DNA of 64,000 bases from Tubulanus polymorphus (taxonomy: Eukaryota > Nemertea > Palaeonemertea > Tubulaniformes > Tubulanidae), in contig NC_134027.1 in NCBI RefSeq assembly GCF_964204645.1, forward strand, positions 4,266,485 to 4,330,484, read 5' to 3'. Both the position numbers and the translations under genes were made by a program. Every line of letters starts with the position of its first letter. Within the stretch, counting starts at the first letter, position 1. The notes below the pieces were generated by a model. The model searched no databases. It saw only the letters and a list, made by a program, of their open reading frames with translations, and was not told where the DNA came from. Below are positions 1 to 64,000 of this stretch, piece after piece.

Positions 1-1255
1 AACAGAAAAACTTTTCATTTCATTTTGACGACATCACTATTAAGAATTTAAAAATGGCGATAGGTAACCATAGGTTCTAACCCCATTTGTTATGCTGCAC
101 GGCCACTCATTCGCTTTCATTTATCCATGTTATGTTATTCATTTGTGGTCACCAGATACGCATCTAAACACACCTTACGACATCTATTTATTTATACATC
201 TACTTTATTAAAACATCTATTCACCGATTCATGCATGGCAACTTCATTCTCACTGGGAACCGTTAACAAAAATATATGGTTTGCGAGTCAAGATATATAT
301 ACAGCTTTATCCATTTATTTCAATTATCAACATGAAAAAGTCATCTGCTGAAAATTACGTTACTCATTTTTCATGCAATTCATATGATTATAATAAGTAT
401 AATGGCGTGTTGTATATTACAAAGGACGATAGTCCAGATTGATAAATTTGCCGGGCCGTGGTGCCCTTCACTGGTGGCATCGCAATGAACAAGTTAGTTT
501 ACTCCCTGAAACCAGTTGATTCTACAAGTTTTCATCATTGTATCCTTAATCAGTTTCGTTTTTTTATCTGCATTAACTCGCTATGTGCGTGAGTTGGTTA
601 TTCATCAAGAGCTTTTCATCGTTTTGAAGTCGCTCGACCATTATTTCAGATAAATTCAAATGGATTTTTAAACATAACGGATAACTTTATGCATTATAAA
701 TTACTCTAAGAAAATTGAATATCGTGTAAAAAGGTTTATAAAAGATTTTATCTGTTCATTTTTCATAAATCTGAGCCAATCACGACACATCAAATATTTC
801 ACACAAAGTTTGCAATAAGTTGAAAGTTGAGCTCAATCATCAATAAATCTGTATTTTACTCATACATTTATTATGGATGTCGGAATATGAAATAAGATAT
901 GCGAACGATTTTAGGATTTTACATCTTATTCATCGTGGTTTCTATTTCGAAGATAATCCTTTTATCGTGATAGAAATCCTAATAGAAACAACAGAAAGAT
1001 GGCATCAATTAGTTAGATATGAAATTAGGTGTCAAGCAATACAAATACAATATCTTTCTTATCGATATATCCGAAACGTATTTGACATATTTCAATGCTG
1101 ATTTTGATGCCTGGGACCAGCTTCACAAATAGAATGAAGATTATTGCTGATATACAACCTTTCACCATTTGTTTTTTTTTAAATTTTTCAAAGACTCGTT
1201 ATAAATTAACTTCATTGGCTTTGTGGAACTGGACCCTGAGGTAAGATTATAATCA
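1..1255. other. 3' flank / 3' UTR of mGluR
   Basis: AT-rich. The part next to 1255 is probably 3' UTR of the minus-strand receptor. I see no other gene or repeat. Confidence 0.4.
867..872 (-). terminator. Possible polyadenylation signal of mGluR
   Basis: AATAAA on the minus strand about 384 bases after the receptor stop codon. The motif is common in AT-rich DNA, so this is only a candidate. Confidence 0.3.
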
Positions 1256-1368
1256 CTACACAGAGGCTAAACTGTCTTTGTCAAGATCGGTGTCGGTTTC
1301 TGTTGTTCCAAATCCACTGGGTGGCCCTTGTATATTCAATTTCACATGTTCATCACCCGATGATACAC
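1256..1368 (-). CDS. mGluR: mGluR coding exon 4: C-terminal tail and stop
   Basis: The acceptor TTCCAG|GTGTATCATC at 1369 completes a glycine codon left open by exon 3, and the frame runs 36 codons to TAG (1258-1256). The tail is acidic with a Thr/Asp run ([10 protein letters not shown]) and ends KDSLASV. Mammalian group II tails also end in a Ser-rich stretch with a hydrophobic last residue. Residue -2 is Ala, so this is not a standard class I PDZ ligand. The only support is phase, splice consensus and position, with no conserved domain. Confidence 0.8.
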
Positions 1369-4300
1369 CTGGAACGAAATACAAACCATTTTATTGAAGA
1401 TAATCTCAAATTGATCCCGTAAGCTGTCTTTCCAATAAACTCGATTGCGAAGAGAACGGTCAATTGATCAATTTATCAATCAACGATATCTAGAAACGAT
1501 GACCGAAGAATTAGTATCATGTCCGACACTGAATTCACAAAGATCGAAAAGATGCCAGACGAATTCAATTACAATATTGATTAACCACCGTTTAAGTATA
1601 GTCTCAACAGACACAAATGAAATTCGATTTCGGCAATTTAATTTTAAGAAGATAAGTAAGCTATAAATTGGCCATAATTGATGATGATTTATCTCGTCGA
1701 CAGCTAATGGCTCCATCGATATTCATTAATTTACCTCAAGGAGAACGTATTTTACGAATATATGCACTAGACACATCGCTTTTTAACAACCGTTAGGATG
1801 CAGGATTTATAAGAAATTGCAACAAACAGTTACAAAACTTTTCATTGACATGATGTACTTTACAAGACTCATCGACTAAAATGGACATTAAGATACTTAC
1901 ATGATTTGATTTCATTTGACGGGGACATACCTAAAATTGAGAAAAATATCATTTGATTACTGACATTAATCATGTTATTACAACGACGAAAAAACAGACC
2001 AGCGAAACTGGAACCTGTTCCCAGTTATTGCCACAACCCCTGATCTAACAGTAGACAAAACAAATATGTATTAATTTCATCCAATGACAATAATGAAGTT
2101 CTAATGGAAATAGATCAAAGATTGCTTAATTTACAATTTCACTTTATATAGATTATTTCAATCTTCAAATGCTACAGTAACTCTTACAGTAACAATGGTC
2201 GTCTAACCTAAAAAGAATCGTGAAATCAAAGTGCAAATAATCTAATACGAAGTGACACCCGTAAGTAAATTCGGTTTCACATGCGCATCTACTAACTCAG
2301 TATGTTTATGACGCAGAAGCAAAAAATGAATACATAAGAAAATTCAAGGCACAGGCCAGACGTCCGGATATTGGTCAAAGCATCTTTTGCAGCTTAAAGC
2401 AATTCTCGGGTGACATTAAGATCGTGGCGTTTGATTATCCCGAAGGTTGAAATAATTCCTCGCTCTTAGATCGGATAAGATCATCATTATTACGAAGTCG
2501 AATCAACCGTGATATTGTCATCGATGTCGTTTGCATCCGTGGGATTTGATGCAGGTGCGCATTTATTCTTGGCAGACGATCTTTGCTCGACAGCCAGAAC
2601 GAATTGATCGACAACTGTCGCCTGTGACATTTGACGTTCGCGCGGATTTGTGACGTCAACTCGATCACGAACCCAGACTGATACTTGAACCCACCACTTT
2701 TAAATTTCTTTCGAAAATGGAAGGAATAATGTTCCATTTCAATGTGCAAAGTAATCTGTATTAGCTACGTACATATCCATTCATGGTATGATATGCCTAT
2801 CTTTGGTAATTTCGTGACTCAAAAACACATGAAATCTTTTTACCATGAATACAAATCAATACAACCAGCCATATAAAGTAATCTAAACGTGATCTTATGA
2901 TATCATTGGTTCTTTGTAATATACAGATAAACCCAACATTATTGACTCGCCTAATAGTCTGTATGCTAAAGCAATTACGATAGTCATGCCGTTAAGGTCA
3001 GAGAGCCACCTCATATTCATTTCTTTGCCCGGACAATTTTTCCATCGCGTATCAAATTACTAACTGATGCGAAAAATGTTAGCGAATAAAGTCACTCGGG
3101 TCATGCATTAGTCATAGAGTATTCAGGGACGTTCATCAGATAATTTTATTTTCAGATATAGTAAAAACAAATTAATGACTAGGTTGTTCAATCATTATTC
3201 TTTCGAAGGTGATGCGAAAAGAAACATTGGCATATACGGGAATGATGTTTATGAGGTGACATGGCTGGTCACACGGGAGGCTCTGCATCCGCTGATATCC
3301 AAAAACAGTTCCCAAACGTATCGATGACTCGGTATAACATCTGAGACGGTCTGAGACACATCGTTCGTCTTATAGTAAGTTAATAGTCTTTAACATCTGC
3401 GACGCATTCGAGGCCCACAGTGTTAACCATCCTTTGAGCCATCTGAGCACGATTTAAGGGAATGTTATTTGTTAATAGATCAGAGGTTTTTACGAAGGCC
3501 TGTGAAGAAACTTCTTTTGATCCTGAAACAGCCTTCCTCCAGGAGTCCATGAACTTCCCTCCAGTGGTACTTCACATGATGAAACTTTCATATCATATAT
3601 ACCGCGTGATACTTAGTACTTGCGGCAAATTGAGACTGATGACAGAAATTACTAACACGGAAACCATATCAAGTTCGGTATAATTATTCGGAGATATTGA
3701 CGGTAATACGAAGCAATCTTCTCCAGTAACTTTCGCAAAAACATGTCAAAAAAGTAGAAATTGCGCTATTCAGATAAAAAGTCACGACATGTTTAGATTT
3801 GCTAAGAGTGTCTTAGGCTATAGTTTGTCTACGTTCTAGATGGTTACAAAAATAATTGTTCGTATACATGATGAAGCATGAATCAATGTTCATGGATTCG
3901 GCTGCAAAACTCGTCTTGATATTTCACAATGATAACTCATTAGAGGAGCACATGGATGACAATAAGGGCGACGGAATAGGACACCAATTTTACAGTCTGC
4001 ACACTTACTACTTCAGGTATATGAACATTTAATGACAGATAAGGAGAACTAGAGAAACGAGACAAAGAGGAGGTCCATTATTGGTATAAAAGTGATGAAT
4101 CCATTAGTAAATGATTCATCTCAATCAACAAATGCCCATCAAGATACAGTGCATATTTTCTGGCGGAATTTTTTTTTAATGTAGACAATTCTTTCACTGC
4201 AGACACGGATTCTAAAGTGAATTTTTGTGTCAGACGAAATGGAAGAGACTAGAATGAGAGTTTTACGGAGAAAATGAACACATACGGTGATAGAGAAGGA

Positions 4301-7300
4301 ATTGAAATCAAATCTACACTAAAAAGCAGGTTCGGGAACAATCTATTCCTGTGTACATATGTTATGTACTGATGGATTGTCACACACCAAGATGGGGTAG
4401 AAAGAATTAGACACCTTGGTGATTTAATGGTCCGGAGAGGACGGCTGTGACGTCAGTGATTTTTCGGCCTGTGCCCCGTGCTGACATACAATTAGTCGGT
4501 GACGAAGCTAAATCAAGATGAAGGTCAATGTGGTGGGTCTTACCGCCCTCATGAATAATCAATGGTTTCAAATGTTCACAACCGGCGTCTGCTGAAAGTT
4601 AAAAATCGAACATAACTTGAACAAAATTTTAAATTTGATACCCAATAGGTCTATATCCTTTCAGGGAATTACGATAAAACCAAAATAATTCGAATTTATA
4701 TTCAATACTTTTCACAAAGGGTAACGTTTCAACGTTGTATGCCGGTGGTAAGATAACGTGTTGTCAACATATTTTTATATAGAACCTTGTTGTTTAATTT
4801 ACATATCGGAACTCTAGGCTGGGAATCGATCTAAATCCAGTAGGATGGATGGGTGGGTACACGACGTGTATATCGGATATATTTTCATGTTGACATCGAA
4901 TAAGCATTACGCATTTTCGATCGACTCGATGGTATATGAACTTTCGAGAAATTGTATTTACACGCAAAGGGAATTTGGAACTAAACTGAATAATCCTATT
5001 ATTTCAGATGGACAGCATGGCAATGGAATTTCAACCGCATATTTGCCGGATATTTATATTGTATATATTGTATATATACAATGGATGTAAACGATGAATT
5101 AATAATTTCATCTATGTATTTGACAAGACTTTCCAAATGTATGCATCAACTCTTATACTAGGTTGTACCATAAATACTTCACTCGATTAGCATCACATTA
5201 TATCAATTTATTATTCAATTAATTCAGACTTTGTTCGTATTTAATATATTAGCATTAACGAGTTGAGAGCGTTCGATATCTTGCGCGAGGCTTTCTGAAT
5301 AAATTAATATATTGTTATGTTCGCTGGTTGTATCACCTATTGTACACTATAGACCATACATATTCTATGATCAGATCATACATTGATGAGTGATTATGAC
5401 AGGACACTTACCATGATTATTACCGGTTGTGCCCGCATTAGTTATACTGCTCGTATTTGTCTTTTTATAATGGGCAGAATTCATGGTGAGCTTTCGGACA
5501 TTTTTCTCTGGTTGGAAGACAATTATATACATTTTCGGGCCAAACAAACACACAAGTGTAACGGATGCACTCAAGCTAATCGACACGCATAGTGTCGTAA
5601 TTTGAATCTGAAAAATAAAAAGAAATGAAATTCTATTTAGTCTAAAGGAACACCTCTGCATATTCAGGGTTATCTGTCATATGGATATTGCAGAAAATCG
5701 AAAAGCGTTCGATGTAACAACGCTCAGCGATAGTCGCATACTTGTCTTCTCACATGCCAGTCATCAGAAATCCTCCGGGGATCCTCGGATCTCAGACGGA
5801 CAGTTTACCGTTTTTGTATGTGAAATCTACCGAATAGTTAAGCTACTGTTGCTGCCCATCAACAGCCATTTATTGTGAGAAAGAAATCAACGAGAAAAAG
5901 AAATCGTCGATCACCAGAGTACAGTATAATGCGTTTATATACCGGTATACATAAAGATTGATGGAGCAAATGCCTGACGTTATTGAGTTCATTTTGTTTG
6001 TGCGACTATTCACGTATCACTCGATTTCGAGATAAAACCGATTAAAACAGTAATTACAGTAAATATCCAGGGATTCATCCATCAACAAATCGAATTTTCC
6101 GTCTGTAAAGGTTGAATATCCCATACAAAAAGAGGGTATAGAACTTTTTTTTTCTAGGTACAAATCGGGTGCGTGGATTCAGAAACAGAAAACATCTCCA
6201 GTAAACTGTAACTATACATCACTCCAGTAACAGGTATAATCGGCCTTGAGGAAGTATCTTCATCTTCGTATCGACGAAGACGCCCCATTTCGAGCTTGTT
6301 GGAATGCAATCGATGAATCGTTTTAAATGCAAATTTGATAATCTCTGCCCGAACTGCCAATATTCGAAACTGTCATAAATAAAGGTACGTTTAACATTCC
6401 AATGGAATGAAGTACTTGAAATGCTCTTTTTGAACGTTTTCCTCGGTCAACAACTAATCAGGCAATAAAAATCATGTTCTAGTTTTTCTACAATCAGTTT
6501 TCTTTGGTCTATAGAGTGCTGACCCTAAAATATACATTTTTCTTTCCTGGGTTTCTACGCAATACGCAGTAATCCATGCAAATGTTTAATATCGTTCATG
6601 TGTGGAATAAATTACACTGTAACGTAATAACATGAACGATGCTCCACCGACAGGAAACCTAACAGGATATGATTTATTAGTAAGCTAGGTTTCGAAGCAT
6701 TTAGCAGAACCATCGTCAGATATGTTACGCAGGATTTGTGTTTTTCTCATATTTTCGACGCATGTTTTCGTTTTTTCAGCTAATCCTATAACTTCATCGT
6801 CGGGTAAGCAAAACGATTTGAAAGAATTGGTACCATCTAGGCACGTCTGTGATGGATATTTGATGGACTTCTTGTCTTGATAATTTCCTAAAAAGTTTAA
6901 GTGTAAAGTTGTGTGCATTATCATTTTTCAGACGATGAAGTCTGCAAGGATAATGAAGTCGAGTACAGCGGATTATGTTACGGTTTTTACAATGGCATCG
7001 TTACAATAAATAGCGCTCATAGGTTATGTCCTCTGTTTGCGAGAGGTAGTGTTTTTGCTGGGCTACAAAGCGAAAACGACCAAAACTTCATGATATCAGA
7101 GATGAAAAGAAGAAACTGGAAATCAGCTTGGACTGGAATAAAAGTAACTCACAGTGACTGGCACTGGGAACAAGGTACACAAGAATACGTATTTTTTTGA
7201 TAATCACATGTTATTAGCAGGGCTTCCGACACTTTTGTTTCACATGTTGAAACCTTGTAGTTTTACCATTATGGTATGCTCCTTCAACAATGCTTTAAAT

Positions 7301-10300
7301 AGGTCGGTAATTATCTAGCATATCATACATGTATATACCTGCCTATCATATCAACCCATTTATATGTCCCATGACACAACCAAAATATGATAGAATACGA
7401 TTCAAAAAAGATTTATGTATTCATTCTTGCGAAGGCAAAAATTAATTTATAGATTCGATCAATGTGTCAAATTTAAGAAGGTTTTAATCAATCGTTTACA
7501 AATCCCACTGTAGATGGTGAATTTATAGCAGCCCAAGGCTGTTTCGAAGACAACATCAGGACTAAGGGTCACGATCTGCCTCATCCTACACTGATAGAAA
7601 ATGGATCTCTGACTCCAATAGTTTGTCGAAACGCCTGTAGTAACTTATCTTCGAGCATGAAGTACGCTGGTGTGCAGGTGGGTTTCCTAAACGGGTTTAT
7701 TTCCAATGACGATAACAACAAAATCTTCACTATCTTACTATTTCATAGGCCGGCAATCAGTGTTGGTGCGGTGAGAATCATCTAAATAGTTACAGCACAA
7801 TACCGTGTAATACTCCTTGCGAAGGCGACCCAACACTGACGTGCGGTAACACAAACAGACGTAACTACATCTACCGTATCAAAGGTACGTACGTTTTAAA
7901 CTGCGTATAGATGTGACGACGTTACAACCAAAATTATTTCGATTCAATTTACGTTGACTGTAACAGGAGGATTTTCGTCATGGGAGCCAGAAATGATTAA
8001 TAGAGGACCCACAGAACCGATGTGTGCACTATTATCGGCGCCTTCCTTTAATTGGAAAGAACGACGCTGTTGGTCAACGGCAAAGTTCATATGCGTTTTA
8101 CCGTTCAGCCAAGGTCAGTTTATTGAAAATTGTTATCACTACGAAATGAAGATGATTTTCCATTCATTCCATTTTGAATTTCAGAATGTGATTATAACGT
8201 TCATGAAAATCATTGCCTTTATGTGAGCGAAGATGAGAAATCATGGTTCAAATCGCGCGAGACTTGCCACTCGCTGGGAGGACATTTATTGACTATCAAA
8301 TCACAAGACAAACAGGAAATTATGGTTAAGTTTCTGAAATTCGAACAGAGAAAAACATCAGACTACTGGATCGGCGCATCGAATTTCAACTGGAAGACGT
8401 GGAATGGTAAGTTACACTAATTGTATATTGGATAAGTTTTAGATGCGTGACAATTTTCGGACCAATATTGACGTTTTGTCTGAGTTTATGATAATTGTGT
8501 TTGACAGGTTCACAAGTGAGGTATACAGGGCCATGGTCTACGAACAGTTGGTTTATGGAGCACGGTGACGAAAAATGCGTTCAGATGACTTTCGACCGAG
8601 CAAATGATGAATTAGTTTGGAACGTCGTTTCGTGCAAAGCAGATTCCCATTACATATGTAAACGAGGTGGGATTACAATGAACCTGTGTGCGAAAGCATA
8701 ACGATGAGTAAATCTCGCCTAACTCAGACAATCTGGGACAGCCAAAATTGGTCCGAATTAAGCGAGGTCCGAGTTAACAAATGGAAAGAAATATTTTAGG
8801 AAGACAAGAAATAGTTTCACTTTTTTGTCCGAGTTGGCCATGCCCGAGTTAGGCGAGGTTGACCTGTATAGTGGTTGATTTGTTACGCAAATTGAACAAA
8901 TTCACTTTCAGTTCTAACCCGGAGGTTGAGGGAGAAACCAGTACCTATCGTACCAGCAGCTTTAAGTGCCACATCGTCAACGGTCGCACCGCCTCGTTTG
9001 ATTTTTGTATTGATCATGATCCTAAGTTCAACAGGTATATCCATCCAGGGTTACAGGGGAATTACGCCGTCTCCTGTTGTCAACTTCGATCGCAACCTAC
9101 GCATGTATTCTATTCCGTGTTTTATCAATTCTTTTCTGTTTTAGATATCGTCATTAAGGCTTAGCTACTACGCTGGATTCGAGTGACTCATATCGAACAT
9201 TTTGCGAAATCATGTTAAAAATGTCTGTTATCGTGGACCCAGTAAAGTTTATCAAAGTTCATGTTGGTGAAACATTCAACTGACATTTATGGAGCCGGAT
9301 CCTGCTTTGTAAATCCTGAAACATATGATACGTGTGAAATACAGTTACTTCATTTTCTTAAGTCAATGTAACATATTGAACTGTTTTACTTGGAATTTGT
9401 TTAGCGGTTTCTATTTCTGAAATTAACATCTAACCTGGCGATTTTCTTTGTCCTAAATCTACCTAGAATAAAAAAGGCAATCAATGCCGTTAGATATCAG
9501 AACCTAGATTTGTATTATCACCGCGTCGAGGTCGGATCGTATAAATCAAGATATTTTTCAAAGTTAGTTCTTATGAATAAGAAAGACTGTCAACGAGATA
9601 TCTGAAAAGAAAGTATGAATCTTGGAAGGACAGTTATCATAATGTTTCGTATGATGAGCATAATCTATTGTTCAAAATCTACGGTAGCAGGTAAGGCTTC
9701 ATATAGCTAGTTATTTCACGATAATGTGTTTACGTGTAACTTGGAGCAAAACTTGTTCTTTAACGTTATTTTGCATTTCATTTGTTCAAGGGAACGTTAA
9801 GGTATATTTTTTGAACACGGTGTTGTTGATTTTAGAAAATGAATTTTGTAAGAATGGTGAGTTGGAATACAACGGATTTTGCTATTATTTTGTCAATCAC
9901 CCAAATAACTACGACGAGGCTATTAAGCTATGTCCTATGATCATAAAGGGGAGAACATTCGCAGGGCCAGAAGATGAAAATGAAGAAGCATTCATGATAT
10001 CTGAAATAGTTAATAGAAAGTGGCCATCGGCTTGGGCTGGAGTTAGAATACAACATGGAGATTGGCATTGGGTGCAAGGTAAAAAGAATCAGAATCAACT
10101 CCTCTTGCATGGGTCCTTTGATTTTATATCTTACATCAATTCACATTGGTAGATAATCAGTTCATCGCGGCTCAAGGTTGTTATGAGGATGATGTGAGGG
10201 GAAGTCACATGTTCCCTTACAAAGCATCGATTAAGAACGGAACGTTGACGCCGATAGTTTGCCGGAAAGCTTGCCGGGATTTAAACTTCAATTATGCAGG

Positions 10301-13300
10301 ATTGCAGGTTGATATCTAAATTCTAAAGGATTCGTCATTATTTGAAACGAGTATACCATGTCAGCAAATATATTCCAATATTGACAGGCTGGAAACGAAT
10401 GCTGGTGTGGAGCAGTGATAGGTAATCATGGTTATAGCACGATAGCATGCAACGTGTCTTGCGACGGAGACCCGAAACTTTTATGTGGTAACTTAAAGCG
10501 TAACTATGTTTATCGCCTCGATGGTAAGTAATACACGATGAATACAATTTCTATAAACATTTAAGTACCGATTCATCTACATGCATATATTTTTGTATTG
10601 TATGCGTACTGTATTGTCAAGGGTATGTTTAACTATTCATATTCACATCATTTATATAAAAAGAAACGGAACTAATGAAACCTTGATTTCAGGAGGTTAT
10701 TCATCATGGGAACCTGGTTTGATAAATAAATGGGACTCGGAACCGCTTTGTGCAGTACTTTCTCTACCGTCGTACAATTGGAATGATCGCCTTTGTCAAA
10801 CTGAATATCTATATATTTGTGATTTAACTGTAGCTTCTAGTAGTAAGTTTAATGTTGAATTCATTACATAATAAAATTTCATTTTGACTAATGGTCGCAT
10901 GAAATATGTATGCTGCCAAAATGGCTTTTCATTTACAGAATGTGTACATTCTGATGTTGGTAATTTTTGCCTTTTAATCAGCGAAGATAAGAAATCATGG
11001 TTCAAATCACGTGAGACTTGTCACTCGCTCGGAGGACGTTTATTGACCATTAAATCACAAAACAAACAGGAAATTATAGCAGAATTTCTGAAGTCTCGTC
11101 AGGTGACTGTAGGTCCATACTGGATTGGTGCTTCAAATTTCAACTGGACGACCTGGCATGGTTGGTTGAAATGCTTCTATGGTCTGATCTCTATATCAAC
11201 GATGACTCGATTAATATTTTTGAATTTCTCTAGGGACTCCAATTATCTATACAGGCGAATGGGCCAAGGGAACTTGGATTATGAGATATGGTGGAAAAGC
11301 TAGATATGTTCAGATGACAGTGGATTCACTGAATAAAACAATTTGGAAACTGGTGCCCTCCACAGAAGTATCGTATTATATATGCAAAAGAGGTAATAAT
11401 CAACGTGCGAATATCAACTGAATACTGTAATTGATGACAGGGTTTTTCTATAGAAAATTATCCATTGAATAAAAACTGAAAGTTAAGTTGTTTACAGAAA
11501 AAAATCCATCACTGACGTCACCACCTTCATCGGCATCAACTACAGTTGGGATTACAACTAATTCAACCGTTCAAACATCAAACGTCGTGACTACATCACC
11601 GCAATCATTAACCAGTATTACTGCAGTCTCAGAGAATCCTACAGTAAAATCATCGTCATCATCATCTTTTACAGCAAATACACGGAAAAGACCAACAACC
11701 TCAACGACCACATCGGCAACTGCTAGCAACCCGAAGCAAAACTATAGTTCCTGGGGAGTTACCTTAGGTCTTGGGATATCGTTAGGACTCATGATTATCA
11801 TATTTGTCGTAGCAGCAATAGCAGTGTTCATTTACAGGTATTTAGGTTAGATTTGATTTTGCCAAATATGAGTTTTCTTTTATACTTTTAAACTCCATTA
11901 CATAACTGTTGGGCTGTCATATGAATTTGGCAAATCATTATTGTCATTTGGTTTTTAGAGAACGGCTTTTACGGTTGAGACAAGGTGAAATGCGACGCCA
12001 ATCTGCAAACGAAGATTTCGTTGACTCAATTGAAACAACGTCATCAACATACCCACTAACCTGATTCACAAATTCGTAATTCTTAAGCAAGTAGTTAATA
12101 TATTCTTCAGAGTTCGTCCAAAATAAAACTTTAAAAACCTTGAAACTCTTTTTACACCAATTTAGTTTGAATTACCATATCCATCTACTTATGATGATAA
12201 TATTTCTATTCCAGAAATGTGTTTGAGAAAAGAGTTCGGCACGGGCTATAAGTAATATTGTGAAGTGCATCGTTTTCACGGATAGCCGTGAACTAATACG
12301 AGGTTCAGACAAACTGGATTTTGAGAAAATCAATGCCTTGGGTAATAACTGAATGTAACAAATATACTTAACTAAAGCTTTAAGAAGATTGCTGATGATG
12401 GCGCTCTTTAACGATTTCGTCTTTGATCGGCGACGATGTTTTGCCTTCAGACATCGCTAGCGAATCGTTGGAGAAGATGTGTAAATTTGGCTGACATAGT
12501 TGCCTTATCGTATAATGGAATATTGATCAGGAAGATTTAAAATTTGCCGTTGGATTCTGAATTGCGGGAGCTTGATGTTGCTTAAATTAGACATGGGACT
12601 CTTTCGGAGCGGTATAGTCAATCCTGATTTATGACTGATTGTTAGCTCGGTAACAAATAGAAGATAATTCTTAGCGCTGTATTGAAGTCTTGCGCGGCTG
12701 ATTTGATAAAGTAGTCGTTTAGGTGTACGGCAAGTATACAGCGTGTCATTGTCAATAAAAGAATATTGAAAACTCTAAGATTCCTTCTTATCTAACAAGT
12801 GGTGAATGGTCGGCCGCATTTGAGGCAATCTGTTATTCTACTGATGTTGGTTTTCAGCTTTTTCTCAAACCAATAGAAGCAGGATTAGAAGTTTTTTTTA
12901 AAGAAACTATGCTCCTGGGAAAACTAAAATTCCCAATGCGTTAGAATATTGTGAAGAGATTTTCAATTCATTTCCTTGGCAACCGTATAAAAAAAACACA
13001 ACGTCACCAAATGAACCAAACGAAAATGAGCTCAACTTACTGTTATCGTCATTTTGGAACATGAAACGAAATGAATCTTCAACGAGATACCTTTCGATTG
13101 TGACTACCCATCTTCAACAATCAATTCTGGCATCTATATCAAACGACTCAACCAACCCGACAACGACTTGACGTTGACGATCATTGCAATCTCAGCGTAT
13201 GAGATATACCTGGCGGGAAACCCGATACGTCACTATATGTTATCTTTCATTTATAGAGTTAACTTGAACGGGATTGGGTACTGACTCAGTACTCACTCAC

Positions 13301-16300
13301 CGTGCATCTTATCGTATTACACAATGTCACAAAAACAAAGGATTTGCCGTTCTTTTTATCAACCGGAGAGCTGTTTCCAGCACAGCACAAAGTGGCCGGG
13401 CAACATAAACCAAAAATGATATACGAACATCGATATCACCGTAGAGACTCTAATAGATTATATTAAGGCGGATAAATGCGGCTAGTGAAATCTCTAAATG
13501 AGGGGATTAAAGTTGTAACCGTACTTAGTACGCGACACTGAAGCACAGGAGAGAGACATTTATATGCTACAAATCTGCGTTGTCCCCCGAATGCTTTTAT
13601 AGACTTAAATTAATGCCTTGACGCAAATGAGAGTGGATGGTACACTCCCATAATACATCATCAGTCTTGAATTACACGATAAAAAAACCATAGAACCATA
13701 GATACCTGGTAGATTATCAGGTAATATACTTTGATTGTTTAGAGATATGTTTTAATAATGAACGCTTTCGTAAAATGTTATAATTTTGTCAATAACTATA
13801 GAAACCAACCGCGTAACACAATCCTGACACAAAACCTGGTTAGTGATCGTGTATTGGTAACAGTCTTGGTATTAGGTTTCCATTCAATTTTCCAACAAAC
13901 GTAAAACTTTCTCATTATCGTTTTTTTGTCACCTGAGAAATATTGTCAGTACATTTTACAACGATTCGAATAAATTAGATTTAGTATAGTTACTCTCCAA
14001 ACGGTCGACTGCCGTAGTAGAATATATAGAAAGACTATAACAATTTCTGACAACACCTTTGTTTACCTTTTTCTGCGAGTTTTTCTCGGAACTGATAGAA
14101 TTAAAAGAAAATCGTTTAAATTCATCTCGAAGGGATGAACGCCTCCCTAATAACCCCCTAAAATATGCTTTACATCAGTGGGTGTGCGTACATGTACATG
14201 TACACCCACTAATCGAGAAATTCAATACAGATATATTCCTAGTGTATTTCTTTGTTTTTGTACAATTCTAATAATAAAAAAAGTTCTTCTCGAGACACGC
14301 CGTGAAATTCGAATTGCCGTTTCAATTACTATGGTGGAATAGCGGTATATCATTGTTCGTCCTATCCGTTCTGAAAATAAGGAAGACGCCTCGAAAATCC
14401 AATCTCGCATCACTAAGCAGAATTTATCAAGTGGAAAATTAAATTGCAAACAAGAACAGAAATGTGGCGTTCAGTCAGAACAGAGACGACTCAACGGTTT
14501 ATCACCGTGTCGTAAGAATCCGTCTGAAATTGAAAGCGTCTGCTACAAAGACAATACGATTAGTTTTCAAAGAATATCAAACACAACCTCACAGAAGTAC
14601 CGCACTATACTGGTAACGCCTCATAATCTGCATGTGACTTGTATTCAGACGTGATGTTGTTTTTCAGTTTTCAGAAAAACTTTAATCATTCGAGTTGTTC
14701 GTTATTTTGTATGAATGACAGCATCGTCTGGGAATTGGATGATCCAGGGGGTTATGGGAATTCCGTTTCAACTACGTGTAACTCTAAAAAGATATTTTTC
14801 TTTTGATTAGAAACTGCCGTGCAAACAAATGAAAGCATTTTTGCCACTACTTTTCATCACCGTTGCAATTAGTATTTTGTATTTTGGCTTCTCTCTTATT
14901 CCGACATGTTGGCCACAACAGTTCTGATTTTCCGGTATACATGGTTATTAGAACGCCGAACAGTTATTACCGCTACACCCAGCAACAGTACGCCATTCAT
15001 ATCATTTACCTTGATGGCGGTATCGACAAATCGTCAAAAAAAGATGATGCTTTTCAAAATTCCATAATTGAAAATTCCTATTTTTAGATGCATATCAGAC
15101 TAGGGAAGGTTTAAGCCAGCGATGCCGTGTTCTTTAAATGAAAATGACACAAAACGTCAATAATACATTTACTTGGTTTGTTTGACATAAGAAGCGATAT
15201 ACCCGCAGGAGCACGAATGCTAGCAATATGATATAAACTCGGGATCGCTCGTTACAAGAAAGTGATGTGCAAGAAGAAGGTCTTTATTTTGTGGCGTCTC
15301 GCGCGATGGAATAGAAATCTCGAGTTTTCCAGCCCGAAGCAACGAAAGGGTCTGACGTTATGCGCAACGATGAAGTAAACCTTTGAATAAAAGTCGTCGC
15401 CTCCTGTAGAATTCAGTGACCGTTTCTGAGAGATGAGCTGTTAGTCTTAGTCAGCTGATCATTCTTACCTCGAGGAATCTAAGAAAATAACCAACAATTT
15501 CCAGCTACCAAGAAAATATTGATATTAAAATCCCAAGATTTCATGCACTTCGTTTTCAATTAAGACGAATAACTCGGCATCTTTTTCAGGTCTCAGGGGA
15601 CGCAGATTTTAAGCGGGTGGTTTTGTCAAGTAGAGATAAATAGTGAATGCAATTGATACGCTATTTATTTCGCGTTAGGGTGACATGTCTAGTAATACGG
15701 TAAATGATTTATCAGTTTTCGGTGGGCTATCCGACGTAATATACGTGTGGCGGTTTGCGCCGGTGAAGGTTTATCACCGAGTCATGCGGAGATCCTATAT
15801 CAATTCTGACATTTGCAAAATCCTGTGGATTAGACCCCGGAGGTGGCGCTTCCGATTTAGATAGAATCCTATGAGAACATACGATACGTGTCAGCTTCAA
15901 GTATCATCCTTGAGGACACCGAGCAATGGGACGACGTGTAAAAACGCATATAATATCAAATAAAGAGTATATTATTGCAGAAAAGGAATTATCTTTTTAT
16001 TTTCTGAGGAACGTTAATATCACGACGTATCTGAGTTGCAAAAAAGAAATTGCTCCAGTAGTTCTCATCAGAGGGAAAACAGATTATTATTCTTTATGTG
16101 TAACACGCTTCGATAACATAAACCAATAAGGCAGCGAATATATATGTATATACATATATTTTTGGCGATTTTTCATGATGGAACTTCAGATAATGATAAA
16201 GAGGTAATGAATTCATTGTCAGTATAATGAATAATATACTTTAGTAGACACAGCGTGTCTAAACGTGGCTTGTAACGACATATACGTGTAACTCGCAAAC

Positions 16301-19300
16301 CGCCAGTCCAAAGTGAGGGATATGATTTATAACCAAACGATTTATCAGATTTAGATGAACGATGAATTAACGGCGATGACGCCTCAAGGACACGCAGACA
16401 CGTAACCCCGCGTAAAAAATTTGCATCGATATACCAGCGACTTAGAGCTACAATATTTACACGTTTTGTGAGCTATACTTGAAATTTACGACGCTTTGAT
16501 TTAAATTGAATTCAACAGTAATAGTCCACGTCATAGTTTACGTCATCGATATTGATTTGTGACACAAAATATATACTTTGGTTAGGCGGCTTAAAATTGG
16601 ATCAGTAATAGTCGATTATTCGTGCAATACATATAATGTATATATACGTACGATAATTATATAGACGCACATTTGAAAAAAATATCCCTATAATGGCATA
16701 CGCCCAGGCCGATAGAAAACAACTACGTAACGACGTTGATAAGCAGCACGTCACGCATATTGGACGTGAAAGAACTGCTGGGTAAAACTTATCGATCGAC
16801 GAGTGTATTGTCTAGATCAGTACCGCGGGAGATCTGATTCACGATAATACCAACGTCAACCTGATCACAAATTCAAGAAAACTCAATCCATCATTCTTAG
16901 AATTTGAATTTAAAAGCAACGGATATTTATTTAAGAATTCTTTAATGATGATATCTGAGCGACGCGGTCGGGTTTCTGGTTGCGCGGTTTTATTGACGGT
17001 GAGAAAAATGTTCGCCAAGTGAAACAAAAATTCATGTATTTGGTAATCTTGGAAACAAGACGATGGTTGAACAAGAGCCATGAAAAACTTCAGTTGCACG
17101 AATAGGATTGTTCATTATTAAGTGACCACCTGCTTCTTGAAACGTTCACCCTTAACATGATTTGGGAAACGAATCCTCAGAAAGTAATTACTTTCGTACG
17201 ACCAAATAGCAATTATCGAACTCAATTTTCAGTTACATGCAGGGACCGGAACGCATCGACTCCATAGTGGATAAAGGTGCTACGGTATAGAAAAATACCA
17301 ACCATTCGTAGACAGTCCGTTGGTAACGACAACAACTCGTCAATCGAATACGTCGATAATATTGACTGGTAAACGGGTGATTTTGGCGGAATTCTCAATA
17401 GGAAAACATCCGTGAAATTTCTGCAGAGGAAGTGATCGATCAAGGAAGTAATCACTGTTGGAAATTCAACGGGTATTTGAAGTTTAAAGTAAATAGTGAA
17501 ACTATGAGACTCTAGCGCACAGCTTAATAGAATAAGCAGACAGTCGACAGATCAATCTCAGGATCTTAACGATGATGATAAATGGTAATTATTTGATTGT
17601 TATGAGTATTGGGATATCACTTATTCGGTAGGTTTTATTCTGGAGTACGACGCTGAAGATTTGAAGTGTAGAAATTAATGACTTGCAAGTATAAGTGAGG
17701 GTACTTACCTCGAATGAATTGAGTGTGCCGAAGTAGATCGGAACAAAGGCAAGCCATATGATACATGTGGTATACATCGTAAATCCTATAAACTTGGATT
17801 CATTGAAGTTCTCCGGAATTTTTCTGGTTTTCACAGCGTACACAGTACAAACAATGATTAATAACATTATATAAACTAAGGATATTAGGAAAGACATGTC
17901 ATCAATTTTACATTTCAGAATTACTTGGTCCCTTCGTCCGTTCGGGTTGTATTGACGCGTCCCCGGTGGTTCTAACACTAACCAAATACACGTTGATAAT
18001 ACTTGTATTGATATCAATATAGTACATATCACAAGTTGAGATTTGGGGCTTATAAATGCGGGCCGTTTGGCCGAGCGGCTGGCACTGTCAAATATTCTCG
18101 AGATGCGGTTTGTTTTAGTCAGTAACGACGCATACATCACGGCGAATCCAAACCCGACACCGAATCTCTGAATTGCGCAGATCGCCGTGGAAGGCTTTGC
18201 TAAAAGTATAAACGAAATAGTGTAACAAATTAAGCACCCTGATAGTAGCATGAAGCATAACTCACGCCCAGACGCTTTCACAATCGGGGTATCGATATTC
18301 CGAAAGAAATAAAACATCACTATTGACGTCATCAGGATCCCGATACACGATAGGACTGAAGGGACAATAGCAAATACACTATTCCACTTCATATATTGTT
18401 CTTGAAGAGAAAAACAAGTTTTTCGGTCCGAATGCGGCCATCGACCCGTCCCACAATCTTCGCAAGTGAATTCATCTCGAAGGAATTCCCATGGTTGACA
18501 TTTTGTGCAAACCCAGCAACAAGTATCTCCTTGTTGGACATTTTTGATTTCTCCATCACCACAAGGTTGGCTACACGCCGACTGCGGTATTCGCAATGTT
18601 CCTCCGGCCCAAATCATTTTGGATGTATTCAGTTGAAGACCGGCCGGGGTCCATTTACCGACACGTTTATACCAGTAACGACGGTTGCTGCGATTGCGTT
18701 GAAAATTCATGATGTGATAGCGACCAGCTGCGTCTCCTCGTTCATCAAATTGTACAACTCCCCCATAACCATCTGAAATTATACACCAATTATAATTACC
18801 ATTAACAGGAGCACTATATTCATTAGCAATATTTTGTTAATTCTACAATCTATCCATGAAATTATCTGAAAAATCAAAATTACTCTACACACACTTTGGA
18901 CATGGTTTTATTTAGTTGAACAACATTGCGAAATATATGACCTAAAAACAATCACTATAGAATACTTAGGAAATCCTTAATTACTGGACATGTTTGCTTA
19001 AGACATATAGAAATACCCTTCAAAAGAAGTTACGCAGGAAAATGAATCAAAGCTATACGAATATATCTTTCTTCGAGGGTTGCGGAGTATTTACTCGTTC
19101 GAGCAGCGATAAATAAATTAGTCCTTGTGAAGTTCACACAAAGTGTCGGATAAGCCAGTGGAGACAGTATCGAGAATTATTCAGTTATGCTTCATTAATC
19201 AAATAGATTATCCTAACACCATGTTGTTAGGTTTGTATATTGGATTAGGTACGTGTAGAATATTTTGGGATGCTCTCACAGATTTCTGAGTTTGGTAAAA

Positions 19301-22300
19301 TTGCTCAAAGCGTACACAACTGAGAATTGGTGGATATTCAGATTAGTGAGAAATGTACGAAAATTATATCTTTTTATGAGAAGAAGATATAAAAATATTC
19401 GATAAGATTAAACAAAAAAATAAGACGGATACAGATAAAGGGTTTCTTCCAGTAAGTTGAAACCATTTTGACGTATTTCATAAGTAAGGAGGTGTTCCTT
19501 ATACATGGAAAACGGTTTTTTCGATAGTGTCAATAACTAGAAATCATGAAATATACGACGCCTATGATATACGTATATTTGTAATTAACCACATTTTTCG
19601 TTGCCAAGAAATAGTTTTGTCAACAATATATTTTCTCATGCAATTAGTTAACATTATTTCCTCATGTTTTGGATGGCTAGATCTTGCGCCTGGGGCCGAA
19701 CTTAATTATTTGCATTCATTCCCCTCAATTCACCGAGGCGATACTATATATCCTATAGAGCGGCTTCGTCGTGTTTGAGTTAAATCGCCGAGTAAATAAA
19801 GATTACACGTAAAAATCCGATATTTCGTGCAATTCACGATCTCTTCATTCATTCATCCAAACACATGCCACATTTGACAAGTTGTAAACGCAGTACTTAT
19901 CAAGGGGGATTATCACCTGCGGGCATATTTATTTGATAGACAGCTGAGTACAGAAAGTTAAAGGTCGTTCACGGTAAAACGCGCTTGGATATTATCAACG
20001 AAGCGCAGGTGAACAATCCCACGTTCGCACCGCATAAGAAGGCGATCGTCGTTTCGCTCGACGCGTTTCCTACTACTCTTCAAAAACAAAGAAAATTCGG
20101 TGTCTCCGATGATGGAAGAACATCGAGTAAGAATATATGGGCTGATATGGGAATATATTCCCATTCGTCCGACTGGATGCGTAAACCGCGTGTCTATGAT
20201 ACAATATCTTTTTTATGCGTACCAGATTACGTGGCCAGTCTGATTAATCATGATATGATGATATGCGGCGAGCAAGAAATTACCTGAAAACGCTGTCTAA
20301 TAACTTCAGCGCGGCGTAGTACTAAGATGCTATGTTTAATTTTCCGAAACACGGAGATAGATTTGACGAATGATGATTATTTTACACCACAAAATGAAAT
20401 ACAGCTGATTATGAATCCTCCGTCATATTAGATATATCTCATCGTTTACTCGTGCTTGCTTCATAATATATTCATATCGAATTCACTGACGTATTGTCAT
20501 AGGAAGTTTGTTTGATCTTTTTTTACCGAAGTGGAAAACAATGTAAAATATAAACAAACAGATTAGTCCGTTCGTGATAAACTCTTGTTTAAGGAGAGCC
20601 GGATATATGTGAAAATATCGTTTGTGAAGCAGAAGAAAATGATCTATCAAATTCAAAAAGTGATCAATGTTTAGAAACTTAAGTCGTTGGATCTTATCTC
20701 GGTCTTTGATGTCCCGAGGAGTATGTATATCAATAACTATTATTGAAAGGAAGGATACGCCTACGCATGATTACTGACGATCAGATTAATTGTTAATCGA
20801 TACTTTGAAGTCTGGAAACTTTACGTTTTCTTATATGAACATACATTTCCACGCAAAAGAATTTTAAGGTTTCATTGAATTGGTGTGCCTGGTTGGTCCA
20901 GACGCCGAGTGGATTAAAGCGAGACTAGCATTAAATGCCATTAACGTCGATGAGGAATAATACGCAAGGAGCCTGTGACCGATCTAGCATAGGAAATTGT
21001 GCAATAACCCGTCAACGACACGTTCAGTTAACGGTATCCATCTCTAGCATCACTGTAACCACAAATTATACGAAATAAACGAATTCCTTTTTTAAAGTCG
21101 TCCATGCAATCGATGTTCAAAATGACGACGGCGAAGGTTACTTCAACGGTCGACGTGAAGAATGAGAATGAAGATTAGTCCTACAATGATGTGCCATTGA
21201 GAAAAAAACTCGCTGAAAGGATTCGGCTGTGCGTCGATGTCCAACGACAAGGGGCACATTTGAAAACATAGATAGAATGAGGCTTTAATACAGCCTTGGA
21301 TATAACGCATTATAAGGGTTATTCATAACGATGTCTCATTTCATCAAATGATGGTCATCGTCGCGCGATCGAAATATCATATATAACCAAATTAAGGCTT
21401 TCGTTGGAGCGAGGCTAATGAATTGAGAACGTAGTGACGTCATATAATGCCTTTACCCGTAGCTACATATAATAATCCATCAATCTAAATCCTGTATACG
21501 CCATAAGATCTACCAAAGCTTCCTATTAATAATTGCCTTCGTGTAAAAGCTATACGATACGCGACGGAAATTGGGCCCTGGGGTGTGAGCGCTTCATTTC
21601 GTGAAAATCATTTTCAAAAGCAACGACCCTCCGATTTTTTTCATATATCTGAAGAAACTTGTTGATTGTCACGCACTTTTAAACGATAAGAATGAAATCG
21701 GTGGCCAACCACTGTCTAATGCGCATCCGTTGGTTTTAACAAACGTTATATGATTATCACGGAACTATGGTTAACTGTGTTTATTTCAACTATGGCCTCG
21801 AAAACGAGTTCACTTCGTTTTATTAGAGTCCTCGTTTCAACAAGGCGCATTTAGATTTTGAAAGCGCTATCATCGATTTCACACATAGTTGGCGACATTT
21901 ATCGTAATTATCAAAATCATAAATCGGTCCATAGCGAAGATTTCTGGGTTTCTCGAGTACGATTGACGTCATACGGACGAGAATTTGTATCGTGAAATAT
22001 TGAAAAAAAACCAAAACAGTTTAGTTAAAGTAAAAAACCCTGGTATTTGACACTACAGCAATGTGATGTTGCATGATGTTCAAAAATTATTACGAACAGT
22101 GAAGTTGATCATTTGCGAGTCTTATGGCGACTTCGGCTCCGATTTTTGATAACGATCGACGTTACCTCATCATCTCTTTGATATAGACATCACTGACAAA
22201 GATGTCATAATTTATGCATTAAACAAAAGGATACGCGATAGACGGACACAGCAGGTCAAGAGACACACACAGATAAAAATGTATTTTACAAAGAATGTTT

Positions 22301-25300
22301 TTAACATGATGTCTGATCGTTAGAGCTTTTAGGTTAAAGTCTTTATATAGCATGCATTATTCTTGCACGAGAACCGCAAGGTGTTGATTCATGATGACTA
22401 CGGGTTTTTTTAGCCGTAAACACACTGTTTCTGAGCTGTTTTGCAGTCACTGATCAGAATCTATAAATTCTTAGATTTCATATATGATACATGCCTAGCA
22501 CGTGGGTCAAAGAGGGAATGACAAATATCCATCTTCAATTACACCATTTAATATAACATACCATAGTGACCGTGAAGTATGTATACTCAGAAAGTGGGAA
22601 TTCAAATCTCGGAATGGTATGCGTGATTATGCACTATCATCAATCACATTCTGGAATGCGAGTGAAGTTATTGACCGGTCGATTAAACATAACCGATTCA
22701 ACCCCAGTGAATTTGGTCGAGTCGACCGACTCAACCGTCAGGTACTCGCTGGAGAAATCTGTGACAACACAGATTCCGCATGTAAGAACAGACTAACCTT
22801 TTTTTCGTCTCAATTTCAACGTCTAGATAAATGACAACGTATCACAAAAATGCAAATAACACCAAGTGCCTGGCTAAAATGTATCAGCTCGTCAGAATCA
22901 ATGACATAAAAAACGAAAGCTCCGCGTCACAAAGCCTTTTTCTGTGTTCTTATGAATAATGAATTCTCAGAAGTAATGGTCTCTTCGTGGGGAATGTGGA
23001 CTAGTTTTTGTTGAAATCTCCATACTGATGCTTTGACTTAGTACCTTCCGCGTATAGAGTTATTAGTTGGGTCAATTGTCAAATGCTCTGCACGGAAGCT
23101 AATGCTCTTGCTAAGTAAACGACGTCATTTCCAGCAAAGATTTTCGTTATCTGGTTACTGAATTAATCTGTTCGTCTGCCTGACCGGATGCCAATCCCGG
23201 TTATATTTTCAGTCGCTTGGAACTCTCATTTTGCGTGCAACGTTGCTGATAAGTGACATGTTCTTTAAAATGACATTGGTCGACACAGCTGCGGGCATTC
23301 TTCCGCACCTAATATACTCAAAACGATGTACGTAGCCCGGCATTGAATGATCATATGAAAAAAAGCCGTCCATTCATTCACAGGTAAACGGCGAGCTGTA
23401 TTTTGCATCTAATAACTCGATATATTGGCAATGAACGGAGCATCAGTTCTAATTACAGAGGCGACTGTGTTATGAAAAGCGACCGAGATAAATCTCTCAT
23501 GTTGGAGTGCAACATAGTATTATGGGAAATTAATTTAACTTGGTCTATTCAGAATTCGCTGAACAAATCGTCTGAATCAGGACCGGTATATCTAACGTCA
23601 TTTAACTGTAGTTTGGGATACGCATGGTTGACACTGATATAATGATATTGCCAAAGGATAAAATGTTAAAACTATAAAATACGCACGTTATACATCCATG
23701 AGACCATGGATCCATGTTTCAACGGATCCCTCTTGGTCCGATTGTCTCATATAGAGAGATGCCGCCGGGTTTTGTTTGAGTCATGGCGATCAGCATCGCA
23801 AGAAGGTTGCTAATATAAAATCATTGGTTTATGCTAACCGAATTTCCTAAACGCCCTTGGCTATCGTGTCGCAATAAATGAAATGTTCCGCGCTCTTTGA
23901 CTAAATAAAAGCAGGAAATCAAATACTTGTGACTTTTATCAACGGAACAAGGATATCCTCTTCATATGACTGACTGCGTGTGGAAAAACTAATTTGCGAT
24001 ATGTTCTCGAAGGAACTTTCAATTGCGCAGCTGATAGGTACAAGAAGGCCCACGCAGATCTCAGGTGACCACGTGTAAGTGACGTCATATGACGTGAAAT
24101 CTAGGTACTCTAGGTATATGGGTATTCAAGTATACATGTAAGGTTTAAGGTGCTTAAGGCTTGATATTGTACACGCCAAACATGTAATCCGAGACTAGCT
24201 CATTATTTCAGCGTATTATATTTGATTCGTTGCTCAGCGGATGTGCCTAGGGATTGTTTTATCGAACCATCTCTCAGTGATTAAAAGTCTACAGTAGAAA
24301 ATTCGTTTCTAGATTAAAGCTTCCAAAGTTCTGAAGAGCAGTGGCAGATTTTTCTGAAAATACACAGCTTCAAATTAAAATCGACGAGGCCTTGCCACTG
24401 CGCTCCATTGGGTCATCGAATTTCGGATTCTAATCACCGGAATGAAGTTAGATTGTACGCACGGCGGGGATTTGATGTCACTATGAATCTATTATCTATC
24501 TTCGAGTCCAATCTAATCGAGTATCCTCGCGCTGTCCTTGTATAATATGATGGCATCTCAAACGCGCGCATTATTAATTTGATTAAATGAAACTTGCCAA
24601 CAGTTAAAGCGATATCAGGAGAACGGACGCGTTTATTTATCAACGCCTTGATGAACGTCGATACGAATTATTTACGTAACCATGTAGCAATGGCTTTGAT
24701 TACTGCGCGTTAATTGACACTAATGAAATTTATTAGCATTTCGATACAAGATGGATAGATATGTATTGATTATGTGGCCGGGTGATCGCCAATGTTGTGC
24801 ACAGTTGTTTGGTTGTGTTGATCGGGAGAACCGATAGCTGTTGACAACCTGCGTGTTGTAAATCCAGAAAGACGTCAACCCTCTTTCCGCCGAGCAGCGA
24901 AAAAAAGCCCGGTTGAACCAGGTGTACTCCAGTTTTTTTTTTCGGACAGCAAGTAATCGAAAATGAAAACTAAACAACGTCTGCGGCATAGAATAGAAAA
25001 GAAAAGTAATTTGAGCAGATTCTATACTGATGAAAAAACACATATAACTATAAAGGATGTTATGTTGCGTATCTCTATGGTATCACGAAACGTTGCCCGC
25101 TTAGTTTGTATACAAATCACATTATCAACCGAACGTATACCTAAATAAATGAAATTGATTTTTTCGCGTAAACATTTCAAAGCGTTTGATCATTGTGTAT
25201 TATCATCAACCTAATGATATCCATGGAAAAGTGTACCCGCTTCGATCCAGCAGTCAAACCCCCTGACTACGTAACTGTAGACAAACATTGCGTGACGAAT

Positions 25301-28300
25301 ACACGACGATGATGTCGTACTTGGGTATAATTCAGATATAGACGACCTATCGATTGTCACTAAGCATTATTGTCATCATAGCGACCGTGTTCTCGGATAT
25401 GATATCCTTGTCTACAAAACAGACGAATGTAGAAAGTGAACTTATGTACGGTGTAGTTATAGAGTAGACGACCAGACGACATGATGATGATGACGTCATT
25501 GGACGTTGCACGACGTCACCGAGGGAATCGATTGCCCAGTGAATAATTTGTATTGAACATTACGTTTTCTAAAGCACTCACAAAATATAATAATGGCTGT
25601 CGCTAATACTGATCAAACTAAATCAAGAAAATTAAAACTGGTCAAGGAAGATGCTTCTGGTATATCCTGATATCAAACTGCGCTCAACCATCCATTGCCA
25701 CTCACAAGGCTTCTCATGCAAGCCCGGTTAGCCAATATTTCCAACAAATTAACTTACAGCGCTCGAAGCATCTACAGTTATAAGGCAAGCAATCGTTTTC
25801 GGTCTTCGAAACCGTGCAATGAAGCGATCGGTTGATAAGGTTGAAACTTTACACAATCTGGATACAGAATCAATCAGAAATTTCAATATATCTTCATGCA
25901 TGTAAATATGCCTCATGAATCATGGGTATGACGAAGCCATCAGGATCTGCGAAATATGTGTCCTACATGTATAATAAAGCTTTATTCAGGTATCATTGCG
26001 AGGTCTCACTATTTGTGACCAAGTGCGAAAGGAAGGTTTCAATTATATATACCGTTAGCGCCTTTTTATCACCTGTGAAAACTGTGATTGGAAATGACAG
26101 AGTTCATCTGAAATCGATGTTTCGTTAAGTAAGTGTGACTGGATTTCACGCAGTTTGTTCACCTCGTTGGCCGTTATTCGTAGTACAGCACAACCTAACG
26201 ACATTTAACGAATGCCACATTAGATCGACCGTAACTAGTCTTAACTCTTCTGCAAAGGTAGAAGATAGTTCATTGCGTATTATCACATGCGATGTGACGC
26301 GATTCATCGCAACTGGGTCGCAGATGAGGGCGTAGGTGGAAGGGCATCGTCACTGGCGGTCGCAGCGCCGACCTACTTTGCTTTGTAAGATGTTAATGAT
26401 CGAGATGTTTGGGAAATCAAAGTCGTAGTGAATCGATGAATACCACGATACCAGAATAAGATAGACAACACTACAAACATCTATCGAATAACTATATACA
26501 TTAGCTCGATCTGCTGTATTTCCTTGTACACATGATCATCGAGACGATTTGACAATCATTACAGCAGCCAGGGATCGGCATTCTGTTGAAAATTGACTAT
26601 ACCTCGATCGTAGACTTACAATGAAACTCGTTCAGTGACGTCTAAGTTCACCGATACTCAGTGACCGAACAGGAGACCGCATTGTAAGGCAAAATTCCGA
26701 TAGATCTATACATGTATATGTACATCTGATTGTTATGTAACTTGGAGACCTTTATAATGTGACTGACGAACGTAATTGTTCTTTCCATGTATTTGTTAAT
26801 TTGTACATGAGGATTCTTTACAAGAGCGCATTAAGATAATGAATCAACGTCTGGTCAAACGTCTCCTCCGTTCGTGTTTAGACGTTTTATCTCTTCTCAT
26901 CAGACTGATGGTGAATAATAACATTATTTTGTGGTGATATAACAACAAGCATAAGATTATTATAGCCACGGTATATAACGCTCCGGATTTATAAGCAATA
27001 AACCAACGTGCGCTGGCAAAAATTCCCGTCTTCCTGAGCCAAATGTGTACTGAGCCTAGAAGCTCGTTTTCTTATGTCTTCTCGAAATGCGATATATATG
27101 GTTTCTTTCCTCGATAGAAACTATTCATGCCATACAAATTCATCAATCTAACACGCTTTTGCGGTGTGTGTAATGAATTTCCAGACCACTTTTGCAAACT
27201 ACTTTATATCGTCATGTAATCTATGTGACATAATATCATTATCAGAAACCGATCAGAACGTCCACGGCCTTGATCATTTTGCTTCGGCTTTTAAGACGGC
27301 AATATTTCCCAGAAACGAGTAAAACAATATCCAATCCGAAAAAGAAAGCATTATATAAGTGTTTCTGTAACTCTGGATATATCAGTCATTTGACATGTGA
27401 CTCGACAAATATATACACCAACCATGTACAAATTAGAGTGAAGGGCTCCGAACAATTTTTGCATTCATTCCCCGTGCCGGGAATTACTACGCATTCAATT
27501 CTTTCTCATCCAATCAGGCTTAAATAATCAATTTATGGTTACATCGATGTCTATGGAATCTCTCGCATCGAATGACGAAATACTAATGAGAAAGTCTTCG
27601 ACTATGACGAAAATAATGACATCATACCCGTGCTCTCTTCAGTGAAATGATATCGATAATCTATGACGATCCTAAAGGAATCACCTTTAAAAGAAACATT
27701 CGTTGAAATTTGTAGTTCTTGATGACCCAATCGATAGGTTCCTCTATTAGGAGATGGTGCTGGTGTCAGAATGAGTGATGTTGCTATCGACTTTCTCGGT
27801 TTGAATATAATGAACCCTGCCTTGTTTGTTCATGACTGATATTTGTTTGCTTTGCTACCTTAATGAGACACCGTATGTCTGCTTACACCATTCGTCGAAT
27901 CATATAAGGCTTTCATAATATACACGTTAGCAAGAAAATGTAGCCTAATGGCGCAGCAAGATATATCTTCCAAAATGTCAGACGGTTTGTAGCTGTTAAA
28001 AGCACCCGTGCAGCCATTATTTGTTTACGACGCATTTTAAGAGAAGTCCGTCACGAACAGCAAAACTTATCTCGAGTTAATTTTTGTCTGGACACAGGAA
28101 CGTTTCACTGAGATTATTTTCCATCGTCGTCTCGTGCAATTATGTTTCGACTCGGCGCGATCTAAGTATATGCGTAAATGACTGATATTTAGCAGTACAT
28201 TTATATAAGATTGGTTTCATGTCGAGTTATCATCCCGAGAATTCAAGCCGAAAATTGTGCATCATCAGGTATAATTTTAGAAATTGCGTTTGCCAGTTCC

Positions 28301-31300
28301 TCGTATTGTACCGATGGAAGTACACTATGACAATAAATGATTTCTTGACAGACAATATATATTGCCCACGGATTGTGAGTGTCATCATGAAATATCGTAG
28401 CAAAAACCATTATGGTACCAAAGATCATTAAGCGGCAAATAATTCGATATCGCAAGCAATCATATTTTGATATATCATCTCGCAACTTGAGGATAATGTT
28501 TACGATACACATTTTACTTGAAATTGCAAATATTGTCAGTTAGTCTTAAACGGATAAAAACAAGAACGCGATAAATCAACCAAAATTTGGCCATTCAACA
28601 TTCCAGTTGTTTTCGGTTTAGACCTTCAGTAAAACCCAAGTAGATTCGACTGCAACTGTTCTGTTCACGTCGTCGTATCTTATCGTCAAGGGAAAAGCAA
28701 TCATGTGCCCTCGCCAACAATAGTAACCTGGTCAATTTCTATCATGGGAAATTCGTTATTAGATTATCAGATTGCCTAAATTCTCTTAAGGCGATCAGTC
28801 CATTGGTCACGAGGAACCATTTTCTGTCACTGGGAATATTGACTCTAACATGAAAGTATTTGGTTTTACTTGTGTAGATGCGTTAGCGCTCTTTCACTCG
28901 CGTGAAATGTACCACGTGGCACGCTAAATGATGAACGGTATGAATTCAACCAAAAACCTGCCAACCAAAACCCATTCTCGGCAGCCTTTTTCAAGTCTGA
29001 ATCCAATCAGACTCACGTCATCTTCCGCAAGAATGACTTTAGATTAAAATATAGATTATGAAAAGTCTCCCAAGAGTTCGCTCGCAAACGGTTTTTGTGC
29101 GTTCGCCGATTTGGCAAGACATTTCAATCTATGGAGAGGAGAGGCATGTGTGCCCAGCGCTGCGTGAGTGAAACTAACACATCGCACTACGAGCAAAGAT
29201 CAAATTGATATTTTCATCGCGAACCGAACTCAACGATTCAAAGGCGATGAAAATAAATTTCCGAACCGCAATGAAAAATAATCAAAGCTATAACCGCGAA
29301 CGGATTTGGAGGGGATATTTTCTTTAAAATCATTGCGGATCCGGGTTGGGGATCAAAAATCGAAAAATCGTTGACGTCGTAAACTTGATTATTTAAGACA
29401 CACTTCGACGGTCGGGATTCTGCTCTCATCGATGGGAAACGCCGAGCCAGAAGTAGCTTTGTTATGTGAAAATAGCTCTCGAGAATTGATGAAGAACACT
29501 CCAACACCGACAGCGAACGGACCGACAGAGATTGGTGATCAGCGGCGACTGTCGCTTCATCGGCAATAGCGCCTAAATATTTCATCGCGTATAAATTGAT
29601 TCCAGCAGCCGAATTGCATCCGGGCGTAAGAAGATGAGCCGGATTACAATACAGATACGGAACAAGAGTTTCCTATAACGGTAACGGATAAACTGAATAT
29701 TCCGCGTTATGAATTATTAAAGATACGCACACGGTGCTAATCGCCGGTTTGAAACTCGGCGGTAACTGTAACGATACGCAAGAGATTATCATTGAAACGA
29801 ATAAAAACTTCGTTCAAATTATCAATTCGAAACATACGAAATCAATGCGTTTATGGTTTGGTAAATAACGAGTCGATTGAGGTTTTCGTCGCGGATTTGT
29901 TTAATTGTAATCCAAGTGACGTGTAAATGTTTATACTAACTGACATCTTTAGCGGTATGCAAATAAGTGCAGCGCTTAAGTTTAGCCCCCGTCACTTATC
30001 TGCGCAGCAAATCTGACGTGGAAACGACACAACTACTTTTAAGTAATACACGTTAAGAACCATTCGTCAGTTTCATGTTTATCGGTGAAAGGGAAAACCT
30101 TTTAACAAAGCCTTCCCTAAGACGATGGTCTTAACACATATTCACGACTGACTTAGCTTTACTAATTCTAATGGAACTATACTCGGTTTTCCGGATGCGA
30201 ATCACGTTACGAATGAAATATTGACCGGGAAAAATAACGAAAGACTTTGTGACGATTTTTCCCACTATATTCTTATCCGTGCTAGCAAAAAATGTAACTG
30301 ATAGCATTAATACGGACTAAACTGCCACATGAATATGCTCACGACACCCTAAAAGGATTGCGCAGAATTTTTGTAACGTTTGCTTTGGTGCATTTTTAAA
30401 ATGGTGGCCGTAGCAAAAATTGTTAACCGGCGAATTTTCTTTTATAGCGCGCTACAACAAAGTGTAATCAGCGCGCTTTACATCGGTATGAAATAACATG
30501 AGCTCATGAAATAGTGATTTAAAACATTTGGAGAATGAACATTCAGTTAGAATTTACGGGTGACGAATATTAATTGCAATTATGAATTTTTTTGAAAAGT
30601 AAGTTTTTAAATTCGTCTTAAAACATTGAACTGATGGACTTTGTCTAATACTTAAGGGCAGTTTGTTCAACAAATTTGGTGCTATAAATTCAAATATCCC
30701 GTCACCTGGCACGCTTTGAGACTAAACTAAATTTTGTACTTCAAAAACACATGAAAAATATATTTTTATGTCTATGCATATGGTATGTATATTTGGAAGA
30801 AAATGAAACTGAGCCATTGCGAATTGCGTTAAACCCAACGCGTAGTAACAGATCTAAAGATATTCAATGAAAATTATCCCGGGAGTATCTTTTATTCCGA
30901 GGCTCCGTATTTATCACCCGTGTCAAAACAGTTAATCATTCTCCAATAAAATACTATTAATTCACAGTGAGTAGCGCGAGTGATAAACCTCAATGGGGGC
31001 GAATAATTGTGGACCAGATTATGTCTGAGGGAATTTTGTTTCGCGGGAAAGAAAGCGCTAAATTGAATTGTATGAGCAATACACGCGGCATGGTAAAATA
31101 ATTACCACGAGAGTCCGTTATTTTCCATGAATTAGTTTATATCGAGGAATAGTCCAACAGAATGCGAAACCGATGTTATAGATACATATAAATGCGAATG
31201 GAAAATCAACATTTATCGCCAAATGTATTTCCAATGACGTCACACACTGTTTAGTGGAATTCCATACTTCCCAAATACAATAAAATAGATTCCAGTTGTT

Positions 31301-34300
31301 ACCGATAAACATATTTTGCTGACACGCTGTATCGATGTAATCTGCTAAGATATGTGAAACCATATCACCGCTACTTATTTTTAGCATATATATTGTTATA
31401 ACGCTGGTAAACTTGTCCGCAGGGGAAATGACAAGTTCCAGTACCATACACCTTTCTGGTCGAAATTGGCTCTTCACATGAAAGATCATTGAGCTATTTT
31501 CATATAATACGATTGATACTTCTTTCTCTCATCTGATCCAACATAAGAATATTTTTATTTCCGTGTAAAAGCGTTGACATTTACCGAATCGTTATAGCGT
31601 AAACAAGGGCTCGGTTTATTTCGATAGAAAAAATTACTGGTTGCCCTCGCTGATCTATCGCTGCTTTACACAGACACAAAGTGTATGCATCGTGTCCCTG
31701 ACAAATAACTCGAAAGTGAGAACCACAAATTCGCTGCAGGATGAGAGTTCTTTGTGCAATCTGATGACGTTTACCTCAAAGTGAAATAGTTCTTGTCATT
31801 GTTGTGGGATTCTCAGCCAAAACTGAGAGGCTTACGTAACGAAAATAATCGAAAAGGCTTTGAATAAAGTTCAACGATAGAACGAAATATAAAATACGAA
31901 TCTTAAATATAGTTGGGTCTGAGTATCTATGAAGGAACGAAGTATTCATTTGATTAACTCTTTATCAAAAGGGCTGGAGACTAACATGGGCGTTATTTCT
32001 ATTCAGAAATGTGAGGACCATTGCATTGCTTTCAAAGGAAGTGAAAATCGATTGAAGAACCTTTCGATAAGAGTCCTTGAAGACGGATGTACCGGTAGAT
32101 GATAAAATGATCTAAAAATAGGCTCACTGATAAGTTTTGAATTTAACTGCGACATTGATTAAGCCATAGTTAATAAAAACACGTACGTATTATCAATCGA
32201 TAGGTCGCCCCGGAGGTAGACTTCGTTTTACATGCCGTAAGTGACTCCATCCTAACATCACAGAAACTACGCCAATTTACAAAGGAACTACAGCGAAAGG
32301 AGATTGGAGATCAACGCAACGTTTTAGAGCGCATTTTTTTATAACGAGAGGCGAAGAATATTGATGTTTTCATTGATGTTTTTAGAGCAAGATGGTAGAT
32401 AATTAATAGCAGAAATGCTGCAGATAAAATGATAAAAACCCGTTCGCGATCGTTAGATCGGCCACACATCTATACAAAACATTGGCTTAGAAGGGAAAAG
32501 CTGTCTGACAATCGAGAGACATTTTGAATGTATGTCGAGATATCGAATAATGCAGATATCGTTAAATCAGCTGTATTGCTAGTGTAACAGCGACCCACAA
32601 ATGCTATAGTTTTGCGAATTTTATATCTGTGCTGCATTCAAACGATCAGATTGACTGAAACGAACACACGATTTCATTAAATGTCCTCATTATGTCAGTA
32701 TTCTCGTTCCAAACTCTTTGCACATACCGAGGAAGACAACGAGACTAATGGAAATTTCAATAAAATGTTAAAACCCGTCGATAATCACGTCTCTTTTGTC
32801 AATACTCCAGGGATACGACTCGGTAAATGTGTTTTGTTTTGCGTGGTTTTATCATGCCGTGCGCGTACGACCAGAAAATTTATTCATATCGAATAAAAAG
32901 ATAAGTAGTTCTACCGTATCAAATTACTTAGAAAGGTCGAGAAAACACGACATTCACAACGCGTTAACAAAATGCTTCTGTTGACAGAGCTTTTCATGCA
33001 CCGTCTGCGCCAGATTTTATATATTTTAGCAGAACATCATCCAACGAAACGTGCTAACTATACGTCCGTCGATCGAGGGGCTCATGATACGATATTCATT
33101 TTCAAGTTTTAACAACCCCGTGTACAATATCAATGTACAATGATCATTTTAAAAAAATGTTCGTTTATGCACTCATTAGACTATTGAGAATCGGATTATT
33201 GTAAATCGAAAATCACAGCGAATCGTCGAACGAAATTCGCATAAATATTTCAGCATCCACACATTCTGTAGAGAATCTACACGTACCATATTGACTCTAA
33301 TGACATAAAATACTGAATAATTAATTATCAAGTACGAAATAAAGGATTTTCGTGACTGGTCGATACACGAGCTCAGTGATTATTTGATTGAAGTATCTAG
33401 ATCGCTTCTCTAACTTCTAGATACTACTCCGGTTCTTCATCAACGCTAAACCTAACAACGTCTAAAATACTTTAAACAATTTATCCAAAATATCAAACTT
33501 ATTTCCAAATACTAAAGCGTGTCCAGGGAACTTAATGCTATATATTCTTAATTTTCATTTTTAGATATCAAATTCCAATTTTCATGGTCCAAACAAATGG
33601 AATCTTAAAGAGAAATATGCCCAGGGAGTAAGAACTAAAATTACAACTTAGAGGTATCGAAATATTTTTTGGCATTATATTTGGACAACAGTAGGTCCCC
33701 AAACGCTTCAGTATCAAGGATAGAAATGTGTAGTTATATATTCATGAAATGTACCTAAAAGTTAAAAATAACACAGCGCAAAATACGAGAAAAAAATTGG
33801 AATAAAAAAAAGAAGAAAATGAATTGATATAAAGCACAAAGGGTTTACAAGGAATAAGATGATTGAATTTCACCAACCTAATTCTTGTTTATGCGATTGG
33901 TGGCTTATTTCTGCCGAAAGCGACAGTTTGTGTTCTGAAATTAGAAGTTGATCATTGAAAAGGATATAACAGATTTGATATATTTTCAAAGGCTTCGTGA
34001 TGATTAGTTGTCAATTGAATATTGCACTATAAGAAATCGGCTTGGATATCATTTTTCCAATTTTCCTTGGAATTATGAAACAAAGCATTTAAAGTCTCAC
34101 TGAAGTAAACACAGTGTTTGTCAGTGAGTATATAATTTTCAGTGATGATTAATGTCATAACTCGATGGATGTAATCATTTAGTAAGCTGTTCACATAGTT
34201 TGTGAAAGATGAAAGATATTAAGACGAAGCGCTGTGTGAAGGTCTAGTTCTGTTGACTGAGATGTGCACGAGGATATACTATGTCCACATCAGTGTGTCA

Positions 34301-37300
34301 CTAAGAAAACAAAGGCAAATAGAACGACTTCACTTTCCCATTTATCCCTTCCTCTCGTCTTCCAGTAGATTACTTTAAGTGGTCATAACCGCGGTTGGCA
34401 ATCTAATAAGTGATTTTATGGCCATAAAGCGTGTTAATCATAAGATTGGAGTATCTCCAAACGGACATTTACTCGCGGAGTCAAGAGTATCTTATTCTTA
34501 TAGGCAACGTGGTCAACAGGTGCACAGTGCTTATTCAGAAACCAATTCGATCCCGTCCGATTCTTATTCTATTAAATCCGCGTTCAACGGAAAGTTTAAA
34601 CTACTGGTAATTCAATTCGAAAACGCGCAGTGATCACGCACTGTGATATCAATCAAGATGCTTAAATTGAACCGTGAACTACCGTGAAAACGAACTCCTT
34701 AAAAAACGGTGACACACGCCAATTTATTCCAATTTACGACTGATTTTCTTAAAAGCTTCATAAAGAACAAAATATGGCTTAGATATTCCGGAAAAGATTG
34801 CAGCGTTCATCTCGGTAGATTGTGTCAACGGTGATAGCCGTGGATTTAAAGCTACAGTAATGAAACACGATTTGTGCGTTGGTTGCCGTCACAGGGATGA
34901 AATAAACGAGACTCTAACACGATTTGATAGAAAACGGCCAATAATGTATCGGTATAAATTTGATTTGTGACGCTGATGGGGACTATGTGAGGTTTTACAT
35001 CACTTGCGCAGACCGTAAAGAGTAACCGTAGTGTACTAGTTTTAGACCTCGAGCGATCCAACGATTCCCCTATACACCTATTTCACGTGACATCACAGTG
35101 CGTGATAATCAGTCGCTGTATTCATTCAGGAAGAAATAGAGATCTGAGGATACAATAACAAAAAATAGATTAAAATCACATTTCTACGCTATTAACACCA
35201 ACCAATTGTAGACTTTCTTCTGGTTCCACAAGCAGGAAGTTAGTAGGTATAGGTCTTATAGGTATGGCCATACAAAATGTTTCTATAGACCTGGGGTTTA
35301 CCTAATTGAAAATGAATTGAGTTAGTACCAGGACTGATACGAGTCTATATAATTGGGCCCAGGAAATTAACAAACTCCAAGGGACTGCCACGCCAATCGC
35401 TTATTGCGTTTGACCATCAATATGGTGTAGTCACGAGGAAAAAGCGCATGGAAGCAAGACCTCTATAGTTACTTCAAGTCTGTATTTTCATTAGTGACAT
35501 TTTTCTGCTATACCCCTTGATTAATGTTTGATGGCCGTTACAGTCGTGATTAATCGGCGACATGAATGAAGAACCTACTGAACTGAAAATGTTTGCAGTT
35601 CGTGGAAATAAAGGTCTTATGTTTTCATCTACCATGAACATTCGTGATCCGTAATGAGGGATCTATGAAAAATTCACCAGATTCTTTAAACGTATTGACA
35701 CTGGACAGTGAAAAAGAATACAGATATTGAGTTCCTTTCGTTAATTCTCATTATCCATCTAAAGGCTGGAATACGAAGGATGCAAGAAAATGGGTCTTAT
35801 GTAAATAGATATACGTGCGTATCTCCACTTATTGACAGACACATTATAATCCATCTCTATTTGATACCGCGAAAGACAAACAAACAATGAAACGTTAAAT
35901 TCTTTTTACGAAAATGAATTTAGTAATGTTTAGTATGTAATAAACGTGGAATGAATAATATGAGATAGATTCCGGCATCATTTTCCTGTTGTATTAATTA
36001 GATCCTTCATAATTTGAATATCAATTATAAACTGATATACGGTGAGTCTTAATGTTCTATCTATCAAATTAATTGCCATTCTCCATTTGTTAAGATCTAG
36101 TCTCAAACTAGTAAATGGGTTTTCTGAACTGAGTATTACAGCACGTATCAAGTACCACTTGAATCTTTTTTGTGAAATACATTTTGTGCAACGTAGATTA
36201 TTTCCTAAACGCGTTCGGCAATCTGAAAATCATACGCTCGTCCATTAAGGATTTAGCGTAAAAATGCGGGGACAATTGATTGAACGTATAAGCAATTTTA
36301 AAAGAGGTTCGTATAGATTTCGCTCGTTACGTGAGGATAGAATGTTTCTTTTTGCGCAGGTGAAGTTGACATATCAAATGAATGATTCAAAAATAGGCTA
36401 GATCTAAAGACTTTAACATTGTTCGTGTTACTACACATTACAGGTACCAGATGCAATATTACATCGAAATAGTTGCGATCTCAGCGAAAATGTTGGTTGT
36501 TTATGCGGGTGAAAATCTGTATCTCAATGTTTCCCTTGTGTTAATGACGCCTACAATTAGCTTTGTTAGCAAAACGCTGACAGGATACGAAGGAAATTTA
36601 GCTAAGTGGTTTGGCCACCGTAAATGTGTGTTCGTAATCCTGGGAATTTTCCTTAGCAAAAACAAAAAAGAGTAAATGTCATCGAGTTTTATCGGGATAG
36701 CCAGTTTCGAATACTTAGACTTCACATGCACCCGACATTGAACCTTTTCATTTTGATGAATGTTTTAGGTCGTACTTTGTTTTCTTACATAGTATTACAG
36801 AAATAACTCATATCTCTCTTAAAGTTTGTTTTGCAAATATTATTCAACAAATCGGTTTTTCAAATACAAAATAGAGCAATTACAAGGCAAGGGATGAGCT
36901 CTTCCTGCTTATAATTAAATTCGATTGATTTCGTGCCATATGATGTTGGTGTAAATGACCTGTTGTTATACCCCTCATGTGGGGACTTTCATCAGATTCC
37001 AGTTATCGTGCTTTACATACTCTGTTTCCCGATCCCGTTTCAATTCTACATTCACTGTTGTCACACGGGAATAATCAAATCATTCAAAATTAGTTTCGAT
37101 TCTGCGAATTCTGACCAACCGAAGCCAGCTGATAAAACCTCCGTCGCCGTTTCGTTTCATCATATACTGAGCCTTTTACCAGAATGATACGAGACATTGC
37201 GAAAATGCGCTTACATTCAGATGCGTTGAGATCACGTGTTTTGAGACAGAAAACCTTCATCACGATTATTGATAATTGCAATTAGTCCAAACAGAAAACT

Positions 37301-39865
37301 ATTGATAATCTTAATATAAATCTACGAACACGTGGCTGATTGATGTCTGGTTTCTATTCCAACGCATCATTCTAAAGACGAATCACCCCTGGACTATGAG
37401 GTATGGCAATCATTGACATCTGCATCAGTTTCTAACACGATATGAATTTACAAACCACATTTCATTAATCACCGTAACAAAACGATTTTACTCAGTGGTT
37501 ATTGCATCCTTTTGATTTCTCTTGCACCTTCGTAGATAGGTATCTGTCTAAACCCGATGCAACGGCTAATGTGGTTTTCACTAGTACAGTACTTAGCTTG
37601 TACAGGATTAAGTTTCAGTTTGATTTCAACGTTTTACCAGCTCTTCCAATTATTCTAGATCGAGCGATTCACTTAAAAAAACAATTAAAGCTTGCGCATG
37701 AAAAAGATAAATAAGCGCAGAGACGCATTGGGTTCGATAAATTGATGTTGAATTGATTGTTTTCGATTTTGAGCTGATGTAATTATAAACCTAGGCACCA
37801 GTAACGACAACTGCCATTGTCAGCCTGTCTCATTACGACGGGTGGAGTGTTTAATGGCGGATCTACGATTTCCGGGGAAGCAATAATAACGGATACAAAC
37901 ACTTTCCCCTCGGATGATGGTGCGGTAATCGTATTTTCTCGGCACACGTTTCAAGAAAATTCCGTAGGCGACAATGGAGATTGATAGAATTCCACGATTT
38001 GTGAATTCATAGTTTGAGGCTAGAGATTCATTAGTAAACGATGTAATTATAACGTAAAATGGTTCCTATCAACTTCGCTTTCGCGTTTGAAACAATTCCA
38101 TAGATGTCATTATCAAGAGTTATTACAATCATCAAAACGCGGCCCGGCGCGCGTTAGAAAACTTCCCAGGGAAATGATCAAATTGCGCCATCAAACTTAA
38201 AAACCATTAAAAATTATAACTTTCAAGTGGAAATACTGAGCCGATATGGGTGATAAATCTAGGATTATTTTTCGCCATAACAATCATAAATGTCTTAAGA
38301 ACGTATGTGAACTACGCAATGCACACCCCAGAGCTCCTAGTTCCGGTGAATATATTTCAACTCACATTAAACCACATTTACGACTGATTTATAAATCACA
38401 TAATTTTTGTATACTTTTATATTTTTAAAGGTAAATAAATATGTATGAAAAGAAAACCTTTTTTGAGAAACTTACCGTCAAAGGTGCTGTTGAGAATATA
38501 TTTCGTGAATAATTCGGTGCCATCAATCGGTTGCATTCGTTCGCATAGCTTGTATTCTCCAGGGCACAGGTCTCTGTGCATATTGTGTAGAGCGTACGCA
38601 AAAACGTAAACGGCATCGTATATGAACTGGGCCTTGCTTTCCGGCTGATAAATTCGGGACGTCAACTTTTCGTTTCCCGAACAAACGGTCGTAGTGTTAT
38701 CATGCGGATGAAACTGACATTCGTGGATATCTTCCCAATATTCAGTGAACCACGGGTTAACTGTATGGGTCCGAGGATGTAAACTTTTGAAGTAAATATC
38801 GTTAGACGGTATCGGGTTCGTTTGTAGCTCTATAGTTATTGCGCCTTCGGCTGCTAACTCGTTGCCTTTTACTGGACCTTCTTGAAGTCCCCAACCGTCA
38901 CTCGCAATCCAGGTAAACTGGTCAGTAACATTCTGTCTGGATGCCGCGTCCAACAGTTCCTTCGAATCCTCAAGTCTGATGAAAAGGATGACGACCTTCG
39001 CATTCGGTTTTCGTTGCAATTCGTGAATGATATTATCAAACGTCGAGTCTTTGGAATTAGCGGGAATTTTCACTTGAATAGCTATACAGATATTTCTGGC
39101 CCTGGCTTCCGCTGTAAAAGAATCGATGCCTGGCTCACCGTAATCACCATCTGATGCTACTGTTGAGACGTATGTCCAGTTGAAATGCTCAACTATGTCC
39201 ACCATTGCTTTGGCCTGAAATGTATCGGGTGGCAATGTCCTGGCGAAGAAATTGAAACGACCTTTATCACTCAGGGCTGCACTAGTAGAGGCATAACTTA
39301 TCTGTGGAATTTTAAAAAGGCGTAGGAGGTTTGCAACTTGTATCGAGACAGTACTGTACGCTCCTCCGACAACTCCGGCCACTGCTTTGAATGATGACTT
39401 GGGTTTTGCTTTTGAATTGTCAGAACAGATGAATTCCGATGCGTCTAAGGTGCTCATCGATGCCCGAACGTATTCAAGTGACTGTTCCAGAGCATAAGTT
39501 TCTCGAGAACACGTATCCAAAATATTAGCACCTAAAGTTATATTGGTCAAAATATCAGTCCTTGCGTTTATTTCGTTGATCGTGTACAACATAGTTTCAA
39601 GACGCTGGATTCCACGTTCGCCATTTAACAGTCCGCATGGTTTGTCTCCCGAGCCTTTCGTATGGACCGGGAACAGACCCCCTAATATAATGTCCCCGGG
39701 TATACGGACGGCTTTGTTCGACGGGTGATGCGTATCGTTGCGGTCTGGTTGGCCAGTTTCTAAATCCGTTCGGTATAAGTTCGTTACGCTACTAGTCACC
39801 AGTATGCTCGACAACATCAACAAAAACAAAAATCTTGGCGCCATCAGCCTAGTGACCTTACCCAT
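1256..39865 (-). CDS. mGluR: Metabotropic glutamate receptor, group II-like (complete, 4 coding exons)
   Basis: Class C G protein-coupled receptor that binds L-glutamate through an extracellular Venus flytrap domain and signals through a seven-helix membrane domain; group II members usually couple to Gi/o. Coding exons on the minus strand are 38476-39865, 17709-18772, 5412-5607 and 1256-1368. All junctions are AG/GT with matching phases (1, 0, 1), giving 920 residues, a normal length. Order: signal peptide, ligand-binding domain (about 50-490), cysteine-rich domain (about 530-583), 7TM (about 595-850), cytoplasmic tail. The GRGIQR-type arginines (R84, R88), S171, YAST at 191-194, Y242, D323 and K411 match known glutamate-contact positions of mGluR2/3. 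[27 protein letters not shown] and the TM7 sequence [10 protein letters not shown] are closer to group II than to groups I or III. Assignment to an ortholog group is by eye. Two lectin genes lie inside intron 2 on the other strand. Confidence 0.95.
1369..5411 (-). other. mGluR: mGluR intron 3
   Basis: 4.0 kb bounded by GTAAG (5411 side) and TTCCAG (1369 side). Two exact TGACGTCA octamers lie here (2651, 4448). No other coding signal was recognised. Confidence 0.8.
5412..5607 (-). CDS. mGluR: mGluR coding exon 3: TM7 and proximal cytoplasmic tail
   Basis: The acceptor TTTTTCAG|ATTCAAATT at 5608 continues phase 0 from exon 2, 12.1 kb away. The exon encodes residues 819-883: TM7 ([20 protein letters not shown]) and the conserved [14 protein letters not shown], as in group II receptors. 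A Thr/Ser/Asn-rich proximal tail follows. The donor is CATG|GTAAG at 5411, phase 1. The preceding exon ends exactly where this sequence begins in family members. Confidence 0.93.
5608..6721 (-). other. mGluR: mGluR intron 2, part before the lectin genes
   Basis: Intronic for the receptor and 5' flank for lectin gene A on the plus strand. No motif beyond ordinary AT-rich sequence was identified, and I could not place a TATA box or initiator for gene A. Confidence 0.6.
6722..6803 (+). CDS. Gene A exon 1: signal peptide
   Basis: ATG at 6722 starts [20 protein letters not shown], a positively charged start and a hydrophobic core, then a few polar residues. The donor is TCGG|GTAAGC, phase 1, matching the next acceptor. 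Position and phase parallel gene B exon 1. Confidence 0.82.
6722..9144 (+). CDS. Lectin-like gene A: CTLD with nested WSC domain, then a second CTLD
   Basis: Predicted secreted or membrane-anchored carbohydrate-recognition protein. Exons: 6722-6803 signal peptide, 6932-7174 first half of CTLD1, 7514-7677 and 7749-7884 WSC domain, 7967-8113 second half of CTLD1, 8185-8406 and 8508-8666 CTLD2. A probable last exon starts at 8912. All junctions are phase 1 except the phase 0 intron inside WSC, and the frame stays open throughout (384 residues through 8666). CTLD1 has six cysteines but neither EPN nor WND, so classical calcium-dependent sugar binding is doubtful. CTLD2 has all six cysteines and the WIG motif. 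Paralogous with gene B, whose exons 2, 4, 6 and 7 have identical lengths (243, 136, 222, 159). The 3' end is uncertain. Confidence 0.88.
6932..7174 (+). CDS. Gene A exon 2: N-terminal half of CTLD1
   Basis: The acceptor is TTTTTCAG|AC, phase 1. It holds the start of a long-form CTLD: three cysteines (EVC, GLCYGF, RLC), the SAWTGIKV core that replaces WIG, and DWHWEQG at the exon end. The domain is cut just before the long loop, which resumes in the exon at 7967 after the WSC exons. Length 243 equals gene B exon 2. Confidence 0.9.
7514..7884 (+). CDS. Gene A exons 3-4: WSC domain nested in CTLD1
   Basis: Exons 7514-7677 and 7749-7884, with a 71-base phase 0 intron between them. The domain starts GCFED, carries VCRNAC, YAGVQ, CWCG and [11 protein letters not shown], and has all eight WSC cysteines. 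WSC is an extracellular module of fungal cell wall sensors and animal proteins such as polycystin-1 and Kremen, thought to bind carbohydrate. Both outer introns are phase 1, so the pair of exons is a symmetric module. Confidence 0.92.
7967..8113 (+). CDS. Gene A exon 5: C-terminal half of CTLD1
   Basis: Resumes the lectin fold: [30 protein letters not shown]. The last three of six CTLD cysteines are here. The usual EPN tripeptide reads MIN at the aligned place and WND reads WKE, so both calcium/sugar motifs are lost. Phase 1 at both ends. Confidence 0.88.
8185..8666 (+). CDS. Gene A exons 6-7: second CTLD (CTLD2)
   Basis: Exons 8185-8406 (222) and 8508-8666 (159). Six cysteines (ECD, NHC, ETC, EKC, VSC, YIC) and the [10 protein letters not shown] core. 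The intron interrupts the domain right after W-x-x-x-W-N-G, the same place where the WSC exons lie in CTLD1. No EPN or WND motif. If the last intron were retained, translation would stop at 8701 and give a secreted form. Confidence 0.9.
8705..8868. mobile_element. Short inverted-repeat element (MITE-like), inside gene A last intron
   Basis: The left end reads AATCTCGCCTAACTCAGACA. The right end, on the other strand, reads CAGGTCAACCTCGCCTAACTCGGGCA and is followed by TA. About 160 bases long with no coding capacity. A CAG-type terminus beside TA is what non-autonomous pogo/Tigger-like elements show; the family call is an inference and the left terminus is diverged. Confidence 0.55.
8912..9144 (+). 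CDS. Gene A possible terminal exon (stalk, short hydrophobic segment)
   Basis: The acceptor TTCACTTTCAG at 8911 gives, in the required phase, [19 protein letters not shown], which resembles the start of the gene B stalk ([17 protein letters not shown]). A short hydrophobic run (LIFVLIMIL) follows, then a stop at 9142-9144. The hydrophobic run is short for a membrane span, and a donor near 9034 (ACAG|GTATAT) may lead on to other exons. Alternatively the gene has a decayed 3' end. Confidence 0.45.
9145..9614. other. Spacer between lectin genes A and B
   Basis: About 470 bases between the possible end of gene A and the start codon of gene B. It should hold the gene A 3' end and gene B promoter. 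No clear poly(A) signal or TATA box was singled out. Confidence 0.4.
9615..9690 (+). CDS. Gene B exon 1: signal peptide
   Basis: ATG at 9615 begins [20 protein letters not shown]; the donor is GCAG|GTAAGG, phase 1, joining to give ENEFCKNG. The hydrophobic core is modest but the position equals gene A exon 1. Confidence 0.78.
9615..12064 (+). CDS. Lectin-like gene B: CTLD with nested WSC, second CTLD, mucin-like stalk, TM and tail
   Basis: Predicted type I membrane receptor of 528 residues. Exons: 9615-9690, 9836-10078, 10153-10307, 10388-10523, 10693-10842, 10939-11160, 11234-11392, 11498-11837, 11959-12064. Layout: signal peptide 1-25, CTLD1 first half 26-106, WSC 107-203, CTLD1 second half 204-253, CTLD2 254-380, Ser/Thr stalk about 381-468, membrane span about 470-492, cytoplasmic tail to 528. 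Every junction joins in frame. CTLD1 keeps WND (YNWNDRLC) but not EPN; CTLD2 lacks the fourth and fifth cysteines as a pair. A tandem duplicate of gene A lying antisense within a glutamate receptor intron. The ligand is unknown. Donors at 11161 (GTTGGT) and 11838 (GTATTT) are weak but give the right phase. Confidence 0.92.
9836..10078 (+). CDS. Gene B exon 2: N-terminal half of CTLD1
   Basis: The acceptor is [38 protein letters not shown] and DWHWVQG mark a long-form CTLD that stops before its long loop. Length 243, as in gene A. Confidence 0.9.
10153..10523 (+). CDS. Gene B exons 3-4: WSC domain nested in CTLD1
   Basis: Exons 10153-10307 and 10388-10523 with a phase 0 intron at the same codon position as in gene A. 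Eight cysteines: [32 protein letters not shown]. The first exon is nine bases shorter than in gene A, within the variable loop. Confidence 0.92.
10693..10842 (+). CDS. Gene B exon 5: C-terminal half of CTLD1
   Basis: [33 protein letters not shown]. The WND calcium motif is intact while the EPN position reads LIN. Phase 1 at both ends, donor AGTA|GTAAGT. Confidence 0.88.
10939..11392 (+). CDS. Gene B exons 6-7: second CTLD, missing one conserved disulfide
   Basis: Exons 10939-11160 and 11234-11392, lengths 222 and 159 as in gene [11 protein letters not shown] is retained. At the places of gene A EKC and VSC the sequence reads KAR and VPS, so the two cysteines that normally pair are both gone, while the outer pair (ETC, YIC) stays. 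Confidence 0.87.
11498..12064 (+). CDS. Gene B exons 8-9: Ser/Thr stalk, transmembrane segment, cytoplasmic tail
   Basis: Exon 11498-11837 encodes about 85 residues rich in Ser, Thr and Pro (likely O-glycosylated), then the hydrophobic span [20 protein letters not shown]. Exon 11959-12064 adds [15 protein letters not shown] and a short tail ending STYPLT, stop TGA at 12062. No ITAM- or ITIM-like tyrosine motif is visible. The basic residues after the span fit a type I topology. Confidence 0.88.
12122..12127 (+). terminator. Poly(A) signal of lectin gene B
   Basis: AATAAA 58 bases after the gene B stop codon, on the correct strand. Confidence 0.55.
12128..17708 (-). other. mGluR: mGluR intron 2, part after the lectin genes
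   Basis: AT-rich intronic DNA. Contains a 34-base near-palindrome at 14177-14210. No further exon, repeat family or RNA gene was recognised. Confidence 0.6.
14177..14210. repeat. Near-perfect palindrome
   Basis: The arms AGTGGGTGT and ACACCCACT are exact inverted repeats around a core containing GTACATGTAC, itself a palindrome. It could form a hairpin or cruciform. No role is evident. Confidence 0.6.
17709..18772 (-). CDS. mGluR: mGluR coding exon 2: cysteine-rich domain and TM1-TM6
   Basis: The acceptor TTTCAG|ATGG at 18773 joins exon 1 to rebuild GAT (Asp464) and then [20 protein letters not shown], the expected end of the ligand-binding domain. The nine-cysteine domain runs from about residue 530 to 583, with the CCWVC motif. 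Six membrane helices follow, with TKTNRI in loop 1/TM3 and PENFNE before TM6. The donor is TTCGAG|GTAAGT at 17708, phase 0. The methionine at 18710 that opens the uninterrupted frame is internal, not a start. Confidence 0.95.
18773..38475 (-). other. mGluR: mGluR intron 1 (19.7 kb)
   Basis: Bounded by a GTAAG donor and a TTTCAG acceptor that restore Asp464. Open frames of up to about 120 codons occur on both strands, but none shows a domain, codon bias or splice context I trust. Five TGACGTCA octamers lie here. No tandem repeat of note. Confidence 0.75.
38476..39865 (-). CDS. mGluR: mGluR coding exon 1: signal peptide and glutamate-binding domain
   Basis: Encodes residues 1-463 plus one base. 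The first in-frame ATG is at 39865, but Met8 (codon 39844-39842) begins a more typical signal peptide ([19 protein letters not shown]), so either may be the true start. Ligand-site residues R84, R88, S171, T194, Y242, D323 and K411 are present; the serine two residues before S171 in mGluR2 is Ala169 here. The donor is GACG|GTAAG at 38475, phase 1. The reading frame continues a few codons into the intron before a stop, which is only read-through. Confidence 0.95.
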
Positions 39866-42607
39866 AAAATAAATGAAGATTGTTTTTCCAGCAGAAGCGG
39901 TAGAACGCCTTCCATCAACACTCTCTATTTCGCAGACTCTATCGAACTCTTACAGATGTGTGTTTATCTCAACTTACGATGGTCCTATTAGTTCGGCAGC
40001 GTGATGGCCAAATATACTCCAGAGTGCGAGATGCAAATATAACCTCATTACGCATATCTCAAATCACAATGATTATGCTAAATATCATCACGTGTCAACT
40101 TTCACTACTGCTTTCATCAAAGCAAAACTTTTTTTCTATCGAAAGCTTTTTGTATTTTTCTTCCGCGTAAATGGCTTCATCCAAACGGGACAAGACGATT
40201 GACACGCGCGTACCGCTTGTAGATTTCACTGAACGCGTGACTTGATATTTTCCACTCTCTCAGTTTTTATCTCTTTCAACCGCTCACAGTGCCTGCGAGT
40301 CGACAAATGAAGACGGACGATTAGAACGAATCAATATGCAGCGGTGATACGCCACCATCGGTCGTTCATAGCGACACGTCTCTCTACACTGCCGGTTAGT
40401 CTGAAACGAAACGAATTAATACTTCCAACGTTATTTCACATAGAAAGCGGTGAACCCATAACCATCAATTGAAAACCGGTAATTTATCAATGAGTCACTG
40501 ATAGAGATTATGGATGCGATTGTCACTGTAATGTGAGTGAATACCGATAAAAAAGCGGGCTTATCTCATCTAGCATGTCTAGCTTATTCTTGTGAATAGA
40601 TCGTAACTATTTTTCTAATTAGATAATTGGATCCGACTTTATAATGGAATCAATCGCCATTAATTATCAGGAAATCACGGTGTCAGAGAGAATCATTTCT
40701 GAAGGGCACAGTCAGATATCCGTTCAATGCCCGACCAGTTCGGTTCGTATTCTTAATTCTATCCGAGCCGAGTTTATCAATGACAGTTCATTAAGACACT
40801 CATTATTTCGCCCGATGAACGATCTAGAAATAAAGCCAAACTTTATCGATGTTAATGTAGGCCTACTTTGAAATCAGGCATCCATCACAAACACGTTTAT
40901 GGTTTTCAAATGTTTAAATGAGCACCACAACATGAGAGTCCGAAAATTCCTGAAGATCACGATTAGGTATAGTCGAAACGTCGAATCAATAAACTATTAG
41001 CTTAAAGGGAACTTTTCGGACTTCATCGTTCTCGTCTTATTAGCTTGGTATTCTCTTTATAACGTTATAAAAAGGACATAGTGTATCATCAGTGGTTATT
41101 CAGTCTATCTAGGAAAAAATGTTACTGGCTATCACAGAATCATGGAAGTTCGTCGTGGATTATTATTCTGCGTCAGTTTCTACACCACCGCTGATATACA
41201 AGGTTAGCATTCGGAGGTAAACAAGCGCGCAGGTTTTTTACGAACTATTTGGCTTTTGTCACAAGCAGTGTACTGATGACAGGTTTAAAAACAACGGCCA
41301 ATATCCATCAGATATTTTGTTCACGCGAAATCGGCGCTGTCTTCAATTTGGTTACGGAAATTGCAAGAGTTGGCGACAAACACAGATACCATTAGTGAGG
41401 AAATAGTTACACACCACCGACATACAAACTGATAAAAATGAAATCTGATGACAATTCATGGTACGTCTGTCGCCAAGTGGCGATCTTTGTTAGCTATCGG
41501 TAATGACGGACTGTAGCTTATAAGCCGTCAAATTTGCTCGAAGGGACTGTATCTAAGATTCATTGTCGCGTTACGAATACCACTATATCGTGATTTTTTA
41601 TTGATTTTTTGATATTTTGAGAAATAAGTAATTAAGTCATCAAAAAGGTGATACAGGGACCGATGAGCCACGCAAAATCCACGCGTTATTTGCTCAAACA
41701 AGTCGAACTGACGCCTTTGATGTCTCCATACACCAAATTATAACCTTTCCCAGTTAATCAATCAGCGTTTTGTTGCCACATGGATAAAAACAAATTTTCT
41801 AAGCAAGTATAATTAGATTATTGATCGTCGAAATTCTCAGTAATTGTCGTCTTATCAGTAATGTGTAATTCAAACATTTCGATCCCCTTTTCATATAAAA
41901 ATGACCCAACTAATGTAACGTCAGACTTAACGATAGACGTTTGCAGTAGTTTTGGCGGCGTCGATATGTGACGATATTGAACGGCAGCAAGTGCAGTATA
42001 CGATCAATTGATACGACGGCTTTATGTACACAGAGTCAACAAGAAAATGTCTGAGAGGCTAATGTCAAAAAGCAACGCCCTAAAATGATGTTAAAATAGT
42101 GACAGAAATAGAAGCTATCGCTACCAGCTATAGATAATATACAGGTCGATTTTTCGTAGGCAAATCTGCCATCACGAATAATCATCATATCCTAAACATA
42201 TTTTCAAAGGAATTATAATTAACCGAATCTTCTATTCCGTTTCCAGAAAAGTTCTATATGGGTAAACTTTGATTAACTGCCAAACGACGAACGCCAACAG
42301 AGAGTGAGGAATTTGATTTCCCTTTTACAGCCCCGTTCAATAGACAAAATGATGAACACTTGGTTGGCTTTGATGACGCTATTCCGGCGGAATGTTAATT
42401 TCGGTATGTTTAATGGTTTTTGCTAGACATGGTAATCGGCGGTTATGGTGCCACAAAAAAGATCTAGTACAGATTCATTATCGGCGCAATTTTCTCCTTG
42501 AAAATGAAATCTGTTCTTCCGACTATTGTTTGGAAAATCCCCAAACAGTCATATCTACAGTATCACTATAGGTGAAGCGAAATAGATTTGATTTGAGAAA
42601 TAGAAAT
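39866..42607. other. 5' flank of mGluR
   Basis: Upstream of the receptor start on the minus strand. It should contain the 5' UTR or an upstream intron. No TATA box or convincing 5' exon was identified. Confidence 0.4.
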
Positions 42608-43221
<614 letters not shown>

Positions 43222-43223
<2 letters not shown>

Positions 43224-45041
43224 ACGGGTATAAGTGGATTTACCATGATTTAACTCGGGGCAGCGAGTGCGTCGTAGATTCCAAATGACTTCACGCTGAG
43301 ATAGCTTTAATATCGCTACGCCGAAGAAATCCCCGATTATAATCGTTAAATTCCGAGTAATGAGCTGAGAGAGCAATATGATCCGTCTTGCAGCAATCTT
43401 CTTTCAAATACGGCTTGTTGGACTCGTCTGGGCTTCAACGGATTAGTTTCTTACGACTATACATTTTCATCGCCCTGCCAATAAACACTGCAGGGGACTT
43501 AATGGTCTCAAACACAAACATACATAGATCGTCACTGTTTCATTTTGACTTCATAAAAAAATGACATATATACTGACAAATCAGTTCATTTTCAATTATC
43601 TAAAATCTATTCATATTCAAATGAATATATAATCATGGCACAGGTTTCAATCGATACTTCCAAACGCATGCATATGTAATTTTGAGTATATATATATATA
43701 TAAATATATAAATATGTAAATAAATTAGAATGTTGTTCTATAATTCATTGTTCTTGGTTTGTATCGCTGCATTGGATGGAATTGCACAGGTTTCTAAAAG
43801 TACTTACTAGCTTCGTACATTCGGTTCGTTTTATTGGGTTATGACAATACGCATTGCGTGGCATTCCGATACAGAAACAATTCTTCTTCCAATCGCGATT
43901 TCCGATCGATGAAATCTATAGCCAATAATTAATGTGACGTAAAGATACACGTAGGTGCTAATTCTGCACTATCATTTGTTCCCAACACATGTTGCTTCAA
44001 GACGCCATGGCAAAGTGAAAATACCAACGTGAAAATTATTGATGCGACCACTACTAATATGTATGCATGTTTATCCGTATCAGCAAAAATCAGATCAGTC
44101 AATCAAACAATCTATCAACCCCTTTTAGTAACTTCTTCACATCTGACGATGGTCTTTTGAGAACCCGCTGAAACAACGTCCTTTTTTAAGCTTTGAATTC
44201 TAACTTTTGATAAATGAATCTCGTTTGAATCGCTTGGATTTTATTTCTATTGTCTATTCTTCCCGTTTGAGTGTGGCTATTCTCCTGCAATCTCGTCTCG
44301 GTTTTCAGTATAAAAAAAAAAATCTGTTTGAGTAAAGTCTTATATATCAGCTCTTTTTGAATATTTTCAATTCATTTGTTTTCTCACACGTACCTTTTAT
44401 CGGGTTACCACAGTAAAAAGGATCGTATCATACATAGCGTGTGAATGTCAAAATACGCAAGATGTTGTTCGGCGCCGAGTGAAAAAGTGACACAGCTGCT
44501 CCTGAACTGAACAACTGGTATTAATTGCTGCTGGCTATGTACATGCCGATGATAATGCGAAATTTATATAATATTCACTTATTATTCGATAATTTGCAAA
44601 TAATAGTGAATTAGTCGCGCGATACCCTATAGCAGCCATGCGGTCATGTGTTTCAGTCAGGTGACGACGCCATGTCGACGGTAGAGGTAGGAAATCGTGA
44701 TTAGACTAAACCAAAACACTAGCCCCAACTTAGCACGGCCTCTTGAGCTAGAGAGTTGGTTAGCTCAATCACGGATAAGCCGTCTAACCACGTTTAGACC
44801 AAAGCCCAACGCACATGACGCAGGGTATGACGGAAGACAGGAGACATAAACATATTTCCGAGCCGAGCGTTTTCCTGTGACGTATGTGCGTCAATACGTT
44901 GATACTGTTTTACTGCAGCGTTCGCTCCTGACGGTCGCCTACGTGCACAGCGAAAGGTTTTTTTGGTTATGATTAGAACACAACATTAAATTAACAAAAA
45001 GGCTTTGAAAGATATGCGCACGCCTTAGAATTTGATCGAAC
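43222..45041. other. Intergenic, no gene recognised
   Basis: AT-rich, with a short TA/TAAA microsatellite near 43688-43725. Nothing else is supported. Confidence 0.5.
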
Positions 45042-45323
45042 ATGAAATCTACGGCTTTTGCTTCAAAGTTATTAAATATTGCTTATGGAATTCTTATCTC
45101 TTTAATTTACCCAAATCGTAGTTCTACCGACATCATGCAATCCGCTTTCAGATTGACTACAAATGCAACTGAACTCCATCAAAGTAAACTGATTATCCCA
45201 TCATTTTTTTGTTCTATTGGAACATGTTCTTCTTATGATTCAGATTCCCAGGGCGAAGCTTGCTCGTTGTATAGAGCGTGTAAGGATTTTGTTTATAATT
45301 CAAGGTGCTGCGCAGTAAACTGA
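45042..45323 (+). CDS. Possible small secreted cysteine-rich peptide
   Basis: Single-exon frame of 93 residues. The start MKSTAFASKLLNIAYGILIS looks like a signal peptide. The last 40 residues hold six cysteines spaced C-x4-C-x11-C-x5-C-x8-CC, ending four residues after the first cysteine of that CC pair. Small disulfide-rich secreted peptides (antimicrobial or toxin-like) often have this overall form, but I recognise no family. AATAAA occurs at 45605-45610. The frame could be chance, and no homology supports it. Confidence 0.4.
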   Translation: MKSTAFASKLLNIAYGILISLIYPNRSSTDIMQSAFRLTTNATELHQSKLIIPSFFCSIGTCSSYDSDSQGEACSLYRACKDFVYNSRCCAVN

Positions 45324-47368
45324 ACCTAAAATCAATCGGTTGCTAATGAGATTTTACATGAAAGTTTCCACCATGATATAATAGCTGAGATTTGATTTCG
45401 ACAAGAGGCTATCAGGAAGAATTACAATCATAACTGTGCCCGAGTTGAAATTGATATCTATAAAAAAGTACTTGATAATGGGTTTAAATCACTTTAAGAA
45501 CTTAAATGTTTCGTGAAAGGCAACTTGGAAACAGAGTAAACAGAACTGTTATGGTGACATGCACTCACCGAGGAGCAAGCGGAAAACTATTGCAGGAAGA
45601 AATTAATAAATCTAATCTGCTATACTCGACATCGGTGAATGTAACCATTGGTTTGTAAATGATGCGAGAACGTTTTTTGCCAGTCGACAATAATTTGCGG
45701 GAGCAGTTTTTCAAATAACCACATTAAACAACGTGTGCATCGTTGTAAGTAACGCAAATGGCGCGAGCGTAATGCAATGCGATGCCATTATTTGTCTCAA
45801 AAATACATAAAACCCAGTGGTCCGAAAATCAAGACGCCATAGGACGAACTAAGCGTCAGACGCTTACCTAACAAGTTTATAGATTTGATGTTTTATCGAA
45901 CTAACAAGTTTATAGATTTGATGTTTCATCGAAACTAACGCTATAACAATGGTGTTGATTCAGAGAGGCAAAATGCGTACACGGAATGGTGAAAATTGAC
46001 GCAATATCGTGCAACCTTATGTAAAATATTTCACCATTGGGAATCGCAGTTGTGGCCACGCTTATATCGCGGTGACTCTTAACTAATAGTGTTTTCATGT
46101 TTGCCTTGGTACCGAGTAATAACAGTTGCACAAAACCCCCGCAGCATCTCGGAACTCGCCTGATAAGCAGCTGATGCGGTCCTCCTAATATCGCACTCCA
46201 AAGATCGATCCCATATTACGAATGAGTTGTGACAAGTTTCTACGCATAAGGTGCCTGCAGGTTTTACTATGTACATGCAGTTAAGTACCTCTCATCAGAA
46301 GGTCCCGGTATAACAATTTCAGGTTACGAAAAACACTTCTGTCGTCTTAACGTTCTTGTCATTTTTTATGAGATTTTTGTTTATCTGTTTGACCGTAACA
46401 GAGATATCGTGAGAAATCAGCATTCCCATTACAAATCCAACATAACTATTCTACTTTTCTACTTCGCAAATTGCATTTACGTTATTGCTACCATTATTAG
46501 TGTGTATTCATGTAATTAGGTAATTACTTCTGTTTGTGTATTTTCAGTTGTTAATCTTCTGCTGAAATTGTACGACAGAAAATGGGTTTTGCGGAGTTGG
46601 GATGGGTTTTACGGTCGTTTGAACGAATTTGCCAGGGATGGATCAGTTTAACCATATTTATATCGGATGTGAAGTGTCTGTCATAGCGATACAGAATTGA
46701 TTAGCGAATATGCCAGTCAATTTTAGTGCGGACTGTATCATATTTCATCATATATCACTTCGAATAATCGAGCATGATTGACCACTGTTCATACCAGCCT
46801 GTCGGTGATAGTACATACTATTGCTGATGTAACGAGATTTCATTTCGTGCGTGTATAATTCCAATGGCCCTGTGCGGGATTCCAGATATCGGTGTAAACT
46901 CTATTTGCCTACGCTAAGGTCACTTGTATAAGCGCACAAGGGTAAATCAATTTATATATCGAATATAGTGATAGATAGTTATATAGATTGACACTCTCAT
47001 CCTCTGGCCCTCTTGCACTATTAACTATTAACACTAATATAATCAACTCCGGTCATGAGGATTACCAAAAAAATTCATTTTTCCTAAAGGCCTACTTTCG
47101 TATCATCCATACAACTATGGTGGCTGATAAGGGCCACATGTATTATCTTTGATGTGACTTCGATCATGAAAAAACGCAAAACGAAACTTATGGAAAACCT
47201 AGGTGTTGTTTAATGAGTTTGTAATCAAAATTGGGACGATGAAACATCAAACACTTAGAAAAGCTGCGATCATACGGAGCCGATTTGGACCATTCACTCA
47301 TGTGATCGCAGCTGTGGGAAATATATTAATGTATGGATTTGGAGTTCTATGAATGAGTGTTATGAGTG
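45324..47368. other. Intergenic, one short tandem duplication
   Basis: AT-rich. Apart from the 33-base duplication at 45868-45933, nothing is supported. Confidence 0.5.
45868..45933. repeat. Two tandem copies of a 33-base unit
   Basis: Units 45868-45900 and 45901-45933 differ at one base (TTTTATCGAA against TTTCATCGAA). A simple local duplication. Confidence 0.85.
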
Positions 47369-47444
47369 TTAGGTTAGGTTAGGTTAGGTTAGGTTAGGTT
47401 AGGTTAGGTTAGGTTAGGTTAGGTTAGGTTAGGTTAGGTTAGGT
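47369..47444. repeat. Interstitial (TTAGG)n array
   Basis: About 15 perfect copies of the pentamer TTAGG. This is the arthropod-type telomere unit; most other animals use TTAGGG. A short interstitial tract may equally be a plain microsatellite. Confidence 0.95.
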
Positions 47445-48190
47445 AAGTGAATGTTTTATAATGAATTTTTTTGTGAAAAGTGGTCTATCACCAGGGTTAG
47501 CTTCGTTCGAAGGTCGCGCTATCGCTTGGAAATATAGCTTTTGAATCACTGTCTATGATAATACCTTATTTCTACCTTGACAGCATTATCAGATCCGGAG
47601 TTTGACAACAGCGTTCTTACTGAGGAAGCTTTTGATGTGGCGAGAAATTAATTTCCTAAGTCTGTCAATTGCGTGAACACGGTGATGAACACGGTGACCA
47701 ACAGTCTCGAGTTATTTTTGTATCTCGGTAATAGGGTTTCTTGAGCAGATGGATAATTCGTGGTGATAGCGACGTCTTTCGCAGCGCCGTTTCGGCCGTA
47801 TCACAACACCGCATGGATCCGCATCATTACGGCTACTTTCACATATAAAGGATATCTAATTAAGTAGGGCGTTTTATCAGAAATACCGCCTGTCGCTGTA
47901 CCAAGAGAACTGTTCCATTGAACGCATTCTTCACGGTCAAAGAAAATGAATAGGGATAGTCTGGACATCGGAATAGCTATTGGCGATTTCTAACAGACCC
48001 GTGGTTATTTTGCTGTCACGCTATATCATTTTAAAAGAAAGTATTTTTGCTAATGAATGAACTACTAGAGTTATACTCCCTCCGTCTTAACTAAAATCGT
48101 ATCAATTATAACATCAGCATGATTTATGATTTATTAGCACTTCTATTGGGTTGACATATAGATAAAGGAAATTGGAAGAATTAAAAAAGG
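47445..48190. other. Intergenic, no gene recognised
   Basis: Between the TTAGG array and the TA tract. No supported feature. Confidence 0.5.
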
Positions 48191-48445
<255 letters not shown>

Positions 48446-50393
48446 GAAACACAAGGCTTACCTCACCGCTTGCAGGTGTCACTATGATAAATTTCCTGCG
48501 CTTCCTAATGGCTTACCATCGCGACAGGAGTATGGGCGGTTGATGCGTCAAGAACACGCAAACCTAGGTGAAGGAATCAGTGTACAGTGCCCTTAATAAT
48601 TAATATTCATACATATACACGCATTTATACATACAGATACACAATGAGCCACTGGAGCGCGGTTGATGTTCGTGTCTTTTACACCACAAAGCAACTAAAG
48701 CAATCAGCACAGCAACTTACTTTCTTACGCCGTAAAAACCGTTACGAAAATGTGTTCAAATATATAAGATATGCGTTTTTATTGGGGGTACTGTTTGTAC
48801 TCTAACGTCAACAATATTGCCGTTTTAAAATAACAACTGCAATTGTGAGAAGGGGCGTTTATTTTGTAATAAATTAGATTTCATGGCTCATATTTTCTAC
48901 ATAATGAATTTTCATGCATTTTCATTAATGAACTAATATTGTGTGACGATTGGATATTCAGTGCGTCGGTCTTTGATGTTGGGACTTCAATATTTTCAAG
49001 GTTTCAATAAATTTCATGCTAGTTTTCTTGTTACAAGGCATGTATTTATGAGAAAATTCGAAAGACTGCATGAACAGGTGAATTAGTACGCGACAACCAA
49101 AATATATATCAACTTATACAAGGACGGATTAGATAATTAAATCGTCTTTCGTAATTCATCAGTTATTTGGGTAATGTGACATTGTACATACTAACCTTAT
49201 TCTACAATGAATCCTATATGACGATGAAATACAGCACAGGAAACCAACAACACCAGGCATCATTTCGATGTTCATTATTTTGTCGATCTAGTTATTAATG
49301 AAAAGAGGTCAATTGTCTTTTCATCATAAATAATGGATGTTATACGTTTTCATTCAACGAATGTTTATATTATGAACAACATGCGGTCGAGCTAATGACA
49401 AAGAGTTCATTATTTCTACGTAGGCGTCCTGGGGACGTATTCGAAAAAAATGTCGATGTTAATTGCGAATTGGTTTTCTAAATCAAACGTAATTTTTGAA
49501 GTTTAATCTGAATATACCTCAAAAATCACTGTTAACTGATAATGCCAGTTCATTGTGAGTAAACTAACTCGGAACTAACCTCGAATTCTTTTTGTTATGA
49601 ATATGTCCCCGGGACGCTTCCATAGATTTTTATTTCTGCATTTAACAAATGTTAATTTCGCAAGGGAATTCAATTGCAAAGACCGTCTGGAAATCTTTTC
49701 TGGTCTTTATTTAGTTATTCAATCGAATTTTGATGGTTTTCCACGACATCCCAACGTTTACATTTCACTGTAAACAGAAGAGTCTTCTTTCCCATTCTTA
49801 ACACTCGCCTTATGACTGTTTTTCAGTTTTATAACCGTGCATGCTATACATTCCAGTATAAAGACAGCTTTTCATCATCTACAGGTTCAAAGAATCACCA
49901 CCGACAACATTCCTCGCGAGCAACGAATTTAATTCTGCCATCTTCGGCTCCTTTATTCAAACTTACCAAGAAAATGTGAAACACTCGGATATTTGATATC
50001 TGCGACGCATCGATCATATTTGCCTGACATGACTGTGTTGTTCTGTTTCTTTGGTTAAGGCGATCTTTCATTCAGTTGTAAAATGCTTAATTTGAGTCCG
50101 ATAAGAAAAGCTAGACAAAAAAAGGAATTAGTTTGTGAATAAAAGCAGAGAGCATATCTTACGCATATCAATTTGTATATCGTGTGTATTTCAATATTCA
50201 CGAAAGTGCACTTTTTATATGGTGCACAGGCGAAAGGCGCTCGGTTGAGTAGGAGTCCTGTAGTGCTCTACGGAATCCAAAATTAGATGCAGATGAACAA
50301 ATTCACGAACATTTCATATTGGAATGATAACTCTTTGCTTCATTTTGTGGTTATTTGGCCTTGAATCAAGAATATAGGTTTGACATATTTTGA
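48446..50393. other. Intergenic, no gene recognised
   Basis: AT-rich sequence between the TA tract and the 190-base tandem repeat. No supported feature. Confidence 0.5.
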
Positions 50394-50964
50394 ACGAGAA
50401 CTTACGAAAAGTGACACAAATACGTGAATCGATGCTCAAGATTCATCAGGGAGGACCCCTTCCTCCTCCTGCAGGGATTCGAACCTGATGGCATCGAGAC
50501 TCGCCACGGTACTGCCACACTACCCTCCAGGTACATGGACAGCTTAGATGATGTCATTTTTAGCCAATCAGAAATCTTGTTTTACGAGAACTTACGAAAA
50601 GTGACACAAATACGTGAATCGATGCTCAAGATTCATCAGGGAGGACCCCTTCCTCCTCCTGCAGGGATTCGAACCTGATGGCATCGAGACTCGCCACGGT
50701 ACTGCCACACTACCCTCCAGGTACATGGACAGCTTAGATGATGTCATTTTTAGCCAATCAGAAATCTTGTTTTACGAGATCTTACGAAAAGTGACACAAA
50801 TACGTGAATCGATGCTCAAGATTCATCAGGGAGGACCCCTTCCTCCTCCTGCAGGGATTCGAACCTGATGGCATCGAGACTCGCCACGGTACTGCCACAC
50901 TACCCTCCAGGTACATGGACAGCTTAGATGATGTCATTTTTAGCCAATCAGAAATCTTGTTTTA
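50394..50964 (-). repeat. Three tandem 190-base units derived from a tRNA-like SINE
   Basis: Period 190: the marker CTTACGAAAA recurs at 50401, 50591 and 50781. Copies are nearly identical (GAGAA against GAGAT at one boundary). On the minus strand each unit has a Pol III B box, GGTTCGAATCC, at 50475-50485, 50665-50675 and 50855-50865, preceded by a tRNA-like stretch with GTGTGGCAG. The T-arm pairs imperfectly and there is no clean cloverleaf, so this is SINE- or satellite-like, not a tRNA gene. Repeated 84-codon frames on the plus strand are by-products. Confidence 0.8.
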
Positions 50965-51079
50965 TTTGACCCGAATTTTCTATCTATAGTTTATCCGTTA
51001 AATTTGCCTCAGCGATTAGACAAATGATTGGTGCCGCAAGTTTTATTGCATCAAACCTGCGCATGTACCTGCGCGACCA

Positions 51080-51190
51080 GTCTAGTGTGGCAGGGTTACG
51101 TGCCGTAGCTAAGTCTAAGATGCCATCAGGTTCGAATCGTGTGAGGATGGGGAGGACCTACGTCAGCCCTTAATACGGGCCTGTAACAAC
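51080..51190 (+). mobile_element. tRNA-derived SINE copy, opposite orientation to the tandem array
   Basis: It shares GTGTGGCAG and the 20-base block GATGCCATCAGGTTCGAATC (B box at 51129-51138) with the minus strand of the 190-base units, but differs elsewhere. Ends are not defined by clear target duplications, so the coordinates are approximate. Confidence 0.6.
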
Positions 51191-54100
51191 ATATCATTGA
51201 TTGACACTTTTTAAGTTATTCTACCTTAACATGTAATCGTTGTTAAGACAAATCTATCGTCGTTATATGAAATTCGTTATACGGGCCAAATTCATTTGAA
51301 CATATATATGTGTGTATGTAGTTACGTTACTAGATATTGAAGAAATGCTGCTTTGGGTGTGTACGCATAAAATATATTGATGTAAAGATATACACCTGCA
51401 GGGTCTGTTACCCACCATTAAAACACGAAAGTAAATTGCTGCCCACATTTCAGACCCAAGTCGATGATTATAGGTTATTGCACACAATTTTGAATGTTTC
51501 ATAAAATTGCTTTAATGTGTTTAGAATTTCAATTCACGTAACATCATCATCTTAGTATACAAATACTCAGTTAAAAATATAGAATGGTTTTTATCCAGCT
51601 AAAATGGACCAATTGATGCTTCTCGATGTAACCGAGTCTGTGTATTGGGAATTACTACGTTACCAGAGGACAATGACTATTTTCGTAGGAGTGGCAATCA
51701 AATGCCACGCTGCAACTGAGATTCATATTGTTATTATATACAGTTGCACCGGAGAAATTCATTTTTGCCTTTAGCATCGATGGTTTTTAAGATGACAAGC
51801 GCGCTGATCAATTCGGTCGAAAGCTAAAATAAATCTTTAAAAAAACATCAGTGCTGGATAACCCCCAAAGGCAATTCAGTATCAGTACCCGATTAAGCGT
51901 CATTTCATCGATAACTAAAAGAGCTCATTTCAAAAGCAAACTACATTTATAAAAACATAGAATACACGAATCCTTTATCACCGCCATTTTGATGCAAGTA
52001 TGATATAATTTCACCGATGATTTTCGGCTAATTTACGGGTGTTGCCACAGATTTCAGACGGGCTTTACATTTCAATGTAAAGTACTGGTGAGCTCGCATT
52101 AGGATTGCAGATAGGTTTAGGGTACTTCAAAAAATCATTGTCACTCGAAGTCGCCCCTAGTTTGACATATCAACTGCAACAACTGTGGTATACGTTCAGC
52201 TTAGACAAGTGATGAAATATAGTGGAATTTGAGAAAGAAGTAATACAAGAACGATGTAATTACGATTCCACTCTTTTACTGCCGTTCTCGTTGTTCCGGG
52301 TAAAACTTGAAAGACAACGACAGGGCCTCATTTCCGTTTGAAAACATGAAAACAAGACTAGATGAGAAAGGAATTTCGTGTTTGAGAATAATAATTGACC
52401 GCTTCGTCGTATTGAGTCACTAGTTAGTTTGCGGCATTACTTACTTTACTGAAAATTTTATCAGCCAAGATTTTTTACATCATTCCAAACTTGTTGTGCG
52501 AGGTGTGTTGTTATTGTTGGACCCCTTGGATGAGAGTAGCTATTCCACTTGGTAAGTAACAGTAATTGTTAATTGTTTAGTCAGATTACTGAATTCGGTA
52601 AGCTTATGTTAAGAAATAACAATCTGATGTTAGAAAAGTGATTCCAGTAGCGACGAAACTACTTTTTAACGTGAATAATGTCGGAATTGTGTATCATAAC
52701 AACCTTTGACATTTTTAGCTCGTATTGATTTTTACTTGACTGCTTCCAAATTTATAAATATCCATCGCGACGAAGCTTTTCCATCGATTCGGTGTTTGAT
52801 TTACATAAAAAGCAACGTTTATCTAGCTAAGCATCAATAACAAAAGACCTTTCGATATCCATTTTATGAACGCTTATTATGAATATGAGGATTTTGAATT
52901 CCCTCTTCAGTAGATAATGCATACGGCACTCTAGGGTCATGTTCAAAGTAAATGATCTTTGGCTGTGATAAAGAAGGGATTGAATTTTCATTTAATGACG
53001 GTAGCATCGATCTTCATTATTATGATGCAAATGCTGTTCTTAGAAGTTACGTAATCTCGGATAATTAATTAGAACTTGTACATAATGAGTTTATACTTTT
53101 CAAGCGGATTACAGGGCATTAGTGTTCTGCTTTGACTGGTAAGAACGTCCGTTAGATGTGACGGGTTCAGCATTTATTGGGCCAAATTATAGTCTATCAT
53201 CAGTAATAGGATTGAGATGGGCTGTAATTATTGACTATTTCTCCATCATAGACCGTGTCCGATGTGTAATTTCTTGACGTCAAAGGAATTACATATATAC
53301 ATTGTTGGTATATACTTTTGTTAATCTTCATCCGACGTGGGATTCGTCACACGCATTCGTGCTGTGTTCAAAACAACACTGGCTTGCAAAATAGAAATTC
53401 TAGAAATTGTCTAGAATTATGCCGTTTTCGTGTCAGGGTCATATTCAGTCGACGAAAACTTGATTTTATTACGGATCGGGAGCAATATTGTATAGACGAT
53501 TGAAACTATTCATACAGATGAAATTGCCATATGTTTCATCAACCGTGTATAAATATGTTATAAAATTGCAGGAACTCCAGCATGAACATGTATTTTACTC
53601 GTAAACTAACTAGTTTGTCAAAATTCTTATCCAGAATTACTGTTAAATGATCTCAATCATCGTCTCATTATTTTCATTGTAGAATAGATCAACAGAATAA
53701 GTCATTGAAAGCTATAATTTTTCAACACGAAGAAAAATCAAATTTTCTGTTTTATCCATTAACGATAGGTGACATGGTATCACAGATATGTATATCAGAT
53801 GTGTACAGTTACTTTAAAAACCAGATCGTTACTATATGTAATGGTGACTGAAATTTGCACCAACGAAGAAACGATGAAAGCCAAGAATGAAGATGGGACA
53901 GATTAGAAATTCATGTCGTTACAAATGTTGTCTGTCGAAACTGGGTTACTGGTATCTTTACGCAACAAGGTAATGCAAACATGAATAGTCGCGAAGTATT
54001 TGCCATTCAACGCAGAAACCGTTAGAGCCGTCCATCGCTTTTTATTTACATACAAGAAATATCGTCAATATGAGAATTGAATTACTTTGGCCAAAGACTT

Positions 54101-56840
54101 TTCTCCTAATAGGATATCTAATGAAACTCGGAGAAGTCATTTATCATCGTTCTCTATGACCCGATGTCGTTTTGTTGACTACAGTCCACCCAAACCAACT
54201 AATTTACCAGTTACAATGAAAGCAAGATTGGCAAATCACTAGAGATGCTTGAACGTTGTGGTGAAACCTCACTGAACAAATTTCAGATATAAACCTGAGA
54301 TGACACAAAGGGTTTGTAACGATTATATGCATCGTCAGTTACAAAATCTCCTAAACCAAATGATCAAAGATTTGTCCACGTACAAATTCAATTATTAACA
54401 ATTCTAGGAATATCTAGAAATGCACACTTAGAAAAAATGCGAACTAAAAAATAAACGTCTCAAATCTATCTTTACAAACTCGAGGCATCGTTACGGATTT
54501 GCAATGCATGATGAATGTTGTGTTGGTGACAAGTCGGTAATAGAAGATAACACCTAATTGAATAAGACTGTCATCCAGAATAGTTCCAGATGACGCAAGA
54601 TAAAAATTAGTATACACGGAGAGCAAAAGGTCTCAATGATTTCTGGTTGCACGGTGAACATCGATTTATTCCATTCACACCCTTTAAAGAGATGAAAAGA
54701 CACAATGATTCGAAATTGATTTTTATACTCATGTCATCTACAATATGTTCTTTGAATATATAATATACTATAAGTACAGAACTATTGAATTCATTGCGGT
54801 TTTTTTCTTTCATTTTTGAAATGGACAGGTGCAGCTACTAATGACATTCAAGACACTGACATCAGAGAATTGCAGTTATTTTGTGCAGATGCGAGAGATA
54901 TGAAGATCCTTTATCTATAAGATCAAAAAGGACTCGGCTGAGTTCATGGCATTTCTCTCCTTTTGTTCTTCTAACGACCAAATACTGGTACTTTCGACGT
55001 GCACAAAGAGGGTGAATTACCTTCTCTTACACTGCTGACAAAAGACATCACCGGACAAACGAAAATAGACACGCTATTATTACCATCACTTCGCTGAGCT
55101 CAAAAGGTATATTTATATTCTATCTCGAACCAGTACCCGGGATGAATTTGTGGGCGCGTTTGAGCGTGAAATTGTTCAACGCATACGCATACGAATCTTG
55201 ATGAAATGATTGGGAAATAGATTAATAGTAAAGTAAATGCACGAGACACGGGTAAACTACGACTCTTCAAAATGAAATAAATCGCAGGACAATATTTGCA
55301 ATTTAAGCAATTTCTTATTGAAACGATGTCGCCCTTACATTTACCATGTGGTGGTACTGGTAATTGTTAATTGGGGCATGATTCTATTAGTCGATATTCT
55401 AGAATCCATAGAAGACATACATAAAACATCAATTTTGTAAATAATTGAAAAAACCTAGGTGTCAAGAAGTTGTTGAGCGTATTCTTTTTTTCATAATCGT
55501 TGGGAATAAATACATGTTTTGTGTAGTAGATTCATTACTCTTGTAGAACCATGGTTTAGTCTTGTAACTATTCCTAAACAAGGCAGATGACAGGAGGGAA
55601 GGGTTACGGCCGAATGGTAGATTTTGCACGTTACCGCGGTGTCAGAAAGACGACCATAAGATTTATGAGATCAGGTAAACGAAGATTACGTCATTAATCA
55701 AACGCTCGTAAAAACTCGGTGTAAGTTAGGTCAAATGTTACAGTATAACTCGTAGTCTTATTCTACGATCAATCACTGTTTACTCGGTAACAAATATCAA
55801 TAGTTTCAGTCTGGCAAGCGATAATTTATACCGCGCAAAACGAAATGATTTTAAAGATTCAGTATGTTTCTATATTTCCAACCAATAACGATACATCCTT
55901 AAATCTGTCTCTGATTTCGAAACTTTACGTACCTAATCGCCGATTCCTCTTAGAACTGAAAACTATTTGAAAGGTCTGTCCTTTGATTTTTCTGTGAATA
56001 CTGTCAGTAAACAATGCGCATCTCATGTTGTTTTAACGCATTTCTACTTTGTTTTGAAATTAGCTTTTCGAATCACGTCTGAAATCTAATCCCCGTAATT
56101 GATTTTATGGCCCAATCGAAACTGTGCATCGGACCTTTCGATTTTGAATAATTCCAATTTACGTGTAGTATTTACGGATTCAATCGGACCTCTTATCAAC
56201 GCGCTTGAGTGTTTAGGGTGCATTCTCATAATGCGCTAAACTTACTCACGAGGATTGAACGACGTATTCGAATTTCCATAAGTTATTCTCTCCAGAAACG
56301 CTCCGCAAAGTAACTCTTTTGACAGGAATAAGAAAAAGAAAATGTGTTTCGATCACACACGATTCAGCAACTTAAAGAGCTAGCAGTAATTTGTCTGAAA
56401 CACCAGAATTCACCGAGTGTTTTCTCGCTGATTGCACGAAAGTAATATTAAAAGCTTGATTAGCATTGCGACACCACGAGGTCGTGCGATTGCTCGTTCA
56501 GGATCCAGTTCCACAGTCATGAGTTTGAGTTAATTCTGTTTTCAAGAGTCAATCTTAATTCAGAACTGTGGAACTTGTTGAGGACACAAAATGACTATAC
56601 TTTTGAAAAATATTTCAACCAGTAGATTATTTTATTGCAGATGGATCGAGATATAATCATCATGACATTTAATAAACAGATGATCAAATAATAATTTGAT
56701 AACGTATCATCATTTTTCTCGAGTAGACACAGACACCTGTTCGAATTAAAGTAAGTAATAAAACTGATATTTAGCAATTTACAATAACCACGAGACACGA
56801 AACAGTCCAAGTGATATCAATCATAGATCGATCAACTCAC

Positions 56841-56938
56841 CGCAGCTGGTAGCGTCTACGTCGGCTCGGAACCTTTGCCCGAATGGCATACGTGGCGATG
56901 AAATTCATTTTCTTTTGCACCATAAACTCCCATCTAAC
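56841..56938 (-). other. Possible small exon, minus strand
   Basis: 98 bases flanked by TTCTTAG and GTGAGT, open in one frame, encoding KKMNFIATYAIRAK and then RRRRYQL. It lies 17 kb upstream of the receptor start on the same strand, so it could be a 5' exon of that gene or of an unseen one. Support is splice consensus only. Confidence 0.25.
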
Positions 56939-59819
56939 CTAAGAATACGATATACGGTTGTTGATTTAAATCAAGATAGTTTTCAATTGGCCTTCATTGA
57001 TCCTAACAATTCAATTTTAGTTAATATCGCAATTATTTAGTTAATATTCATATGATCGCCTTGTAAACATCACTTAAGAATACTGTATGTATACAGTTGT
57101 CATTTTATGGATACGTGTTATAGTGTCTGTGTTAATGTCTCTTTATTCTGTATTGTTATAATATTGATCCTCTTTTTTCATTTATAATCACGTACGTTCG
57201 ATTTATGATGAATAAAATGAATTTGAATTTATTCGACAGGACGAGCTCAAGGTGTCAAATTGCATCATCCGTGCTGAAAGGTGTCTCTTTCATTTTGTTA
57301 CTGGATTTTCAATTTTGTTTATTTTAAAATGTGCGCAAAAAATATGCGTATATACCACAGGAAATATAGATAACAAACATGACACATTGTCCGATATTAG
57401 TTCAGTTCCAAGACAATAATATTCCATCCATCCTTCATTAATTATTCCAAATTATGTTAAATATCGGAGCAATGCTAAAACTTCGTACACAACTATCACC
57501 TCGAATCTGACATTTATTTACGTACGTCGTTCTTCAAACTGTTTTTGATAGCATTTTAATGTTTATTACCATCGATCTGCGTGTCGGATCTATAATAACC
57601 TGTTATCTTTCTTCATAAAAACTGTTATGTGCGGATCGAGTTCTAAGAGACAGCAACCGGTATAAAATGATGCCCCAGGAGACACGAAAATATATCTTAA
57701 TCGACAGTTACTCGAAAATGAAGCGACCAACGTGATTTATCATGGCATAACCGGCTGAGTTTAATAAAGTTCATCTTGTCAAATAAAATGAACCTTTCTC
57801 TTGGGAACTGGATTCTATTTGCTCCTAGAACGCGTCGCATTGGTACAGCCATGAGACCATCGCTTCCATAGACATCCTCGGTAATAACTAGAAAGCAATT
57901 ATACTTGGCAAAACGAAGACAAAAGAGAAGGAAATTTTCAGGTGGGAAGGATTGATAGCTTGCCTGGAGGACTTACGAGATGAAAGCAGGTATTATTGCT
58001 AGTGCTTTCGAACTTGTTTGCAGAAATATTGGTTGTCATATTGATTCTGGAGTTCAAGATAATGACGATATTCGTCCACTTCATCGATTATCATAGTTCT
58101 TTTTAGAGGATGGCTCGTGGCAGGAGACTTTTCGTCGGGCAGTAGCAAGTTGTAGATTTATAGATTATTATTGTTATTGGACTCTTCATTAAAATGTGTA
58201 CTGAACTCGACTAAACATGTTTGAAATACTCACTATGTAATGGATCTTGTTTAGATAGATATAGAGCATGCCCGTATTATGCTTTGAAGAACATCCAGGA
58301 ATTTATTGAGCGAAAATCTAATAGTTATCTGAAGTTTTCTGACATTAAATTGCTTGCTACTCCACCCAATATAAATAGAAATATCAGTTGATATGTTCTT
58401 CCAATTTGGTTTTAACAAAGATATCGTCTATGGATCTATAATTTGAGTAATATATATCACCGTATTTCAGCTTATTCAATAAAAAAGATTTATTGCATCA
58501 TTGAAAGCTTCGTAAATCATAAATAGTGACTATCAATTCCAAAATAACCACGAGCGAATTGTTTACCAATTGATTATATGACCATCTATGGAGCTAAACT
58601 TAAGACCTGAATACTTAACCTTTATGTATTATTTAAATCAGATAACGTTCAGAGACTGTGATGTGTATGTATTCTGAATGTAAGATAAGTTACTTAGTGA
58701 ATCTTATCTGTTGAATCGCTGCGCATTCGTTTTATTGCTCCACGTATTCCTCTTAAATCACGAAAACGTCGTTCATTTCGACATTTGATCGCACACTTTT
58801 AACGCAATGTTTTGTATCAAACGTCGCGCGATGAAGGTGCAAGAAATTCGACCAATCATCACAAATTGGGAAAATTTGTTTGAATAACCAGAGGCAACAA
58901 ACATGTTGTTAATGTAATTGTGGTAATTTAAAACGCAAACCGTTGAATGCAATGGGTTTACTTTCCATGGATTTCCTTAAATTTCACGCTTCTTATTCGC
59001 GCACTACTCTAGCGGCGAGATAATTAACACACACGTGGACAATGCATTATACAAGATTGGCGCAATTACTTTGACTTTTCAGGTTTCAGCACTTTTCTCC
59101 GAAAGTATTTTTTCCTCAATAATCTTTATTATATTAAAATAATCACGAATCGAAGAACTTACGATGGTTAGCGCTATTTTTGTGCGTACTGTCACAGCAC
59201 GCGCGATTCTCTGAATTCATTCAGCCGACGGAGTTATGGTTCCAAGACGAGGTGCTGCGTCTAATTATAAGAAAAAAGAATGAATGAAAGAAACCGAAAT
59301 GACGTCGTATTAGCAACTCATTCCATGATTGCAGCCAATTTAGACCTACGTTTAGTGTTTGAGGTCTGGAAATTGAACGGCAAGCCGAAATATGAGCTGC
59401 AGCGTTGATATTCACCCGAATCTTCCCGGTGAACAAGTCATATTGTAAAGAGTTTTATCTATTCGTCGAGAAAAGATCCTGTAATCTCTCACGAGCTGGT
59501 GACCATATACGTCCTGTAGATGAAAAATGAAAGCGGCTAAAGCTTCTAGACATCGGATGATCCGTTACAGCCGTTAGAAATAAGGTCCAACATTCTCGGA
59601 TGTGTGCAGTCACCGGAAAATTAAATGTCACTGGGGTCGACCGTATTGATCCTAGTCGAATCCTAGCCTCTCTTTACTGACCCCCCGGGCTTAATCTCGT
59701 GATTCCATTTTTTTTTAGCGAGGACTGACTGATATCTGCATATTCATCTTTGCGGCGACTGGCGTAAATGATACTATGTAGGATCGTACCTTTTGTATTG
59801 GCCGAGTGATTTGTATTAC

Positions 59820-59880
59820 CCCGAATGGTGATAATCCTCTAGTCCGTCCAACAGCTACCCTCATGCCCAGGGGTCCTGGT
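59820..59880 (-). other. Possible small exon, minus strand
   Basis: 61 bases, GC-richer than its surroundings, flanked by TTTACAG and GTAATA and open as PGPLGMRVAVGRTRGLSPFG. The function is unknown and it may be chance. Confidence 0.2.
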
Positions 59881-61119
59881 CTGTAAATGCTAAATCAAAA
59901 TCAAATCGTTCCAGTAAATACATTTATTTGTTGCAATTCCGTTATCGGGTATGTCATACAGTCGTTATAGCGAATCGTAAAATACCGTGCAAATGATAAC
60001 AGGGCATTGTAAGATATTCGGCCACAGTGAAAATGTATTTCATATTTTGCTTTTTTCATAAGGTTCATAAAGTAGCTAATCGACAGATTTGATTGAATTC
60101 GGTTGTGTCAGCGACGAAAGGGTTAAAACACAAATCCCGCATTGAAGGTTGGTTGGATCTCCGGATCTCAGCGTCATAGAATCTGTTATATATGTTTGAA
60201 CAAATCTGAGATTTTCAATATTTTACCATAAAGTGACGTATAATTTTCGAGGTAAGCTAAACAGATAACATAGTGCATCTTAAACGTTCTTATGTAGGCC
60301 TGCCACAGCGTTTTATATAGCTTGAAATTGTGATAGTGGCAGGAATATCCAATGCGCAATATGGTGCGCTGTCGAGCCATCGTTATAGGGTATGTATTGA
60401 TCGTATGATGGTATAACCCATGAGATGCTGGTAGATATGGTACTGTGTCTGTATGACAGAGACGACATTTTGCTGCGAATATGAAATGATTGCCTATCAA
60501 AGTATATAATTCCCGACACTGAAAATGCGTATTTTCAAGAATTTTCATGGTGAATAATGCATCTATGGCATAGTGTAAAAAGCATATAGAACAAGTTTTG
60601 AAATAACATGAAATTCGCTATTCATTGAACGCCGTACATATGCAAGATGGTTAAAACTCAAACGGGTTCCTTAAAAACAGATATGATAATGAATTTGACC
60701 CAAACATAAATTCCCAGTAATTGTTTAGGACACTCGTTCGGGTTTTGTGCACTAATAAGATGTGCATCAAGATTAGAGTACAGACTGATATATAACGACG
60801 TTTTGACCCGGTAATATGCAGGTAGGATAGGCCTAACCTATCAGTTTGACCGTTGTCAATGTAGGACTAACTACTTTCCATGCAAACCGCGGTCGGTCAG
60901 TGTCTCTACTAGATTACATTAAGAGCTGACTTCTGAGGTCAATACCACAAATATCTTACCGGTATATCAATTTGAATTCTAGTTGTGATGTGGACAATAG
61001 GTAGGCATAACATTCTTGCTATCCCTGATTAAAAGATTTCAGCTTTGAGGTCTATAATCCAGTTTCTTGTAAATCATTTTCATCTAAGCCTGTTTTTTTT
61101 TTCATCAATAGATTCAGAA

Positions 61120-61737
61120 ATGCCCTCGGCAGCGGACTCTATGTCGGGAGAGGAGCGATTTTTACGTGTGGCGACAGTCATAGACCAAGTGGGTCCGAAG
61201 GCGATGCGAGCGCACCTACAAAACGTTTTCCCTAATCTCAGTGATGAACTCAGTCACCAGCGCCCACGACTCCTATCACTTCAACTGCAGGGAGCTATTA
61301 ACGAGGATCAGTGGCGCATTTTATATGGGCCTGATGATCGCAATGCAACCAAAACCTGCGCCGAAATGGATATATCATTGTTGGCAATTTTGATTAATAA
61401 TCTATCTCCAACAGCTGAAGAGGTACACCTCGACAGGGTGTCGGCAGAGGGAATTCGTAGAATCAGAAATTATCTCGGGCGTTTGCCTGTTGCATCCCTG
61501 CAAGCAGATGTGTACAATGATAATATGAAGTATTTGGAACAATACGTTGTATCATTGGCTGGGCCGGATATGAAAGCGATGCTCGATGAACTAGCTGAAG
61601 CTGATATCACCCCAACTGATCAGACCATGAAGCAACGGGCTAAAGCACTCAGGAAAGAATTTAACTTGCAAACGAGTCTGGACGTTCCAAGCAACTTCAG
61701 TCCAGTCACCGAAGGACATTTCTTCCTTCATAATTAG
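61120..61737 (+). CDS. DZIP3-like HEPN domain protein
   Basis: 205 residues. Residues about 14-150 match the HEPN domain found near the N-terminus of DZIP3-like proteins: LRVATVIDQVGPKAMRAHL, LSLQLQGAINEDQWRILYGP and MDISLLAILINNLSP. HEPN domains are helical and often RNases with an R-x4-6-H motif. Here the aligned place reads RNYLGRLP with no histidine, so catalysis is doubtful. The tail after about residue 160 has no known domain. A pyrimidine tract and CAATAG acceptor at 61101-61111 suggest an upstream noncoding exon, so I start at ATG 61120 instead of the in-frame methionine further up. Related domains occur in large invertebrate families joined to NACHT, TIR or death domains; this one stands alone. 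Confidence 0.8.
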   Translation: MPSAADSMSGEERFLRVATVIDQVGPKAMRAHLQNVFPNLSDELSHQRPRLLSLQLQGAINEDQWRILYGPDDRNATKTCAEMDISLLAILINNLSPTAEEVHLDRVSAEGIRRIRNYLGRLPVASLQADVYNDNMKYLEQYVVSLAGPDMKAMLDELAEADITPTDQTMKQRAKALRKEFNLQTSLDVPSNFSPVTEGHFFLHN

Positions 61738-61907
61738 ACCACCTTTAAAAATGATTTGAAATTATAGATTAAGCACGAGATGGTCTTAGATTAAGAAGTG
61801 GGACATTTTGTGGATCGAAATTAAATTCGACCGCGTTCGTTCTTCGAAGTGAATACTGTTCGTTAAGCCTAGTGTATGCTACATGTATAATCAACTGTGC
61901 TATGTTT

Positions 61908-61913
61908 AATAAA
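61908..61913 (+). terminator. Poly(A) signal of the HEPN gene
   Basis: AATAAA about 170 bases after the stop codon, correct strand. Confidence 0.6.
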
Positions 61914-62464
61914 ACTATAATCGCTTTATGATAATAATGGATGTAAAGCGCCTACAACAGCTGTGACATCTGAAGTATAGGCCTACGTCATTGCATTAAA
62001 TATTGCTTTGAAAAAAACTTACCCAGTAAAGACGTATTACATGCGAGTTGAATTACTACTGCTATTTTGTTTCGAAAACGCAGCATATAGAGATACTTTG
62101 CCTTCTTGTAACATAGAATTTTAAGAAGAGTTTATAGGAAAATAGATAATATATAGATGTTGAAATTCAATGGGAAGAAAGGTCGTTTTCTTTTTTATTT
62201 TTCAAATCGGCTTTTCTAACAGCCGTTTTTTTCGGTTAAGCAGGAAGTACGTAGGCAGCCCTCTATGTACGTCCGGAAATTGTTCATCTATCAATCAATT
62301 TCACGCAAACAAATACACAAATATACTCTGTCTATTTACATATGGATGATTCATATATTTCAAAACATAACATAATTGATAAACTATCTTCAAATTCGAA
62401 TAAATACGATATACAACTAGAACAAATAGCTTCTGGGAATCACGTAGACCAGAATTTTCCAGAC
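61914..62464. other. Intergenic, between the HEPN and protease genes
   Basis: About 550 bases with no supported feature; it should carry the protease promoter. Confidence 0.45.

Positions 62465-64000
<1,536 letters not shown>

Follow-up and report, generated by a model that had tools for sequence, protein, structure and literature searches.

In Tubulanus polymorphus, a gene referred to here as gene A carries a complete WSC domain (PF01822) inside the sequence of a C-type lectin domain (CTLD; PF00059), across its exons 2 to 5. All coordinates are positions in the window, i.e., the whole analyzed stretch of 64,000 nt (NC_134027.1, 4,266,485 to 4,330,484, forward strand). Positions 6932-8113 encode, in this order, one CTLD half, the complete WSC domain with its eight cysteines, and the remaining CTLD half. 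Every border of exons 2 to 5 has AG/GT, and the reading frame is open throughout. The gene is composed as follows:

6722..6803, + strand, exon 1, putatively signal-peptide-like, phase 0 to 1, missing from the public protein P0002
6932..7174, + strand, exon 2, first CTLD half (a1), phase 1 to 1, with cysteines C0, C0' and C1 and WHWEQ at its end
7514..7677, + strand, exon 3, first part of the WSC domain, phase 1 to 0
7749..7884, + strand, exon 4, second part of the WSC domain, phase 0 to 1
7967..8113, + strand, exon 5, second CTLD half (b1), phase 1 to 1, with SSWEP, NWKERRC and FIC and cysteines C2, C3 and C4
8185..8406, + strand, exon 6, first half of CTLD2 (a2), with a phase-1 intron at its end, near the site that holds the WSC exons in CTLD1
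8508..8666, + strand, exon 7, second half of CTLD2 (b2)
8912..9034, + strand, exon 8 as modelled in the public protein P0002, C-terminal tail containing a weakly hydrophobic stretch
9145..9164, + strand, final exon as modelled in P0002, including the stop

Joined, exons 2 and 5 score 35.8 bits against the Pfam profile Lectin_C (cut-off 22.6 bits) and match profile positions 4-106 in a single stretch. Exon 2 alone remains under the cut-off with 18.4 bits, and exon 5 alone gives no Lectin_C match in Pfam. Exons 3 and 4 together reach 57.1 bits for WSC (cut-off 27.8 bits), with eight cysteines spaced 28,4,18,2,13,4,8. Exon borders, open frame and profile scores of the joined halves and the insert thus agree with the nesting that a sequence-only reading had proposed for 6932-8113, and its individual landmarks (three cysteines in exon 2, an eight-cysteine WSC domain over two exons, and SSWEP, NWKERRC and FIC in exon 5) are all present. 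That reading also put the WSC domain in the long-loop position of the CTLD. At the level of sequence and gene this holds, as the break lies just after the W-x-W motif at the start of the long loop; in the folded protein, the same placement is a prediction. W-x-W is kept in six of the seven genes described below, with W-R-F instead in L021.

Immediate support comes from gene B (9615-12061), a tandem copy with the same order of CTLD half, WSC domain and CTLD half:

9615..9690, + strand, exon 1, N terminus, phase 0 to 1
9836..10078, + strand, first CTLD half (a1)
10153..10307, + strand, first part of the WSC domain
10388..10523, + strand, second part of the WSC domain
10693..10842, + strand, second CTLD half (b1)
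10939..11160, + strand, first half of CTLD2
11234..11392, + strand, second half of CTLD2, without C2 and C3
11498..11837, + strand, Ser/Thr-rich stalk and transmembrane segment, with a later acceptor in the public protein P0001 (about 11674)
11959..12061, + strand, short cytoplasmic tail

Genes A and B differ strongly at synonymous sites (pS 0.53-0.91, leaving aside the signal exon), against a pN of 0.21 for the WSC domain and of 0.32 and 0.33 for the CTLD1 halves, which indicates that all three pieces have been kept under constraint.

The family comprises at least seven genes in the Tubulanus polymorphus genome: A and B in the window and L019, L020, L021, L022 and L024 on other contigs. As the nested order recurs in the tandem copy and in these five further genes, it is more than a chance arrangement. 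Genome profile scans gave 75 WSC matches and 63 Lectin_C matches (150 of 342 candidates scored), and both lists were intersected by eye. Seven is a lower bound because the WSC exons of A, B, L019 and L022 are missing from the WSC match list. In all seven genes, the joined CTLD1 halves exceed the Lectin_C cut-off (A 35.8, B 35.2, L019 47.1, L020 43.7, L021 36.8, L022 28.8 and L024 32.1 bits), as does the WSC domain its own (57.1, 64.6, 54.9, 61.1, 56.7, 46.3 and 55.9 bits, in the same order). Intron phases are concordant in all seven at every site where an intron exists; in L022, a single exon carries both the WSC end and the second CTLD half. The six CTLD1 cysteines (C0, C0' and C1 to C4) are complete in A, B, L019, L020 and L021. 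L024 has six with C1 shifted, and L022 lacks C1. Eight WSC cysteines occur in every gene, with final intervals of 2, 13-17, 4 and 8 and the order found in Kremen1 (PMC5014086). In six genes, 6-8 residues link C4 with the following C0; since there are 10 in L024, the linker length was not used as evidence. Two other loci were set aside: L023 has CTLD exons, but no WSC exon was matched, and in L025 a WSC match adjoins the CTLDs without nesting. The idea that a WSC-internal intron and a phase-1 CTLD intron are common genome-wide was dropped as well, as the C9 WSC exon has a different start and the CTLD exons of C9 appear to be phase 0.

A protein database search, in which one run scored the 7995 candidates sharing most words with the query, returned three family members, all from Tubulanus: P0001 (gene B), P0002 (gene A) and P0007 (L019). 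Each contains the WSC domain and the join, and P0001 and P0007 contain all parts. P0002, the sole database protein found for gene A, starts at a methionine within exon 2. The domain annotations that accompany the public proteins list WSC and Lectin_C and do not reveal the split. P0003-P0006 are WSC proteins covering just 12-16% of the query and were not retained. Absence from other organisms means little, as the search gave three family members, yet the genome has seven. In the accessible parts of the open-access literature searched, no description of a WSC domain within a CTLD was found, in line with the earlier supposition that the arrangement is undescribed.

Calcium-dependent sugar-binding CTLDs carry the motifs E-P-N or Q-P-D, plus W-N-D. 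The E/Q-P-N/D motif is found in neither CTLD of any of the seven genes, and W-N-D occurs in CTLD1 of gene B only. Carbohydrate binding therefore finds no support. The predicted layout of four of the seven genes (B, L019, L020 and L021) resembles that of type I membrane receptors carrying a Ser/Thr-rich stalk. A D-N-P-x-Y motif follows the ectodomain in L019, L020, L021 and L024; no NPxY was found in A, B and L022. Only in P0007 does the motif lie behind a transmembrane segment within a public protein. For L020, L021 and L024, stalk, membrane segment and tail were read from downstream open frames rather than spliced models: transmembrane segment and NPxY lie in unspliced downstream frames in L020 and L021, and L024 has the NPxY without a placed transmembrane segment. 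The hydropathy scan placed no transmembrane segment in gene A (best stretch 1.8) or in L022 and L024, where the sole flagged stretches (2.2) lie in unplaced frames. The D-N-P-x-Y tails suggest endocytosis or adaptor binding and, judging from the layout alone, our best guess is an uptake-type recognition receptor.

The explanation we favor, with a probability of roughly 0.66, is that exons 2 to 5 of genes A and B encode one CTLD interrupted by a WSC domain at the start of its long loop, after insertion of a cassette and multiplication of the family, the CTLD serving as pedestal and the WSC domain as recognition surface. A WSC cassette of two exons, bordered by phase 1 at either end, would have entered a phase-1 intron just after W-x-W in an ancestral tandem-CTLD receptor gene, with the family subsequently expanding to seven genes or more. 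The insertion was likely intron-mediated, given that both cassette borders are phase 1 and that CTLD2 of gene A, which holds no insert, has a phase-1 intron about three residues (alignment columns) from the break position in CTLD1. In fish CTLD genes, an intron is known to lie downstream of the WIGL motif (PMC514892). In the protein, exons 2 and 5 would close one CTLD core, with a C1-C4 disulfide tying it across the insert. Strands beta1 and beta5 of the WSC domain are adjacent in the sheet (PMC5014086, PMC9024836); with its first and last strands thus neighboring, the domain could occupy the place of the usual CTLD ligand loops. The recognition surface would then probably be the WSC domain, or the WSC domain with the CTLD edge, rather than a canonical calcium-dependent sugar site.

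A different pairing of the halves is possible, though we consider it doubtful: exons 2 and 7 would form an outer CTLD, exons 5 and 6 would form an inner CTLD in circularly permuted order, and one of the two crossovers would carry the WSC domain. It arises from structure prediction. The sequence-only reading expected structure prediction to show one CTLD completed by exons 2 and 5; in the sole usable model (P0001 with three aligned sequences, best mean pLDDT 51.9), the CTLD instead runs from exon 2 to exon 7. Structural matches to this model start at residues 25-30 and end at residues 379-387 in 50 out of 50 among the matches listed, a count that reflects range ends only. Confidence is low (four sister models reach 35-37, and the P0007 model, with a pLDDT of 35.7, was unusable), and a chain with two similar CTLDs is prone to such mix-ups. 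The Foldseek search against the PDB was likewise weak (1 of 584 matches at E <= 0.001), led by the snake venom snaclecs bitiscetin, EMS16 and rhodocetin; matches to predicted viral structures, mostly named C-type lectins, were set aside. The exchange also fits the loss of both C1 (exon 2) and C4 (exon 7) in L022, where nested pairing would leave two unpaired cysteines. Exon 7 of L022 is, however, altered overall, with two cysteines at columns other than C2 and C3, so its C4 loss need not be the loss of a pair. Moreover, the adjacent exons 6 and 7 form an ordinary CTLD, and exons 6+7 score higher than 6+5 in three of the seven genes (A, 60.4 versus 51.7; L020, 51.5 versus 48.8; L021, 53.5 versus 48.9). 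Such profile sums are blind to which halves touch, and their r (0.65, n = 7) includes a shared term. Distance-matrix correlations between halves (partial r: a1-b1 0.62, a2-b2 0.23, a1-b2 0.57, a2-b1 0.36) leave the pairings unseparated and favor neither.

It is improbable that the WSC exons are an optional cassette yielding a plain and a WSC-bearing CTLD, even if exons 3 and 4 (300 bases, phase-1 borders) can be skipped with the frame held and the CTLD restored, which would permit a plain isoform in the six genes with separate exons. The public models of A and B are both labelled isoform X2, but the WSC domain is present in three out of three public proteins found, and skipping the cassette in L022 would cost the CTLD end as well. 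It is very improbable that exon 2 is left over from one broken CTLD and exon 5 from another, next to a WSC domain: the first halves are weak in L022 and L024, but the joined halves exceed the cut-off in all seven genes, six cysteines are present in six of them (L024 with C1 shifted) and the comparison of A with B shows constraint on each half.

CTLDs are known to tolerate long-loop variation. Here, the long-loop place is taken by a whole folded domain, which seven or more genes of a single animal have retained. This implies that phase-matched shuffling can place a domain inside another and not just beside it. The family also offers a concrete protein for asking whether CTLD halves swap within one chain and how split pieces fold. 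If the exchange were true, it would combine CTLD halves swapped within one chain with an inserted third domain.

The Tubulanus genes resemble CTLD proteins in their profile match, the six-cysteine long-form pattern, the tandem CTLDs and the phase-1 intron behind the WIGL region in CTLD2; they differ by the complete WSC domain interrupting CTLD1 and by the absence of E/Q-P-N/D. Snaclecs exchange long loops between subunits, yet bitiscetin, EMS16 and rhodocetin are single short CTLD chains with no insert. Mannose-receptor-like endocytic receptors have several CTLDs, a type I layout and a tail signal. The Tubulanus genes share the several CTLDs and, as predicted for some of them, the type I layout and a candidate tail signal; Lectin_C and WSC are the only domains matched in A, P0001, P0002 and P0007, and the WSC domain sets the Tubulanus proteins apart. 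Among solved structures, only four Kremen1 sequences (5fww, 5fws, 7bzt and 6snw) match the gene A WSC domain at E <= 0.01 (best 2.7e-4). The cysteine order corresponds to the four-disulfide order of Kremen1, for which a spacing of 25,4,16,2,17,4,8 was calculated from the disulfide numbers in PMC5014086. In Kremen, WSC stands between Kringle and CUB (PMC5014086), in contrast to the WSC domain within another domain described here. Pfam scans of A, P0001, P0002 and P0007 found no Kringle or CUB, with only Lectin_C and WSC above the cut-off; those of L020, L021, L022 and L024 covered the CTLD and WSC pieces only. Polycystin-1 and sea urchin REJ proteins hold both WSC and CTLD (PMC1934368, PMC9672506), and Wnt binding has been reported for the CTL and WSC domains of polycystin-1 (PMC9672506). 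According to the accessible text of these sources, both domains are separate there and part of very large multi-pass proteins, whereas in Tubulanus they are nested in small proteins.

When exons 2 (6932-7174) and 5 (7967-8113) of gene A are joined, they match the Pfam profile Lectin_C of the C-type lectin-like domain (CTLD) at 35.8 bits in a single stretch (profile positions 4-106; cut-off 22.6). Exon 2 by itself reaches 18.4 bits, and exon 5 by itself gives no score with this profile. The intervening exons 3-4 (7514-7677 and 7749-7884) score 57.1 bits as a WSC domain (cut-off 27.8), and exons 2-5 form a single open frame with proper AG/GT borders throughout. This upholds the sequence-only reading, which had placed an eight-cysteine WSC domain inside a CTLD; all eight cysteines are present and follow the order of Kremen1, with differing loop lengths.

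Gene A matches P0002 (LOC141901024 isoform X2) of the palaeonemertean ribbon worm Tubulanus polymorphus (window at G000:C3:4266485-4330484). This sole public gene A protein seen starts inside exon 2, and its first CTLD half is thus partial. The tandem neighbour, gene B, follows the same plan and continues through a Ser/Thr-rich stalk and a transmembrane stretch into a short tail; its protein matches P0001 (LOC141901023 isoform X2, same species), the model differing only at the stalk exon, where P0001 has a later acceptor. Synonymous sites between both genes are much changed (pS 0.53-0.91), with limited amino-acid change in the WSC domain and both CTLD halves. The second half of the following CTLD (CTLD2) of gene B (11234-11392) lacks C2 and C3 and retains C4, a paired loss of one disulfide. 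Instead of the stalk and transmembrane segment of gene B, the C terminus of gene A (8912-9164) is a short tail containing a weakly hydrophobic stretch, and the gene A product may be secreted. Elsewhere, the window holds:

17592-18836 and 38420-39949, minus strand: family 3 GPCR gene pieces, metabotropic-glutamate-like, from one gene or two (7tm_3 and NCD3G share one frame, ANF_receptor lies in the other)
47368-47444: perfect GTTAG pentamer array, 15.4 copies
50394-50964: 190-base unit, three copies at 99%
61033-61734, plus strand: open frame with a HEPN_DZIP3 domain (42.1 bits)

The nested order is shared by a family of at least seven genes. P0007 (LOC141906951), encoded on a different contig, has the same domain order and 34% identity to P0002. 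Genome searches with P0007 and the two Pfam families (Lectin_C, WSC) yielded five loci besides genes A and B:

L019, C6 near 5.19 Mb: locus of P0007 itself
L020, C6 near 7.89 Mb: genome search
L021, C6 near 7.91 Mb: genome search
L022, C11 near 4.30 Mb: genome search
L024, C6 near 3.16 Mb: genome search

The joined halves of the interrupted CTLD (CTLD1) and the WSC domain exceed their profile cut-offs in all seven genes; the L022 match covers only profile positions 22-106 because part of its first CTLD half is missing. A single continuous exon of L022 carries both the end of WSC and the second CTLD half, which are therefore co-translated under any splicing. An L022 intron (about 5200-5520, minus strand) has the word ctgatggcatcgaga in common with the 190-base unit, as well as a tRNA-like gattcgaacc in the other orientation; the unit is perhaps a tRNA-derived SINE.

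Wherever an intron exists, exon phases in the models are constant: 1-1 for the first CTLD half, 1-0 and 0-1 for WSC, and 1-1 for the second half, followed downstream by CTLD2 as two 1-1 exons. A phase-1 intron separates the CTLD2 halves in all seven genes; in gene A it carries no insert and lies three alignment columns off the CTLD1 break. Fish CTLD genes are known to carry an intron after the WIGL motif (PMC514892). Such an intron could take up a WSC cassette flanked by phase-1 borders with the frame intact, and, judging from the intron phases, the nested order could have arisen this way. At L025 (G000:C9:13944500-13954000), outside the family, a WSC exon adjoins CTLD exons, one with EPN and WND; its second WSC part shares 58% identity with that of L020. 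L025, with its domains side by side, may be related to the donor.

The CTLD motifs scanned for were E/Q-P-N/D, absent from all 14 CTLDs of the seven genes, and W-N-D, present only in CTLD1 of gene B. The tail of P0007 contains D-N-P-L-Y, and the protein also has a stalk and a transmembrane stretch; in L020 and L021, stretches of the stalk/transmembrane type and D-N-P-x-Y lie in unspliced downstream frames. L024 has NPxY without a placed membrane stretch (its long tail frame, 6489-7247, contains two NPxY motifs and Y-D-V-I twice), the short tail of gene B lacks NPxY, and a hydropathy scan placed no transmembrane segment in gene A or L022. Our best guess from these features is a family of recognition receptors, several built for uptake, in which we infer WSC to be the exposed binding surface.

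As the sequence-only reading had supposed, searches of open-access literature covering WSC and CTLD as well as insertion and the long loop turned up no description of the nesting. In the protein database searches, a check which that reading had proposed, the order appeared only in Tubulanus, and these searches recovered just three of the seven Tubulanus genes. Polycystin-1 relatives combine WSC and CTLD within one protein (PMC1934368, PMC9672506); the polycystin-1 pair is reported as Wnt-binding (PMC9672506). There, however, both are separate domains, whereas in the Tubulanus family WSC lies within the CTLD sequence.
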